A stretch of DNA of 64,000 bases. Source: Halorubrum vacuolatum. GTDB lineage: Archaea; Halobacteriota; Halobacteria; Halobacteriales; Haloferacaceae. Below the pieces are notes generated by a model. That model was not told the DNA's origin. It worked only from the letters and a program-made list of their open reading frames with translations, and made no database searches. The DNA is taken from assembly GCF_900188065.1 (NCBI RefSeq), contig NZ_FZNQ01000003.1, positions 1 through 64,000 of the forward strand. Reading direction: 5' to 3'. Of the stretch, positions 1 through 64,000 are shown in pieces; position 1 is the stretch's first letter, and every line of letters begins with the position of its first letter. A program made the translations under genes and the position numbers.

Positions 1-189
1 TTGTTGTACACAGACAGGACTTCCTCATTCCTTCCGAAAGATGCCTCGATAAGCCGCCGCTATCACGCGGTTTCTCGCTTAACTAAAGACGGATGGGACA
101 TAGAGTTCAGCACGTTGGCTTACCACCCGGATCAGTTTTTCAGCCAGTCTCCCCCGTCTGATGCGCTGGTTTGGCCCGTAGAATATTAA
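1..189 (+). CDS. C-terminal end of an unrecognised protein (partial)
   Basis: The reading frame is open from the first base and ends with TAA, so this is probably the last ~62 residues of a gene that starts outside the window. The peptide is mixed and soluble, with several aromatic residues and an ending like ...ALVWPVEY. I do not recognise a family. It lies in the accessory island, so it could equally be a decayed fragment. Confidence 0.35.
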   Translation: MLYTDRTSSFLPKDASISRRYHAVSRLTKDGWDIEFSTLAYHPDQFFSQSPPSDALVWPVEY

Positions 190-446
190 TCAATTGGCTC
201 TGTTCAAATCCTCAATTGGTGATAGGTCTCTCGCATCGTGCTGTATATAGAGCCAACATGCAGCACAGGCGGTTCGTTGCTTCCGACAATCAGAGCCGTT
301 TCTTCGATGATTTGCCTCTTGGAGCATCCAATAGAGAGTAGCAATCACCCGGAGCAATGCAGATTATCGCAAGAACATATCGGTCCCGAAAAGCTCTTTA
401 GTCAGAAAGACACCGGCAATATTGGTTTTATTGACGCCATGCTCGG
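190..446. other. Non-coding stretch left of the small inverted-repeat element
   Basis: This stretch holds only short unconvincing frames in both directions. A frame from 238 runs into the terminal repeat at 447 and stops at 471. It may be the interrupted 3' part of a gene, but nothing in it is recognisable. Confidence 0.4.
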
Positions 447-744
447 GGGTGTCAACCTTAGAATACAGTAATTTTACCGTAATATGGACTAGACGTATAT
501 CCATGCCTCCTGAAGGATATACGAGCGTCACGATTTCAGACGAGACAGCTGCCAAACTCACCGAAATTGTGGTTGGTCAGGATCTGGAAAGCATCGCTGA
601 AGCAATCGACTATGCAGGTGATGTTGCACGAGATCCAGAAACACTCTCAGAGGCCGAATTAGCACGTCTTCTCCATCGAAAACTCGCAGACTAAGCGAGG
701 TTACGGTAGACCTACCGTAATTCACTCTGCTAAGGTTGACACCC
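447..744 (+). mobile_element. ~298-bp inverted-repeat element (MITE-like), copy 1, with one small gene
   Basis: The segment begins GGGTGTCAACCTTAG and ends with the reverse complement CTAAGGTTGACACCC, giving a perfect 15-bp terminal inverted repeat. Weaker similarity (TACCGTA-type blocks) extends inward. The interior is almost filled by one small gene (503-694). A second, diverged copy with the same ends lies inverted at 9571-9866. Size, perfect ends and absence of a transposase fit a non-autonomous element mobilised in trans. I saw no clear target-site duplication (left flank gctcgg, right flank ttccat). The parent IS family is unknown. Confidence 0.6.
503..694 (+). CDS. Small ribbon-helix-helix-like protein carried inside the inverted-repeat element
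   Basis: This 63-residue protein starts MPPEGYTSVTISDETAAKL. A short beta-like segment (SVTISDE) is followed by two predicted helices and an acidic C-terminus (LARLLHRKLAD). That layout recalls haloarchaeal ribbon-helix-helix, antitoxin-like proteins; this is inferred from pattern and not proven. The frame is open further upstream to 422, but the ATG at 503 is preferred because it begins exactly where similarity to the second copy begins and leaves the terminal repeat non-coding. A homologue with a nonsense codon lies at 9621-9812 (about 89% identical DNA). No toxin gene is adjacent, so it is either an orphan regulator or cargo of the element. Confidence 0.6.
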   Translation: MPPEGYTSVTISDETAAKLTEIVVGQDLESIAEAIDYAGDVARDPETLSEAELARLLHRKLAD

Positions 745-998
745 TTCCATCAGCATATCAAGGATATAACCCACGCTCTTGTTCGCTGTTTAACTGAGTA
801 CGATCCCTCGTTGGTGAAGCGTTCGACCCCACCGCTTGTTCGCCGGGCCACCATCCGCAGCGACCTTTCAGAGGACTCCTCATCTCAGGCAGAGGTATCT
901 GACCAGTCGATGTTGAACGTTATTCACGCTGCCGACTCCCACGCAGCCGCTCGTGAGGAGGCAGGCTCTTGGTTCCCATCGTGGACAGTGGAGGACCA
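745..998. other. Unassigned stretch between the inverted-repeat element and the kinase-like gene
   Basis: A forward frame of ~88 codons runs from 736 to 1002, but it starts inside the terminal repeat and resembles no family I know. It may be a remnant of the gene into which the element inserted. Confidence 0.3.
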
Positions 999-1544
999 CT
1001 AGTCGGCGTAGCCTCCGAGAGTCTCGCGGATAGTTTCGCGAAAAGTCGCAAGGTCATCTTCATTCCGGATCACAATGTCTGCCCGCTCCAGAGCCTCTTC
1101 CAGCCCATAATTAAATGCTCGGCGGTCCCGGGCGGCGAGTCCCCTTCGTGATTTAATGTCGTCGCTCCGCCCCCGTGACCTGATTCGCTCGAATCTGGTC
1201 TCGAAGTCTGCCGCAATATGGATCGTCACGAACTCGTCGCCGAGCGCAGACTCAAACAGTTGTACCTCCTCCCAACTTCGGATGCCATCTATGAACACTC
1301 CGTCGCTCGCTGCAATATTGAAATCATCAAGGCAGAGTCGGGCGACGGCACCCCTACCATGCTCTTCCCGGAGGTCAGCCGAGACCTTGGCTAAGTTGTC
1401 TTCAGTCACCGACAGACCTCGCCGCTCAATCTCTCGTCGAACGACATCGCCCATCGAGATCCGTCTTAGACCCATCTCTTCGGCCACGCCCGCTGCTTCG
1501 GTTTTCCCGCTCCCCGGAAGGCCGACAGCGGCAACAACGGTCAT
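999..1544 (-). CDS. UPF0200-type P-loop NTPase / nucleotide-kinase-like protein
   Basis: This 181-residue protein has a P-loop near the N-terminus (AVGLPGSGKTEAA, residues ~6-18). A lid/arginine-rich region follows at ~115-140 (FERIRSRGRSDDIKSRRGL), as in the archaeal UPF0200 family of dephospho-CoA-kinase/adenylate-kinase-like P-loop proteins. It is near full length for that family. The substrate is unknown; fold and ATP binding are secure, function is not. An AT-rich TTTGTATAT-type box lies ~20-28 bases upstream of the ATG on the minus strand, which would give a leaderless or near-leaderless transcript. It is a conserved archaeal gene but sits here inside the accessory island. Confidence 0.75.
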   Translation of the reverse strand: MTVVAAVGLPGSGKTEAAGVAEEMGLRRISMGDVVRREIERRGLSVTEDNLAKVSADLREEHGRGAVARLCLDDFNIAASDGVFIDGIRSWEEVQLFESALGDEFVTIHIAADFETRFERIRSRGRSDDIKSRRGLAARDRRAFNYGLEEALERADIVIRNEDDLATFRETIRETLGGYAD

Positions 1545-1798
1545 ATTGACTGTTATTACCTAGATATACAAATATCTGCACGGCGATAGGGAAGCGTCTC
1601 AATTTCGCTCTTGATGAAATGAAGCCTGCTAAGTCCCCAGCGTGTGGAGTAAGAATGGGTGGTAAAGCCTGATGATACACAAGCGTCTCCGAACGCTTGC
1701 TCTTGATTGGTCTACGTGCCAAAGAAGCCGTATCATGGGACGCCGCCCTCTGTCTGACAGGCGGCGGCAGCGAGCCCGAATAGGTGTATTTCCGCACC

Positions 1799-1927
1799 AT
1801 GCGCTCCCACTCCAGAGGTCACCATGTATTACCTCGGGACCTTCACAAGGACGAATCACACATCGCTGATTACTGCGCCAACTGTTCTGTTGAATCCGCA
1901 GAAGGCGGCGAAATAGCATCGCTCTGA
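1799..1927 (+). CDS. Possible small zinc-binding ORF or C-terminal remnant
   Basis: The frame from the ATG encodes 42 residues including HH, H and a CANC pair (HHVLPRDLHKDE... DYCANCS). It might bind a metal, or be the tail of a decayed gene, because the surrounding region 1545-1952 is otherwise featureless. There is no clear promoter and no recognised family. Confidence 0.25.
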   Translation: MRSHSRGHHVLPRDLHKDESHIADYCANCSVESAEGGEIASL

Positions 1928-1952
1928 AGGAGGAAGCGAAGCGGAAGAAGTG

Positions 1953-2785
1953 GATGTGCCTAAACTACTCTTCCGCTTCGTTAAGCAAGCGGTGTCGCTG
2001 GCTCAAAAGCGCTGTGCTGCCAGTCCAACGGCGGTGAGTGATCCGACTGGCAACAGATTTCCGGGTGGAAGCATGTGACGCTGCACTTTTTGCGGGTTCA
2101 CATGGACGCGACGTACCGCGAGATCGTCGATTAGGCGAGTGAGATGGATCGCGTTCGTGGTCTATTACAGCTCGCTCGAACGGCATTTCCCGCACCCTCA
2201 ACGCTGTACCGGTCGTTTGAGAGGGTGCCCATGTCCGTGTGGCGCGGATTCCTTCGGGAGTCCGCGAAACAGTGCGATCCGGGGTCGCACGGAGCTATCA
2301 ATACCACGTTCTTCGACCGCGAAGCGGCATCGAGACACTACCAACACCGCTCGGATCGCCACATACGCACGCTCAAAACGACGGCGCTGGTCGATACAGA
2401 CTCGTGTGCCGTCCTCGACATCCACTGCTCGGCACACTGGCCTCACGACACCCAGACTGGCCGTCAAGTCGCCCTTCGCAACACCTAGAAAATAGAAAGT
2501 ATAGCCGGCGACAAAGGCTATGACGACCAATCTCTCCGGGACGCCCTCCAGTCAGAGGGCGTCCGACCCTTGCTGCGCCACCGGCTGTTCGCGCACTACG
2601 ATCACGCACACAACGCCCGGTTGGACAGCAAATTATACGGCCAGCGGTGGATGGCCGAGACTGCGTTTTCGGCCATCAAGCGTCGGTTCGGCCCCGCTGT
2701 CCTCCCTCGCGCTTGGTACCGCGAGTTCCGCGAACTCGTGTTGACCGCCGCAGTTTACAACCTCGAACAAACTCTCAAACAGTGA
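1953..2785 (+). pseudogene. Decayed IS5-family transposase
   Basis: The fragments read as one DDE transposase broken by several lesions. The N-terminal part (FVKQAVSLAQKRCAAS) is followed by a frameshift near 2050. The continuation (HMDATYREIVD) hits an in-frame TAG at 2132, resumes as ASEMDRVRGLLQLARTAFPA, and hits a second TAG at 2486. The C-terminal half retains AGDKGYDD and the IS4/IS5 Y-R-E signature (YGQRWMAETAFSAIKRRFG), ending at TGA 2785. The TAG codons are most simply nonsense mutations of a dead gene. Start and element ends were not resolved. Confidence 0.75.
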
Positions 2786-3572
2786 TCCCCACGCCGTCAT
2801 CGGATTCAACAAAGCAGAGCCAACCGATCAGAACGCAGTAGTAAAAGCGAGCTGTATATCCACAGCAGCAAGAACGGCCAATCTCGGGCTAGTATAGCTC
2901 AGAGCTGTCGCTGACAGCTTAGAGTGATAAGCCGTGGGGTAACCCGGTCAGCCTGCGGTCGTCGCCCACTCGTATGTCTCAGGAACCCCTACACCGTTGG
3001 CCTCAAAGTACCAGCGCCGCTCAAGCTCTCCCTCCAGTTCCTTCCGAGTCCAGTCGCAACTTGTTGAACGTGAGCTCCTCGGGCAGGTCGCGCCCGCCCC
3101 ATTGTGGGCGGGCGGCGACCGCCCATCTCAACACGAGCCAGAGGTTCTCTAATAGTGCCACAACCAGCATGATTGTAAACCGCACGACGGGTTCACGTGT
3201 CGTCGTGATCCCTCGTGCTTCCCGGAGCAGTGATAGGTCGTTTCAATGCCTGAGCGCTTCCAGTAGAGCCGTACGACTTGCTTCGGTGACCGATCAGAAA
3301 CACCACAAGTCACGTATCCACGAACCATCTCACCGTGCTTTTTTCGGCCACCATTCTGGTAAGAGACGACGACAGCGAGCGGGAAGCGGAATTCCCGTTC
3401 GCGGTCTTTGTACATGCGATAGGTCGTCATGTAGGACTTATGCACGTCGAGTTTCTCCTTCAGCGGCTCACCTTTTCGGATGCCTTGTTTTGCCGCCAAT
3501 TGACGACAGTCTCAGCCACCTCATCTCCGATATTCCGTCAGATTAAGTGGGAAATGGACGCCGTCTGGCGAT

Positions 3573-4685
3573 ATGGCATCGCTCAGACGGCTTGCATGGA
3601 TGTGTCGAAACCTTGCCAAACAGCATGTTGACGATCCAGATGTACCCGCCGCGCCGGATGGCGCGGACGGGTACGCCCAATGGACCCAGATCGCGTTGAT
3701 TCTGTTCCGTGTCGAATTGGAAAAGAGCCTCCGGGAGACGGAAGATTACCTCAATGAGATGCCCGGTGTCCTTGCCGTATTTGACCTCGATGAGGCACCT
3801 CACTACAGCTCATTCTGCCGGTGGGAAAACGAGTATCGAATGCGTGAACTCCGCCGCCTGCTCCGCGCTTAATGAGCGCGACGCGATCTGAAAGTTAGCT
3901 CAGAATTCGCAGTTTAGGAGCCCTCTACGGCGACATTTCAAGCGGAGTCTCAACGCAGAACGTGGTTTATATGGTGGTGGACAAAACGTCCCTTAGAGAG
4001 CTTTTACTGCTTGTCTTCGACACCCAACTTTTTATCCGAAAGTTGTATCAAAAATACTACTATCTCATAGAGACGGCCTCAGATCGCCGTGCACCTAGTG
4101 CACGCTTCTCTTAGTCCGTCATATCTAACAATCGAATTAGTTTTCAAACCTTCTCTGAGCCATTATTCTGCGGAGCAGGCGGGCTGGAGTGGTGAAGCCG
4201 CAATCGACGCCAGTGGCTTCCAACGCGATCAGACCAGCTACCACTACCGTGATCGCGCGAACTGCTCGCTCCAGTCGATGAAGACCACGATCCTGATCGA
4301 TGTGAACTCACTGGCGATCAGAGACGTCCATTTCACGACGCAGAAGGCGTGGGACGGACATATTGGGATGCAGGTCTTCCGCCGGAACGCGGAAGACCTG
4401 CGGGTTTTGTCTGCCGACGCGAATTACTCATGGAGCGACCTCCGCGAGGAGTGTCGCTCCAACTCGACGCGACCGTTGATCAAACACAGAGAGCAGACAC
4501 CGCTACAGAAGGCTCACAACGCCCGGATGACCGAGGATTACAACCAGCGGTGGATGAGTGAAACGGGCTTCTCGCAGTTGAAGGAAGACGACGGCGAGAA
4601 GCTGCGCTCCCGGAGCTGGCACGGCCAGTTCCGGGAGCTGACACGGAAGTGCATCATCCATAACCTAACGCAGGCGGCGAGTTAG
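3573..4685 (+). pseudogene. ISH1-group transposase, disrupted by a 304-bp insertion
   Basis: The 5' part (3573-3866) encodes the first ~98 residues (MASLRRLAWMCRNLAKQHV...) and then meets a TAA at 3870. The 3' part (from ~4171) encodes the rest (EQAGWSGEAAIDASGFQRD... to ...IIHNLTQAAS, stop at 4685). Both parts are nearly identical to the intact transposase at 8440-9255. The break falls at the apex of a natural hairpin in the gene (CTGCTCCGC...GCGGAGCAG), where the loop is replaced by foreign sequence. Confidence 0.85.
3867..4170. other. 304-bp foreign segment inside the ISH1-group transposase
   Basis: This segment replaces the small hairpin loop found in copy 2 (8734-8738). It contains a GTGCACCTAGTGCAC palindrome and has no convincing gene or clear terminal repeats. 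GCTCAG occurs near both ends in opposite orientation but at different distances. It may be a small unidentified insertion or a product of aberrant repair. Confidence 0.5.
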
Positions 4686-5317
4686 GGCTCGCTGCCTGCT
4701 CTCCTTCTCCGGACGTATCCGGGAGAGGAATCGCCGTCGTCACCGGAACAACGAACCAAGATACCATAGTTCTGACCCTTTGATGAACACTGCTGGCGAC
4801 AGCTACTGCAACTTCTGAATCCGAGAACAGGGTTCTGACACCGTGAAAGTGTGAATAATCTACCCCACCCCGGCGCTGTCTTGCGTTCAACAAGGCATTT
4901 TCGGAACGTGGAGGACCGTTGCGACAATTTCACCGGAGGAGCGGACGACACGTTCGTTGTAGAATCCGCTGTCCGCAAGCAGCATTTCGACCTCGAATGA
5001 ATAGTTCTCGACGCGGTCGAGGCTGCAATCGACCGCGTCGGTACGAACGTATGTTATAGCCATCGTCACGGACGTGCCGTTGGAGACGACGTACGCCGTA
5101 CAGTAGCGATGGTAAGTGGTGGTGCTCTCTAGGTGCCATCGAGCAGAGTTCGCCTTCATCCATGTAATGGACGCCGTGATAGGAGTTAATGATGGAGTCG
5201 GTAGAGCCGATTCTCGACCGGTCAGGGTCGAGAACCGATGGATACCCGCAGTGGGCCCGAGTACGGCCTATGAGAACTGGTGATAAATTATTTCTCCCCG
5301 GAAACTAATGTCTTTAT

Positions 5318-6394
5318 ATGAGGGTGTTAAACGATGTTGGGGAATATGGTATGCACGAGTATATGTCAGAGATTGCACATTCTGGAGAGGATGTTGTGGT
5401 GCCGATGGGTGAGGACGATTGTTCTGTCGTGAAAATAGATGGCACATACCTAATCCAAAGTTGTGACGCAATAAGTTCAAAGCCATTAACTTCAAAATAT
5501 GGGAAACGGAATCCGAAAGGTGTTGCAAACTATCTAGTCCAAGCCAATTTGAGCGACATACTATCAAGTGGCGCTATACCCCAAGGAATACACACACTTT
5601 TTGAATTCCCTAGCTCTTATAGTTATGACAAGTACAAAGAATTTGTCAAAGGATTTTCTGAAATTACAAATCACTATAATATATCATGGTTAGGTGGTGA
5701 CTTAAAAGAAACAGAAGGTACGCGTTTGGCTGCTATGATTCAAGGTACAGTCTCAAATAAAGAGCAGATCCGTACGAGAGCAGGCGCAGAGGTTGGTGAC
5801 GTGATTATTGTAACAAGAAATATTGGGACAATAAATGCTGCCACCTTTTTTATTGATAAATATGACAGCATATCAAAAAAAGATGAGGAGTATCTTTACG
5901 AAAAAACCAAGATGCCAGAAGCGCCATACGAGGAATCTATATATATGACAAAAAACAATATTGGTAATGGAGGGCTTGATATCACGGACGGATTGGGAAT
6001 GGATTTGAAAAAATTAGCTGATAAAAGTGATGTTGGTCTTAGGATTAAAGAAAGCAAGATACCAATGGACGATCAAGTTGTGAAAATAATTAATCAATAT
6101 ACTGAGTATCATCCATCAGCTTTCGCATTCACTTTAGGAGGCGATTGGCAAAGTGTGGTAACTATGTCGCCTGACGATTGGAATGAAATCAAGGATCCAG
6201 TGAACAATGTTGGAAAAGCAACTAAGATTGGTAGAGTTATTGAGAAGTCTAGAGGTCTAGAGTATATCACTGATGAGGGGGCTCGCACCACTCTCCCGAC
6301 AGGTGGAAAAGAGATTTTCACAGGATCTACAAGTTTTTCTTCAAAAACAGAAGAATTGCTGAATAAATACCAACAGACCACAAAAAAGGCTTGA
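5318..6394 (+). CDS. ThiL/PurM-superfamily ATP-utilising enzyme, accessory-cassette type
   Basis: This 358-residue protein follows the AIR-synthase/thiamine-monophosphate-kinase fold order. It has an N-terminal metal/ATP motif (GEDDCSVV, residues ~31-38), a second acidic site (QSCDAI ~47-52), NLSDILSSGA (77-86) and GGDLKETEG (126-134). RAGAEVGDVIIVTRNIG (154-170) matches the ThiL 'RSGA-PGD-I-VTG' turn. DITDGLGMDL (221-230) matches the 'DISDGL' motif. LGGDWQSVVTM (273-283) corresponds to 'GGEDYELLFT', and KIGRVIE is near the end. The family phosphorylates or activates small molecules with ATP. The substrate here is unknown, and the AT-rich cassette context argues against routine thiamine synthesis. 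It is 3 bases from the HIT gene, so co-transcription is likely. ATG at 5318 follows a TTTATAT stretch; Met12 at 5351 is an alternative start. Confidence 0.75.
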   Translation: MRVLNDVGEYGMHEYMSEIAHSGEDVVVPMGEDDCSVVKIDGTYLIQSCDAISSKPLTSKYGKRNPKGVANYLVQANLSDILSSGAIPQGIHTLFEFPSSYSYDKYKEFVKGFSEITNHYNISWLGGDLKETEGTRLAAMIQGTVSNKEQIRTRAGAEVGDVIIVTRNIGTINAATFFIDKYDSISKKDEEYLYEKTKMPEAPYEESIYMTKNNIGNGGLDITDGLGMDLKKLADKSDVGLRIKESKIPMDDQVVKIINQYTEYHPSAFAFTLGGDWQSVVTMSPDDWNEIKDPVNNVGKATKIGRVIEKSRGLEYITDEGARTTLPTGGKEIFTGSTSFSSKTEELLNKYQQTTKKA

Positions 6395-6397
6395 ATT

Positions 6398-7075
6398 ATG
6401 AGTACAGAGAAATGTGAATTTTGTGGTATAGTGTCAGGAATTGAAGAGTTATACCAAACTAATCCACATATTGAAAATAAATATGATCCACCATACTATT
6501 CACGGTATTGGGTTGCGTGGCCTGATCCTGCACCCCTGACCAAAGGGCATATTCTTTTGGTACCATATCAACACGAACTAAGTATTGCTAGACTCAGTAG
6601 ACATCAAAAAGAAGATTTAGTAAGAACGTCTACACTACTATCCGACTCATTACAAGAGTATTTTGATGAACAAAAGAATACCCTCTATTTTGAACACGGG
6701 TCCACAAAAATTGACGAAGAGACGGGCTGTATCGTACATCCACATTTTCATCTTATATTTGCTGAGGATGACATATTAGATAGTGTCGACAGTACTATAT
6801 GGAACTCTTACAATAGCCTCATGACTGCTTGGGATAAACTGAATACAGGTTACTATCTATTTGGAAGGTTAGATGGGAACCGTACATATGGTGCTGGAAT
6901 TGAAGAGTCAGGGGAATTAAGATGCAAAATGTTCCTTAGGCAATTCTTTGCCAACAAGTTATCAAAACGGGAGTTATATAACTATCACCGATATTCTGAA
7001 GGAATGGAGTCCGACGACTTATGTTCCTCAGTACCGATGTATGATCGTATTTTACGGAGCTTTCGTAATCCATAA
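6398..7075 (+). CDS. HIT-domain (histidine triad) nucleotide hydrolase/transferase
   Basis: This 225-residue protein has the HIT-family hallmarks. A CEFCGIVSG start (residues 6-14) recalls the CxxC opening of many HIT hydrolases. PLTKGHILLVPYQH (46-59) and FEHG (98-101) follow. The catalytic HxHxHxx triad is HPHFHLI (114-120) after an acidic/Cys segment. HIT enzymes cleave nucleoside-monophosphate linkages (for example AMP-amide, AMP-lysine, ApnA). The C-terminal ~95 residues (from ~130) are an extension with no recognised family. The gene starts 3 bases after the ThiL-like gene and 43 bases before the GAF/MoeA-type membrane protein, all on one strand and equally AT-rich. This suggests a single operon in which it processes an adenylated or phosphorylated product of its neighbours (inference). 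Confidence 0.8.
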   Translation: MSTEKCEFCGIVSGIEELYQTNPHIENKYDPPYYSRYWVAWPDPAPLTKGHILLVPYQHELSIARLSRHQKEDLVRTSTLLSDSLQEYFDEQKNTLYFEHGSTKIDEETGCIVHPHFHLIFAEDDILDSVDSTIWNSYNSLMTAWDKLNTGYYLFGRLDGNRTYGAGIEESGELRCKMFLRQFFANKLSKRELYNYHRYSEGMESDDLCSSVPMYDRILRSFRNP

Positions 7076-7118
7076 TATGGGATTAAATATCTCTATGATT
7101 ATTAGCAAAGTATAAATT

Positions 7119-8144
7119 ATGGCTCAAAATGGACCAACACTCGTTGAATATATTGGATCTCATAATGCAAAGAGAATAGTTGACTTAATCCAATTCTTTG
7201 GATTGGCTTCGCTCACTGTTGTATTTGGTACAAATATAACTACTAGATATGCATATCCAATTTTATTTATACTTTTCATATCCGCGGTGGCAGATTTTAT
7301 TGGTTACAGATCCCGCAGCAGAAACTGGTTATCGCAAAGAATCGAAGCACGACTTTTGGCACTCAACCGAGTACTTGAGTACCCTGAAGGGTCTCATGTA
7401 CGTTTCACTTACCATCGTGTCCTTCCACGACATATTCGAGAAAAGAAATTCATTATGGATACTGACATTATATGTAATGGGAATGAACAAAGGGGTGGAG
7501 GGGGGAGGCTATTTGACCTTGATAAAGGTGTAATTGGGGAGGCTTACAGAACGCGAGAACCAGTTGTCTATAATTGTTATAGTCGGGAAGATTGCATTGA
7601 CAAGCTCACGGAAGGTCAAAATTTTGATCGTAAAGAGGCGAAAGAACACGCCTACAAACGTTCATATCTAGCATTTCCAATCGTTGACCCATCGAGATCA
7701 TCAGAGGTAGTTCACGGGGTGGTGTATTTTGATTCACAGTTACCCGATACTTTTCCTCAGGATGAAAGCGAACACAAACTCGTCAATATTCGGGAGAGAG
7801 ATCGATCCATGGTAGACGGGTTCGCTGTGAGAGCTGAAGACATTTTGAGTTCATCAAATAGTTCGGTTAAATTATATCTACAAGAATTAGAGCAAGAAAC
7901 ATCCAATACGGAGTACCTTTCCAAAGGTTGTACAATAAGAGTGTCATGGGGAGAGGTTCTACCTACAAATGCTGATGCAGTAATTTCTGAATCAAATGTC
8001 GAAATAGAGGATGGAACTGTGATTATTGACTCAGAGGTGATTTTAGGTGGAATAAGAGGTAAAAATGTCGATCAAAATACCAAAAAAATTATATCTACGT
8101 GCAGGGATATCAAAGCCGATGTGATTTCATCCCCTTCTTGGTGA
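7119..8144 (+). CDS. Two-TM GAF-like sensor fused to a MoeA N-terminal domain
   Basis: The protein has 341 residues. Two hydrophobic helices (about 20-37 and 45-62) anchor it in the membrane. Residues ~75-215 look like a GAF sensor: KGVIGEAYRTREPVVYN at 136-152, and RSYLAFPIVD plus HGVVYFDS at 181-206. From ~225 the sequence matches the MoeA N-terminal domain: RDRSMVDGFAVRAEDI (227-242) against MoeA 'R-S-A-M-D-G-Y-A-V-R', then IRVSWGEVLPTNADAVISES (273-292) and RGKNVD (313-318). It stops before the molybdopterin-binding domain of true MoeA. I therefore do not call it a molybdenum cofactor enzyme. The architecture suggests a membrane sensor or effector that binds a nucleotide-linked ligand made by the ThiL-like and HIT partners (inference). 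Confidence 0.65.
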   Translation: MAQNGPTLVEYIGSHNAKRIVDLIQFFGLASLTVVFGTNITTRYAYPILFILFISAVADFIGYRSRSRNWLSQRIEARLLALNRVLEYPEGSHVRFTYHRVLPRHIREKKFIMDTDIICNGNEQRGGGGRLFDLDKGVIGEAYRTREPVVYNCYSREDCIDKLTEGQNFDRKEAKEHAYKRSYLAFPIVDPSRSSEVVHGVVYFDSQLPDTFPQDESEHKLVNIRERDRSMVDGFAVRAEDILSSSNSSVKLYLQELEQETSNTEYLSKGCTIRVSWGEVLPTNADAVISESNVEIEDGTVIIDSEVILGGIRGKNVDQNTKKIISTCRDIKADVISSPSW

Positions 8145-8347
8145 ACGGCACTCAAAAATTCCAGTATCAGCCTTAGCTTTTAATTGCTGATCGTTTTCGA
8201 ATTGTATTGTGAGTTTCCGTCGTACATCTCTTAGATCCTCCTCCGAACAGTAAGTCTTTGACCTACTCTTGTGTAGCACGTTGTTGATTTCAGAAAGTCG
8301 CTTTGAGGGTGTGTTTAGGTGCTCCTTGTCCGGGTTTGTAATAAAGA
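8127..8347 (-). pseudogene. C-terminal fragment of a convergent gene cut by the ISH1-group IS
   Basis: The minus frame from the IS edge encodes ~73 charged residues (NPDKEHLNTPSKRLSEINNV... ending IFECRSPRRG) and overlaps the last bases of the GAF/MoeA-type gene tail to tail. It has the same AT-rich composition as the cassette. The rest of the gene is absent on the other side of the IS, so this is probably a remnant of a fourth cassette-associated gene. No family recognised. Confidence 0.35.
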
Positions 8348-9468
8348 TGCCTTGTTTTGCCGCCAATTGACGACAGTCTCAGCCACCTCATCTCCGATAT
8401 TCCGTCAGATTAAGTGGGAAATGGACGCCGTCTGGCGATATGGCATCGCTCAGACGGCTTGCATGGATGTGTCGAAACCTTGCCAAACAGCATGTTGACG
8501 ATCCAGATGTACCCGCCGCGCCGGATGGCGCGGACGGGTATGCCCAATGGACCCAGATCGCGTTGATTCTGTTCCGTGTCGAATTGGAAAAGAGCCTCCG
8601 AGAGACGGAAGATTACCTCAACGAGATGCCCGGTGTCCTTGCCGTATTTGACCTCGACGAGGCACCGCATTACAGCTCATTCTGCAGGTGGGAAAACGAG
8701 TATCGAATGCGTGAACTCCGCCGCCTGCTCCGCCGAAGCGCGGAGCAGGCGGGCTGGAGTGGTGAAGCCGCAATCGACGCCAGTGGTTTCCAACGCGATC
8801 AGACCAGTTACCACTACCGTGATCGCGCGAACTACTCGCTCCAGTCGATGAAGACCACGATCTTGATCGATGTGAACTCACTAGCGATCAAGGACGTTCA
8901 TTTTACGACGCAGAAGGCGTGGGACGGCCATATTGGGATGCAGGTCTTCCGCCGGAACGCGGAAGACCTGCGGGTCCTGTCTGCCGACGCGAATTACTCA
9001 TGGAGCGACCTCCGCGAGGAGTGTCGCTCCAACTCGACGCGACCGTTGATCAAACACAGAGAGCAGACCCCGCTACAGAAGGCTCATAACGCCCGGATGA
9101 ACGAGGATTACAACCAGCGGTGGATGAGTGAAACGGGCTTCTCGCAATTGAAGGAAGACGACGGCGAGAAGCTACGCTCCCGGAGCTGGCACGGCCAGTT
9201 CCGGGAGCTGATACGGAAGTGCATCATCCATAACCTAACGCAGGCGGCGAGTTAAGGGCTCGCCGCCTGCTCCCCTTCTCCGGACGTATCCGGGAGAGGC
9301 ATCGCCGTCGTCACCGGAACAACGAACCAAGATGCCATAGTTCTGACCCTTTGATGAACACTGCTAGCGACAGCTACTGCAACTTCTGAATCCGAGAACA
9401 GGGTTCTGGCACCGTGAAAGTGTGAATAATCTACCCCACCCCGACGCTGTCTTGCGTTCAACAAGGCA
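8348..9468 (+). mobile_element. ISH1-group (IS5 family) insertion sequence, copy 2, intact
   Basis: This 1121-bp element is bounded by TGCCTTGTT and its inverted copy AACAAGGCA and contains one transposase gene. Length, gene size and ends match the ISH1 group of IS5. The flanks (left AATAAAGA, right AGATAGAA) do not match, so its original target duplication has been lost, most simply by an adjacent deletion. It lies in the same orientation as copy 1 at 3481-4897. Confidence 0.85.
8440..9255 (+). CDS. ISH1-group DDE transposase
   Basis: This intact 271-residue IS5-family transposase catalyses cut-and-paste movement of the element. The catalytic acidic residues are visible: AIDASGFQRD (first D), LSADANYSW (second D), and the Y-R-E signature YNQRWMSETGFSQLK (E). 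It starts with MASLRRLAWM and ends NLTQAAS. It is the only intact transposase in the window and could act in trans on copy 1. The two copies differ at scattered bases, so neither is a very recent duplicate of the other. Confidence 0.9.
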   Translation: MASLRRLAWMCRNLAKQHVDDPDVPAAPDGADGYAQWTQIALILFRVELEKSLRETEDYLNEMPGVLAVFDLDEAPHYSSFCRWENEYRMRELRRLLRRSAEQAGWSGEAAIDASGFQRDQTSYHYRDRANYSLQSMKTTILIDVNSLAIKDVHFTTQKAWDGHIGMQVFRRNAEDLRVLSADANYSWSDLREECRSNSTRPLIKHREQTPLQKAHNARMNEDYNQRWMSETGFSQLKEDDGEKLRSRSWHGQFRELIRKCIIHNLTQAAS

Positions 9469-9570
9469 AGATAGAACCAAGCACGTCTCAATCACACTCG
9501 CTGGTCGACTATGTCTTGCTCGAACGACGTCTGCCTAAGAAAGCATTATTCTCATTCATGCGGACCTGAA

Positions 9571-9866
9571 GGGTGTCAATCTTAGTAGAGAGAATCACAG
9601 TAAAATTATTGTAACCACGCTCAGTCTGCGATTTTTCGATGGAGAAGACGTGCTAATTCAGCCTCTGCGAGTGTTTCTGGGTCTCGTGCAGCATCAGCTG
9701 CATGGTCGATCGCTTCAGCAATGCTTTCCAGATCTTGGTTAACCACAAATTCGGTCAGTTTGACAGCTGTCTCGTCTAAAATCGTGACGCCCGTCTATGC
9801 TTCAGGAGGCATGGACACATCTGGTCTATATTACCGTTAAATTGCTGTACTCTAAGGTTGACACCT
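9571..9866 (-). mobile_element. ~296-bp inverted-repeat element, copy 2 (inverted relative to copy 1)
   Basis: The ends GGGTGTCAATCTTAG (left) and CTAAGGTTGACACC (right) reproduce the 15-bp terminal repeat of copy 1 with one or two mismatches. The interior is the same small gene on the minus strand. About 89% identity across the gene shows that the copies diverged some time ago. The pair brackets about 8.8 kb of the island in inverted orientation. Confidence 0.6.
9621..9812 (-). pseudogene. Dead copy of the small RHH-like gene
   Basis: It aligns without gaps to the gene at 503-694. Codon 6 is TAG (9795-9797) where copy 1 has TAT. The rest of the frame stays open (TGVTILDETAVKLTEFVVNQ and onward) to TGA at 9621. 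A downstream restart is not obvious, so the copy is probably inactive. Confidence 0.7.
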
Positions 9867-9978
9867 CTAGAATACGGAACATTAAACTCAGTATTCATCG
9901 TTGAGTTGTACCTATCAGAATACAAAAAAGAAACTAATCGAAATGTACATCGGTCATACGGTGACCACATCCAGTTGA

Positions 9979-10584
9979 ATGAGCAGCGAACAACAATCTC
10001 GGAACCGAACGGATCGAACCACCTCATCGATGAACCGGATTTTGGATGAAGAGTTGCTCGCAGAGATCCAGCGCCTCCATGACGAACTCGGGCACGTCCC
10101 AAAAGTCGTCGAAATGGAAGAATACGGTGCTTATTCGTACGGTGTGTACTACAAGCGTTTCGGCGGATGGGAAGCGTCGATTTCGAAAGCCGGCTTCAAA
10201 ACGGATCAAATTCCCCGTAAAACGGGCTGGATTCCTGAGAAAGAGTTGCTCGCAGAGATCCAGCGACTTCATAATAAGCTTGATCGTGTACCGAAAACTC
10301 TCGATATGATCGAACACGGTGAGTACAGTGACGTTACGTACCGGAACCGGTTCGGATCATGGGACGAAGCGATTACGCAGGCTGGGTTCGATCCGGCGGA
10401 TATCCCACGCGTATCGCGAATTCCCGACGAAGAACTCCTTGCAGACCTACGTGATCTCGCTGAGGAAATTGATCGCATTCCAAGGCAAATAGATATGTTC
10501 ACATACGGGACGCATGCGCCAAACACGTATCGCGTGCGCTTCGGTTCGTGGCCTGATGCGCTTGAGAAAGCAGGGATCAAATGA
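9979..10584 (+). CDS. Three tandem homing-endonuclease-associated (HNH) repeats
   Basis: The 201-residue protein consists of three ~62-residue repeats (about 20-80, 84-143 and 147-201). Each follows [DE]ELLAE/D...L...PxxxxM...G.Y....Y..RFG.W..A...AGF. This is the repeat found beside HNH and GIY-YIG homing nucleases and in haloarchaeal DNA-binding proteins, where it is thought to contact DNA. No nuclease domain is present, so it may be a stand-alone DNA-binding protein or a leftover of a mobile endonuclease. The ATG at 10030 (MNRILDEELL), just before repeat 1, is an alternative start. A TTAAACTC box lies ~90 bases upstream. Confidence 0.75.
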   Translation: MSSEQQSRNRTDRTTSSMNRILDEELLAEIQRLHDELGHVPKVVEMEEYGAYSYGVYYKRFGGWEASISKAGFKTDQIPRKTGWIPEKELLAEIQRLHNKLDRVPKTLDMIEHGEYSDVTYRNRFGSWDEAITQAGFDPADIPRVSRIPDEELLADLRDLAEEIDRIPRQIDMFTYGTHAPNTYRVRFGSWPDALEKAGIK

Positions 10585-10840
10585 GTTGAGTTGCATCCGG
10601 ATCACCCCTCAAGATCGGTCCCATATCTCTGAGGGAAGGCGCTGTTGAAACCCTATTCTTTAGACAGATTCTCATCTGAATCAACCGGTCGATGAGAGAT
10701 GCGTATTGAGTGCTTCAGGCACGGGTGAGTGGCTGTACAAATGCGTCCAAGCAAACGAGTAGTGTGAGTACGAAGAAGTGAGCGGTCACGAGTGAATGTC
10801 TGGTCCGAACGTTCAACATGACAGACGGAGATTGGAAGTT
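10585..10840. other. Intergenic region without a recognised gene
   Basis: About 256 bases separate the HNH-repeat gene from the lipoprotein gene. I see no convincing ORF or RNA gene. It presumably holds the promoter of the downstream gene pair. Confidence 0.4.
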
Positions 10841-11983
10841 ATGAGACGGCCATTTGTGTTCTGCTGTGTTGTCATCATGCTACTCCTTGCGGGGTGTGCT
10901 GGCCTCCCCGGTGATGACGGAGTCTCAACTGACGACGTTCTCGTTGATGACCAAGCCGATCACGACGACGTTGCGGATTCTGATGACGACACTGGAGATG
11001 ACAGCGACACCGACGATCAAACAGACGAGCGTGAGACACCAGCCACGGCCGATGGCGACCTCGAGATCCACCACATCGATGTCGGGCAAGCCGATGCGAC
11101 GCTGCTCATCACGCCCACGGGCGAGACCATCCTGATCGATACCGGTGACTTCCGTCAGCGGGGAGCAGGCGTCATCGAATATCTCGAAGATCAAAAAATT
11201 GACCGGATCGACCACCTCGTCGCGACGCATGCACACGCCGACCACATTGGCGGGCACGACGCTGTGATCGAGTGGGCGGAGACTGAGGGCGACGGCATTG
11301 GCGCTGCCTATGACTCCGGGGTGCCGCATACCACTCGGACTTACGAGCGATATCTCGATGCGGTAGAGGAATACGACGTCGATCTTTTTACCGTCGAGGA
11401 AGGCGACGAATTGCCGATCGATGGCGATCTCAACGCGCTCGTCGTGAATCCACCAGCTGGTGACTCCGGGAGCAATTTACACTACAACAGCGTCTCGCTC
11501 GTGTTCGAGTTTGGCGAGTTCACCTATCTGACGACCGGCGACGCCGAGCGCGACGCCGAAGAACGGATGGTCGACGAGTGGACTGGCGAACTTGACGCCG
11601 ATATGTATCAGGCAGGCCATCACGGCTCGCGCACGTCGTCAACGCCGGCGTTCCTTGACGTCGTGACGCCGGAGATGGTGATCATCTCGAGTGCGTACGA
11701 GTCACAGTATGGGCATCCACACGACGAGGTGCTCGATTCGTTCGCCGACCGCGAGGTCGAGACCTACTGGACAGGCGTTCACGGCGACGTTGTGGTGACT
11801 GCCAACGGTACGGGCTCTATCGACATCGCGAGCACAGAGGCGTTCTCCACGGACGCCGCCGACCTCCGGGCAGAAAAGCCAAGCGACGACGACCAGCAGT
11901 CGATCGAGCAGCCAGCAATCGGGAACGCACTACTCGGACACTCTACTGACTACACGCCACAGCAGGAGGCGAGCACCGGATGA
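10841..11983 (+). CDS. Secreted metallo-beta-lactamase-fold lipoprotein (ComEC C-terminal-like)
   Basis: The protein has a hydrophobic leader ending in a lipobox (MLLLAGC), so it is probably a membrane-anchored extracellular lipoprotein. An Asp-rich linker follows, then a metallo-beta-lactamase domain with THAHADHIGG (HxHxDH), TTGDAERDAE and AGHHGSRTSS metal-site motifs. This domain resembles the hydrolase part of ComEC/Rec2; the transmembrane channel part is absent. Such stand-alone proteins are common in haloarchaea and are likely nucleases or phosphoesterases; the substrate is unknown. I chose the ATG at 10841 because it gives a proper signal peptide (MRRPFVFCCVVIM); an upstream ATG at 10796 is possible. 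It overlaps the DUF3006 gene by 4 bases. Confidence 0.8.
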   Translation: MRRPFVFCCVVIMLLLAGCAGLPGDDGVSTDDVLVDDQADHDDVADSDDDTGDDSDTDDQTDERETPATADGDLEIHHIDVGQADATLLITPTGETILIDTGDFRQRGAGVIEYLEDQKIDRIDHLVATHAHADHIGGHDAVIEWAETEGDGIGAAYDSGVPHTTRTYERYLDAVEEYDVDLFTVEEGDELPIDGDLNALVVNPPAGDSGSNLHYNSVSLVFEFGEFTYLTTGDAERDAEERMVDEWTGELDADMYQAGHHGSRTSSTPAFLDVVTPEMVIISSAYESQYGHPHDEVLDSFADREVETYWTGVHGDVVVTANGTGSIDIASTEAFSTDAADLRAEKPSDDDQQSIEQPAIGNALLGHSTDYTPQQEASTG

Positions 11984-12288
11984 GCACCTATACCGCGGTC
12001 GTCGACCGCATCGTTGACGGCGAAACCGCTGTGCTCCTACTCGAGGAGGTCGACGAGCACGATACGCAACTCGACCTGCCGGTAGAGAGGCTCCCGGCGA
12101 ACGCACAGCGTGATGGAGCCGTCCTGACCGTTACACTCGTCGACGGGACGGTGACGTCGATACAACACGAGCAGGCGAAAACCCAGAAACGTCGAGAGGC
12201 CGCACAAAAGCGATTAGATCGGCTCTCAATGCCACTCCGTGAGCGAGATCAAGAGAATGCGGACGACGCCGCGGAACATGACTCTTGA
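11980..12288 (+). CDS. DUF3006 family protein
   Basis: This 102-residue acidic protein matches DUF3006: a small beta-rich N-terminus (AVVDRIVDGETAVLLLEE, LDLPVERLPANAQ, DGAVLTVTLVDG) and a charged helical tail rich in K/R/E. DUF3006 genes are typically found directly downstream of ComEC-like metallo-hydrolase genes, as here, with an ATGA start/stop overlap that implies translational coupling. The molecular role is unknown. Confidence 0.8.
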   Translation: MSTYTAVVDRIVDGETAVLLLEEVDEHDTQLDLPVERLPANAQRDGAVLTVTLVDGTVTSIQHEQAKTQKRREAAQKRLDRLSMPLRERDQENADDAAEHDS

Positions 12289-12623
12289 TCGACCACGCTC
12301 GTCAAGCACGGATTTGTTCCTCCGGATAAAGCGTGGATATTATGAACCAGATAAGGAAGGAAGTAAAGTATCTTGCCGGAGAGGTCGACGCTTCAACGCT
12401 TGAGGCAGCTGACTTCGCAGAGTAAGGTATCTGTGCTGCGGGTCACCGCTTTCGCTCCCAACATTCAATATATACAGATCCGACGCCTACTTGATAGCTT
12501 CTGTCGATAGCGTTAATGACTCAACCCACAAACCGTTCGTTATTTAAATTTGACTAATTAGATGGCACAGAATAGTGTAAAACGTCACATAAATTATAAG
12601 TGGGCGTATGACATGGTTTTTTT
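12289..12623. other. Intergenic region with only a minor ORF
   Basis: The only candidate is a 27-codon frame (12342-12425, MNQIRKEVKYLAGEVDASTL...), which has no recognised family and is more likely fortuitous. The last ~80 bases are AT-rich (AAATTATAAG) and likely contain the promoter of the PH-SHOCT gene. Confidence 0.35.
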
Positions 12624-13205
12624 ATGGGACTTTTCGATAACAACGATGACGCCCCGTTGGAAAACGCTGACCTAGATTGCCAACCACAGAACGAATTCGT
12701 AAGTAAGAGCGAAGTAAAAAAAATAGACGAATACTTGGACCCCGGAGAGAAGGTACATTTCTTAGCCGTGAGTGCCGGAGAGGGATTCGAGATTGATGGC
12801 GAAAGTATAGGTGATGTTTCAGCTCAACGAACCGCTGTAACTGATAAACGTATTGTGATCAAAAAGAAAAGGGGCCTATTTGGGCTTGAGTCGCAGAGTA
12901 TTTGGTATGACAATATCTCTTCGGTTGATTTGAGTTCCGGTCTAGTAAACAAAAGGCTACGCGTGGAGACATCATCAAAAGTATATGGCATTGGAATTGG
13001 GGGTCTCGCGGATGATGCTGCTGAGAACATGAGTAATTTCATACGAACCAAGGTGTCACAAGCTAATCAGTCCGGTAGCAACAGCGGAGGTACAAGTGAT
13101 GATCCACTTGATAAACTCGAACGACTACGTGATTTAAAAGACGAGGGAGTAATTACTGAACAGGAATTAGAGGAAAAGAAATCAGATATTCTGGATCAAA
13201 TCTAA
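12624..13205 (+). CDS. PH-like domain protein with C-terminal SHOCT domain
   Basis: Residues ~30-145 resemble a bacterial PH domain: YLDPGEKVHFLAVSAGEG, a strand pair around AVTDKRIVIKKKRGLFG, the hallmark SIWYDNISSVDLSSG, then KVYGIGIGGLADDAAENMSN. A Ser/Gly linker leads to a SHOCT domain (DPLDKLERLRDLKDEGVITE...EKKSDILDQI), a short helical module found at the ends of many oligomerising membrane-associated proteins. No TM is present. The gene is AT-rich compared with the chromosome and converges on the zinc-ribbon pair (the ends overlap by 4 bases). Function unknown. Confidence 0.75.
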   Translation: MGLFDNNDDAPLENADLDCQPQNEFVSKSEVKKIDEYLDPGEKVHFLAVSAGEGFEIDGESIGDVSAQRTAVTDKRIVIKKKRGLFGLESQSIWYDNISSVDLSSGLVNKRLRVETSSKVYGIGIGGLADDAAENMSNFIRTKVSQANQSGSNSGGTSDDPLDKLERLRDLKDEGVITEQELEEKKSDILDQI

Positions 13206-13630
13206 AAAATAATAAATAATATGAACAGAAACACAGCAATTACCACCAGATAGATAAGCCAGCTCGGAATTTCTGTACTACCCTCTTTTTGTCGAAGCTT
13301 ACTCGTAAGTTCTGGTGGTAATTTTCCCGTGTATGGGGGAGATTCTGGTGAGATCCCATGTACTACTTCTACACAATCCTCGCAAACAAGATACGCCGAT
13401 ACGTCGGGAAGACGCGTCTCGCTTTCCTCAAGTTCGAATTGAATCTCTTGATCCCAGTTACCTGCATCTGCAAACTCACGACTGACTGTTCCTTCGCCCA
13501 GAAGAACTGCGTACCCTTGAGGTTCAATCACATCTTCAGGGACATCATCCATGGCAACTTCCTCACCACAAACATCACAGTAACTAGTTGAATACGATAT
13601 CTCCTCAGTGATTGCAGTCTCTTTAGGCAT
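13202..13630 (-). CDS. Zinc-ribbon protein with C-terminal membrane anchor
   Basis: The 142-residue protein has a CDVCGEEV pair near residue 18 and CEDC near residue 84, forming a probable four-Cys zinc site around a central GYAVLLGEG segment. The last ~20 residues (WLIYLVVIAVFLFILFIIF) are one transmembrane helix, so it is a tail-anchored protein. It is a paralogue of the upstream gene at 13634-13942 (shared Y-x-T/S-S-x-C-x2-C-x2-EV and YL-C-x2-C spacing). Three bases separate the two, so they form an operon. No named family is recognised. Confidence 0.6.
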   Translation of the reverse strand: MPKETAITEEISYSTSYCDVCGEEVAMDDVPEDVIEPQGYAVLLGEGTVSREFADAGNWDQEIQFELEESETRLPDVSAYLVCEDCVEVVHGISPESPPYTGKLPPELTSKLRQKEGSTEIPSWLIYLVVIAVFLFILFIIF

Positions 13631-13633
13631 GGA

Positions 13634-13942
13634 TCACTCAGGGAAATTGTATACGGCTTTGGCACATGATTTGCATAGATACTGTTGTTCTAATGGGCTC
13701 TTTTTTTTGCCCAAGAACCACTTCACGATTACTTTCGGCGTGCGGTAGTTTCTTGCATGAGCTACTGGTGAGGTTTGATCAACGCTAATGTGATTGCCGC
13801 CGCCAACAAAAACAGGTGTTCCCCGCGGAAGATTATCTATATTATCTATGTCGTTATCAATGAAGACCTCATCGCTACAATGAACACAGACAGATGTTTC
13901 ATACTCCACAGTTTTCGATTTTGCGGTTGTTCGCTCGCTCAT
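13634..13942 (-). CDS. Small zinc-ribbon protein, paralogue of its neighbour
   Basis: The product from Met at 13942 has 102 residues with CVHCSDEV (~19-26) and CKSC (~92-95) flanking a GTPVFVGGG segment, the same layout as the downstream paralogue but without the TM tail. The frame is open to 14134; I chose the internal ATG because the paralogue's similarity begins there (MSERTTAKSKTVEYETS). The upstream extension is Arg-rich and unlike the rest. The gene lies next to the island boundary at 14190. Confidence 0.55.
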   Translation of the reverse strand: MSERTTAKSKTVEYETSVCVHCSDEVFIDNDIDNIDNLPRGTPVFVGGGNHISVDQTSPVAHARNYRTPKVIVKWFLGKKKSPLEQQYLCKSCAKAVYNFPE

Positions 13943-14190
13943 AGCCGATAACGGGTCATAGATACCTAGCCTTATTGTATTTTCCCTGTAGGCGGTGGTG
14001 AAAAAGTCTTCACAAGGAACCGGTGAGACGAATTTGCGTTGTACCTGTCTACTGCATTCACCAGCCATTCCCACCCTAATTTCCGATAATCTTCCCTCCC
14101 GGAAAGTGAACCCAATGTGTGCCGCATGAGGCATGCATATATAACTTATATTTTAATAGAGCCGTGAAGGAACCAATCTACTAGTAGTAT

Positions 14191-15654
14191 CTAGATATGG
14201 GCGTTCATCAGCGTCGTCTTGCCCACGCCGGTCGGCCCGGAGAACAACACGACGCCGTGGTGTTCATACAGCATCCACAACAGCGTCACCAGCTCCGTCG
14301 ATATCGCCTCACGCTCGATGAGGTCGACGGGCGTCATGACGTCGCTCGCCTGTTTGCGGATCGAGACGTGGGGGCCATCCTCGGAGATGACCGGAAGCGC
14401 GACCGCACAGCGGATCGTCTCTTTTACCCCCTCGAGATCGAGGTTGACCTTCGCGGAGGGACGCGAGGCGTTGAGTTCGGTGCCGTCACGTGCGGCGAGC
14501 TGCGTGACCACGTTGATGAAGGCGGTTTCGTTCGCGAACGTGAGGTTCGTCGGCATCCGTCCCACGACCCCCTCCTCGGTCGTCCCGATCAGGTCACGGG
14601 GAACGACTTTCACCCGTTCGCCGACGCGGTTGGCTTCGATGTCCTCGAGGTTCGGGTCACGGATCGGGACCGTGAGGATCCCCTCGCCGACGAGGTCGCG
14701 GAGGACGTAGTACACGAGGTCATCGAGCCGGTCGCGTGCATACCGTGAGTCGACGGGAGGGACGCCGAGCCCGTGGTCGGCGAGCACCGTCCGGGTACGG
14801 ACGTAGGTCGCATCGAGCCACGCTCGGGTGTTCCGTGCCGTGAGCTGTCGCGAGAGGAACCGCCGAGCCCGTTCGGTGACGAACGTCTCCCGATCGGTGA
14901 TGACATCCTCCACCGTCGTCTCCCAGATCCGTTCTTTACACTCCTCGATGAGCGTTTCATCGCCCGGAAGGAGGTCAGGTTCGAGAACGGCGTACTTGAG
15001 CGAGAACTGATCGGAACCCAACAGCCGTTCGCGGTGGATGACGACCTCGACGTCGAACCCACCGAACGGCACGGTGTACCGATGGAGCCGCTCGCCAGTT
15101 ATCCGCTCGACGTATGGCGTCTCGGGGTCAAACCCGGTTTCGACGGGTGCGAACGATTCCGTGTGAACGACGAGTTCCTCAGCGTCGCCGACGTCCGCGA
15201 CCTCTATCCGGTCGTCGAGCGCGACGGGCGTCAACGGCCCGAGCAGCCGGAGTTCGCTCAGTGCATGGTAATCTATCCGGCGTCTGGCGGCCTCGCTCAC
15301 CTCGAGGATCCCGTCGAGGACCCGTTCGTATTTCGGCTCGAATCCGGCTTCCGCCCGCTCTATCACCCCGGCGCGCGTCAGCGGACGGCGATGCCGAACG
15401 GCCGAGAAGTGGTCCCGTACCGTCTCCAATGCCCGTTCGTCGGCGGGCGAGAGCGGCGGTTCGCGCACGTCGTATTCGAACCGTCCCTCGTCGTATTCGC
15501 GTATCGTCGCCACCACCCCGGGTGCGGGTGCGTACTGCGCCCGGACGTCGGGTGCGTACCACGCTTCCGGATCGTCCGGCGGCACCGGCGCCGGCACCCG
15601 TCCGTTTCGCTCCGTCGTGTCCTCTCCGATCCGCAACGTCGGTCCCTCCGTCAC
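14191..15654 (-). pseudogene. Type II/IV secretion-system ATPase, truncated after Walker A
   Basis: About 487 residues of a TadA/VirB11/PilB-type ATPase remain. They include the N-terminal region (AWYAPDVRAQYAPAPGVVAT), the two-lobe linker (PYVERITGERLHRYTVPFGG) and the start of the ATPase core (ANETAFINVVTQLAARDGTE). The Walker A motif is GPTGVGKTTLM. Twelve residues later the frame stops (NAHI then TAG). The Asp box, Walker B and His box, normally another ~200 residues, are missing. These ATPases power archaeal pilus or secretion machines with a TadC-like membrane partner, which is also absent. The break coincides with the change from GC-rich chromosome to AT-rich island. GTG at 15654 is the likely start, with a TTATATAC box ~40 bases upstream. 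Confidence 0.8.
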
Positions 15655-15999
15655 GTCGATCCTCTCCGATGAACGGGGTTGCCTCCGTTCAGTATATAAG
15701 CGTTCGTTCACACAATATTTTAGAAAAAATAAACAAACGTGGATGTCATCGCACCGGTATCCGGTCACGCTCTTTTATATACCGTCACCGACGAGCCGGT
15801 ATGTCCATGAACTTTTTCGTATATAAAATGAGGACGAGCACGGCCCGGCCGCCGAACGCCGCGGCATTCCACTGCGTGTGGTCCGTTCGACCTTCGGGTC
15901 CGCTCGACGGCGACTTCGACCATGCGGAGGGGAAGCGACGCCGCTGGCGGGTCAGGATCGAATAAAAGGGTGCAGGTCAGAGATGCGGGAGCGTCGGGC
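15655..15999. other. Intergenic region with promoter-like AT tracts and a doubtful 54-codon ORF
   Basis: It contains TATA-like stretches (CTTATATAC on the minus strand near 15695; TTTTATATACC near 15772; GTATATAAAAT near 15823). A forward frame 15800-15964 encodes MSMNFFVYKMRTSTARPPN... ending RRRWRVRIE; it is Arg-rich and I do not recognise it, so I do not call it a gene. Confidence 0.35.
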
Positions 16000-16545
16000 T
16001 CAGTGCGTCGCCGAGTCGAGCACGAGGGTGTCGTCCTCGAGGTAGTGTTCGAGGTGGTGGGTGTGCTCTTCGAGCGTCACGATCTGCTCACGTAGGATCT
16101 CGCTCGTCGCGTAGTCGCCGAGCCCCTCCGCGAGTTCGATGTGTTCGCGGTAGCTCTCGATGATGTCGCCCATCATTTCGATGTCGTTCGCGAGCGACGT
16201 CCGAATGTCGTAAACGTCCTCGTCCTCGACTTCGACGGTCGCGTTCTCGGCGAGCGTCGTCATGCTCGCGTGGGGAACGCCGCCGAGCGCCTGGAGCCGC
16301 TCCGCGAGCTCGTCGGCGGCCGCTTCGACGTCCTCATAGACCTCCTGAAGGAAGACGTGGATATCGAGGAACTCCGCGCCCTCGACGTTCCAGTGATGCT
16401 TGTGTAGCTGGTGATAGAGCGCGTACGCGTTCGCGAGGTCGGCGTTCAACGCGTCGATCACCTGTTCGGCCTTCTCCGTCTCCAATCGAAGCCCGTTCTC
16501 CTCGACGGTGCCGGCCTGTTGTCGGACCTGTTTCTGGGTGCTCAT
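16000..16545 (-). CDS. dpsA: DpsA-type ferritin-like iron storage / DNA protection protein
   Basis: From Met at 16545 the product has 181 residues, the usual DPS size. The ferroxidase-site helix ALYHQLHKHHWNVEGAEFLD and a conserved DxxAERLQALGG segment are visible. A C-terminal helix carries EEHTHHLEHYLED. DPS dodecamers oxidise and store iron and protect DNA against peroxide. The frame is open to 16629 but the MSTQKQVRQQAG start is preferred. A TATA-like CTTTTAAG (16573-16580) lies ~28-35 bases upstream, implying an almost leaderless mRNA, common in haloarchaea. Confidence 0.9.
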   Translation of the reverse strand: MSTQKQVRQQAGTVEENGLRLETEKAEQVIDALNADLANAYALYHQLHKHHWNVEGAEFLDIHVFLQEVYEDVEAAADELAERLQALGGVPHASMTTLAENATVEVEDEDVYDIRTSLANDIEMMGDIIESYREHIELAEGLGDYATSEILREQIVTLEEHTHHLEHYLEDDTLVLDSATH

Positions 16546-16573
16546 AGCGTCTATACATACGTTCTCCAGCGGC

Positions 16574-16579
16574 TTAAAA
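16574..16579 (-). promoter_or_regulatory. Probable TATA box of dpsA
   Basis: TTTTAA on the minus strand, centred ~31 bases before the dpsA ATG, is the expected distance for a leaderless haloarchaeal transcript. Confidence 0.45.
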
Positions 16580-16732
16580 GCCGGTACGGGTGTGATACGC
16601 TCACGCATCAAAACGGTCCGAGGCGTCACGCGCCGTGGGCACGCGCTGTCCCCCTTCAGCGTTGAAGGCCCCGATCGATCCTCGAAAAACAGGACGATCT
16701 ATTTACATATTGTCGAACGCCGTTTTAGTATC

Positions 16733-16894
16733 ATGTCGCCGTCCGAGGAGGAGGCGGGGAAGCTACTGGATGAACTCGAGGGGAGCGATCTCCTTTCCGA
16801 GCGCATTGAACAGGAGATCCGAACCGTCCGTGAGAACGGCACCGATCTCGATGGGCTGAGAACCTTTCTCGAAGAGCGACGAAGCGACGACTGA
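16733..16894 (+). CDS. Small acidic helical protein, unknown function
   Basis: The 53-residue product (MSPSEEEAGKLLDELEGSDL... ending TFLEERRSDD) is almost entirely charged and helical, as in many haloarchaeal small proteins. The start fits an AT-rich box (ATTTACATATT, ~16700-16711) about 25-33 bases upstream. No family recognised; the well-placed promoter and acidic composition make it likely to be real. Confidence 0.55.
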   Translation: MSPSEEEAGKLLDELEGSDLLSERIEQEIRTVRENGTDLDGLRTFLEERRSDD

Positions 16895-16973
16895 ACCCTC
16901 TTCGGTCGCTCCGTCACATCGTGCTTTCGTGGCGAAAAACCGTTCCGAGCACGCGCTACACCACCATAGCCGC

Positions 16974-17888
<915 letters not shown>

Positions 17889-18074
17889 TGTATCTCACAC
17901 TGACAGTAGACCACACTTAACAGTAGTCACTGAATAAACAACTTGGATAACCAATACTTCACTCGTTGGGGGTTAGTTTCAACACGGATAATGAACCTTC
18001 GTCATCGAACTGTCGACGTCGATCCCATCCGTGACGTCTACAAAAAACACGACAAGCACCTCGGGACGCCGGTG

Positions 18075-18734
18075 TCAATCGGTCGGTGATGCGGTATCGT
18101 CGTCGAACTGTGCCGCGAGAACCGCGTTGATTCCGCGGCGGAGCCGCTGTGACACGGCCGTATCGGAGACGTCGAACTGTTCGCTGAGCTGTGAGAGCGA
18201 TGTCCGTCGGGGAACCTCGAAGTATCCGGTCTCGTAGGCGGTGTGGAGTGTTCGGCGCTGTGCCGGCGTGAGTATGGGTTCTTCGTTCCGGCCCGCTCCA
18301 TCGATTCGATCCACAGCGGCCGTCGCGCCGGCACGGGTACACTTCTCGACGAACCGATCGATGGCATCGCACTCGTAGGCCCGCACGCGAAACGTCCACT
18401 CCTCGGCCGTTCCCAGTCCTTCAAGAACGTCCAATCCGGCATTGACCAGCGAGACGAGGATTGCGTCGGCGTGCCATGGATACGTGACATGTACTAATGC
18501 GTAGGCGACGAACTCGTCGATCACCCGAACGTCCGTGACGGCGCTCTCCCTACGACCATCCAGTTCCCCGTGAAACTCATCGAGCCCATCCCGTCGGACG
18601 AGCACGTAGGAGATCACGATATTCTCGGAACCAAACATGAACGGGATCCGAACGATCCCTTCAGGTGCGGCCTCGACCAGCATGTTCGTCTCGTCGGCCG
18701 GCGTTCGAACGGTGATATCAGCGATGACAGCCAT
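18075..18734 (-). CDS. Bacterio-opsin-activator (bat)-type HTH_10 regulator
   Basis: The protein has 219 residues. An N-terminal ~150-residue beta-rich domain precedes the C-terminal HTH_10 domain (LTPAQRRTLHTAYETGYFEV, then SLSQLSEQFDVSDTAVSQRL and RRG). This C-terminal pattern defines the haloarchaeal bat/HTH_10 family of transcription regulators. The target is unknown. It is transcribed away from the sugar dehydrogenase gene across a 360-base gap. Confidence 0.85.
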   Translation of the reverse strand: MAVIADITVRTPADETNMLVEAAPEGIVRIPFMFGSENIVISYVLVRRDGLDEFHGELDGRRESAVTDVRVIDEFVAYALVHVTYPWHADAILVSLVNAGLDVLEGLGTAEEWTFRVRAYECDAIDRFVEKCTRAGATAAVDRIDGAGRNEEPILTPAQRRTLHTAYETGYFEVPRRTSLSQLSEQFDVSDTAVSQRLRRGINAVLAAQFDDDTASPTD

Positions 18735-19094
18735 TCTCGTCTCGGTGTTCCTTGACTTTCCGTATCGGCTTCAACCGCGGTTGTCAAGCCCACTTACCAT
18801 GGCATATTCGCGGATTGAACATATGACACTGTATTACTCTATTTATTCGAGATATCTTGCTTCTTCGATCCCTGTCCTTGCTTCGAGTACGGCTGCCATT
18901 TCCGTTTCGTGTGGTCTGCTAGTGTATTGAACACATAGTACAATATTAACTTATGGATTCAAGATACGGTTACCGATAACACCGCTGTCAGACGTCGACA
19001 ACCGCCGATTTTAATTCATTGAGATGATACCTATCCGATGACCGGTCCCGTGACAACGTTCAACTCCTTGCCGATCAACATCTCGGTCAGAGCG
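18735..19094. other. AT-rich divergent promoter region
   Basis: This stretch is clearly AT-richer than its surroundings and separates the bat-type regulator from the dehydrogenase. A 35-codon frame (MTLYYSIYSRYLASSIPV...) is present but not convincing. I see no RNA gene. Confidence 0.4.
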
Positions 19095-20393
19095 ATGACT
19101 ACCGATCCGAACGTGACGGCCGGTTCACCGACCAGACGCCGGTTCCTCCGTGAAACGGCCATCGTCGGGGGAACGGTGGCGGTAGTCGGCTGTCTCGACG
19201 ACACACCGGAAGGTACAGCCGACGACGCTGCTGCCGATGACGACGACGGTCCGGATGACCGGGACGGACCATACGCCGTCGAGAGGGTCGCCGAGGGGCT
19301 CGATCGGGTGTGGGGGCTCGCGTTCCTTCCGGCGGACGGCCGCCTGCTGGCGACCGAACGCGACGGCGACCTCAGACTGATCGATCCCGGTGATGCGACC
19401 AACGACGACGCCGTGGACGGGCCCGACGCCGACGAGGGTCCGCCCGTCGTCTCGGGCACCCCGGACGTGCTCGCGGCCGGGCAAGGTGGCTTGCTGGACG
19501 TCACGACCCATCCCGAGTATCCGGACGAACCCTTCGTCTACCTCACCTACGTCGCGGCGAACGCCGACGGTGAGTCGACCACGCACCTCGGCCGCGGGCG
19601 GCTCGATCCCGATGCGCCCGCGCTTGCGGGGTTCGAGGCGCTTCACGCCGCGGAGCCGTTCCTCGGCTCCTCACAGCATTTCGGCTCCCGGGTCGTCTTC
19701 GGCGCGGACGGGATGGCGTACGTGACCGTGGGGGATCGGGGATCCAAGGACTTCGGTCCCGATCACTACTCACAGGACCCCTCGAACGAGCTCGGCGCGA
19801 TCCTCCGGCTCGAACCCGACGGGTCGATCCCCGAGGACAACCCCTTCGTCGACGACGCCGACGTCGCCGACTCGATCTACGCCTACGGCCTTCGGAACAC
19901 CCAGGGGCTCGCCCGTCATCCCGAGACTGACGCGCTCTGGGCGTCCGAACACGGCGAGCGCGACGGCGACTCGATCACGATCGTCGAGCGCGGCGGCAAC
20001 CACGGGTGGCCGATCGCACACTACGGCTGTGAGTACGGGAGCGACGACCCCGTCGGCGACCGTCCCGACGAACGCGACGACGTCGTCGACCCCGTCTACT
20101 ACTGGGAGTGTGGTTCGGGTGGCTTCCCGCCCGCCGGGATGACGATCTACGACGGTGACGCCTTCCCCGACTGGGCAGGCGACCTGTTCGTCGGCAACCT
20201 CGCGGGGACCTATCTCGGTCACTTCACGATCGATGACCCTGCCGCCGATCGCCCCGTCGTCGAGGAGGTCGATCCGCTGCTCGAAGCGGAGGGATGGCGA
20301 GTTCGTGACGTGGCCATCGGTCCCGACGACGGGGCGCTCTACGTCGCGCTCGATGAGACGAACGCGCCGCTCGTCCGCGTGGTTCCCTCCTGA
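19095..20393 (+). CDS. PQQ-dependent sugar dehydrogenase (GSDH/aldose-type), Tat-exported lipoprotein
   Basis: From Met at 19095 the product has ~432 residues. It opens with a Tat signal (RRRFLRETAIVGG) ending in a lipobox-like VVGC, so it is exported folded and probably lipid-anchored. The body is a six-bladed propeller of the soluble glucose/aldose sugar dehydrogenase family. Recognisable parts are GLAFLPADGRLLATERDGDL, DVTTHPEYPDEPFVYLTYVA, the catalytic-site region SSQHFGSRVVFGADG, GLRNTQGLARHPETDALWAS and EHGERDGDSI with GGNHGWP. These enzymes oxidise sugars outside the cell and pass electrons to the respiratory chain. An upstream ATG at 19038 would add 19 residues before the Tat motif. 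Confidence 0.85.
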   Translation: MTTDPNVTAGSPTRRRFLRETAIVGGTVAVVGCLDDTPEGTADDAAADDDDGPDDRDGPYAVERVAEGLDRVWGLAFLPADGRLLATERDGDLRLIDPGDATNDDAVDGPDADEGPPVVSGTPDVLAAGQGGLLDVTTHPEYPDEPFVYLTYVAANADGESTTHLGRGRLDPDAPALAGFEALHAAEPFLGSSQHFGSRVVFGADGMAYVTVGDRGSKDFGPDHYSQDPSNELGAILRLEPDGSIPEDNPFVDDADVADSIYAYGLRNTQGLARHPETDALWASEHGERDGDSITIVERGGNHGWPIAHYGCEYGSDDPVGDRPDERDDVVDPVYYWECGSGGFPPAGMTIYDGDAFPDWAGDLFVGNLAGTYLGHFTIDDPAADRPVVEEVDPLLEAEGWRVRDVAIGPDDGALYVALDETNAPLVRVVPS

Positions 20394-20454
20394 CCCGCGT
20401 TCAGTTGGCCGGGACCAGATGAACCATACGTTCCCGTCACCATCCTCCCGAAGA

Positions 20455-21702
20455 ATGTCTTCGTCCCCACCCGCGAACCGAGCCGACCCGTGGCGGGCTC
20501 GACTCCTCGCCACGCTTCGGGTGCAGTACCCGGACACGCTCGCCGAGCGCGGATTTCGGCTCCTCGATCCTCGAACCGGAGACCCGTACACCGCCGACCG
20601 ACGTCATCTCGTGGCGACCTGCCGGGCGACCGCGAACTTCGCGCTCGGAGCGCTCGCGTCCGGACCGGACTGGTGCGTCTCGGCGGCCGAACACGGGCTC
20701 TCGTTCCTTCAGGACGGACACCGGGGCGAGGAGGGCTACCACCTCGTCGTCACCGCCGACGGCGACCCGGTCGATCGGACGCGTTCGGCGTACGGCCACG
20801 CGTTCGTCCTCCTCGCGTGTGCCCGTGCGACCGAGGCAGGTATCGAGGGCGCGAGATCGACTCTCGAAACGACCCATCGGCTCATCGAGGACCGGTTTTT
20901 CGACGACCGCGGGATGTTGGGAAGCGACCGCGACGCTGTATGGAACGAGTTGGAGCCGTATCGCGGACAGAACGCCAACATGCACGCCTGTGAGGCGTAT
21001 CTCGCCGCGTACGAGGCGACCGGCGAGGAGGCATATCTCGACCGCGCCCGGCACCTTGCGCGGACGATCACGGTCGACCTCGCGGCCGCGACGGACGGTC
21101 GACTGTGGGAACACTACACCGCCGACTGGGAGCACGATTTCACGTACAACGAGTCGGAGCCGCGCCATCAGTTCCGTCCACCGGGATATCAACCGGGACA
21201 CCATCTCGAATGGGCGAAACTGCTCGCGCTGCTCGACCGCTACGGCGACGCCCCCGGTCCAGCCGAGGGATGGTACGCCCGGGCGCTCTCGTTGTTCGAT
21301 CGGGCGGTCGCCGACGGCTGGACCGAGAACGGATTTATATACACCCACGGGCATGACGGGTCGCCGATCGTCTCTGACCAGTACGGATGGGCGCTCGCCG
21401 AGGCGATCGGTGCGTCCGGGGCGCTCGCTGAGCGGGCGGCCGCCCGGGATAAAAATGGGACGGCCGACACCGCTTCTCGCCTCCGTCGACTCAACCGTCG
21501 ATTCACGGTCTGTACGGACCTGTATCGTGGCCCTGCGGGCGTCTGGTATGAGAAACGACTCGCGCCCGAGGCCGGCGGCGACCTCGTCGCACCCGAGCCC
21601 CCGGGTGTCGAACCGGACTATCACCCGGTCGGCGCTTTCTATGAGTGCTGGCGATCGGTTCGGGCGATGTCGCCCGAGGCGGGAAGCGATCCACCTCGAT
21701 AA
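20455..21702 (+). CDS. AGE-family (N-acylglucosamine 2-epimerase-like) sugar isomerase
   Basis: The ~415-residue product has the (alpha/alpha)6-barrel pattern of AGE/cellobiose-epimerase proteins. Markers are RRHLVATCRATANFALGALA, YGHAFVLLACARATEAG, GQNANMHACEAYLAAYEATG (conserved NMH), PGHHLEWAKLLALLD (conserved His) and SDQYGWALAEAIGA. The family interconverts aldoses and ketoses or epimerises C2; substrate not predictable. The gene starts ~60 bases after the sugar dehydrogenase on the same strand, so they may be co-transcribed. The ATG at 20455 (MSSSPPANRAD) is preferred to 20419 since both precede a non-conserved tail. Confidence 0.8.
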   Translation: MSSSPPANRADPWRARLLATLRVQYPDTLAERGFRLLDPRTGDPYTADRRHLVATCRATANFALGALASGPDWCVSAAEHGLSFLQDGHRGEEGYHLVVTADGDPVDRTRSAYGHAFVLLACARATEAGIEGARSTLETTHRLIEDRFFDDRGMLGSDRDAVWNELEPYRGQNANMHACEAYLAAYEATGEEAYLDRARHLARTITVDLAAATDGRLWEHYTADWEHDFTYNESEPRHQFRPPGYQPGHHLEWAKLLALLDRYGDAPGPAEGWYARALSLFDRAVADGWTENGFIYTHGHDGSPIVSDQYGWALAEAIGASGALAERAAARDKNGTADTASRLRRLNRRFTVCTDLYRGPAGVWYEKRLAPEAGGDLVAPEPPGVEPDYHPVGAFYECWRSVRAMSPEAGSDPPR

Positions 21703-21750
21703 CGACCTCCCGTCGATGGCTTTCTAACCCCGCTCGGTAAACGGGGAACG

Positions 21751-22188
21751 ATGGTCGAGTTACTCCACACGTATATCGAGGATCGCAACCGCATCCAGCC
21801 GCACCACGCGAACAACCTGGGAAGCACTCACGGCGGCAACGTCCTCCGTTGGATGGACGAGGCGGGGGCGATGTCGGCGATGCGGTTCGCGGGCAACCCC
21901 TGTGTGACCGCCCACATCAACTCGGTCGATTTCGAACGCCCGCTGGACATCGGCAACATTGCGCTCGTCGAGGCGTATGTGTATAAATCGGGCCGAACGA
22001 GCGTCAACGTCCGCGTTCGTGCCTACGGCGAGGACCCGCTCACGGGCGAAAGCGAAGTGACGACGGAGTCGCACTTCGTCTTCGTCGCCGTCGATGAGGA
22101 TCGCCGCCCCGTCGAGGTTCCGGAACTCACCGTGGAGACCGAAAAGGGCGAACGGCTCCGCGAAGAGGCGCTCGCAGCCGAGGAGTAG
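21751..22188 (+). CDS. Hotdog-fold acyl-CoA thioesterase
   Basis: The 145-residue product matches the YciA/BACH acyl-CoA thioesterase family: NNLGSTHGGNVLRWMDEAGA (hotdog helix with the active-site Asp), CVTAHINSVDFERPLDIGNI, then YVYKSGRTSVNVRVRAYGED. It hydrolyses acyl-CoA to free acid and CoA in the cytoplasm. It ends 47 bases before the convergent giant surface-protein gene. Confidence 0.85.
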   Translation: MVELLHTYIEDRNRIQPHHANNLGSTHGGNVLRWMDEAGAMSAMRFAGNPCVTAHINSVDFERPLDIGNIALVEAYVYKSGRTSVNVRVRAYGEDPLTGESEVTTESHFVFVAVDEDRRPVEVPELTVETEKGERLREEALAAEE

Positions 22189-22235
22189 TTCCTTCGTTCT
22201 CTTATCAACTCAGATCTACGGGGCTGCTCCGACGT

Positions 22236-25200
22236 TTACCGCCGGCTGCGCGCCGCGATACTCGCCACGAGGAGGAGCGACACGATCGCGACGAACGCGA
22301 CAGCCGGACCGAATCCGGGGATCGAGTCGTCCGTTCCAACCTCCTCTTCGAGTGGCTCGTCGGGAGCGGTCTCCGTTTCTGTGGACTCCTCAGCGTCATC
22401 GGATGTCGGCTCCTCGACGTCTTCCTCTGTCGTTGGCTCCTCGTCGGGGGTCGCTTCCTCAACGTCTTCCTCTGTTGGCTCCTCGTCGTCGGTCGCTTCC
22501 TCAACGTCTTCCTCTGTTGGCTCCTCGTCGTCGGCTGCTGAGCCGGACGAGCCGGACCCGCTTCCGCTGCCGGAGGATCCAGAACTGCTGCTCGATCCGT
22601 CGTCAGCTTCCTGTGCCGTTTCAACGGTGAACCCGGTCTCTGCCGTTTCCACGTTGCCGGCGGTATCGGCAACGGTGACGGTCGCGCCGTAGGACTCGCC
22701 CGGTTCGACCGGCATGACGTGTTCCGCACTCGAGGAAGTGATGCTGGTCTCTTCGTGGCCGGTGACGTCCTCACCGTCGATCTCAAGGGTTACCGATCCC
22801 ACGTCGACGCCGGACCGGTCGTCCTCGTACTCGAACCGAACCGTGGTCTCCTCGGTGTCCGCATCGAGCGTGGAACCGTCCGACGGGGACGCGTCGGTGA
22901 TCCGCGGTGCGTCCGTGTCGGGCACGAACGCGCCGTACGTCGAGAACCCGGTGACTGAGGCACTCAAGAACGGATCGTTCCCGTCTAACCCGGTCGTTGA
23001 GTCAATGATTGGATCAGTCGTCCAGCTTTCACTTGCGTCGTCGTAGTACTGCAACTCGACATCGCCGGCCGACGCGCCGTCAGGAAGTTCGGACTCGTCG
23101 ATTGCCATCATGATCGACGCGTCGATGTCGTTGAGTTCGCCGTCGAAGGTGCCAGTGAGGAATCCCACACCCAACTGGTCATCTTCAAGATTCGCGTTGG
23201 CACGTGTCTCCGACAGCGATGTGAACCGTTCTTTGTCTTTGTCAGCCCCCGCAGCGCCAGTGAATTCGACTTTCGTACTGCTATCTCCAACCTCGAGGAC
23301 GGGATCATTGAGCGTGAATCCGGGATTCAGGCTAATCGACGTCTCATCGACCACGTCGTTGCCTGCGAGGTCGGTTCCGACGTTCCGCAACGCGTACGTG
23401 CGTGGTTTATCGGGCTGCACAGCGAGACGGGTGTCGCCGGGCTGAACGAAGATGCGAGTGTCACCCGGCTGCACCGACGTGGCACCGTTGTCTTCGAGAC
23501 GTGTGTCGCCGGGCTGAACGAAGATGCGAGTGTCACCCGGCTGCACCGACGTGGCACCGTTGTCTTCGAGACGTGTGTCGCCGGGCTGAACGAAGATGCG
23601 AGTGTCACCCGGCTGCACCGACGTGGCACCGTTGTCTTCGAGACGTGTGTCGCCGGGCTGAACGAAGATGCGAGTGTCACCCGGCTGCACCGACGTGGCA
23701 CCGTTGTCTTCGAGACGGGTGTCGCCGGGCTGAACGAAGATGCGAGTGTCACCCGGCTGCACCGACGTGGCACCGTTCCCACCGGACACGGCGAGCTCGC
23801 CGCCCTCATCGACGAAGATACGGGTGTCGCCCGGTTGAACGGCTGTCTCGTCGTTGTCTTCGAGACGAGTGTCACCTGGCTGGACGAAGAGGCGATCACC
23901 TTGGCTGGTTCCGATCCGCGTGTCGCCCGGCTGGACAGCGGTCTCATCGATTTCGCGCGATACTTTGAGCTCACCGTCATCGATGAAGATGCGGGTATCT
24001 CCGGGCTGGACGAAGATGCGAGTATCGCCCGGTTGGACGGTGTTCTCACCGTCAGTAATTTCGATGTCACCACCCTCGTTGACGAAGATTCGCGTATCAC
24101 CAGGTTGAACCGAGGTCACGCCGTTTTCATCTCCAACGTTGAGTTTCCCGCCTTCATCGACAAAGATGCGGGTGTCCCCAGGTTGAACCGATGTCTCGTC
24201 GTCTCCACCGGCGATGTTGAGTTCGTCATTCTCAGCGAAGATTCGGGTGTCACCCGGTTGAACCGATGTATCACCGTTGTCGTCGAGGCGAGTGTCGCCG
24301 GGCTGAACGAAGATACGGGTGTCTCCAGGTTGGACGAAGAGGCGCATATCGCCCGGCTGAACCTGTTCATCGTCGCCGTCACGGGTGTCGCCGGGGTGGA
24401 CGGCGACCGGGGTGCCGTCGTCCTCGCTTGTAATCTTGAGCTTGTCGTTCTCGGCGAAGATTCGGGTATCGCCTGGTTGAACCGACGTATCGCCATTCTC
24501 ATCGTCGTCGCGTGTGTCTCCGGGCTGGACAAAGAACCGCGTATCGCCCGGTTGGACGAAGATGCGGGTGTCACCGGGTTGAACCTGTTCGCCCCCGATA
24601 TCGAGTTCGACAGAGCCGCCGACGAAGTCGCCCAGCAGGGCTTCAACGTCGGCATCGATTTCAGGAACGTTCGCGAGCGGCGTGTCGCTTTCCACCAGCA
24701 GGCTCGGGCCGTTCCCGCTGGCGTTCTGTAGCGTCGTCGAAACGGCCGGTGTCTCGCGATCGATTAGCAGGACCTCGTCGGCGTCGCCCGTTGTGACGGC
24801 TCCGTTCGTATCGGTGGTGTCCGCAACAATCTCGTACCGTCCATCGTCTTCGATCGCGGCGAGAGTCACCGTTGCCGTCCATGCGTCACCGCCCTGGTGG
24901 GTCGCCTCGAATGTGCGCGTGTAGGTCGTCTCGAGCGAGCTAACCGAAACCGCTACGTCCTCCAATTCGACATCGGAGACAACCTCGAGTTCAACGGACA
25001 CGTCCTCGCTCGCGTAGACGCGGGGCATCCCGGTTACGGGATCGGTGTCTTCGCCATTGCCGATAACGTTGGTGACCGCAACTTCTGGCCTTGGTTGGTC
25101 GTCAGCTTCGACGGTCACCTCGACGCTGTCCGTTTCACCTTCGTACGTTGCGGTCACGGTCGCCGTTCCTGAACTCTCAGCTGTAAGAGCAGATCCATCA

Positions 25201-28200
25201 ACCGACACGACCCTGGTATCGCTGCTGTCGAAGGCTGCATCTCCGGTGACGTCTTCGGTTGAATCATCGTCGAACGTCGCCGTCACAGTCACCGGGGTCG
25301 TCGATCCCTCGGTAAGGGTTGTCTCTGCGGCATCGAGCGTGACCGATTCCAGCGTGGCTGGCTGCTCGGACACCGAGAGGCTGATCGTATCGGACCCAAC
25401 GATCGTGTTATTCTTAATTTCGCTCACGGCGACTACCGCATCGGCGCCATCAAATTCAGGCTTTGACGCAACTGCGAAGGTTTCCGTAATCGTATCTTCT
25501 GGAGCGAGAACGAGCGGAGATTCTCTGAAATCCACATCCAATGGGTCGACATCTGTAGGGAGTTCGTCTCCGTCTATGACGCCAGCGGCCATGACGGTGA
25601 TCACAGCGGCTGTGACGTCGCCATCGTTGGTAATCTCAGCAACGACCGTGATTTCCTCGCCGTCTTGGACATCGACCGTACTTTCATTCCCGAGGATATC
25701 GACGGTGAATTCGACCTCATCCGGGTCGGGTATCGGTTCAGCAGTGAGGTCAACGTCTTCCACCGCTTCTCCTTCATCTACGGTTACCGTAATCGGTGCT
25801 GCGATCAACTCCTCGGTGAAGATGCTGACTTCATAGGTTCCGGGTGGCACGTCGATCGCATACTCGCCGGTCTCGTTCGTGACGGAGCCCAAATCAATCA
25901 GTTCGCGGTCGTCCCTGTCCGTCTGCATAACGGTATCCACCGATTCGCTCGGACTACTGACGATCTCGCCGGTTTCCGCGTCAATAACCTGTATCGGAAC
26001 GCCGGTGATCGGATCCTCATCTCCATCAGTGACGGTACCAGTGATCGTCGCGGGCTCAGGGACGGGTTCGAGAGCAACATCGACGGTCTTGGTTTCGCCG
26101 TCGGCCACTTCGACGTCGCTGACGGTCGTCGGCTCTAGTCCGAGGCCCTCGACGGACACCGAGACCTCATAGGTACCGGGAGCGACGTCGACCGCGTACT
26201 CGCCCGTTTCGTTCGTGGTTACACTTTTAGAAGACTCACCGATGACCCGCACGAGAGCGCCGGGGACGGGTTCCCCGCTATCGACAGCCGTGACCGTTCC
26301 CTCGATCGTTCCGAGCGGTATCGGTTCGAGTTCGACGGAAACGGTTGTCACCGAATCCGAGCTCACTTCGACATTACTGACGCTTTCACTGTCGAGCGCG
26401 GGATCCGACGTTGTGATCGTGACGGTGTATGTCCCGGGCGCGACATCGATTGCGTACTCACCGTCGGCATTCGTTTCGGTGCTCGTGCCGGCCACGGACA
26501 CGCTAGCACCGGAGACTGGCTCACCGTCGGCAGTGATGACGCCGGTGATCGTTCCATCTTCCTCAGGCACATCACCGTCTCCCGGGTCTTCCGCGCCGCT
26601 CTGTGGAGCTGTCGCGACCGGCGTGAACTGGATCGGCCCGCTGTCGACCTGGATCGCGTCACCGTCGCCGTCCGCTTCAGCACCTGTTCCGGCATCGACG
26701 AACGGCCCGTCGCTTCCAGTCGTGCTTGGGCCGCTCTCGGCACCCCACCAGTTGTCTGTCGCGTCAAGTGTCGAAGTGCCGCCGTCGTATCGGAGGCCGA
26801 AACCACTGTTTCCATCGATATCGTTCCCGGTTATCGTGATTTGATTGGCATTTGGACCGACATAGACACCACGGGTGTTAGCCAAAATCTGGTTTCCCGT
26901 GACGCCGACACCCTCATCGCCGACGGATTCGATCCGTAGTCCGTCTGTGTTGTCCTCTATCGTATTCGACCCTATCGTGATTAGCCCGTCTGCGTCGACT
27001 CTCAGACCAGCAGCATCGTTTAGGATTCCACCATCATCGTGGCCACGTATACTGTTATCTTCAACGATCACATCAGCGACCGTCTCTATCTCAATGCCAT
27101 GGTCTGCGTTATCGGCGACTGTATTGTTCAGAATGGTAACGATGTCGGCATTACGAGTATATATCCCGAATCTGTCGTTGTTCTTGATTTCATTGTTTTC
27201 GATATCGACTGTTGTCGCAGACGTGATTTGGATTCCATCACCCTCGGTAAAACGGTCGTTCCCGTGACTCTGGAGAATCGTGTTGTTCCGGATCGAATCG
27301 ATATTGGAACTGCCGACGATTCCGTTCCCGTTATTCTCAACGTGGTTGTCGGCGATGACTCCATCCGCGTTGATCCCGGTTCTCTCGTTGTTACGGACCG
27401 TGTTGTTCGTCACCGCCTCGGCATCGCTTCCGGAAATCCCGACGTCATCGCCATCCGTGACACGATTCGAGTCGATAACTGTCGCAGTCTCGAATTCAGG
27501 CGGTATACCGGCCGAAAAAGCATTTATTCCTCGTTCGGTAGTCTCTTGGACATCATTATGAGAGATGTCTACCGCCCCTGAGTTCCGGACCCATATTCCT
27601 CTCTCGGAACTGTTGACTTCGTTCGACTCAATAGTTCCCACCTCGACCTCGTCGAACCGAATCGCGTGGGATGCGTGTCCAGATAGATCACTCATCGCAA
27701 TCGTGACGTTGGTCGAATCGGCTGCGACGATGCCACCGGCACCGTCGCCCTCACCGGTTGTGTCGACAATCTCTCCGTCGGTGAAAGTCGCGTTTTCAAC
27801 CCCCTCGAACCAGATACCGGTGTTATATCCGGTAACTGTCGTGCCAGAAATATCGATTGTCGTTTCGCCAAGGACTGCAATCCCGCGGTCACCGCCCGAA
27901 CCCGCCTCGGTCACGGACATATCAGTAACTGACACATCATCGCTTTCGAAGACAAGCAGACCGATCGGCACTCCCTCACTCTCGATCGCATTAACCGTTA
28001 CATCGGTAGAACCGACGACAAAGACCTGTCTCGCATCCGATGGGGCTTCGGTCCCGGACTCACCAGTCGCGTAGAACAGCGGCGAGTCGTCTTCGAAAAC
28101 ATTGTTGTCGGCGCCGTGTGCGAAGTGCTCGAGTTCCTCACCGTCGACGAGTATTCCTGCCTCGAATGTGTTGTCAAACAGTTCAACATCGCTCACGCGA

Positions 28201-30596
28201 TCGAGAACGAGGTCTGTGTTGTGGTCGACGTAGGTGTTGTTCTCAATCTCAATTTCGGAAACGTAGGGTGTGAACACGGTGCCGTCCCCGTTCGACTCAA
28301 ACTGGTTGTCGGTCACGAACACGCCCGACGGGAACTCGTTCTCGGGGTCAGGATCACTAGATCCGCCTCCGCCGCTTCCACCCGGCGTAATGGGGTTGGC
28401 GATGGTATCGACGTACAGTCCGATCTCGCCACTGCCAATGATTTCGTTTCCGGATACGGTGGTGTCCTCAGCCGCACGGAAGAAGTCCTCTGCGATGCCG
28501 TCAACGGTCGAAGAGCGGTATGCAAGACGGACCCCATGTTCCGCGCTGTCGGTGATTTCGTTGTCTCGGATTTCGATACCGGTCCCGAAATCGACACGGA
28601 CGCCGTCGACGCCGGCGTTCGAAATCTCGTTGTCGATCAACAGCGCCTCGTTGCGCTGGTCACTAAATGCTCCACCGGTCGACCGCGGGGTGCCCGTACC
28701 TTGCCAGAAGTTATCGTAAAACATCACGCCAAACCGGCCGACATCGGTGATCGTGTTGTTTTCGAACGTGCCGCCTCCCGCCGAGCCGACCTGAATGCCG
28801 TTCCCATCACCGCCTTCGATGTGGTTTCCGTACGCGTGCAGATCACCAGCAGCTTTAGTGAACCGAATTCCGGCGTCAGTGCTGTCTATAATCTCGTTGT
28901 GGCGAATCACCGTGTCGGTCTGGTTCAGCGTCGAAGAGATCCCGACGTCGTTTCGAGCGAGAACGTTGTCTTCGACAGTGGCGCGCGTGGTTGCTTCGAG
29001 CCTCACACCCGCGTTGCTCTCGTTGAGTCGGTTGTTCGTGACCGTGACGTCAGTCGTGTCTAGAAACGTTAGATCGGGATCGGTCAGGTCGAATCCACCC
29101 CCTCGCTGAACTTCTATTCCTGATGGGCCCGCGTTCGTTACATCGTTGTTTTCGATGACGGTTCCCGACGAAAGCCCGACAAGGAGGATAGAAGCGCTCG
29201 AGGTGTCTTCGATGACGTTGCCCTCGATGAGAGCGTTCGCGGAGCCGTTATACGTCTCGGAAGGTCCTGGACTGAATCCGAGTTGGATCGCCGGGCCGTT
29301 CTCAACGTTCGTGATGTCGTTTCCACGAATCTCCGCGTTAGAGGCGTCAAACGGCTTATCTCCAAACGTATCGAACCCGTCTTCAGAAACCAGTATTCCC
29401 TGACCGACGTCCGTCAGGGTATTGTCCTGAATAACGACATTTTGTGAGTCTATCGCCTGAAGCACATGGCTTGTCTGGCTACGCGGATCTGAAATATCGT
29501 TCTCGCGTATCTCAACGTCAATCGTTTCCTCGGCGATGATCGCACCTCGGAGAGTCTGTTCAAGCGTGTTGTCCGTAACCAGTGCCCCATTGACACTCTG
29601 GACAAAAATCCCAGTGTATGGCGCGTCTCCCGCCGTGGATTGGCTGTTGTTACTAATCTTGTTCCCGCGAACCTCAATACCTGTTAAGACTCGCTGCTCG
29701 TCAACGAACTCATCGCTGCCTTGAACGTGAATCCCGCGGAACCCGTTGTCCTCAGCCGTATTGTCTTCAATCGTCACCGAATTTGCATCTTGGATATAGA
29801 TTCCAGACATCTCGTTCCCCGTGACGGTGTTCGATTCGACCGATGTACCCGCCGAGAGGTTCCATACGTTGATCCCCTGCCGGGCGTTGTCGCTGGCGTG
29901 ATTCTCGCTGATCTCACCATCCGGTGAATCAAAGAACCGGATTCCGGGGGCGTCCTCGTCGAGCTCGAACCCGTTTCCGGTGACGGTACTTCCTGTAACA
30001 GTCCCATCCCGCGCGTTCTCGAAGAGGATCCCAACACCACCGTTGTTGGTAGCGGTTACGTCATCAACGGTCACATCGGTTGCTCCGTCGACTCGGATTC
30101 CATGTCCCGGGAAGTTCTGCACAGTGATCCCAACGACTGAGGCCTCACTCGCCGAGATACTGATTCCCGTTCCATCCGCATCACCCGGTTCAAGTACCGG
30201 TGATGCTCCCGGGACTGATTTAAGTGAAACCTGTTTGTCCAACACCACCGATTGCTCGTACGTTCCATTCTCAAGACAGACCGTGTCGCCTACATCTGGG
30301 TCCGTGATAGCATCCTGTATCGAGTCACCGGGCGATACAGTAACGTCACACTGTGGGGAATCTATTGCAGCCGTTGTTCCAGCGAACACGCTGAGGCCCA
30401 ATACGAACAGGAGAATCACGAGACCGACTGTGGCTGTTCCGACAGCTCTGAGCAATCCCGTACGATCACGCGAGCCTACTCGATTACGAACGCGATGATG
30501 TTCATGACTGCTCGCTGGGTCTGCGCCCTCACGCACCGCCCTGCCTTCGTCCGCCCTGCCCTGCTCGGCTCCAGTAGTTGAATATCCGTCTCTCAT
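22236..30596 (-). CDS. Giant cell-surface protein: beta-helix, Ig-like domains, VQPGDTR repeats, PGF-CTERM anchor
   Basis: From Met at 30596 the product has ~2786 residues. An Arg-rich N-terminus precedes an export helix (ATVGLVILLFVLGLSVFAG). Residues ~90-1340 are NosD-type parallel-beta-helix coils (SPGDSIQDAI, then repeated IxxNxxxxxxxGIxV). Three carboxypeptidase-regulatory-like domains follow (GVITADGEPVSGASVSVAG and kin, YxVxVAPGTY), then a CARDB-like segment and a Big_2 Ig domain (ESVTLDAAETTLTEG). Next is a region with 26 V[QH]PGD[TM]R motifs, one more Ig-like domain, a Ser/Gly and EPTEEDVEEAT acidic stalk, and the PGF-CTERM signal (SIPGFGPAVAFVAIVS...ARSRR) for archaeosortase processing and lipid anchoring. 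It likely acts in adhesion or polysaccharide binding. Confidence 0.85.
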   Translation of the reverse strand: MRDGYSTTGAEQGRADEGRAVREGADPASSHEHHRVRNRVGSRDRTGLLRAVGTATVGLVILLFVLGLSVFAGTTAAIDSPQCDVTVSPGDSIQDAITDPDVGDTVCLENGTYEQSVVLDKQVSLKSVPGASPVLEPGDADGTGISISASEASVVGITVQNFPGHGIRVDGATDVTVDDVTATNNGGVGILFENARDGTVTGSTVTGNGFELDEDAPGIRFFDSPDGEISENHASDNARQGINVWNLSAGTSVESNTVTGNEMSGIYIQDANSVTIEDNTAEDNGFRGIHVQGSDEFVDEQRVLTGIEVRGNKISNNSQSTAGDAPYTGIFVQSVNGALVTDNTLEQTLRGAIIAEETIDVEIRENDISDPRSQTSHVLQAIDSQNVVIQDNTLTDVGQGILVSEDGFDTFGDKPFDASNAEIRGNDITNVENGPAIQLGFSPGPSETYNGSANALIEGNVIEDTSSASILLVGLSSGTVIENNDVTNAGPSGIEVQRGGGFDLTDPDLTFLDTTDVTVTNNRLNESNAGVRLEATTRATVEDNVLARNDVGISSTLNQTDTVIRHNEIIDSTDAGIRFTKAAGDLHAYGNHIEGGDGNGIQVGSAGGGTFENNTITDVGRFGVMFYDNFWQGTGTPRSTGGAFSDQRNEALLIDNEISNAGVDGVRVDFGTGIEIRDNEITDSAEHGVRLAYRSSTVDGIAEDFFRAAEDTTVSGNEIIGSGEIGLYVDTIANPITPGGSGGGGSSDPDPENEFPSGVFVTDNQFESNGDGTVFTPYVSEIEIENNTYVDHNTDLVLDRVSDVELFDNTFEAGILVDGEELEHFAHGADNNVFEDDSPLFYATGESGTEAPSDARQVFVVGSTDVTVNAIESEGVPIGLLVFESDDVSVTDMSVTEAGSGGDRGIAVLGETTIDISGTTVTGYNTGIWFEGVENATFTDGEIVDTTGEGDGAGGIVAADSTNVTIAMSDLSGHASHAIRFDEVEVGTIESNEVNSSERGIWVRNSGAVDISHNDVQETTERGINAFSAGIPPEFETATVIDSNRVTDGDDVGISGSDAEAVTNNTVRNNERTGINADGVIADNHVENNGNGIVGSSNIDSIRNNTILQSHGNDRFTEGDGIQITSATTVDIENNEIKNNDRFGIYTRNADIVTILNNTVADNADHGIEIETVADVIVEDNSIRGHDDGGILNDAAGLRVDADGLITIGSNTIEDNTDGLRIESVGDEGVGVTGNQILANTRGVYVGPNANQITITGNDIDGNSGFGLRYDGGTSTLDATDNWWGAESGPSTTGSDGPFVDAGTGAEADGDGDAIQVDSGPIQFTPVATAPQSGAEDPGDGDVPEEDGTITGVITADGEPVSGASVSVAGTSTETNADGEYAIDVAPGTYTVTITTSDPALDSESVSNVEVSSDSVTTVSVELEPIPLGTIEGTVTAVDSGEPVPGALVRVIGESSKSVTTNETGEYAVDVAPGTYEVSVSVEGLGLEPTTVSDVEVADGETKTVDVALEPVPEPATITGTVTDGDEDPITGVPIQVIDAETGEIVSSPSESVDTVMQTDRDDRELIDLGSVTNETGEYAIDVPPGTYEVSIFTEELIAAPITVTVDEGEAVEDVDLTAEPIPDPDEVEFTVDILGNESTVDVQDGEEITVVAEITNDGDVTAAVITVMAAGVIDGDELPTDVDPLDVDFRESPLVLAPEDTITETFAVASKPEFDGADAVVAVSEIKNNTIVGSDTISLSVSEQPATLESVTLDAAETTLTEGSTTPVTVTATFDDDSTEDVTGDAAFDSSDTRVVSVDGSALTAESSGTATVTATYEGETDSVEVTVEADDQPRPEVAVTNVIGNGEDTDPVTGMPRVYASEDVSVELEVVSDVELEDVAVSVSSLETTYTRTFEATHQGGDAWTATVTLAAIEDDGRYEIVADTTDTNGAVTTGDADEVLLIDRETPAVSTTLQNASGNGPSLLVESDTPLANVPEIDADVEALLGDFVGGSVELDIGGEQVQPGDTRIFVQPGDTRFFVQPGDTRDDDENGDTSVQPGDTRIFAENDKLKITSEDDGTPVAVHPGDTRDGDDEQVQPGDMRLFVQPGDTRIFVQPGDTRLDDNGDTSVQPGDTRIFAENDELNIAGGDDETSVQPGDTRIFVDEGGKLNVGDENGVTSVQPGDTRIFVNEGGDIEITDGENTVQPGDTRIFVQPGDTRIFIDDGELKVSREIDETAVQPGDTRIGTSQGDRLFVQPGDTRLEDNDETAVQPGDTRIFVDEGGELAVSGGNGATSVQPGDTRIFVQPGDTRLEDNGATSVQPGDTRIFVQPGDTRLEDNGATSVQPGDTRIFVQPGDTRLEDNGATSVQPGDTRIFVQPGDTRLEDNGATSVQPGDTRIFVQPGDTRLAVQPDKPRTYALRNVGTDLAGNDVVDETSISLNPGFTLNDPVLEVGDSSTKVEFTGAAGADKDKERFTSLSETRANANLEDDQLGVGFLTGTFDGELNDIDASIMMAIDESELPDGASAGDVELQYYDDASESWTTDPIIDSTTGLDGNDPFLSASVTGFSTYGAFVPDTDAPRITDASPSDGSTLDADTEETTVRFEYEDDRSGVDVGSVTLEIDGEDVTGHEETSITSSSAEHVMPVEPGESYGATVTVADTAGNVETAETGFTVETAQEADDGSSSSSGSSGSGSGSGSSGSAADDEEPTEEDVEEATDDEEPTEEDVEEATPDEEPTTEEDVEEPTSDDAEESTETETAPDEPLEEEVGTDDSIPGFGPAVAFVAIVSLLLVASIAARSRR
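23450..23776 (-). repeat. 72-bp in-frame tandem repeats inside the surface-protein gene
   Basis: At least four near-identical 72-bp units encode a 24-residue unit (VQPGDTRIFVQPGDTR then LEDNGATS). The DNA identity between units is almost complete, unlike the more diverged VQPGDTR copies at 23777-24590, so this block has expanded recently by slippage or recombination. Confidence 0.8.
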
Positions 30597-30986
30597 ATTG
30601 CATTCTCCACTCACGACCCGCGCCGTCAACGGCAAAGAGCCGCTCCGGTGGTCACCGCCGCATGGCGGCGGGACCGACACCCCGTTTGGCAACCGACGAC
30701 GTCGGTGCCCGAACGGATCTGCCCGTCGGATTGTCCCGATCGGTCCCCCCGGATCGATCGATCCGATCGGTGACGACCGCGGATTCGTTCGCCGAGAGCC
30801 TCACGACGCTGGAGACGGCACGATCGTTCCCGTGCAAGAGGCCACCGTTCGCCCCGTCCCGGTCGTGGCTGGTCTCGGTTGTTGATATCTCCCAAGGAAA
30901 GGTAATAACGGCTCGCGAACCTCGAACTCACCTACCCACTTACCTTGAAGTAACCTCACGGCTGGCCACGCCGATCGACGCGTAGG
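30597..30986. other. Intergenic region upstream of the giant surface-protein gene
   Basis: This region is GC-rich with only short shadow frames. It should contain the promoter of the surface-protein gene (reading left) and the 3' flank of the histidine kinase gene. I see no clear TATA box, RNA gene or repeat. Confidence 0.35.
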
Positions 30987-32831
30987 CTATCGATCCTCGT
31001 CCGGGGGCTCCGGCACGGCCGGCAGCGTGAACGCGACCGTCGTCCCCGATCCCGGCGTCGAGTCGATCGTCAACTCGCCCCCGTGCCGAACGACGATCCG
31101 CTCACAGATGGCGAGCCCCATTCCGGTTCCGGCGTCGCGGTCGACGTCGGCGCCCCGAGTGAACGGCTCGGCGGCGTACTGCAGTTCCCTCGGGTCGATC
31201 CCGACACCGTCGTCGCGAACGACGATCCGCCACATCGACCCCTCCCGCGTCGCCGACAGCGTGACCGTCGGCGCGGGCCCGGCGTGCTCTACGGCGTTCG
31301 CGATCAGGTTCTGCAGGAGCCGTCGAAGCAGGTGTTCGACCCCGTGTACCGTCGGGAGGTCCTCGATCGCCACGGTCGCCTCGCACTCGTCGATCCGGTA
31401 ACGCAGCGCGTCGAGCACCTCTCCGACGAGCCGATCACAATCGACGGGCTCCGTCGGCTCGTCCTCGATGCCGATCCGCGAGTACGCCAGCAGGTCGGTC
31501 ACCATCTCGTGACCCCGCCGGCTGTTCGCCCGTGCGACAGAAAGGAGCATTTCGGCTTCCTCATCCAGGTCATCACCGACCTGCCGCTGCAGCGCGCCGA
31601 GATAGCGTTCCGTCGTCCGCAACGGCGCTCGAAGGTCGTGTGAGATGACGCCGGTGAACGCCTCCAGATCCTGCTCGCGGCGCTTTTGTACCGTGACGTC
31701 GCGGAGCACGATCACCTGCCCGAGATGTCTCCCCCGCCGCCGGAGCGGCCGTGAGCGGACCTCAAGGAACTCGGCATCCCCGCCGGCGGGGAGTTCGACC
31801 GTCGTTCGGATCGTTTCCTCGACCTCCATGGCGTCCGTTCGCTCGTCCGTCCGTCCGCCGGTATCCCGAGCGCTCGCGATCTCCTTCCCTCCGTTCGGCG
31901 CCGCAGCTCCCGAAATCGCCGTCGCCAGCGGACCCTGCTCTGGCCGGTCTCCGATGGTCGGCGCTTCCTCGCCGAGCAACGAGGAGACCGTCGGATTGGC
32001 GTGGACGACGCGCCCACTCGCATCGAGGACGAGGATACCATCCGGCGTGTCGTCGATAACGGCTCGATAGGCGATCGGCCGGAGGTCGAGGACTCGATAG
32101 CGGACGGTCGCCACGCCGAGCGCGAGCGAGGAAACGACCGTCGAGATGGGTACGTAGTTCACGGCGTCGACGGTGAACGGCGGCACCGCCGCGGAGGTGA
32201 GCGCGCTCGTAGCGATGGGCGTGATGATGGCGACGACGAGGAGGGCGGTCTGTGGGAGGTATGTCCGTCCCCGTCGCACGCCTTCGATCCCGACGAGCGT
32301 GAGCGTCACGAGCGCGATCAACGCGGCATAGGTGAAACTCAACGCGACGTGTGCCGGGCCGGTCGTCGTTCGCAGGACGACCAGCCCGTCGACATCGACG
32401 ACGTGGGTTCCGGCGATGACGATCCCGGATGGGTTCCAAAAGAGCAGCAGCCAGAAGACGACCGGAACGGCGAAGAGCCCGGCGATGAACCGCGGGCGAA
32501 GCCATCGCGTCCGACCGGTGTATGCGAGGACGAACAACAGCAACAACGGCCCGACCGAGGAGCTACCGAAATAGAGCAGCCGATACGCGTGAAACTGCAC
32601 GCCAACGTCGGCGCTGAGCAGCTTCAGCGCCGAGAAGCCGGTCCAGACCGCGATCGCGACGTTCATCGCCGCGAAGGTGAGCAGGACGGAGTCGTCACCC
32701 GGCGTGACGGGATGGCCGTCGATCCCCCGTCGATATCGAAGCGCGTAGGCCGCAAGCGCCAACGAAATGGCGGCGGCAAGCAGGATCGGATACGCGTAGA
32801 TCGTGTGTTGCCACGCGAAGGCTGGTTCCAT
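30987..32831 (-). CDS. 7TM-PAS histidine kinase
   Basis: This 614-residue sensor kinase begins with the haloarchaeal N-terminal 7TM domain (about 10-235, seven hydrophobic stretches, e.g. LLFVLAYTGRTRW). A PAS domain follows (about 250-380, DDTPDGILVLDASGRVVHANP). The HisKA dimer domain carries the phospho-acceptor in FTGVISHDLRAPLRTTERYL, and HATPase_c has N-box NLIANAVEH, G1 VVRDDGVGIDP and G2 GTGMGLAICERI. All catalytic residues are present. The gene is followed on the same strand by a receiver/pseudokinase gene transcribed just upstream (11-base gap), suggesting a signalling pair. Confidence 0.9.
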   Translation of the reverse strand: MEPAFAWQHTIYAYPILLAAAISLALAAYALRYRRGIDGHPVTPGDDSVLLTFAAMNVAIAVWTGFSALKLLSADVGVQFHAYRLLYFGSSSVGPLLLLFVLAYTGRTRWLRPRFIAGLFAVPVVFWLLLFWNPSGIVIAGTHVVDVDGLVVLRTTTGPAHVALSFTYAALIALVTLTLVGIEGVRRGRTYLPQTALLVVAIITPIATSALTSAAVPPFTVDAVNYVPISTVVSSLALGVATVRYRVLDLRPIAYRAVIDDTPDGILVLDASGRVVHANPTVSSLLGEEAPTIGDRPEQGPLATAISGAAAPNGGKEIASARDTGGRTDERTDAMEVEETIRTTVELPAGGDAEFLEVRSRPLRRRGRHLGQVIVLRDVTVQKRREQDLEAFTGVISHDLRAPLRTTERYLGALQRQVGDDLDEEAEMLLSVARANSRRGHEMVTDLLAYSRIGIEDEPTEPVDCDRLVGEVLDALRYRIDECEATVAIEDLPTVHGVEHLLRRLLQNLIANAVEHAGPAPTVTLSATREGSMWRIVVRDDGVGIDPRELQYAAEPFTRGADVDRDAGTGMGLAICERIVVRHGGELTIDSTPGSGTTVAFTLPAVPEPPDEDR

Positions 32832-32842
32832 CTCGATCCTCC

Positions 32843-34087
32843 CTACTCCTCGCTACGTCCCGCCGTTCGACACGGCGCGCGCGGCAGCGTGACCGTTATC
32901 CGTGGGCCATCCCCCTCCCGTTCGACGTGGATGTCGCCGTCGAACGACTCGAAAAGCGTCGCCGCGAGGTACGATCCGACCCGCATCGCCGAGCGCGGCG
33001 GGTCCCGGTCGCTCGGACCGTCGCCGGCGGTCGTTGACCTGCCGGCCATCGGTTCGGTTGCGCTGTCGTGATGCGTACCGAATCGGCCATCGATGTCGCC
33101 CGTGAACGCCACGGACGCGCTCGTTTCGGTCACTTCGATGGTTGTGTCCACGCGCGGATCGGGTCGGTCGACGCGGTCCACGGCGTCCGAGAGCAGCTGC
33201 ACGAACGCCGACTCCAACATGGGCGATGCTCGCACCGTGATCGGTTCATCGACGTCGGTATCGGTCGGATCGACAACGACCCTCACGGCGGTTTCCGCGT
33301 GGACGCGATCGATCGCGGCATCCAACGCCGCATGGAGGTCGCGCACGGAACCGACCTCGTCGGTCGAGATGACGTCGATCACGTCCGCGGCCGTGTCGGT
33401 CAGTTCGGCCGCGCGCTCGGCCGCCTCCAGTAAGGTCTCGACCGCGTCGACCTCCGCCGGCGGGACGGATTCACGGAGGCCGTCGCCCAGTCCGATGACG
33501 ACGCTCAGTTCGTTTCGGATGTCGCGCCTGACGATCCGGTGTAACAGGTCGAGCCGATGGTTCCGGTCGGCGAGTTCCCGACGGGTGCGGCTTCGTTCCA
33601 TCGCGTTGCGGAGCGCGCGCAACACTCCTTCCCCGGTAATGTCGTCCTTGTTTAAATAGTCCTGCGCGCCGCGCCGCACGGCCTCGATCCCGACGACGGG
33701 TTCGTCCTGTCCGGTGAGGACGACGATGGGGATCGTCGGTGCCCCGTCGAGCATGCGTTCGACGGTCGTGAGCCCGCGGCTGTCGGGCAACATGAGATCC
33801 AACAGGACGACGTCCGGCGGCTGTTTCGAGCGAACGCGTCCGATGGCGTCGGCGAGTCGGTCGACGTGATCGATGCTTCTCACCTCGATCATCGGGGTCC
33901 CCCCGTCGGTGCGTCGGAGCGACTGTCGTTCGTGTACGAGCCGCTCGACGAACCGTGCGTCGTCGTGGTTGTCCTCCACCAGCAGCAGGTCGACGTCTTC
34001 TATCCCCTTGCCGGCGCTTGGACCGTTCGTGGCCTCGCGGTCGGCTCGGTTATCGATGTTCTCGCGGCCTGTTCGGTCGTCGGTCAT
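32843..34087 (-). CDS. Receiver domain fused to a degenerate histidine kinase
   Basis: The protein has 414 residues. A receiver domain spans ~30-165 with the acidic pocket (VDLLLVEDNHDDA), phospho-acceptor Asp (DVVLLDLMLPDSRG), Thr (VVLTGQDE) and Lys (YLNKDD). The following region resembles the haloarchaeal HisKA/HATPase arrangement, but the expected H-box reads LLHRIVRRDIRNELSVV: the usual His before D is Arg. The N-box equivalent (AFVQLLSDAVDRVD) lacks the Asn, and no G2 glycine box is visible. It is therefore probably a response regulator with a non-catalytic kinase-like output module. It lies 11 bases upstream of the 7TM kinase gene, likely the same operon. Confidence 0.8.
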   Translation of the reverse strand: MTDDRTGRENIDNRADREATNGPSAGKGIEDVDLLLVEDNHDDARFVERLVHERQSLRRTDGGTPMIEVRSIDHVDRLADAIGRVRSKQPPDVVLLDLMLPDSRGLTTVERMLDGAPTIPIVVLTGQDEPVVGIEAVRRGAQDYLNKDDITGEGVLRALRNAMERSRTRRELADRNHRLDLLHRIVRRDIRNELSVVIGLGDGLRESVPPAEVDAVETLLEAAERAAELTDTAADVIDVISTDEVGSVRDLHAALDAAIDRVHAETAVRVVVDPTDTDVDEPITVRASPMLESAFVQLLSDAVDRVDRPDPRVDTTIEVTETSASVAFTGDIDGRFGTHHDSATEPMAGRSTTAGDGPSDRDPPRSAMRVGSYLAATLFESFDGDIHVEREGDGPRITVTLPRAPCRTAGRSEE

Positions 34088-34296
34088 CGGTGTCCTCGAC
34101 GGAACGGTATCCCACGCCGATCGCCGAACGATGCGGGTGCCGATCGCCGTCGTCTCGACGGTGGATCTCGTGACCGATCCGTTTTCGGTGGGGAGTCGGT
34201 CACGGGGTGTTCGGGAGCGGGTACTGTCATGGAAACGGGTTTATCGACCGTGACGGGGGCTCAAGAGTTATATCTTCGTCCCGCGCAGGAAATGAC

Positions 34297-35121
34297 ATGT
34301 CCAGGGACGGACCGGATGCGTCGTCGGACCGACGGCCGGCGCTCGATGCGCTGTCGCTGCTCGCCGGAAAGTGGCGTCCGACCGTTCTCATCCTCCTCAT
34401 CCGGGAGGGTCCACTCGGCTTCAACGACATCCTCGGACGGATCCCCGACGTGTCGGGGAAGGTCCTTTCCGAGACACTCGATACCCTCGTCGACGCCGGA
34501 CTGATCCGCCGTCGCGTCACGAGCGAGTCCCCCCTCCGCGTCCAGTACACGGCGACCGAGGCGGGTCAGGGTATGGCCCCCGTCTTCGACGCGCTCGACG
34601 ACTGGGGCCGACGCCATCTCGAACCGGACGACCCGGTCGTGTTGCTCGCGGACGGCGATCGCCGGATCACCGAGATGTACGGAGGATGGATGAGCGACCG
34701 CTACACCGTGATCCGCGTTCACGACGCCGACGAATTCGCCGATCACCGTGGAACGGAGCCGACGGTCGTCGTCTTCGACGAGAGATTCCCGGGACTCTCG
34801 CTCCCGCGGATGCGGCGGGTCGTCGGATCGACCCCACGAACGATCGCGCTCATCGGTGACCGACCCACCGTCGACCTCCTCGATCTCGACTGTGACGACG
34901 TTCTCCGCAAGCCCGTGGTTCGATCGACCCTTCTCGAGGCCGTCGATCGCCAGCTTGCACGTCGAGACGAGCCGTCCGAACGCCGTGAGCATGCGGCGAT
35001 CGCGGCCCGAATCTCGCTGCTGGAAGCGGTTCATCCGCCGGGGCGCTTGGAGGCGTCCGACGCCTATCTCGATGCATGCGAACGCCTGGACGAGCTCGAA
35101 TCGCTGCTCGCGGACGACTGA
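34297..35121 (+). CDS. HxlR-type winged helix + receiver + HalX-like regulator
   Basis: The 274-residue product starts with an HxlR winged-helix domain (ALSLLAGKWRPTVLILLIRE, FNDILGRIPDVSGKVLSETL, then GLIRR). A receiver-like domain follows (about 110-220) with VVLLADGDRRITEMY, the putative acceptor Asp in PTVVVFDERFPGLSLPRMRR, and the switch Lys in DDVLRKPVV. It ends with a HalX-like helical tail (ISLLEAVHPP...ERLDELESLL). This places the DNA-binding domain at the N-terminus, the reverse of ordinary response regulators. The ATG at 34297 is chosen over 34207 because the upstream part is unlike the family. It diverges from the receiver/pseudokinase gene and may answer to the neighbouring kinases. 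Confidence 0.8.
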   Translation: MSRDGPDASSDRRPALDALSLLAGKWRPTVLILLIREGPLGFNDILGRIPDVSGKVLSETLDTLVDAGLIRRRVTSESPLRVQYTATEAGQGMAPVFDALDDWGRRHLEPDDPVVLLADGDRRITEMYGGWMSDRYTVIRVHDADEFADHRGTEPTVVVFDERFPGLSLPRMRRVVGSTPRTIALIGDRPTVDLLDLDCDDVLRKPVVRSTLLEAVDRQLARRDEPSERREHAAIAARISLLEAVHPPGRLEASDAYLDACERLDELESLLADD

Positions 35122-35221
35122 TAGCCCCGCTATCCTCGACACCCGCCATCCCCGAACCCTGTGACACGGCGTCGCATCCGGTTCAGGCAGCTTTTCACCT
35201 CGAGGGACCCAACGGCCGCCG

Positions 35222-36235
35222 ATGACGCGTTCACCCGAGGAGATCGACCTCGAGTTCGTCCCGCTCGGCCGTACCGGTATCCGAACGAGCGAGCTGCAAC
35301 TCGGCACGTGGCGCTTCGGTCGCACGACCGAGGCGGGGAATACGGAGATCGATGAGGCGCGGGCACACGAACTCCTCGACGCCTACGAGGCGGCCGGCGG
35401 CCGCTATATCGACACCGCCGACGTCTACGGCGGCGGCGCGAGCGAGGAGTGGATCGGCGACTGGCTCGAAGAGCGCGACCGCGAGCGCTACACGATCGCC
35501 TCGAAGATCTACTGGCAGATCCGTGATGGCGACCCGAACAGCGTCGGGACGAACCGCAAGAACATCCGCCATCGCGTCGACGCGCTGCTCGATCGGCTCG
35601 GGACGGAGTACGTCGACGTGCTCTACATCCATCGCTGGGACGACGAGACGCCGGCACGGGAGCTGATGAAGACGCTGAACGGGCTCGTCGAATCCGGTAC
35701 GGTCCACTATTTGGGTGCCTCGACGATGCGGCCGAACGCGTGGAAGGTCGCCCGTGCGAACGCCATCGCGCGTGCTGAGGGGTGGGAGCCGTTCACCGTC
35801 CTTCAGCCGCGATACAACCTCGTCGACCGCGAGATCGAGGGGGACTACCTCGAGTTCGCCCGTCAGCGGAACCTCGCGCTCTGTCCGTGGAGTCCGCTCG
35901 GACAGGGGTTTCTCACCGGGAAGTACGATCGCGCCGAGGACCTGCCAGAGGACTCCCGGGTCGCGGAGTCGAGCCGCTTCCGTGACTCCTACCTCACCGC
36001 GGAGAACTTCGACCTGCACGACGTCCTCGACGACGTCGCCGACGAGGTGGACGCCTCGTCCGCCCAGGTCGCGCTCGCGTGGCTCTCCCACCGTGAGGGC
36101 GTCACCGCCCCGATCGTCGGCGCGCGAACGGTGGAGCAGCTGACCGAAAACCTCGCGGCGGCGACGCTCGACCTCTCGGACGAACAGGTCGAGCGGCTGA
36201 CGGCGGCGAAAGCCGGCCCATACGACGGGCTCTGA
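35222..36235 (+). CDS. Aldo/keto reductase
   Basis: This 337-residue NADPH-dependent TIM-barrel oxidoreductase shows PLGRTGIRTSELQLGTWRFG, the catalytic Asp-Tyr in RYIDTADVYGGGASEEWIG, SKIYW (Lys), and YVDVLYIHRWDDET (His). YNLVDREIEGDYLEFARQ and CPWSPLGQGFLTGKYD complete the pattern of the voltage-channel-beta/YhdN-like branch. It reduces aldehydes or ketones; substrate unknown. Confidence 0.9.
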   Translation: MTRSPEEIDLEFVPLGRTGIRTSELQLGTWRFGRTTEAGNTEIDEARAHELLDAYEAAGGRYIDTADVYGGGASEEWIGDWLEERDRERYTIASKIYWQIRDGDPNSVGTNRKNIRHRVDALLDRLGTEYVDVLYIHRWDDETPARELMKTLNGLVESGTVHYLGASTMRPNAWKVARANAIARAEGWEPFTVLQPRYNLVDREIEGDYLEFARQRNLALCPWSPLGQGFLTGKYDRAEDLPEDSRVAESSRFRDSYLTAENFDLHDVLDDVADEVDASSAQVALAWLSHREGVTAPIVGARTVEQLTENLAAATLDLSDEQVERLTAAKAGPYDGL

Positions 36236-36316
36236 ACACGGGCTCGTCGGTTTATAAAGCACAGGAGAATACCTGACCCTTTGGGGTCAGGATGAATCCG
36301 ACAATTCCTCCACAAT

Positions 36317-36639
36317 CCACCGTTCGATGACGTCGAGCCCGATATCCGGATCGCCCGCGGGGAAGTGTTTGGATCGGCGCCGTTCGTGATGACGTTCTCC
36401 GAGTTTCCCGAGGCGATCGAGATCGCCAACGACGTCCCGTACGGGCTGATCGCTGGCGTCGCGACGACCGTCACTCCGCCGCCCATCGCGCTGCAGCCGA
36501 CATCGACGCGGGGAGCGTGTGGATCACTCAGTGGTTCGGGGCGGTGCCGGGCACGCCGTTCGGCGGCTACGAACGCTCGGGGATCGGCCGTGAGTGTGCC
36601 ATCCAGACGATCGACGAACACTCCGGACGAAATCCGTGA
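36317..36639 (+). pseudogene. C-terminal remnant of an aldehyde dehydrogenase
   Basis: Two frames together reproduce an NAD-dependent aldehyde dehydrogenase C-terminus. The first reads VEPDIRIARGEVFGSAPFVM and EAIEIANDVPYGLIAGV. After a frameshift near 36470 comes AADIDAGSVWITQWFG and PFGGYERSGIGRECAIQTID, ending at TGA 36639. The catalytic Cys region and everything before it are absent. It lies just upstream of the GS-like gene and may be the lost aldehyde-oxidising step of the amine pathway. Confidence 0.75.
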
Positions 36640-36760
36640 GCATGGCACTCGAGGATCCGCCGTACTGACCGACGGAGCCGTTACACTCTCGGAATGATTT
36701 ATGTCTGCGGCCTCGAGAGGTGGATCTGATTCGAAAACGATGTGCATCCATCACACGCCG

Positions 36761-36812
36761 ACCGATCGACTAGCGATCGACCGAGTAGCGACCGATCGAC
36801 CAGCGATCGACC
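36761..36812. repeat. Two 22-bp direct repeats with 30-bp period upstream of the GS-like gene
   Basis: ACCGATCGACTAGCGATCGACC (written here as two blocks, ACCGATCGAC and TAGCGATCGACC) at 36761-36782 recurs with one mismatch at 36791-36812. Each unit contains palindromic CGATCG cores. The pair lies 26-77 bases before the GTG start at 36838, a natural place for a regulator-binding site. Confidence 0.5.
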
Positions 36813-36837
36813 GACCGGGTGATTCCACCGCCCTCGG

Positions 36838-38175
36838 GTGGTGGTGATCGCCGTGGGAGAGCGTACGGACACCGCGGTCGATCGGATGCGTGACCGGATC
36901 GCCGCGGATGGGATCGATCACGTCTTTCTCGAGTTTCCGGACATCAACGGCATCTCACGGAGTAAACAGGTTTCCCCGGAGTACTTTCTCGAACATTGGG
37001 AGGATGGGTTTACGGTCAACCTCTTGATCCTCGCACAGACGCCTCGAAACGACGTTCCTGAAGGGTCCGGACTCGGCGAGGAGATCGGCTACGGGGATGG
37101 GATGCTCCAGCCCGTCCCGGGGACGGTTCGGCCGCTGCCGTGGCGTGATGACGCGGTCCGGGTGCTCTGTGATGTCACGACGGCTGCTGGCGACCCGCTT
37201 ACGGCGGCCCCTCGAACCGCCTTACAACGGATGATCGACCGTATCGAGGGTCGTGACGATGCCATCGCGTTCACCGTCGGGAGCGAACTCGAGTTCTACC
37301 TCCTCGATGCGGTGGACGGGCGGTATGAGCCGGCTACCTCACACAAACACGAGTTCATGTCGTGGGCGACCGAGGAGCTGTCGGCGTACACGAACGACCT
37401 CGCGGCGTGGAGCGACACGTATGGGGTTCCGGTTCACTCGATCATGCACGAACACGGGGCCGGCCAGCTCGAGGCGCTGTTCGAGTACGGGGATCCGCTG
37501 ACGCAGGCGGATCGGACGTTCGATTTCAAACGGCTGGTCAAACAGACCGCCCGGGAGCATGACCGCTGGGCGACGTTCATGGCGAAACCGTTCGGCGACC
37601 GTGCCGGCAGCGGCTATCATCTCCACGTCGGCGGCCGATCAGCTGGTCACAATGTGTTCGCAGACGGCGATGGGCTCTCCGCGTTCGGTCGACGGTTCGT
37701 GGGCGGGATCCTCGAACACGCCGACGCGCTTGCGGCCCTCGGAACGCCGACGCTCAACGCGTTTAAACGATATAAGCCAAACTCTTTCGCCCCGTCGACG
37801 GCCTCCTGGGGATTCGATGATCGAACGGTGGGCGTTCGCATTCCGTCGGGAACGACGCGGGTGGAGAACCGGATCCCGAGCGCGGACGCGAACCCGTATC
37901 TGGTGATCGCGAGCACGCTGGCGGCGGGGATCCACGGCGTGGAAGCGGGTATCGAGCCACCCGAGCCGGTCGATTCGGATCCGGATGGGGAACGTCCATC
38001 CCTGCCCATCTCACCCGAGCGATCGCTGCGGGCGTTAGCGAACGATGACGTGATCCGTTCGTGGCTCGGCGAGGACGTGATCCGCGTCTACACCGCCTCA
38101 AAACGTGCGGAGCTCCAGGCGTTCCGCGATGTCGTCACCGACTGGGAGCGAACCCAGTACGTGCAGAACTTATAA
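36838..38175 (+). CDS. Glutamine-synthetase-like ligase (gamma-glutamyl-polyamine synthetase type)
   Basis: This 445-residue GS-fold protein has an N-terminal beta-grasp (FLEFPDINGISRSKQVSPEY). Catalytic-domain motifs are FTVGSELEFYLLD, MHEHGAGQLEALFEYGD, GSGYHLHVGGRS, NAFKRYKPNSFAPSTASWGF and TRVENRIPSADANPYL. Length and motifs fit GS-like ligases that glutamylate amines such as putrescine. The adjacent aminotransferases, FAD oxidase, amidotransferase and PotABCD transporter support an amine substrate over ammonia. It would couple glutamate to the amine using ATP. Translation probably starts at the GTG, though nearby GTGs are possible. A truncated paralogue lies at 43248-43760. Confidence 0.75.
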   Translation: MVVIAVGERTDTAVDRMRDRIAADGIDHVFLEFPDINGISRSKQVSPEYFLEHWEDGFTVNLLILAQTPRNDVPEGSGLGEEIGYGDGMLQPVPGTVRPLPWRDDAVRVLCDVTTAAGDPLTAAPRTALQRMIDRIEGRDDAIAFTVGSELEFYLLDAVDGRYEPATSHKHEFMSWATEELSAYTNDLAAWSDTYGVPVHSIMHEHGAGQLEALFEYGDPLTQADRTFDFKRLVKQTAREHDRWATFMAKPFGDRAGSGYHLHVGGRSAGHNVFADGDGLSAFGRRFVGGILEHADALAALGTPTLNAFKRYKPNSFAPSTASWGFDDRTVGVRIPSGTTRVENRIPSADANPYLVIASTLAAGIHGVEAGIEPPEPVDSDPDGERPSLPISPERSLRALANDDVIRSWLGEDVIRVYTASKRAELQAFRDVVTDWERTQYVQNL

Positions 38176-38307
38176 CGGGAGACGGGACTTCTTCGTCGTC
38201 ACCCACTCGCGACGCGTGATACCGGCTCCCGTCGTGTCAGCGGCTCACCCTCGTCGCCGGCGTTTCGACCCATCATGTATTAGCGCGTCGACGCCTACGG
38301 TCAGCCG

Positions 38308-38970
38308 ATGATACTCGTCGTCGACCTTGAGATCGACCCGAACTATCGCTATCTAGGCCCGGAGATCGCCCACCATCTCCCCGCCGAGACCACGTATGTC
38401 GCGTTCGTGGACGATCCGACCGTGCCGGACGTGGAACAGTACGATGGTGTGGTGCTCAGCGGAAGCACGGCCAGCGTGTATGCGGACGACCACGACGACT
38501 GGCTCACCCCCGCCACCGAGATCGTCCGACGCTGTCGTGATGCGCGGGTGCCGCTGCTCGGGGTCTGTTTCGGTCACCAACTGATACACCAGGCGTTCGG
38601 TGGAACGGTCGAACGCGACACCCGGCGGGCGCACTTCGTCGAGATGGAATCGGTGGCGGAGGACACGATCCTCGATGGGGTCGATCCGGTGGTCCCCGTC
38701 CTCCACGCCGACCTCGTCGTCGACCCGGCCTCGGAGCTGATCACGACGGCGCGAACGTCCTACAACGAGCACTTCTGTAGCCGTCATCGGGACGCGCCGA
38801 TCTGGACGGTGCAGTTCCACCCCGAATTCACCGAGCGGGTGCGCGATGAGCCGAGCGACTGGTCGAACGGCGAGTTTGACTTTCCTGACGCCAACGCGAC
38901 GAAAGTGCTCGAGAACTTCGCCGCGTACTGCACCCGGACAACTGCGGCTGACGCACCATCACATAGCTAG
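38308..38970 (+). CDS. Class I glutamine amidotransferase-type hydrolase
   Basis: The 220-residue protein has a class I GATase fold: oxyanion region YDGVVLSGSTASVY, nucleophile Cys in LLGVCFGHQLIHQAFGG, and the catalytic His-Glu pair in WTVQFHPEFTE. It is a stand-alone amidotransferase-like domain of the GMP-synthase-subunit type. In this context it may hydrolyse a gamma-glutamyl amide, as PuuD does in the bacterial putrescine pathway (inference from neighbours). Its gene follows the GS-like gene on the same strand after 132 bases. Confidence 0.75.
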   Translation: MILVVDLEIDPNYRYLGPEIAHHLPAETTYVAFVDDPTVPDVEQYDGVVLSGSTASVYADDHDDWLTPATEIVRRCRDARVPLLGVCFGHQLIHQAFGGTVERDTRRAHFVEMESVAEDTILDGVDPVVPVLHADLVVDPASELITTARTSYNEHFCSRHRDAPIWTVQFHPEFTERVRDEPSDWSNGEFDFPDANATKVLENFAAYCTRTTAADAPSHS

Positions 38971-39114
38971 GATCCGCCATCATCGGTGACACGTCTCCGC
39001 CGATCGTCGTTCCGCCCGTTGAATAATATTCAGTGGAGGGGCCGAGCGACGAACGTTCTCCAGATACCGATCCTGCCCCAAAGAATTATTGAGTTTGACC
39101 GCACGTTTCCTGCA

Positions 39115-40503
39115 ATGAGTTCAGGACGAGAGATTACCCCTGATCATGCAACGGCTCTTCGCGAGATGACGCCGCAGAGCGAACGGTTTCACGAACGCGC
39201 CCGGCGAATAACGCCGCTTGGGGTCGAATCGAACGTTCGGTCGTTCGATCCCTATCCGTTCTACATCGATCGAGCCTCCGGATCGTACGTCACCGATATC
39301 GACGACAATCGATATCTCGATTTCCTCTTGGCGCTCGGTCCCATCGTGCTCGGCCATAACCATCCGGAGGTGCAAGCGGCGGTTAAACAGCAGGTTGACA
39401 GGGCGGATCTCACCGCGACCCCTCAGCCGATCGCCATCGAGTTCATGGAGAAGGTCGCGGAGATGACGCCGTCGATCGAACAGGTGCGGCTGGCGAACAG
39501 CGGCAGCGAGGCGACGATGCACGCGCTGCGTGTCGCCCGATCCTACACGGGCAAGGACCTGATCGCCAAACCTGAGGGTGGATACGCCGGCGCGCACGAC
39601 TACGCGCTTATGAGCGTGTACGCCGACGAGGAGGCGCTCGGTCCGAAGGAGCGTCCGAACACCGTCCCGTTCGGGACGGGTATCCCCGATGCGATACGCG
39701 ACACCGTCGTCGCCATCCCGTTCAATGACAAGGAGCACACCGAGGCGGTGTTGCGTGAACACGCCGAGGACCTCGCCGCCGTCATTATCGAACCGGTCAT
39801 GTTCTCGGCCGGCTGTCTCAAGCCCCGCGACGGGTATCACGAGTTCCTTCGTGACCTGACCGAGGAGTTGGGAATCGTGCTCATCTGGGATGAGGTCATG
39901 ACTGGTTTTCGGCTCGGTCCGGGAAGCGCACAGGGCCGTTTCGGCATCGAGCCCGACATGACGACCTTCGCGAAGGCCGCCGGAGGCGGGTACCAGATCG
40001 CCGGCTTCGGCGGGAGTCGTGAGATCATGTCGGAGATCGTTCCGCCCGACTCCGACGACGAGGAGCCGTGGAACACGACGGCGTTCCACGGCGGCACGTA
40101 CAACGGCCATCCGGTCTCGTGTGCCGCTGGGCTGCGAACGCTCGAGATCCTCTCTTCGGAGGACGTGTACGATCACATCGATCGCATGGGGGAGCTCCTC
40201 TTTGAGGGCCTCCAGGAAGTCGCCGACGACGTCGGCGTGCCCGCCACCGTCGAGTACGTCGGATCGATGGGACAGGTGTATATGACCGACGAGGCGCCAT
40301 ACCACTACCGTGATACGTGGGCGGCGAACGTCGATCGGTTCGCCGACTGGTGGCTCGAAGCGGCGGCCGGCGGTGTCCTCTTCGGCAACCCCATGCAGAG
40401 CGAGCGATTCTTCACCACCTACACACACACCGAATCGGAGATCGAGGCCGCCCTCGAAGTCGCCGAGGACGCGTTCAAAGCCGTCGACCACGCCTATGAG
40501 TGA
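39115..40503 (+). CDS. Class III aminotransferase, glutamate-1-semialdehyde-aminomutase-like
   Basis: From Met at 39115 the product has 462 residues and the PLP fold type I pattern of class III: YLDFLLALGPIVLGHNHPEV, RLANSGSEATMHALRVARS, VIIEPVMFSAGCLKPRDGYH, WDEVMTGFRLGPGSAQG, the PLP-lysine region DMTTFAKAAGGGYQIAGFGG and FHGGTYNGHPVSCAAG. It resembles GSA aminomutase but sits in an amine-catabolism cluster, so its substrate is probably an amine or omega-amino acid. A homologue is at 48415-49761. Confidence 0.85.
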   Translation: MSSGREITPDHATALREMTPQSERFHERARRITPLGVESNVRSFDPYPFYIDRASGSYVTDIDDNRYLDFLLALGPIVLGHNHPEVQAAVKQQVDRADLTATPQPIAIEFMEKVAEMTPSIEQVRLANSGSEATMHALRVARSYTGKDLIAKPEGGYAGAHDYALMSVYADEEALGPKERPNTVPFGTGIPDAIRDTVVAIPFNDKEHTEAVLREHAEDLAAVIIEPVMFSAGCLKPRDGYHEFLRDLTEELGIVLIWDEVMTGFRLGPGSAQGRFGIEPDMTTFAKAAGGGYQIAGFGGSREIMSEIVPPDSDDEEPWNTTAFHGGTYNGHPVSCAAGLRTLEILSSEDVYDHIDRMGELLFEGLQEVADDVGVPATVEYVGSMGQVYMTDEAPYHYRDTWAANVDRFADWWLEAAAGGVLFGNPMQSERFFTTYTHTESEIEAALEVAEDAFKAVDHAYE

Positions 40504-40539
40504 CTCCTCTACCCCGATCTGTATGATGCCACGAAGCAG

Positions 40540-40582
40540 CCCACACATGGGTGTCCCGATCCCACACATGAGGTGTCCCGAT
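40540..40582 (+). repeat. Tandem 21/22-bp duplication overlapping a start codon
   Basis: Two adjacent units share the blocks CCCACACATG and GGTGTCCCGAT; the second (40561-40582) has one extra base, and its last bases form the ATG of the FAD oxidase gene. Each unit can fold into a small ACACAT/GGTGT hairpin. It may affect translation or only reflect slippage. Confidence 0.5.
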
Positions 40583-41738
40583 GAGTGACCAGACGCGCGT
40601 CGCCATCGTCGGTGGCGGTGTGACCGGGTGTGCGATCGCTCGAGCGTTGGCCCCGGATCACGCCGTCGACGTCTTCGATCAGGGCCAGATCGCCGGCGAA
40701 GCGACCGCCCTCGCTGCCGGCGAGATCACCATGCTCTCGAGTTACGACGACCGCCCGGCGATCGGGTGGCACGCGGTCGAGTTCTTCCGTGACTACGACG
40801 GGACGGGGACGTTTTCGTTCGCCGAGCGCCCGAGTATCGGGCTGATCACGCCCGACCGTGAGGAGGCGAAACGGCGGTACGCGGCGCGTGCTGCCGACAA
40901 CGGGTTGCCAGTGGCGTTTCTCGACCGTGAGACGGCGGCAGGGCGCTATCCACGATTCGACTTCTCGGGGTTCGCCGGTGTGGTCGAACACGGGGTATCC
41001 GGCTTCGTCGATCCATATACGTTCGCGGTGACGCTTCAGCACGACGCCGAGGCGGACAGCGCGCGCTTCCATACGAACACGCCGGTGACGGACGTTCTCA
41101 CGGATGGGGGTGCCGTCACTGGCGTCGAGGCGGGCGGGGAACGGTATGATGCGGATCACGTGATCGTTGCCGCCGGCTGGCGCTCCCGTGCGGTGTTGTC
41201 CGATCAGGTGAACGTCGAGATTCCGATTCGTCCGTATCGGACGCAGTGTATCGTCCTCGAACCCGAGGAGCCGCTCCCCGATTCGTTCCCCATGGGTTGG
41301 TATCCGGGTGAACACGTCTACTTCCGCGCCGAACACAACGGTGACCTTCTCGTCGGTGGCTGGTCCTTCGCCGAGGACGACCCCGAGGGTGCCAGTAGCA
41401 ACGCCGATGAGGCGTTTAGACGGCACGTCGCCGACCTGCTGCCGACCTTCCTGCAGAACGGTGATCGGGCCGGGTACGTCGACGACTGGGCCGGGATCGA
41501 TGCCGCAACGCCGGACACACGTCCCATCCTCGATACGCCCGCCGAGGGGCCGGACGGGCTCGTCGTCGCGACCGGGTTCAACGGACGTGGTATCATGACT
41601 GCCCCGGTCAGTGCGACGGTCGTTCGTTCGCTGATCACCGACGAGACGGCGCCGTTTTCGACGGACCCGTTCGCGCTCGACCGTTTCGACACGCGGTCCG
41701 CTGACTTCGAATTTATCAGCATAAGCGCGAGCGAGTGA
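40581..41738 (+). CDS. DAO-family FAD-dependent amine/amino-acid oxidoreductase
   Basis: The 385-residue protein opens with a Rossmann FAD site (RVAIVGGGVTGCAIARALAP) and has the DAO-family motifs GEATALAAGEITML, ADHVIVAAGWRSRAVLSDQV, FRAEHNGDLLVGGWSF and, near the end, GLVVATGFNGRGIMTAPVSA. Family members oxidise amino acids or secondary amines (glycine oxidase, PuuB-like gamma-glutamyl-putrescine oxidase). Placed between two aminotransferase genes and near the GS-like ligase, a PuuB-like role is plausible but inferred. It is encoded 77 bases after the aminotransferase. Confidence 0.8.
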   Translation: MSDQTRVAIVGGGVTGCAIARALAPDHAVDVFDQGQIAGEATALAAGEITMLSSYDDRPAIGWHAVEFFRDYDGTGTFSFAERPSIGLITPDREEAKRRYAARAADNGLPVAFLDRETAAGRYPRFDFSGFAGVVEHGVSGFVDPYTFAVTLQHDAEADSARFHTNTPVTDVLTDGGAVTGVEAGGERYDADHVIVAAGWRSRAVLSDQVNVEIPIRPYRTQCIVLEPEEPLPDSFPMGWYPGEHVYFRAEHNGDLLVGGWSFAEDDPEGASSNADEAFRRHVADLLPTFLQNGDRAGYVDDWAGIDAATPDTRPILDTPAEGPDGLVVATGFNGRGIMTAPVSATVVRSLITDETAPFSTDPFALDRFDTRSADFEFISISASE

Positions 41739-41867
41739 ATTCAGTGGATCGGTTCCTTTTTCGAATAACGTAGCAAAAAGTATCCGAGGAAGATTATTTG
41801 AATAACTATTGCTGGATATGGGAGAACATACACCAACATTCATGCTGATGGGCGCATATGCGTCGGT

Positions 41868-43205
41868 ATGGCCAGTCAACAGCACGAAAAAAACGAGATA
41901 GAACGACTCGACCGCGAGTATACGCTCGGCACGTGGACCCGTCAGGCGGACTTCAACCCGACACAGATCGCCGACACGGAGGGGCCGCGGATCGTCACCG
42001 CCGACGGCGACTCGATCCTCGATTTTAGCAGCCAGTACGTCTGTACGAGCCTCGGTTATGACGCCGAGCGGATCGCTGACGCGGTGAACGAGCAGATACG
42101 AACCGTGCCGTACGTCAATCCCGGCTGGTCGACGGAGCCACGGGCACGGCTCTCGGAGAAACTCGCCGAGATCACTCCGGGCTCGCTGAAAAAAACGTTC
42201 TACTCGACGAGTGGGACCGAAGCCAACGAGGTGGCGTTCAAGATCGCCCGATCCTACACGGGAAAACACAAGATCCTCTCGCGGTATCGATCGTATCACG
42301 GCGCGACCGCCGCCTCGCTGTCGGCCTCCGGCGATCCACGTCGCGTCGTCCAGGGACCGGAGATACAGCCCGAAGTACCCGGAATGGTGAAGGGACCGGA
42401 CCCATACGCCTACGGGTCGAGCCTCGATCCCGAACAGAGCCTCGAGTACATCGATGAGATGCTCGGGCTCGAGGGCGACACCGTGGCCGGCGTGCTCGTC
42501 GAGCCGCTCGTCGGCTCCAACGGGGTGTTGACGCCGCCGGACGACTATCTCCCCCGGCTCAAAGAGATCGCCCACGATCACGGCGCGTTGTTGATCTGTG
42601 ACGAGGTAATGACCGGCTTCGGTCGGACCGGCGAGTGGTTCGCCTCGACGCTGTATGAGACCGAACCCGACATCATCACGATGGCGAAGGGGCTCACCGG
42701 CTCCTACCAGCCGCTCGCCGCCACGACGGTCACCGAGGAGGTCGCTGAACACTTCGAGGAGCACCTGCTCAATCAGGGCCACACCTTCTCGGGACATCCG
42801 ACGGCGTGTGCGGCCGGCTTGGCGGCCATCGAGACCTACGAGGAGGAGAACCTGGTCGACCGCGCCAAGGAGATGGGGGCGTACCTCAAAACCGAGCTCG
42901 AAGCGCTCGCGGACCGTCATCCGAGCGTCGGGGAGCGCCGTGGTGTCGGGCTCCACCAGGGCATCGAGCTGACCCGCAGCGAGGAGAAACGCGTCCCGTT
43001 CGAGCGGCGTGAGGACAAAATGTCTGGAGAACCGACCGTTCTCAACGAGGTCGGTGCCAGCGCGCTGTCGGAGGGCGTCTACTTCTATACGTCGGTGAAC
43101 ACGATCGTCGTCACGCCGCCGCTGACGATCGACGAGGACGATGTCGACGAGGCGATCGCCGCCCTCGACGTCGCACTGGAGATTTCGGACAACGCGATGG
43201 AATAG
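41868..43205 (+). CDS. Class III aminotransferase, GABA/putrescine-aminotransferase-like
   Basis: This 445-residue PLP enzyme shows VTADGDSILDFSSQYVCTSL, TFYSTSGTEANEVAFKIARS, YRSYHGATAASLSASGDPR, VAGVLVEPLVGSNGVLTPP, LICDEVMTGFGRTGEWFAS and the PLP lysine in ITMAKGLTGSYQPLAA. It transfers the amino group of an omega-amino compound (for example GABA or putrescine) to a keto acid. It differs clearly from the two GSA-like aminotransferases in the locus, so the three may act on different intermediates. Confidence 0.85.
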   Translation: MASQQHEKNEIERLDREYTLGTWTRQADFNPTQIADTEGPRIVTADGDSILDFSSQYVCTSLGYDAERIADAVNEQIRTVPYVNPGWSTEPRARLSEKLAEITPGSLKKTFYSTSGTEANEVAFKIARSYTGKHKILSRYRSYHGATAASLSASGDPRRVVQGPEIQPEVPGMVKGPDPYAYGSSLDPEQSLEYIDEMLGLEGDTVAGVLVEPLVGSNGVLTPPDDYLPRLKEIAHDHGALLICDEVMTGFGRTGEWFASTLYETEPDIITMAKGLTGSYQPLAATTVTEEVAEHFEEHLLNQGHTFSGHPTACAAGLAAIETYEEENLVDRAKEMGAYLKTELEALADRHPSVGERRGVGLHQGIELTRSEEKRVPFERREDKMSGEPTVLNEVGASALSEGVYFYTSVNTIVVTPPLTIDEDDVDEAIAALDVALEISDNAME

Positions 43206-43247
43206 GGGCGCGAATCGGCCGCCGCCACCGCTTCCGATCCAGTTTGT

Positions 43248-43760
43248 TCAAAACATCTCGACGTACTGTCGTCGTTCCCACTCGGTCGTGACGTCGTAGA
43301 ACGCGTCGATCTCCTGTCGTTTCTGTCGGACGTACTCCGAGACGAGGGATTCACCGAGGATCCCGGTCAACGCCTCGTCCGCCTCAAGCGCGTCGAGCGC
43401 TTGGTGTGGCGTTCGCGGGAGTCGTGGACTCGCGTTCTCGGGATCGCCGCTTACGGGCGCTGGCGGCTCGATCTCCGTTTCGATGCCGTCTATCGCCGCC
43501 GCCAGCGTGCTCGCGATCACCAGATACGGGTTCGCGTCCGCGCTCGGGATCCGGTTCTCCACCCGCGTCGTCCCATGTGTCGGCACACGGATCGAGGTCA
43601 TTCGATTCCCGTATCCCCATGCGATCGACGACGGAGCGAAGGTTCCGGGCTGGTGTCGCTTGAACCCGTTCAGGTTCGGCGTTCCGAGCGCCGTCAGGGC
43701 GGGTGCGTGTGCCAACAGCCCGCCGATGGCATGTCTGCCGGTTCGTGACAGGCCATCATC
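43248..43760 (-). pseudogene. C-terminal fragment of a second GS-like ligase
   Basis: The minus frame encodes about 170 residues matching the last third of the ligase at 36838-38175: DGLSRTGRHAIGGLLAHAP, ALGTPNLNGFKRHQPGTFAP, TTRVENRIPSADANPYLVIA and EWERRQYVEMF at the end. All upstream coding sequence, including the ATP site, is missing. It stops at ~43760 exactly where the transporter's truncated binding-protein gene begins on the other strand, so one deletion probably removed the 5' parts of both divergent genes. Confidence 0.85.
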
Positions 43761-43781
43761 GCCGGCGATGACGACGGCGAG

Positions 43782-44738
43782 TTGACCTACTTCAGCTGGG
43801 GTGCCTACATCGACGACGCTTGGATCGCTCCGTTCGAGGAGGATACCGGCATAACGGTCAACACCGAGACGTACGAGTCGAATGCGGATGCGATCAATCA
43901 GATCGACAACTCACCAGAGGGAACCTACGACGTCTGGACGCCATCCGCACCGGGTGCGGATTTCGAACGGGCGTATCGAAACGACCTCCTCGAGCCGATC
44001 AACGTGGACAACGTGCCGGCATGGGATGACCACATCTTCGAGGAGGTGAAACTCGATGCGTTTTGGCAGGAGGACGAACTCTATGCGGTGCCGATGACGT
44101 TCGGGTTCGATGGGGCGATCTACAACCACGACGAGGTCGGTGATCTCGGTGACACGATCAGCTACGACCTCCTCTGGGACGACGAGTACGAGGGAGATCT
44201 GACCACCCGGGACGACGCGGCGACACAGATCTGGACCGCAGCGAAGTACCTCGGACAGGATCCCGATGAACCCGAGGACCTCGATGCGATTCAGGAGGCG
44301 TTGTCGGACGACGTCGATCTCGTTTCGACGTACTGGACCTCCTCGGCGGCGTCGATCCAGAACTTCCAGGAGGGTGAAGCGACGCTCGGGACCTCATGGG
44401 ACGGCGCCTACCATCGGCTCGCCGCCGAGGGTGAACCCGTGACGCTCGCCTTCTGGGAGGAGGGAACCATCGGCTGGATCGATAGCTTCTGTATCGCTCG
44501 TGGTTCCGAAAACACCGAGGAAGCCGAACAGTTCATCGACTATATGCTCTCGGAGGTGCCCCGCGAGTGGTTCGAAGGGCCACAGTACATCGTGGTGTCG
44601 GACGCCGTCGACTACACCGACGAGGAACTCGAACAGTACGCGCTCGAGGACGCGCTTGCACAGACGGAGTTCCCCGCGTTCAACGACGACGAGACGATCC
44701 AAGCGTACGACGAGATCTGGACGGACGTGACGGCGTAA
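43782..44738 (+). CDS. Polyamine-type ABC transporter substrate-binding protein, 5'-truncated (PotD-like)
   Basis: About 318 residues of a PotD/PotF-type binding protein remain: LTYFSWGAYIDDAWIAPFEE, ITVNTETYESNADAINQI, AVPMTFGFDGAIYNHDEVGD, ATLGTSWDGAYHRLAAEGEP and AEQFIDYMLSEV. The mature domain is nearly complete but there is no signal peptide or lipobox. An in-frame TGA lies at 43746, and the only nearby starts are TTG or non-standard. The product would stay in the cytoplasm, so transport function is doubtful. The potABC genes follow in operon order. Confidence 0.8.
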   Translation: MTYFSWGAYIDDAWIAPFEEDTGITVNTETYESNADAINQIDNSPEGTYDVWTPSAPGADFERAYRNDLLEPINVDNVPAWDDHIFEEVKLDAFWQEDELYAVPMTFGFDGAIYNHDEVGDLGDTISYDLLWDDEYEGDLTTRDDAATQIWTAAKYLGQDPDEPEDLDAIQEALSDDVDLVSTYWTSSAASIQNFQEGEATLGTSWDGAYHRLAAEGEPVTLAFWEEGTIGWIDSFCIARGSENTEEAEQFIDYMLSEVPREWFEGPQYIVVSDAVDYTDEELEQYALEDALAQTEFPAFNDDETIQAYDEIWTDVTA

Positions 44739-44754
44739 TCGGTTTTTATCGTTT

Positions 44755-45840
44755 ATGAGCTCCGATCTACACGTTGACGGCGTCACCAAACACTTTGGGG
44801 ACGTTCGTGCCGTCGATGACGTCAGCTTCACCGTCGAGGAGGGAACGTTCGTCACCCTGCTTGGCCCCTCGGGCTGTGGCAAGACGACGACGCTTCGCAT
44901 GATCGCCGGCTATGAGACGCCAACTACGGGGCGCGTTACCCTCGGCGATCGTGACATCACCGATGAGAAACCGTATCAGCGGCCGACCAGCATGGTGTTT
45001 CAAAGCTATGCGCTGTTCCCGCACAAAACCGTGGGTGAAAACGTCGGCTTTGGACTCAAGATGCGCGACGTCCCCTCCGAGGAGCGCGACCGACGGGTCG
45101 CGGAAATACTCGAACTGGTCGAACTTCCCGGTACGGAGGATCGGGCGATCGACGAACTTTCCGGCGGCCAACAGCAACGGATCGCTCTCGCCCGTTCGCT
45201 CGTCATCGAACCGGAGGTGCTGCTCCTGGATGAACCGCTCGGGGCACTCGATCTGAAGCTCAGAAAGAACATGCAGGTCGAGTTGAAAGACCTACAAGAG
45301 GAGTTGGGGATCACCTTCGTCTACGTCACCCACGATCAGGAGGAGGCGCTGACGATGAGCGATGAGATCGTCATCCTCAACGATGGCCGGATCGAACAGC
45401 GTGGAACCCCGGCGGAAATATACGAGAGCCCACGGACGCGTTTCGTCGCCGAGTTCATCGGCGACACCAATCTACTTGACGGGACGTACGTCGCAACCGA
45501 CTCGGGTGCTTATCTCGAGTGTGGATCCGTCGAGTTCCCGGTCGAACCGAATCCGGCCGCCGAAAGTGGAGCTACCCTTTCGGTCTCCATCCGCCCCGAG
45601 AAAGTCTCTCTCGAGGAGTCGGCTGCGCGAAACGGCGGCTCGACTGAAACCGATATCACGCTCGATGGCGTCGTCGACGATGTCATCTATCAGGGCAACG
45701 TCGCCAAAATACACGTTCGGATCGGCGACAGCGAATTGATCTCGGAACGCCACGTCGTGAACAGCACCGACCTTCCGACGCCCGGAAGCGAATGTAGGGT
45801 ACGCTGGACCAAGGAGCACGCCGATGTCCTCGTCGAGTGA
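44755..45840 (+). CDS. potA: Polyamine-type ABC transporter ATP-binding protein (PotA-like)
   Basis: The 361-residue ATPase has Walker A LLGPSGCGKTTTLR, Q-loop MVFQSYALFPHKTV, signature LSGGQQQRIALARSL, Walker B VLLLDEPLGALD and the switch His in VYVTHDQEEAL. A C-terminal TOBE-type domain (about 280-360) is typical of PotA/MalK. It energises uptake through PotB and PotC. It starts 17 bases after the binding-protein gene and overlaps potB by 17 bases. Confidence 0.85.
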   Translation: MSSDLHVDGVTKHFGDVRAVDDVSFTVEEGTFVTLLGPSGCGKTTTLRMIAGYETPTTGRVTLGDRDITDEKPYQRPTSMVFQSYALFPHKTVGENVGFGLKMRDVPSEERDRRVAEILELVELPGTEDRAIDELSGGQQQRIALARSLVIEPEVLLLDEPLGALDLKLRKNMQVELKDLQEELGITFVYVTHDQEEALTMSDEIVILNDGRIEQRGTPAEIYESPRTRFVAEFIGDTNLLDGTYVATDSGAYLECGSVEFPVEPNPAAESGATLSVSIRPEKVSLEESAARNGGSTETDITLDGVVDDVIYQGNVAKIHVRIGDSELISERHVVNSTDLPTPGSECRVRWTKEHADVLVE

Positions 45841-46789
45841 GCTATCCGGCGGCGAGACGACCGCCCCATCCGGATTCCGTGCTCGCGTGCTCACGATGGC
45901 CGACAACAGCCGGTTAAAAGGGCTTACGAGCCTCGGACCGATCGTCACGCTGCTTACGGTTTTCTATGCGATCCCGGTGGCGCTTTTGATCGTCTACAGC
46001 GTCTTCGTCGACGATCCGTTCGTCACGGCGATCACCTTCGAGCATTTCGCGCGCTTTCTCGACCTCTCGGCGGTGATCTCGTTGCAGATCGGCGACCTCC
46101 CGTACGTCCGTCTCCTCGCTCGCTCGTTGGGGATCGCCGTCGTCGTGACGGTGCTCTCGCTCATTATCGCGTATCCGATCACCTACTATCTCGGACAACA
46201 CGCCCCGGAACGGTGGCAGATGCTGCTCGTTCTGTTGGTCATCATCCCGTTTTGGACCTCCTACCTCATCCGAACGTACGCTTGGATACCGATACTCTCA
46301 CGGAACGGCTTCATCAACGGGGCGTTGGGGGCCCTCGGGCTCCCGACGGTTCCGCTTTTGAACACCTACTGGGGGAGCATCATCGGGCTCGTCTACGTGT
46401 TCGTTCCGTTCGTCATCCTTCCGCTCTACGCGAGCATGCGCAGTCTCGACGCCTCCCTCATTGAGGCGGCACGGGATCTCGGTGCCTCGCGGAGCGCCGT
46501 CTTCCGTGAGGTCGTGTTTCCACTCACCTTGCCGGGCGCGCTCGCGGGAGCCGTTTTCGTCTTCATCAAGTGTGCGGCAGCGTATGTCACGCCGGCGCTG
46601 TTGGGCGGGACGAGCGGACGGATGTTCGCACAGGTGATAGAGACGCAGTTCGGGACGGCGTTCAACTGGAACTTCGGCGCGGCGCTGTCGGTCATTCTCG
46701 TTGCGGTAGTTCTCGGATCGTTATGGATCGCGATGCGGCTGGGGATCGATGTCGGTAAATCACGTGGGCTCGGCGGTGGTGGGTTATGA
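45824..46789 (+). CDS. potB: ABC transporter permease (PotB-like)
   Basis: The 321-residue membrane protein has about six hydrophobic segments: one near residue 38, a pair near 100-140 including VVVTVLSLIIAYPITYYLG, and others to the C-terminus. The permease EAA loop is SLIEAARDLGASRSAVFREV, which docks on PotA. Length and order fit PotB. The start overlaps potA, implying translational coupling. Confidence 0.85.
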   Translation: MSSSSELSGGETTAPSGFRARVLTMADNSRLKGLTSLGPIVTLLTVFYAIPVALLIVYSVFVDDPFVTAITFEHFARFLDLSAVISLQIGDLPYVRLLARSLGIAVVVTVLSLIIAYPITYYLGQHAPERWQMLLVLLVIIPFWTSYLIRTYAWIPILSRNGFINGALGALGLPTVPLLNTYWGSIIGLVYVFVPFVILPLYASMRSLDASLIEAARDLGASRSAVFREVVFPLTLPGALAGAVFVFIKCAAAYVTPALLGGTSGRMFAQVIETQFGTAFNWNFGAALSVILVAVVLGSLWIAMRLGIDVGKSRGLGGGGL

Positions 46790-47595
46790 GCACGGCCGAT
46801 GGGCTCCAGGAACGACTTGGACTCAATTCCGATGTCAGCCTCGGATTGAAGACCGCGGCGGTGCTGACCTACGTGTTCCTCTACGGGCCGATATTCGTCA
46901 TCCTCGTGATGTCGTTTGACGCCGGACGGTACGGGCTCCGGTGGGAGTTCTCCCCGGAGTGGTACCTCAATCTGGCCACCCGTGGCGACCTGATCGGATC
47001 GTTGTGGTTGAGCCTCCAGATCGGGGTCGTGGTCATGATCGTCTCGACGGTGTTGGCGGTCGTCGCGGCGTTCGGACTCGTGCGGTTCGACTGGCCACGA
47101 CGCAAAGGCGCGCTTTCGACGTACCTGATCTTCGTTCCGCTCACGTTGCCGATCATCATCTACGGGATCGGCCTCTTCGTGTTTTTCTCCCAACTGGGGC
47201 TCGGTCGGGGATTCATCCCGATCGTCATCGGACACGTCATGTATACGTTCCCGTTCGCGACGCTCGTCGTCGCGGCGGGGGTGATCGACCTCGACAGGAG
47301 CCTTGAGGAAGCCGCGATGGATCTCGGTGCCGATCCGATCACGACGTTTCGGGAGGTGACGATCCCGGCGCTGATGCCGAATATCGTCGCGGCGGCGCTG
47401 TTTTCGTTCACCCTCTCGTTCGATGAGTTCCTCATCTCGTTTTTCGTCAGCGGCGCCGGAAGCATTCCGCTCCCGGTTCGGATCTGGGGAATGGTGCGTG
47501 CGGATATCGAACCGGAGGTCTACGCGATTAGCGTCGTCGTGCTCGTGATCTCGATGACGATAGCGGTGATCGCCACGCGACTTCGTCGCTTCTGA
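46786..47595 (+). CDS. potC: ABC transporter permease (PotC-like)
   Basis: The 269-residue permease shows six hydrophobic stretches and the EAA loop SLEEAAMDLGADPITTFREV. It completes a PotB/PotC pair in the inner part of the operon (ATGA overlap with potB). LSFDEFLISFFVSGAG near the end is characteristic of PotC/PotI-type polyamine permeases. Confidence 0.85.
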   Translation: MSTADGLQERLGLNSDVSLGLKTAAVLTYVFLYGPIFVILVMSFDAGRYGLRWEFSPEWYLNLATRGDLIGSLWLSLQIGVVVMIVSTVLAVVAAFGLVRFDWPRRKGALSTYLIFVPLTLPIIIYGIGLFVFFSQLGLGRGFIPIVIGHVMYTFPFATLVVAAGVIDLDRSLEEAAMDLGADPITTFREVTIPALMPNIVAAALFSFTLSFDEFLISFFVSGAGSIPLPVRIWGMVRADIEPEVYAISVVVLVISMTIAVIATRLRRF

Positions 47596-47663
47596 GCGAC
47601 CGTCGCCTCCGGGCTTTTTCTCGGGCTCGCTGACTGGACAGGACGATTCATCGTCGTTGTTCG

Positions 47664-48176
47664 TCAGTCGGATCGAACGTTCTCACGCATTTCATCGGAC
47701 ATGTTCGCGAGGACCCGTCCGTCCGATTTGATCTCGTCCATGACGAACGTCGAGGAGGTTTCGTTCACCCCATCGATCGCGATCAGCTTCGCGATCACGT
47801 CGTTGATCTGATCGCGGTTCTGCGCCCGAAAGATGACGATGAAATCGACATCGCCCATCGTATAATACACGTCCTGCACGCCGGTCGTGGCCGCGATCGC
47901 CTCGCCGGTGTCGGCGGCGTACCCTGACTCGTGTGTCACGTACACCTCCGTGATCACGAGCATCTCGAGGCCAAACCGCTGTGGATCCAGATCCGCGGAG
48001 ATAGCGGTTATCACGCCGTCCTCCTTGAGATTATTGAGTCGATAATGGATCGCCGATTTTGAGAGACCGATCTCCTCGGAGAGATCCGAGAGATTGAGGT
48101 CGTGATCCGACTCAAGCCGTTCGAGAATCTGTAAATCGATCTCGTCGAACCGTCGCTCGGTAGAATCTGATTCCAT
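47664..48176 (-). CDS. Lrp/AsnC-family transcription regulator
   Basis: The 170-residue product has an N-terminal HTH (DEIDLQILERLESDHDLNLS, SEEIGLSKSAIHYRLNNLKE) and a C-terminal RAM effector domain (VITEVYVTHESGY, VQDVYYTMGDVDFIVIFRAQ). Lrp proteins sense amino acids or related molecules and control their transport or degradation. It diverges from the aminotransferase gene at 48415 across a 238-base region, so it probably regulates the amine locus. Confidence 0.9.
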   Translation of the reverse strand: MESDSTERRFDEIDLQILERLESDHDLNLSDLSEEIGLSKSAIHYRLNNLKEDGVITAISADLDPQRFGLEMLVITEVYVTHESGYAADTGEAIAATTGVQDVYYTMGDVDFIVIFRAQNRDQINDVIAKLIAIDGVNETSSTFVMDEIKSDGRVLANMSDEMRENVRSD

Positions 48177-48382
48177 AATGTGGGACGATCCCGAATCAAT
48201 TTAAAATCTTTGCTAATATCTCTCCGCTCTTTGGATGATGTTCACTACCTCCGGGTGAGGACGTCGAACCTATGATTGCTAATATACTTCAGAAAAACGA
48301 ACGAATATGTGCACGAAATCCTCCACGCTCGATCATCTTTGAACGATATTCTATTCTCATCTGTTGAACCGAACCGACGCCA

Positions 48383-48392
48383 ATATTTAATA
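48383..48392 (+). promoter_or_regulatory. Probable TATA box of the aminotransferase/AOR operon
   Basis: ATATTTAATA lies ~23-32 bases before the ATG at 48415, the distance expected for a leaderless transcript. This supports 48415 over the upstream GTG (48403) as the start codon. Confidence 0.5.
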
Positions 48393-48414
48393 TCCACTCG
48401 CCGTGATGTGTCGT

Positions 48415-49761
48415 ATGGATCTCTGGGAAGACACGGAAGCGGCTTATCGCGAGCGGACGCCGACTAGCGAGCGGATCTACGGTGAACTCGTCGAGGACAT
48501 CCCTGCGGGCGTCGCCAGTACGTATCGTGCGTTCGAGCCATACCCGATGATCATCGAGCGGGCGGAGGGTCCGTATCTGTACGACGTCGACGGCAACCGG
48601 TACCTCGATTTCGATCTGAACAACGGTGCCGGTATGGTCGGACATAGCCATCCGGCAGTCACCGACGCCATCCGTGACCAACTCGACCACGGAACGCTGT
48701 TCACGCACCCACACGAGCTGCTCGGCGAAGCCGCCCGTGAGATCAAAAAACGGTGGGATGTCGCCGACTTGGTTCGGTTCACCAACAGCGGCACGGAGAG
48801 CACGATGCACGCGATCCGGGTCGCTCGCGCCTACAGCGGCCGTGACAAACTGCTGAAGATCGAGGGTGCCTACCATGGCGTCCACGATTACGTCCTGCTG
48901 AGCAAGGCGGCACCCGAACACAAACTCGGTCATCCAAAACGGCCGGCGACGTACGTCGAGAGTCATGGCGTCCCCGAAGCGATCGAGGACACCGTCGAGG
49001 TCGCCCCGTGGAACGATCTCGAGGCCGTCGAGGAGATCATGTCCGAGAACGTCAACGAGATCGGCGCGCTCATCGTCGAACCGATCGTAATGAACGTGGG
49101 GATGACCCAACCCCATGCGGAGTTCCTCCAGGGCCTTCGTGAACTCTGTGATGAGTACCAGGTCCCGTACATCTTCGATGAGGTGAAGACGGGCGTGAAG
49201 GTGGCGCCGGGTGGCGCCGCGGAGTACTACGACGTCGAACCGGATCTCGTCACGATGGCCAAAAGCATCGGCGGCAACTACCCCGTCGGCGCGTTCGCCG
49301 GTCGCGAGGAGATCATGCGCGGCATCGAGCACGGCACGGCACACTACGGAACGTACAACGGAAGCCCGCTCGTGCTTCGTGCCGTCACGACGGTGTTGCG
49401 CGACGTCCTGACCGATGACGCCTACGATCACGTAAACGATCTCGGCGAACGGTTGGTCTCGGGATACGAGGAGATCATGGCCGATGTCGGCCTCAACGGG
49501 CACGTCGAGTACGTCAACTCACAGGGCACGGTCGTATTCGCGAACGAACGGATCACCAACTACCGTGACTTCGCCCGGCACGTCGACGTCGACTTCCATG
49601 AGAACTACTGGTTCGAGATGCTCGACCGCGGCGTCCTCCCGCATCCCCACGACGCCTCCCAGCAGTGGAGCATCAGCGTCCAACACGAACGGGAGCACAT
49701 CGAGGACCACCTCGACGCGTTCGCGGAGGTCGCCCCCCTCCTCGCCGACCGACAGGAATGA
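48415..49761 (+). CDS. Class III aminotransferase, GSA-aminomutase-like (second)
   Basis: From the ATG at 48415 the product has 448 residues. Motifs include YLDFDLNNGAGMVGHSHPAV, VRFTNSGTESTMHAIRVARA, YHGVHDYVLLSKAAP, LIVEPIVMNVGMTQPHAEFL, FDEVKTGVKVAPGGA and the PLP lysine in LVTMAKSIGGNYPVGAFAG. It is a homologue of 39115-40503. It shares an operon with the AOR gene (ATG of AOR overlaps the stop). It probably deaminates an amine or amino acid to an aldehyde that AOR can oxidise. Confidence 0.85.
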   Translation: MDLWEDTEAAYRERTPTSERIYGELVEDIPAGVASTYRAFEPYPMIIERAEGPYLYDVDGNRYLDFDLNNGAGMVGHSHPAVTDAIRDQLDHGTLFTHPHELLGEAAREIKKRWDVADLVRFTNSGTESTMHAIRVARAYSGRDKLLKIEGAYHGVHDYVLLSKAAPEHKLGHPKRPATYVESHGVPEAIEDTVEVAPWNDLEAVEEIMSENVNEIGALIVEPIVMNVGMTQPHAEFLQGLRELCDEYQVPYIFDEVKTGVKVAPGGAAEYYDVEPDLVTMAKSIGGNYPVGAFAGREEIMRGIEHGTAHYGTYNGSPLVLRAVTTVLRDVLTDDAYDHVNDLGERLVSGYEEIMADVGLNGHVEYVNSQGTVVFANERITNYRDFARHVDVDFHENYWFEMLDRGVLPHPHDASQQWSISVQHEREHIEDHLDAFAEVAPLLADRQE

Positions 49762-51641
49762 CCTCGCCGATGAGCGAACTTCCCAACGTCTACGGCGGCG
49801 AGATCCTTCACGTCTCCCTCGATACCGGGACGACGGAGCGAGAGGCGATCGATCCCGAACACGCACGGCTGCTCCTCGGCGGCAACGGGTTCGTCGCCAA
49901 ACAGGTGTCCGACCACGTCCCGCCGACGAGCGATCCGTTCGATCCGGAGAACGTCCTCGCGCTCTCGGTCGGCCCGATGAACGCCACGCCGTTTCAGAGC
50001 ACGAGCCGGGGCGTCGTCGGCTTCATCAGCCCGATGACGAACGGCTTTTTCGACAGCACGTTCGGCGGGACGTTCCCCCGGGCACAGAAGACGACCGGCT
50101 TCGAGACCATCGTCCTCCATGGCGCCACCGATGAACTCTCGTATGTCCTCGTCGACGAGTCCGGCGCGTCCATCGTCCCGGCTCCCGACCTCGCGGGCTT
50201 GGACACCTACCGTACCTGTGAGGTGATCCGCGAGCGCGAAGAGGAGGACGATGACGACGTCCACGTCCTCGCGGCGGGTCCCGCCGGCGAGAACCGCGTC
50301 CGATACGCCTGTTTGGTTCATAAAGGACGGGACCGCGAGGGGGTCGCCGGCCGCGGCGGCGCCGGTGCCGTGCTCGGCTCGAAGGGGATCAAGGCGATCG
50401 CGATCCGCGAGGGCTCGTTCGAACCACAGCTCGCCGACGAGGACGCCCTCCGTGAGCTCGCGGCGAGCCGAATGGGACCGCTGATGGCGGAGACGGAGAT
50501 GCTCCAGGAGTACGGCACGAGCGGCCTCGTGAACCCGATAAACGAGATGGGGAAACTCGGTCGCCGGAACAACCGGACCGAGCAGGTCTCACTCGAAACC
50601 GCCGACCGGATCAGCGGCGAGACGCTCCGTGAGGAGTACGTCACGGAGCATACGACCTGTGCGAACTGCGCGGTCCGCTGTGGCAAACACGTCACGGTAC
50701 AGTCGGAAGGGCTCACGGACGCGAAGATCCCGGAGTTCGAGAGCCTCTTCGGGACGGCGACGATGCAGGACGTGTTCGATCCCGAACAGGTGATGGTCGT
50801 CAACGATCGTTGTGATCGCCTCGGCATGGACAGCATCAGTTGGGGGGTCACCGTCGCGTTCGCCCGGGAGTGTGCCGAATCGGGCGTGCTCGACACGGCG
50901 GATCTCTCGGACGCCGACGCCGACCGCCTACGCTTCGGCGACGCCGAGGGCTTAGTCACGCTTGTGGACGATACGGCCGCCCGGGAGGGTATCGGCGACC
51001 GACTCGCTGAGGGATCGTTCCGTATGGCCGAGACGCTCGGCTCCGACGCCGAGGCGTACCTTCACGGCTCGAAGGGCTTGGAGTTCGCCGCCCATTCGCC
51101 ACGCGGACTGAAGGGAATGAGCATCGGGTACGCCACCTCGACACGCGGCGGCTCCCATCATGATACCCGTCCAACCCTGCAGTACGACGGCGAACATACC
51201 GAAACGACGGCGGGCACGCCCGAGTTCGCCGCCCGATCCCAGCACTTCACCGCCCTCGGCGACTCGCTTACACAATGCCGGTTCGTCAGCGAAGGTGGGT
51301 GGGGAAAGCGGGTGAACGAACGCTATCGCGACGCCATCGTCGCCGCCACGGGATGGGATCTGACCCGCGAGGCCGTCGAACGGATCGGCGAACGGATCTA
51401 CAACCTGGAACGCCTGATAAACGTCGAGCGAGGCATCGCCGACCGCGACGCCGACTCGCTTCCTCACCGCGTCACCCACGAACCGATCCCGGACGGTCCT
51501 GCTGCCGGGATGCACTGCCCGCCCGAGGAGCTCGATCGGATGCTCTCGGAGTATTATGAATTCCGTGGCTGGAACGACAAGGGGATTCCGACCGACGAGA
51601 CGCTCGAAGACCTCCGTATTCCTGATTGCCTCGCCGACTGA
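49758..51641 (+). CDS. Aldehyde:ferredoxin oxidoreductase (tungsten/molybdopterin type)
   Basis: The ~627-residue protein is full length for AOR. The N-terminal domain shows LLLGGNGFVAKQVSDHV, GVVGFISPMTNGFFDSTFGG and VRYACLVHKGRDREGVAGRG plus GAGAVLGSKGIKAI. The 4Fe-4S ligands are CANCAVRCGK, with a fourth Cys in LGDSLTQCRF. FGTATMQDVFDPEQVM and GLEFAAHSPRGLKGMSIGYA line the cofactor site. It oxidises aldehydes to acids, reducing ferredoxin. Overlap with the aminotransferase stop (AATGA) points to coupled translation and to the aminotransferase product as substrate; the ATG at 49770 is an alternative start. Confidence 0.85.
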   Translation: MTSPMSELPNVYGGEILHVSLDTGTTEREAIDPEHARLLLGGNGFVAKQVSDHVPPTSDPFDPENVLALSVGPMNATPFQSTSRGVVGFISPMTNGFFDSTFGGTFPRAQKTTGFETIVLHGATDELSYVLVDESGASIVPAPDLAGLDTYRTCEVIREREEEDDDDVHVLAAGPAGENRVRYACLVHKGRDREGVAGRGGAGAVLGSKGIKAIAIREGSFEPQLADEDALRELAASRMGPLMAETEMLQEYGTSGLVNPINEMGKLGRRNNRTEQVSLETADRISGETLREEYVTEHTTCANCAVRCGKHVTVQSEGLTDAKIPEFESLFGTATMQDVFDPEQVMVVNDRCDRLGMDSISWGVTVAFARECAESGVLDTADLSDADADRLRFGDAEGLVTLVDDTAAREGIGDRLAEGSFRMAETLGSDAEAYLHGSKGLEFAAHSPRGLKGMSIGYATSTRGGSHHDTRPTLQYDGEHTETTAGTPEFAARSQHFTALGDSLTQCRFVSEGGWGKRVNERYRDAIVAATGWDLTREAVERIGERIYNLERLINVERGIADRDADSLPHRVTHEPIPDGPAAGMHCPPEELDRMLSEYYEFRGWNDKGIPTDETLEDLRIPDCLAD

Positions 51642-51665
51642 TCGTCCTCTCTCCCTTTCGTCCTT

Positions 51666-53090
51666 TTATATTCCTTCGACGCCCGCGGCGCACTCGCGGA
51701 TCAGCCCGTCGACGTTTTCGGGGAGGGTCGGATGATACGCCCGGTCGGGCATCTCGCGCACGTCGAGTTCCATCTCGACGGCGATCTGGAACGTCTTCGC
51801 CATGGTGTCGGCGTGATAGTGGAGCCCCTGCCAACCGAGCACCGTCCCGTCCTCGGCGTCGACGACGAGTCGCCCGAGTCCATGCGGGACGTTCTTCGAT
51901 TTAAATACCCCGTCGGAGTCGGCGGTCCGGGTGGCGACCACCGTCGCGTGGCCGGCCTCCGCCGCTGACCGCGCCGTGTGGCCGACCCGTGCGAACGGAT
52001 AGACGCCCGCCCCGGAGAAGACGACGTGGTGGTGGACGTTCGTGTACGGCTTCGCCGGTCGGTCGTCGATGTCGCGGAGGATGTTTTCTGCCGCCTGAAA
52101 GCCCTGCTCCTTGGCGACGTGGAGGATCGGCTCGCGCTCGTTGACGTCGCCGACGACGAAGGTCCGGTCGTCGTTCGGCGGGCGCATCGTCGCGTCGATC
52201 CAGCCCGGTTCGGGCGACAGCGAGGTCTGTTCCAAGCCGAGGTACTCAAGGTTGGGCTTCCGGCCGGTGAACTGAAAGACCGCTTCCGCGTCGACGTGGG
52301 TGCCGTCGTCGAGGTGCAGTCGAACCCCATCGTCGGTCCGCTCCAGCGACTCCTCGTACACCTGGGTGCGGATCTCGATGTCGAACTCCTCGCGGTAGAT
52401 CGAGAGCAACTCGTCGCCGAAGGCGGGATCGGCCTCGTCGAGCGGCCGCTCGTCGTGTTCGATCACCGTGAGGTCGACGCCGGCCTCCGCCAGGTACGGG
52501 GCCATCTCCATCCCGACGTACCCGAAGCCCATCACGACGCCCGTCTCGGGGAACTCGGTCGCGTGCAGGGTGTCCTTGCTTTTATATATTCGATCGGTGA
52601 CCGTGTCGTAGCCCGGCAGGTCCGGGTCGTTCGGGACCGATCCGGTCGCGATCACGACGTAGTCGGCCTCGATGACGGTTCCGCCGTCGCCGCCGATCTC
52701 GACGACGTGATCGTCGAGGAACCGTGCGGGCGCGTGGTGGAACTCGATCCCGTCGCGCTCGGCGAGGCTCTCGACCCCATCGCGGCGGTGGCCGGCCCAG
52801 CCGCGGGTTCGGTCGTTCTTTTCGGCGACGATCCGTTCGAGGTCGAACTCGTGGGGATCGCCGGTCAACCGGCCGTCATCACGGGCTTCGAACCGATGGG
52901 CGGCCGCGGAAAGCAGCTCCTTCGAGGGCATACAGCCTTCGAGGATACAGAGCCCGCCGCCGGGGTCCCCGTTGTCCACGAGGGTGAGGCGGTCGATGGC
53001 GTCCCCGACGTGTGGGGCGAGATCCCCGGCGACGGCGGCGCCGGCGCTGCCGTAGGCTCCGATAACGACGACATGCATGGTCGAACTCAC
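51666..53090 (-). CDS. Pyridine-nucleotide-disulfide oxidoreductase (dihydrolipoamide dehydrogenase-like)
   Basis: The 474-residue flavoenzyme has an N-terminal FAD site (HVVVIGAYGSAGAAVAGDLA, with an Ala/Tyr variant of the GxGxxG pattern). Its redox-active pair is GGGLCILEGCMPSKELL (C-x4-C). It has an NAD(P) domain around GVVMGFGYVGMEMAPYLAEA and a C-terminal dimerisation domain with a His-Pro near the end (DRAYHPTLPENVDG). It could be a dihydrolipoyl or other disulfide reductase. It converges with the AOR gene and has no obvious link to the amine locus. Confidence 0.85.
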   Translation of the reverse strand: MSSTMHVVVIGAYGSAGAAVAGDLAPHVGDAIDRLTLVDNGDPGGGLCILEGCMPSKELLSAAAHRFEARDDGRLTGDPHEFDLERIVAEKNDRTRGWAGHRRDGVESLAERDGIEFHHAPARFLDDHVVEIGGDGGTVIEADYVVIATGSVPNDPDLPGYDTVTDRIYKSKDTLHATEFPETGVVMGFGYVGMEMAPYLAEAGVDLTVIEHDERPLDEADPAFGDELLSIYREEFDIEIRTQVYEESLERTDDGVRLHLDDGTHVDAEAVFQFTGRKPNLEYLGLEQTSLSPEPGWIDATMRPPNDDRTFVVGDVNEREPILHVAKEQGFQAAENILRDIDDRPAKPYTNVHHHVVFSGAGVYPFARVGHTARSAAEAGHATVVATRTADSDGVFKSKNVPHGLGRLVVDAEDGTVLGWQGLHYHADTMAKTFQIAVEMELDVREMPDRAYHPTLPENVDGLIRECAAGVEGI

Positions 53091-53188
53091 GCCCGCCGGC
53101 TACTAAGGGTTGCTTACGCCGGCAGGGACGATCGGTTGCTTATATACTCCGCCGCCGGCTTCCCGATGACCAGCGACCTCCCCGATGA

Positions 53189-54145
53189 TCACCGATCGAT
53201 CCCGCCACCGCCGTCCACGACCGCCTCGACCTCCTCGGGCGTGACGACCGCGAGATCGCCGCCGACGGTTCGTTTCAGCGCGGCCGTCGCCGCGGCCCAC
53301 TCCAACGCGTCGGCGACGTCCCCACCTCGAAGCCGTTTCGCGAGGAAGCCCGCGACGAAGGCGTCGCCCGTGCCGATCGCATCGACCGTCTCCGCCTCGA
53401 AGACCGGCTGTCGGTGGACCTCACCCTCACGGAGGGCGATCGCCCCCTTCTCCCCTCGTGTCACGACGACCGTCTCGAAGTCGAACTCGGCGGCGAGCCC
53501 GTGGGCGACCTCGATCGCCTTCCCCTCCCGATCGAGCACCGTGCGGGCGTCACGGTACGGGGCAAAGAGGAGGTCGATCTCCCCGAACAGCTCCTCGTAG
53601 GCCTCGCGGGCGGCCTCGGGACTCCAGAGCTTCGAGCGATAGTTCAGATCGAACGAGCGCGACATGCCTGCCTCGCCCGCCGCACGCAACAGCGCCCGCG
53701 TCGTCTCGGCGGTCGACTCGGAGAGCGCGGGCGTGATCCCGGTGGTGTGGAACCGCTCGGCGGTCTCGAAGACCCCGGTCGGGAGTTCCGCGGGGGTCAC
53801 CGTCGTGATCGCGGCGTCCGCCCGGTCGTAGATCACGGACGTTCCCCGTGGCTCACCGCCGTGTTCGAGATAGTACGTCCCGAGCCGGGTCGTCTCCGGG
53901 TCCGCCCACGAGACGCCCGTTCGGACGCCGTGGCTCCGGAGTTCGGAGACGATCCGCCGCCCGAGCGGGGAATCCGGGAGCTTCGAGAACCATGCCGCGT
54001 CGACGCCGAGGCGTGCCGCGCCGACGGCGACGTTGCTCTCGGCACCGCCGGCGCGCGCCTCGAGTTCACGGGTCGTCTCAAGTCGCTCGCCGTGCGGCGG
54101 GGAGAGCCGCAGCATGGTCTCGCCGAACGTTACGAGCGCCGTCAT
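53189..54145 (-). CDS. kdgK: PfkB-family sugar kinase, 2-keto-3-deoxygluconate kinase type
   Basis: This 318-residue ribokinase-fold enzyme has [18 protein letters not shown] near the N-terminus, [20 protein letters not shown] in the middle and the catalytic PfkB motif [20 protein letters not shown]. This fits haloarchaeal KDG kinase of the semi-phosphorylative Entner-Doudoroff pathway, which phosphorylates 2-keto-3-deoxygluconate at C6. A related fructose or ribose kinase activity cannot be excluded. Confidence 0.8.
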
Positions 54146-54258
54146 GCCGACCCCCGCCCCGTCGTCGGTTCCCCCGTTATGATCGATTCGGATCGCATAC
54201 GCTCATCTCTGCGGGGGGATACAAAAGCGCCGGCGATCGGATCCGGCGAGAACGGAAC

Positions 54259-56544
54259 TCACTCCGCCCGCCTGCCCGCATGTCCGGGATAGTCCCGTTC
54301 GAAGCGGTCGCCGATCTCGTCGTGATCGATCCGGATCACGACCGGCCGGCCGTGTGGACACGCATACGGGTTCTCACAGCGGTCCAGCCGGTCGAGGAGG
54401 TCGACGACGCTGCCCTCCGTCAACGACGTGTTCCCCGTTACTGACGGGTAGCAGGCGAGGTCGGCGAGCAGTTCGTCGACGGCGTCCCGAACCGGCTCGT
54501 CGCCGTCGGCGGCGTCGCCGACGAACGCCGAGAGCACGTCCCGGAGCAGCCCCGGGTTCAAGGCCGCGTCGAAGACGGCCGGGACGGCTTCGACGCGCAC
54601 CGTTCGCTCGTCCTCTCGACTCGCCCGGAAGCCGACCGATTCGAGTTCGGTCGCCAAGTCGGCAAAGAGCGCGGCCTCCCGTGCGGTCAACTCGACTGTC
54701 ACGGGCGCCGCGAGCGCCTGCGAATCGACGCCGTCGGCGAACGCCGCCCGCAGCCGCTCGTAGTTCACCCGCTCGTCGGCGGCGTGCTGGTCGATCAACA
54801 CCAGCCCATCGGGGGCTTCGGCGACGACGTAGGTGTCGTGGAGCTGTCCGAGCACCCGGAGCGACGGCAACGAGTCGTAGGTACGCTCGTCGCTCGTCTC
54901 CTCGCCCCCGAGGGTCCGCTGACTCGTCGCCGACGGTGCCCTGCGGGGTCCCTCGCGCTCGGGCGGCAATTCGTCGGTCTCGGGACCGCCGGTGACACCC
55001 GGCGACGGCCCGCCTGTGTTCTCGCTGGGATCGTCGTTGGATCCCCTTTCGGCGTCATCCTGCCACGTCCGCGGCGAGGGTCGCTCCGTTTCAGTCCGTG
55101 TGGCGGACTGTGCCAGATGATCGGTGGCTTCCTCCGAATCGCTCGTGGACGACCCGGTTCCATCGCCGTGGTCGGCTCCGTCGCTTGGGCCACCCCATCC
55201 GCCGCCCGGATCGGCCTCTCCGCTCAGGTCGGCTTCTCCGCCGCCCGGATCGGCCTCTCCGCTCAGGTCATCGACCGCCCAGGCGTCCGCGTCGTCCGGT
55301 GACAGCTCCCGGGCCGCGGTTGGATCCTCGTCGGCCTCCCGCTCCTCGTCGGCCTCCCCCTCTCGACGCTCGACACTGGCCCGTTCGTGGGCTGTCCCGG
55401 CCCCGCCGAGGGTCTCTCCCTCGGGACGCTCGGGCGCGACCGCGGTCTCAGCCGGCGCGGAGCGACCCCGCGGCGCGGTCGACCGGATGAGCCCGTGTTC
55501 GAGGAGCGCTTCGGCCGTCGCCGTCTCGACCGCGCGGCGCACGGCCGGCTCGCGATCGAAACGGACCTCCAGCTTTCGCGGGTGGACGTTCACGTCGACG
55601 TCGCCGGGGGGAACCTCCACGAAGAGCACGGCGAAGGGGTAGCGGTCGGGCGCGATCTGGCCGCCGTAGGCGTCGATGACCGCCTCGCGGAGGACGTTCG
55701 CGGTCACGTACCGGCCGTTGACGTACGTCGTGAGATACTCACGGCTCGCCCGCGTCGTCTCCGGGTGTGAGACGAGTCCTGAGACACGAATGACGGGTTC
55801 GTCGCCGTCGCCGGCTCCGATACCAGCCACTTCCGTCCCATCCGGCGTCCACCGCACCTTCCGCATCGACTCCGCGACCTCGCGACCGTAGACGGCGAGC
55901 ACCGCCGATCGGAGGTCGCCGTTGCCTTCGGTCGCGAACGTCTCGCGGCCGTCGTGTTCGAGCGAGACCGCGACATCGGGATTCGCGAGCGCGTAGCCCG
56001 TCACCACCGTGTTCACGTGGTCGAACTCCGTCGCCGTCCGTTTGAGGAACTTCCGGCGGGCCGGCGTATTATAAAAGAGGTCGCTCACCTCGACGGTCGT
56101 TCCCTCGGGCGTGCCCGCGGGCCGGACCTCGCCGACCTCGCCGCCTTCGATCGTGACCTCCGCGCCCGTCTCGGCACCACGCGGCCGCGATCTGACGGTC
56201 ATCCGGGAGACGCCGCCGATGGTGTAGAGCGCCTCGCCGCGGAAGCCCAGCGTCGAGACGCCGCGGTCGAGGTCCTCGATCGTCCCGATCTTCGAGGTCG
56301 CGTGTTCGGCGACGGCCGCCTCCAGCTGATCGGCGGCGATCCCCACGCCGTCATCACGGACGCGGATCCCCTCGGTGCCGCCGGCTTCGACTGCGACGGC
56401 GACGCGGCTCGCGTCCGCATCGAGGGCGTTCTCGACGAGTTCCTTCACCACGCTCGCGGGACGCTCGACGACCTCTCCGGCGGCGATCTGCTGTATCGTT
56501 CGCTCGTCCAACCGTTCGATCTCGGGCGGCTCCATTCGATTCAT
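54259..56544 (-). CDS. mutL: DNA mismatch repair protein MutL
   Basis: From Met at 56544 the product has ~761 residues. The GHKL ATPase domain is clear: IERLDERTIQQIAAGEVVER, VVKELVENALDADA, GIRVRDDGVGI, STLGFRGEAL and the TFLKRT-type RRKFLKRTATEFD. A ~200-residue acidic low-complexity linker with LSGEADPGGG repeats follows. The C-terminal domain keeps the endonuclease motif DQHAADERVNYE (DQHA-x2-E-x4-E) and the zinc-ligand CPHGRP, so it is a nicking MutL. Met three codons later (MEPPEIERL) is another possible start. The 7TM kinase gene lies 63 bases upstream on the same strand. Confidence 0.9.
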   Translation of the reverse strand: MNRMEPPEIERLDERTIQQIAAGEVVERPASVVKELVENALDADASRVAVAVEAGGTEGIRVRDDGVGIAADQLEAAVAEHATSKIGTIEDLDRGVSTLGFRGEALYTIGGVSRMTVRSRPRGAETGAEVTIEGGEVGEVRPAGTPEGTTVEVSDLFYNTPARRKFLKRTATEFDHVNTVVTGYALANPDVAVSLEHDGRETFATEGNGDLRSAVLAVYGREVAESMRKVRWTPDGTEVAGIGAGDGDEPVIRVSGLVSHPETTRASREYLTTYVNGRYVTANVLREAVIDAYGGQIAPDRYPFAVLFVEVPPGDVDVNVHPRKLEVRFDREPAVRRAVETATAEALLEHGLIRSTAPRGRSAPAETAVAPERPEGETLGGAGTAHERASVERREGEADEEREADEDPTAARELSPDDADAWAVDDLSGEADPGGGEADLSGEADPGGGWGGPSDGADHGDGTGSSTSDSEEATDHLAQSATRTETERPSPRTWQDDAERGSNDDPSENTGGPSPGVTGGPETDELPPEREGPRRAPSATSQRTLGGEETSDERTYDSLPSLRVLGQLHDTYVVAEAPDGLVLIDQHAADERVNYERLRAAFADGVDSQALAAPVTVELTAREAALFADLATELESVGFRASREDERTVRVEAVPAVFDAALNPGLLRDVLSAFVGDAADGDEPVRDAVDELLADLACYPSVTGNTSLTEGSVVDLLDRLDRCENPYACPHGRPVVIRIDHDEIGDRFERDYPGHAGRRAE

Positions 56545-56607
56545 CCCTCGGCGAGCGCGTACTTGAAGCCGTTGTCGTTCCGGCACGCGCCGCCGGTGAC
56601 CCATCGA

Positions 56608-58470
56608 TCACGACCCGTCCGCCGTCCGCGGCAACCGGATCGTGACTGCCGTTCCCTCACCCTGTACGGAGTCGACCTCGATGCTCCCGTCGTGCTCCTC
56701 GATGATCTTTCGACAGAGCGCGAGGCCCATTCCGGTTCCGGATGACGCCGCCGGGTCGGCTCGATAGAACAGCTCGAAGACGTATTCAAGCGCCGCAGGG
56801 TCGATCCCCGGGCCGTCGTCGCTCACCGTCACGACGTGGTCTGTCCCGTCGCGCTCGCCGGCGATCCGGACCGTCGGTGCCGGCTCATCGGCGTGCTCTA
56901 TGGCGTTCGCGATCAGGTTCTGGAACGCCCGTCGGAGGAGATGTTCGACGCCGTACACGGTGGGAAGATCCGACACGATCACCGTCGCGTTCGCCTCCTC
57001 GATGGTGAACCGGAGGCTCTCGCGGGCATCCGCGACGACGCGGTCGAGTCGAACGGGCTCGAACGTCGCCGCGTCGGCCCCGACGTAGGAATACTCGAGG
57101 AGGTCCGCGATCATCCGCTGCATCCGCGTCGCGTTGGCGCGAGCGATCTCGATGAGTTCGACCTGCTCCGCGGAAAGCGTCCCCTCGTCCTCGGTCGCCA
57201 ACCGGGCGAGGTACCGCTCGGTGGTTCGGGCGGGGCCGCGGAGGTCGTGTGAGACGGCCCCGGTGAACGCCGCCAGCTCCGCGTTGCTCCGGATGACGTC
57301 CTCGAGCTGTGCGGCCAGCTCCGCTCTAAGGACATGGGTTTCGGTGATGTCGCGAATCGTGACCGTCCGGCCGATGTGGTCCCCACCCAGATCATACAGC
57401 GGCGCGATGGTGTACGCCAACACGAGTTCCTTCCCGTCGATCGTTCGATCCGCCTCTCCGTCGACCGTCCGTCCCCGCTCCATACCGTCCGTTCGACCGA
57501 TCCCCCGGCCGGCTGCCTGCCCCGTCTCGTCGTGTGCCACATACGGTGGAAACACCTCGGCTATCCGTCTCCCGATCGCCGGTGCATCTTCTCCACCGCC
57601 CCCGAGAATTTCGGCGGCAGCCGGGTTGTAGTCGACGATCCGGCCGCTTCTGTCGACGACCACCACGCCCTCGGTCAGCGTGTCGACGACGAACTCGCGG
57701 GCGACGGGCGTGAGATCCAGCAACCGGTAGCGGTAGATGGCGACCGCGAACAGTGCGCCCGTGCCGACGAAGCTGAACGCCGTCAGGTCAAGCCGCTGTG
57801 GCGCATACACGTCCGCATGGAACGCGACGTTCGTGACCATCGCGATGAGCGCGCCGATGAGCAGCAGCCATACCTGCCTGCGGTACACCTGTGGGACCCA
57901 CGTGAGCAGCTGTGCAAAGAGGACGACGCCCGCGGCCATGAGCGCATAGCCGTAGGCCGCGTGCGCCCAAAACGCCGGCCCGAACGTCTGATCGAGCAGC
58001 AACAGCGTGGTCCCCTCGACCGCTTCCAGTCCCCGTGACTCACGGATAAGCCCGTGTGTTTGGTTCGTCCACACGAGCGCGACATAGACGGTTCCGGGTA
58101 CCGACAGCGCCCCCACGGTGTACCGGGTAACGAGCCGGCCGCGACCGGTGTACTGAAGCGCGAACACGATCCACGCGACGGGAACCGCCGCGGCGGCGAT
58201 GTGATTGACGTTTGCCCAGAAGATCGCCGTCGCCTCAGTGGTACTCCCGATCTGGAGGGCGTAGGACACCGCCCACAGGATCATCCCGCCGACGAGCGCG
58301 AGCAACCCATCGCTTCCGGTGACGTCACGGTTGCGCCAGCTGATGGCGCCGATGATCGCCATCGCGCCCGCCGCGAGAAACAGGAGGAGGACGAAGACGC
58401 TGACCTGAAACGTCGCGATGTCGACCGTTCCGACCGTTCCAGCGGCGATCAACTCATGCCCGCCGGTCAC
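56608..58470 (-). CDS. 7TM-PAS histidine kinase (second)
   Basis: This 620-residue kinase has the same layout as the one at 30987-32831. It has an N-terminal 7TM domain (about 20-235) and a PAS domain ([20 protein letters not shown]). HisKA has its phospho-His in [20 protein letters not shown], and HATPase_c has [20 protein letters not shown] and [13 protein letters not shown]. All catalytic motifs are intact. The signal is unknown. It is probably an independent unit upstream of mutL. Confidence 0.9.
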
Positions 58471-58565
58471 CTCGTGGGGTGCAGTCGCTTTCCGGTGCGG
58501 ATCGAGCGGGTCGATAGCCCTGCTACCGCGTTGAACGTCTTAACTGTCTACGCTTTTCGGTCCGA

Positions 58566-59351
58566 TCAGAGGCGATCCCGAAGGTCGAAGTCGTCGGACC
58601 CGTCCTCATCAGCGTCGTCCTCGACGGTCCCATCATCATCCGCTCCATCGTCGCCGGCAGTTTCCTCATCCCCATCGTCCAGTCCTGCCGCAAGTCCGCT
58701 TCCGAGGTCGTAGGTGTCCCGGATCGTCCGTGCGAGCACGCCGTCCCGATCGAAGACGACGTGGACGAGGACGAACGGATGGTCCGCTGGCCGCAACACG
58801 AACACCTCCCGCGGCCGGTCGTCGTCGAGCCGCTCGTTCACGCGGGCGACGAGCGGCTCGATCGGGATCCTTCCAGCCCGTAGCTCGGCGAAGGTGTCGC
58901 CGCCGGGACCGTCCGCGAACAGGTAGAGCGCGCCGTTCGGCTCGCCGTCGGTCGATCGGGTCGTCACCGAGCCGAACGCTTCGCCGTCCGCACGGATCGC
59001 GTTCCACGCCTCGACGGCCGCCTCGAAGATCCCTTCGATGTTCCCGGCGAACCGAAAGCGGTCCTCCCTCACCGTCTCGACCTCGGTGAAACGCGCGGTC
59101 CCGTCGTCCCACGCCAGCGTCCCATCGATGACGACGCCCGGCGCGAGGGCGTCGATCGTTGCCTCGAGATCGCCGTCGTATCCTTCAGCCGTCACGAAGA
59201 TCGGGTCGAAAGCGTCCGCGGACTCGGGTGCGTTCGGGTCGATCGGGTCCGGCGGGATCTCGACCAGGACGAACTCCTCGGTCGCCTCGGCGACGTCCGG
59301 CCGCGGTCGACGGTCGTGGACACGAAACCGACCGGTCGTCGTCGGTTGCAT
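58566..59351 (-). CDS. Conserved haloarchaeal protein (DUF6663-like)
   Basis: This 261-residue protein is soluble, beginning MQPTTTGRFRVHDRRPRPD. It has beta-rich segments (GVVIDGTLAWDDGTARFTEV, GALYLFADGPGG, REVFVLRPADHPFVLVHVVF) and a strongly acidic tail. I associate it with the haloarchaeal DUF6663 family from its opening and length, with moderate certainty. No catalytic motif is visible. It stands alone; an AT-rich GAATTAAAC box lies ~25-32 bases upstream on the minus strand. Confidence 0.6.
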   Translation of the reverse strand: MQPTTTGRFRVHDRRPRPDVAEATEEFVLVEIPPDPIDPNAPESADAFDPIFVTAEGYDGDLEATIDALAPGVVIDGTLAWDDGTARFTEVETVREDRFRFAGNIEGIFEAAVEAWNAIRADGEAFGSVTTRSTDGEPNGALYLFADGPGGDTFAELRAGRIPIEPLVARVNERLDDDRPREVFVLRPADHPFVLVHVVFDRDGVLARTIRDTYDLGSGLAAGLDDGDEETAGDDGADDDGTVEDDADEDGSDDFDLRDRL

Positions 59352-59487
59352 AGTCGGGGATCGACCCGTAACGGTTTAATTCGGGTGGATCCTCGAGGGG
59401 GACGTTCCACCTTTCGTCCCCTCTCGTTTATAAATACCCGCCCGCGGATCCGTGTCGTTATTTGACGGGCGACCGTAGTGCGGCCAA

Positions 59488-60111
59488 ATGGGGATCCTCG
59501 AGGACAAATCGAACGCCCGGCTTTTTTATAAATACCTCTCGAAGGTCTACGATCAGGTCAACCGCTTCAACTGGACCGAGGAGATGCGCTCGGAGGCGCT
59601 CTCGTGGCTGGAGTTCGGCGAGGACGACAAAGTCCTCGACGTGGGCTGCGGAACCGGATTCGGCACGATGGGGCTGCTCGAACACGCCGACGACGTTCAC
59701 GGGCTCGATCAGAGCATCCACCAGATGGAGAAGGCGTTCGAGAAGTTCGGCAAACACGACCGCGTACACTTCTATCGTGGCGACGCCGAACGGCTTCCCT
59801 TCGCCGATGACACCTTCGATATCGTGTGGTCCTCGGGCTCCATCGAGTACTGGCCCGATCCGGTCGCCGGGCTTTCGGAGATCCGCCGTGTCGCGAAACC
59901 CGGGGGGCAGGCGCTCGTCGTCGGCCCGGACTACCCGCACAACCGGGTCCTCCAGCGCGTTGCCGACGCCATCATGCTCTTTTATGACGAGGAGGAGGCC
60001 GACCGGATGTTCACCGAGGCGGGCTTCGAGACCTTCGAACACCACATCCAGCGCGCCACGCCGCAGAGCCCACGGGCGATCACGACGGTCGCACAGGTCC
60101 CCGAGGAGTAA
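59488..60111 (+). CDS. Class I SAM-dependent methyltransferase (quinone/Ubi-type)
   Basis: This 207-residue protein has SAM motif I VLDVGCGTGFGTMGLLEH, an acidic motif II (VHGLDQS) and motif III-like FDIVWSSGSIEYWPDP and LSEIRRVAKPGGQALVV. It resembles quinone methyltransferases (MPBQ/UbiE-like) common in haloarchaea, which suggests a role in menaquinone or other lipid-quinone methylation. TATA-like TTTATAAATA (59428-59437) lies ~50 bases upstream, leaving a short 5' leader. Confidence 0.8.
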   Translation: MGILEDKSNARLFYKYLSKVYDQVNRFNWTEEMRSEALSWLEFGEDDKVLDVGCGTGFGTMGLLEHADDVHGLDQSIHQMEKAFEKFGKHDRVHFYRGDAERLPFADDTFDIVWSSGSIEYWPDPVAGLSEIRRVAKPGGQALVVGPDYPHNRVLQRVADAIMLFYDEEEADRMFTEAGFETFEHHIQRATPQSPRAITTVAQVPEE

Positions 60112-60153
60112 CGGACGGTTCACGGTCCGTTCCCCCCGCTTCTCCGGCGTCGT

Positions 60154-60684
60154 TCATCCCGGTTTCACGACCGCTTCCGCGTGCGCTACCCTCCGCCCGT
60201 CGACGAGCAACTCGATTTCGACCGTCCGTCCCGGCGTGACCCTCGGTGCGTTCGTCTCCGCGACGCCCACCGAGGCGGATTCGCCGGCGACCCAGTCGGG
60301 GTCGCTCGCGGCGTTGAACGGTCCCGTCGGCCCCGAACGAAAGCCGATCGCCGAAAAGAACGGCACCGGCGGCTGCCGTGCGAGCGGCTCGTCATCGACC
60401 CGGATCCGCACCTCGAGGTCACGGACATCGATCGGGTCGCCCGCCCGGTGTGTCAGGGTTATCCGATCCCTTTCGGCCGTCGCATCGATCGCGACCGTGG
60501 TCGGTGATCCGTCCGGAACCGCCGTCGTCGCCCCGAACGCAGCCGTCGCGACCGTGCCGGCGAGGACAGTACCGATGGCGAGGAGGAGCACGACACCGAT
60601 CGGCGCGATCGCCCGGCTCCCCACGCCGCTCCCGGGCGACGCCGTCGATTCGGTTCGCTCCGTCCGTCCGATCCGGTTCCTCAC
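60154..60684 (-). CDS. Archaeal type IV pilin-like protein
   Basis: This 176-residue protein has a class III-type signal: a basic N-terminus, then RAIAPIGVVLLLAIGTVLAG and TVATAAFG, followed by a small beta-rich domain (DRITLTHRAGDPIDVRDLEV, VEIELLVDGRRVAHAEAVV). This is the haloarchaeal pilin N-terminal family (formerly DUF1628), cleaved by prepilin peptidase and assembled into adhesion pili. No secretion ATPase lies beside it, so it probably uses machinery elsewhere. Confidence 0.8.
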   Translation of the reverse strand: MRNRIGRTERTESTASPGSGVGSRAIAPIGVVLLLAIGTVLAGTVATAAFGATTAVPDGSPTTVAIDATAERDRITLTHRAGDPIDVRDLEVRIRVDDEPLARQPPVPFFSAIGFRSGPTGPFNAASDPDWVAGESASVGVAETNAPRVTPGRTVEIELLVDGRRVAHAEAVVKPG

Positions 60685-60745
60685 ACGGCCGACTGTGCCG
60701 TCATCGGATAAAAAGGGTCATTCGAGCGGCGGTCCCGCGACCCGA

Positions 60746-62140
60746 TCAGGAACCTTCGTCCTCGGTCTCCTCCGGCTGCTGGTCGTCGGTGAGCCGCGGT
60801 ATCTCGGTCGGCTCGATCCCATTGATCACGGCCACCTGTGGCTCGTCGACGACGGTGATCCGATACGCCTCCGCGGGCGAGAGGGTTCGCACCGTGCCGT
60901 CGGCATCGGTCGTCCCGATCGCCTCGCTGTCGCCCCCGCCGATGCTTTTCGTCACCGTGACGCCCTCCACCGGCTCCTCATCGCCGGCGTCGGCGACCGA
61001 GACGACGACGGGGCCGCCCGCGTAGCTCCGGTCGACGGTCACGTTGAATCCGTCTCCGACCGTGTTGACGGGTTCGAAGTCGGCGAACTCCGCGAGGTCG
61101 ATCCGCTGCTGCTCGACGAACACCTGATCGGTTCCCCCGCTGACGAAGGTTCGCAACTCGCCGAACTCGTGGTCGACGGTCACCCGGTGGACCGCGCCCG
61201 CGCCGAAGGCGTCCGGCTCACGGAGTGCGGTCGTTTCGGGGTAGCTCTCCGCGGTCACGTTGATCGCCCGATCGCTCGTGATCTCCCCACCGCCGCGGTC
61301 CCAGCGGTCGTCACGAATGACCTCGCGTACGTACTGATCGGCGCCCTCGTCGATCATCGCGAGGACGACCGCGTCCTGGCTGGTCTCGACGTGAATCTCG
61401 CTTCCGCCCGTCTCGCCGCGGACGGCGTCGAGCGCCTCCTCGCGGACCGGTCCTTCGTAGATCTCCAGCTGGATCTGCAGCTCATCGAGCCGATCCGGCG
61501 TGGTTACTCCCTCCGTCTCCGCGGCGAGGTCGTCCAAGGCGTCGAGCCGCTCGTCGTATTCGTCCGCGATCGCCGCGATCCTGATCAGCTCATCGAGCAG
61601 CTCCCGGTCGGAGAGCTCGCCGTTCGCGTGCGCGTCGACCGCATCGCTCTGTCTCTCGTGGAGCCGCTCTTCGTCCCGTTCGATCCGGTTCATCTCGGCG
61701 AGGATCCGGCGCTGTCGGTCGTCGTCCGTCTCGGCGTTCTCGACGTGCCGTCTCACTACCTCCGTCTTCATCGCGGCATCGACGTCGTTGACGTCCAGTT
61801 CCATCGTCGTCCCGAGGTTCGCGTCGTGTAGCGTGCTGCCGCCGGTTACCGTCGCGCCCGGTGGCGTCGCCAGCACCCGGAAGGTGCCTCCGGGTTCAAC
61901 CTCCTCGAGGCGCTCCAGCGTGACCTCGTCGCTTCCGTTCGTCCGATCGACTGTCTCCTCGCTACCGACGTTCGTCCGATCGACTGTCTCCTCGCTACCG
62001 ACGTTCGTCTGCCCGACCGCCGCGTCGACGATCGGGTCATCTTCGACGGGTGACTCGGCGACCCCGCCGACCGAGGCGACCACACCGACGCCTCCCGCGA
62101 TCAGCATCAACAGGGCGACGAGGACGGGGAGGGTTCGCAT
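60746..62140 (-). CDS. Exported haloarchaeal coiled-coil protein (DUF7096-like)
   Basis: From Met at 62140 the product has ~464 residues with a signal peptide (LPVLVALLMLIAGGVGVVAS). An 11-residue tandem repeat (NVGSEETVDRT, two near-perfect copies) follows. A long charged helical region (about 130-260; EMNRIERDEERLHERQSDAV, DEYDERLDALDDLAAETEGV) and a beta-sandwich C-terminus (YRITVVDEPQVAVINGIEPT) complete it. I recall similar paired exported proteins in haloarchaea under DUF7096 with modest confidence. It is divergently transcribed from the membrane regulator-like gene at 62225, and only ~84 bases separate them. Confidence 0.55.
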   Translation of the reverse strand: MRTLPVLVALLMLIAGGVGVVASVGGVAESPVEDDPIVDAAVGQTNVGSEETVDRTNVGSEETVDRTNGSDEVTLERLEEVEPGGTFRVLATPPGATVTGGSTLHDANLGTTMELDVNDVDAAMKTEVVRRHVENAETDDDRQRRILAEMNRIERDEERLHERQSDAVDAHANGELSDRELLDELIRIAAIADEYDERLDALDDLAAETEGVTTPDRLDELQIQLEIYEGPVREEALDAVRGETGGSEIHVETSQDAVVLAMIDEGADQYVREVIRDDRWDRGGGEITSDRAINVTAESYPETTALREPDAFGAGAVHRVTVDHEFGELRTFVSGGTDQVFVEQQRIDLAEFADFEPVNTVGDGFNVTVDRSYAGGPVVVSVADAGDEEPVEGVTVTKSIGGGDSEAIGTTDADGTVRTLSPAEAYRITVVDEPQVAVINGIEPTEIPRLTDDQQPEETEDEGS

Positions 62141-62224
62141 GATCCAACCTTCTATCGGCATCGCTGAAAAACCCTCCCCCGTTCATGGAAAGCGTTTTGC
62201 CCGGGCGCCGAGACGGAACGGTGT

Positions 62225-63613
62225 ATGCGGTGTCCCGCCTTTCACCTCCTCCTCATCGCGTTTCTCGCCGTCGCGCTGGCCGCGGGCGGCGTCGTCGCGA
62301 GCGACGCGGCAAGCCCCTCCACGGTGTCATCGGATACGACGACGATGCTCACGACATCCGCTACGACCGATGATCCGGTATTGACCGCCGGGACCGCGGC
62401 GTCCCCGACTGTGTCCAGCGATCACGCGCTCGGTGATCCCGATTCAGCTGTGTCCGACGATCACGCGCTCGATGATTCCGCCCCGTCGTCGATCCAATTC
62501 GATCCACGAACCGAGACGGAGATGCGGATCGATCTCGACTCGAACCGTGACGCGGAATGGACCGTGATCGTGCGGTACGAACTCACCGACGCCAACGAGA
62601 CGGCCGCCTTCGAGACCGTCAGCGACCGTTTCCTCGATGGGGACATCGGGCCGAACGAGGCCCGCTTCGAGAACTTCGCGGCCGGTGCGAGCGAGTACAC
62701 GGAGCGCGAGATGGCGATCGAGGACGCAGAACGCACGGCGACCGTCCACGACGATCCGGACGCGATCGACGAGATGGACGTCTCGGACGACGCGGTCGCC
62801 GTCGGTGAACTTCGCTTAACGTTCACGTGGACGGCATTCCTCGAGGAGGACGGCGAAAACCTGGTGCTGGGCGATGCGCTCACGACCCCTACCAACGGGA
62901 CCTGGGTCCGTTCACTGGAGGACGCACAGTCGATCGAGGTGACTCCCCCGAACGGCTACACCGTCTCCGGGACGCCCGGTGCGACCGTCACGCTCCGTGA
63001 TAACGCGGTGATCATCGAGGGGCCACGCACGTTCGATGCGGATGACCGGGTCGAGGTGGTCTACTCGCCGACCGGCGTGAGCGGGACCGAGGACACGTCG
63101 TGGACACTGATCGTCGGCGGGCTCATCGTCGCGGCCGTGATCATCGCCGGCGGGCTCCTCGGATACCGTCGATACGGCGGCGATGGCGGTGCGGCCCCGC
63201 CCGACGGGTCGGTTCCCGCGGACGGCGATTCCGGGGTGGGGACGGACGCGGCGGCCGGGTCGTCGACGGATCCGGCGGCCGGGGATGGAGCCGGTTCCAC
63301 CGCTGCGGCTGCCGGGGCGGCCGCCGATACGGCTCCGGATCCGGAGGAGGACCTCTCGCTGCTCTCGGATGAGGAACGGGTCGAACGGCTCCTCGACCGC
63401 AACGGCGGGCGGATGCGGCAGGCGGCGATCGTTCGCGAGACCGGCTGGTCCGACGCGAAGGTCTCACAACTGCTCTCGCGGATGGCCGACGAGGGGCGTA
63501 TCGAGAAGCTCCGGCTCGGGCGTGAGAACCTCATCTCCCTTCCGGATGGGACCGACGGGACGGACACCGGGGAGTCCGAGGGGGCCGGCGATACGGGTAG
63601 CGGTACCGTCTAA
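62225..63613 (+). CDS. Membrane-anchored protein with C-terminal winged helix
   Basis: This 462-residue protein has an N-terminal signal peptide (LLLIAFLAVALAAGGVVAS), an extracellular ~200-residue beta-rich domain (EWTVIVRYELTDANETAAFE, ELRLTFTWTAFLEEDGENLV), one TM helix (LIVGGLIVAAVIIAGGLLGY, ~295-315) and an Ala/Gly-rich linker. A cytoplasmic winged helix follows (ERVERLLDRNGGRMRQAAIV, SDAKVSQLLSRMADEGRIEK). It is a haloarchaeal transmembrane transcription-regulator type (DUF7345/7343-like). It likely senses an external condition together with the divergently encoded exported protein. Confidence 0.7.
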   Translation: MRCPAFHLLLIAFLAVALAAGGVVASDAASPSTVSSDTTTMLTTSATTDDPVLTAGTAASPTVSSDHALGDPDSAVSDDHALDDSAPSSIQFDPRTETEMRIDLDSNRDAEWTVIVRYELTDANETAAFETVSDRFLDGDIGPNEARFENFAAGASEYTEREMAIEDAERTATVHDDPDAIDEMDVSDDAVAVGELRLTFTWTAFLEEDGENLVLGDALTTPTNGTWVRSLEDAQSIEVTPPNGYTVSGTPGATVTLRDNAVIIEGPRTFDADDRVEVVYSPTGVSGTEDTSWTLIVGGLIVAAVIIAGGLLGYRRYGGDGGAAPPDGSVPADGDSGVGTDAAAGSSTDPAAGDGAGSTAAAAGAAADTAPDPEEDLSLLSDEERVERLLDRNGGRMRQAAIVRETGWSDAKVSQLLSRMADEGRIEKLRLGRENLISLPDGTDGTDTGESEGAGDTGSGTV

Positions 63614-63727
63614 CCCCTCGGAAGTAAGCACCTCTCCGGTTCGCTACGGTGACTCCGACGGATCAACACCCAACCACCGACGACCGGTTCCGAAAGCCCT
63701 TACATCCCATCCGCCGGAGTGTCGATC

Positions 63728-64000
63728 ATGAAGGTTCTCGTAACCGTCAAGGAGGTCGCGTCGGCCGGTGACGACTTCACGATCGAGGGGACCGGGATCG
63801 CCGAGCGCGACCTCGAACACGACCTCAACGAGTGGGACGACTACGCGGTGGAGGCGGCCGTCCAGCTCGCGGAGGCGGGGATCGCGGACGAGGTCGTCGG
63901 CGTCACGATCGGCCCGGAACGCGCGGAGGAGACGATCCGCATGGCGCTCGCGAAGGGGGTCGACCGGGCGGTCCGCATCTGGGACGACACGTTCGCGGAG
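63728..64000 (+). CDS. etfB: Electron transfer flavoprotein beta subunit (partial, runs off the window)
   Basis: The first 91 residues are present. MKVLVTVKEVASAGDDFTIE, then DLEHDLNEWDDYAVEAAVQL and DEVVGVTIGPERAEETIRMA match the N-terminal half of EtfB/FixA. It carries electrons from flavin dehydrogenases to the respiratory chain with EtfA, expected immediately downstream. The start is the ATG at 63728. Confidence 0.9.
   Translation, partial: MKVLVTVKEVASAGDDFTIEGTGIAERDLEHDLNEWDDYAVEAAVQLAEAGIADEVVGVTIGPERAEETIRMALAKGVDRAVRIWDDTFAE

Follow-up and report, generated by a model that had tools for sequence, protein, structure and literature searches.

What does a seven-residue peptide do for a giant archaeal surface protein when it is repeated 26 times close to the anchor? 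The repeat lies in a window of 64,000 nucleotides (the whole stretch of DNA analysed here) from Halorubrum vacuolatum, whose genome is a 3.48-Mb archaeal draft of 72 contigs. The surface protein is encoded on the minus strand (22236-30692), as are all of its parts described below. The ORF list gives up to 2818 amino acids from a TTG at 30692, and an ATG at 30596 (aa 33) is the likelier start. Behind a hydrophobic signal or membrane segment, recognised by eye at about aa 81-110 (30363-30452), Pfam and NCBIfam models place a right-handed parallel β-helix region of eight NosD/Beta_helix stretches (approximately 26680-30341), followed by three carboxypeptidase-regulatory-like domains (Pfam; approximately 25773-26549) and a Big_2-like domain that scores under Pfam's own cut-off (aa 1782-1861, 25110-25349). 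The anchor side comprises an Ig-like domain split by the repeat array, a domain whose predicted fold resembles GAIN/ZU5 (...FTSLSETRANANL...TGFSTYGAF; approximately 22917-23315), a C-terminal Ig-like domain assigned from sequence and homologues (DAPRITDASPSDGS...; approximately 22614-22916) and a linker rich in Ser/Gly and Glu (22335-22613), in which the Glu-rich part before the anchor is encoded by a 42-bp tandem repeat (2.9 copies, 22411-22534). At its very end (22239-22334) the protein carries a PGF motif (PGFG), a hydrophobic stretch and a basic tail (RSRR), together PGFGPAVAFVAIVSLLLVASIAARSRR, as in the tripartite PGF-CTERM signal (PMC7157517). The corresponding model TIGR04126 yields 22.9 bits, slightly under its cut-off of 24.5, and the paralogue from the same genome passes it. 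The β-helix N-terminal part and the tripartite anchor signal thus agree with an earlier note on this DNA, which had spoken of a giant archaeal surface protein.

The array itself (23400-24584, aa 2037-2431, about 395 residues) holds 26 heptads of the form V[QH]PGD[TM]R at 23427-24584, all in frame: 24 are VQPGDTR, one is VHPGDTR and one VQPGDMR. The first heptad codon is at 24584, the last heptad starts at 23447, and the heptads (aa 2037 to 2422) are followed by a degenerate tail, LAVQPDKPR, while a check of the whole protein found no heptad outside the array. The count of 26 is that of the earlier note, as are the doublets, of which there are ten at a spacing of nine residues, linked mostly by IF and also by FF or LF. 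The acidic spacers had been put at 8-18 residues, which is close: outside the pairs they measure 6-20 residues and are acidic as a rule, and over the whole array the spacer length ranges from 2 to 20. The heptad belongs to a larger unit of about 24-27 residues, VQPGDTR-IF-[VQPGDTR or VDEGGKLNV]-xxDNGxTS, as seen when VQPGDTRIFVQPGDTRLEDNGATS (24 residues), VQPGDTRIFVDEGGKLNVGDENGVTS (26), VQPGDTRIFVNEGGDIEITDGENT (24) and VQPGDTRIFAENDELNIAGGDDETS (25) are stacked. In such a stack, the VDEGGKLNV of the single units sits where the doublets have their second heptad, so that the two kinds of unit are interchangeable in length and position; a few units contain an extra segment of nine residues. 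Although acidic, the array has proportionally more Arg than the remaining protein, its basic residues amounting to 8.9% (35 of 395) versus 4.2%. N-glycosylation of the array was also considered and rejected, as it has no N-x-S/T sequon versus 19 in the rest of the protein.

Besides its anatomy, the DNA of the array reveals two different histories. The first 18 heptads have 18 distinct DNA sequences, with 78% identity on average, and only three peptides. Their pairwise differences at codon positions 1, 2 and 3 number 0, 17 and 683, and pS is 0.75, pN 0.019 and pN/pS 0.025, values that are descriptive and no formal test, since heptad pairs are not independent. All seven third positions vary, together with one second position and no first position. 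Because the peptide is nearly fixed while the DNA has diverged widely, we conclude that the peptide is under selection. In contrast, the last units follow a 72-bp period (23423-23777; 24 aa, VQPGDTRIFVQPGDTRLEDNGATS) with a 99% match over 4.9 copies, a copy number that may be wrong, as draft assemblies like this one of 72 contigs can miscount near-identical 72-bp copies. These last units are recent duplications, and from the comparison with the diverged heptads the array is old in its first part and still growing in its last. The near-identical tandem copies are also what a selfish or neutral minisatellite would leave behind if it had grown, functionless, in a tolerant loop, and such an origin would suit an array that is found in one genome only and that homologues manage without. 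However, a frozen peptide next to near-saturated synonymous sites is not expected from neutral drift, and the low pN/pS largely contradicts this explanation, which we regard as highly improbable. The array is real, well past chance and past simple DNA duplication. The possibility that the array alone is of foreign composition was dismissed, since its GC3 of 0.68 lies within the 0.63-0.73 of the remaining gene; the gene as a whole and the paralogue have a GC3 of 0.63-0.73, lower than that of the chromosomal neighbours checked (0.76-0.83). On the plus strand, antisense ORFs of 188 and 298 aa overlie the array (23402-24731), probably as a by-product of its codon pattern.

A fixed peptide would be expected of a repeated binding site, and the array could accordingly be read as a surface for multivalent binding, in which VQPGDTR contacts a glycan, a metal ion or another surface protein as partner and copy number provides avidity. 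All seven residues are near-invariant, the Arg among them, and basic residues are scarce in the rest of the protein. On the other hand, the array matches no binding domain, no partner is known, and the array has no RTX motif and a single DxDxNG-like loop; we therefore consider this reading improbable, although it is compatible with a role as stalk. The idea in the earlier note that the PGD turns and Asp-rich loops bind Ca2+ finds no positive evidence. Concerning RTX or hemolysin-type repeats (GGxGxDxUx), the array contains no GGxGxD, and no RTX model is among the Pfam matches up to E 1; concerning loops of the EF-hand-like, dockerin or thrombospondin type, it contains one DDDENG, which is not repeated.

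Further information comes from the insertion site. Homologue comparison shows that the array splits an Ig-like domain, whose first half (aa 1978-2036, 24585-24761) ends in ...VELDIGGEQ and whose second half (approximately 23316-23399) resumes with TYALRNVGTDLAGND... The same domain is free of the array, with an intact short strand such as THFTGSFATGETG, in the paralogue from the same genome (G000 C22) and in 26 further homologues, 18 of which come from named records (chiefly of Natrialbaceae and related haloarchaea, two of Halorubrum sp. JWXQ-INN 858). The array is thus absent from every homologue read, and the C-terminal module itself was found at E 1e-10 in only one of the 51 other genomes of the genus searched. 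In most of the close homologues (among L079-L095), about 10-14 tandem CARDB-like domains of about 95 aa (SDIQVIAAST...PGFYHLGALN...AGTYDLELGD) directly precede the conserved Ig module; no copy occurs in the window protein and three in the paralogue, in counts that are inflated by some weak matches. Since the homologues carry these tandem domains upstream and the window protein carries none, we propose that the array fills the role of a stalk, and this is our main argument for it.

With regard to the fold, AlphaFold2 models of a 237-aa part of the array by itself (from one sequence) and of the array in context (629 aa, 19 sequences) point in the same direction at low confidence. The array alone gave repeated strands at a mean pLDDT of 43. 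In context, 10-residue block means range from below 30 to 75, much of the array being below 50 and parts at 50-75; the 19 sequences inform the flanks only, and the alignment behind the model, like a second folding alignment, misplaced the piece preceding the array. The strands TRIFV, then TRLED or GKLN, then TSV recur every 24-26 residues or so (24 in the regular part), identically in units with a DEGG turn and in doublet units, and the same strands appear in the model of the array alone, so that in both models a predicted coil of about 24 residues comprises roughly three short strands. Foldseek ranked β-solenoids at or near the top, none of them significant (best E 0.27, array alone). VIA-align 2 aligned the array alone with the adhesin PfbA (Z 11.2, 3.8 Å over 229 residues) and the in-context model with a family 3 pectate lyase (Z 8.9, 3.1 Å over 156 residues), but Z values of 8-11 for a repetitive model may reflect merely a common arrangement, and a bias of AlphaFold2 towards β-helices may affect every repeat that is rich in strands. 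We take these models as a lead towards a three-sided β-solenoid and no proof of it.

The low model confidence could also be the signature of a flexible elastin-like or disordered acidic linker, in which PG turns block regular packing and which acts as a spacer only. The PG motifs and the acidic loops with their many Asp, Asn and Gly residues would suit such a linker, as would the spacers of very variable length, and an insertion within a domain loop is well compatible with a flexible excursion. Disordered linkers, however, seldom hold an exact peptide against near-saturated synonymous change, and here strand-forming residues (TRIFV, KLNV) recur and both models are rich in strands, which makes us consider a flexible linker rather unlikely. 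Complete disorder without conservation in relatives, which according to the earlier note would speak against an ordered repeat, applies in one half: no relative has the array, but within the array the peptide is strongly conserved against synonymous change, and strands abound in the models.

The array appears to be undescribed, and the earlier note likewise knew no named domain with this pattern: Pfam and NCBIfam give only sub-threshold, unrelated names, there is no match among PDB sequences, and VQPGDTR is absent from the text of the papers searched. A DNA pattern requiring two heptads at nine-residue spacing, which a divergent array could escape, was run over 84,980 species and found no second array in genome contigs. 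Its single match in viral contigs, which we attribute to chance, lies in a frame of phage-like coding sequence that is unrelated, and a protein-guided search of viral contigs gave none. Protein and unit-profile searches, whose heuristic first step divergent arrays could also escape, returned only weak matches outside the own genome among 391 Halobacteria genomes, and likewise in 59 relatives and 125 genomes of another family; in plasmids and phages only hits with E near 0.1-1 appeared. Nor did a second strain of the species that carries the gene turn up. Those weak matches that were read are other proteins with at most one chance motif each, with the exception of G088. Within what was searchable, the array is therefore an apparently undescribed short-unit repeat of one genome only, and this creates an evolutionary puzzle, since near-saturated synonymous sites imply old units.

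The weak match in G088 led to the discovery of a different kind of array. In five haloarchaeal genomes of another family (G088, G275, G106, G142 and G375; loci L053, L054, L055, L056 and L057), [FY]PG[DGS]xW motifs recur in 7 to 28 copies, mostly 12-17 residues apart, as repeats that again match no model. Their place is within the PGF-pre-PGF domain of β-helix surface proteins of a similar kind, which they interrupt directly before the strand TPHFSAFAL. Like the VQPGDTR array, they are tandem PG-turn repeats inside a near-anchor domain of β-helix surface proteins, but motif, period and host domain are others. Common descent of the two is not supported by the profile comparison (hhalign probability 4%), the insertion site differs, and we regard the W arrays as an analogue of the VQPGDTR array.

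Taken together, we tentatively favour, at little short of an even chance, the reading that the array serves a surface protein of the archaeosortase type as a β-structured stalk or spacer. Each unit of 24-27 residues would form about three short strands parted by tight turns, namely a QPGD turn, a second turn that is again QPGD or DEGG-like, and an acidic Asn/Gly loop. The units would stack into a rod on the anchor side, most likely a three-sided parallel β-solenoid, and this rod, its length possibly being tuned by the number of units, would determine how far from the cell surface, and how rigidly, the large β-helix part at the N-terminus is held. A solenoid stalk near the wall-proximal end, one of the two options in the earlier note, is the best structural guess for the anchor side, in low-confidence models. 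In favour of the stalk we count the peptide selection, the interchangeable units, the solenoid-like models, the β-helix N-terminus combined with the PGF-CTERM C-terminus, the CARDB-like repeats of the homologues and the W arrays. A real difficulty is that a rod with distant ends, placed in a loop of the Ig-like domain, would force the halves of this domain apart.

It is poorly understood how archaea hold functional parts away from a surface coated by an S-layer. If a stalk is indeed formed, it would be compact and adjustable in length, assembled from 24-residue blocks and functional in high salt, and related surface proteins with the same anchor module would use different stalks, either tandem domains of about 95 aa or a short-unit array. 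Both kinds of repeat occur in tandem, behind the N-terminal part and ahead of the conserved C-terminal module that these proteins share; they differ in repeat type and in position, as the CARDB-like domains lie directly upstream of the Ig-like domains and the array lies inside one.

We are likely dealing with a surface stalk, a known kind of biology, in a novel form. Its nearest counterparts are bacterial, the Periscope Proteins (SasG, Rib, Sgo_0707, CdrA; PMC8201768) and the fibrillar adhesins (PMC8286594), which share the design of a long anchored surface protein that has a large N-terminal part and, close to its anchor, tandem repeats. With respect to the highly identical DNA repeats that form the stalk of Periscope Proteins, the last 4.9 units of the array are near-identical in DNA and recently duplicated, the first 18 heptads average 78% DNA identity, and the stalk role is putative. 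Unlike both kinds, the window protein is archaeal and PGF-CTERM-anchored and has a non-globular unit of about 25 residues, with most units diverged in DNA. Because of this divergence, and because Periscope Proteins vary in repeat number between strains and the array is known here from one genome, we do not claim membership in the Periscope Proteins. Parallel β-solenoids, such as PfbA, pectate lyases, antigen 43 and the Ca2+-dependent β-helix of MpAFP, resemble the low-confidence predicted models, in which about three short strands make up a coil of some 24 residues, but the array has no detectable sequence relation to them and no Ca2+ motif. A bolder proposal, which we think possible but unlikely, is that VQPGDTR arrays would be short-unit β-solenoids of a new class, insertable by haloarchaea into pre-existing domains of anchored surface proteins, with rows of Asp and Arg stacked on the turns as an adaptation to high salt and with stalk length changing by coils of 24 residues instead of whole domains.

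In addition to the array, several other features of the window deserve mention. The domain at 22917-23315 (aa 2460-2592) is well predicted and GAIN-like (CD97, Z 9.9; BAI3, 9.2), and it also resembles ankyrin ZU5-UPA (9.4) and, more weakly, the FIIND of NLRP1 (7.4), some of these structural alignments extending into residues that precede the array. Distant homologues and PGF-pre-PGF domains have HFS (VSHFSTYGAV, TPHFSAFAL), like the self-cleavage site of the GAIN/ZU5 type; the window protein has GFS. Prokaryotic ZU5 domains are known (PMC3482391), and the part of that paper's text available to us does not mention PGF domains. Directly upstream of the surface protein gene, the minus strand encodes a 7TM histidine kinase and a response-regulator protein (30987-34087), which may control this gene. 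Elsewhere, the G+C content is 39-56% over 4001-14000 (39% at 6001-8000) versus 60-70% in most of the window, which suggests an island or integrated element, and an exact 33-bp tandem repeat of 2.2 copies is found at 61936-62009.
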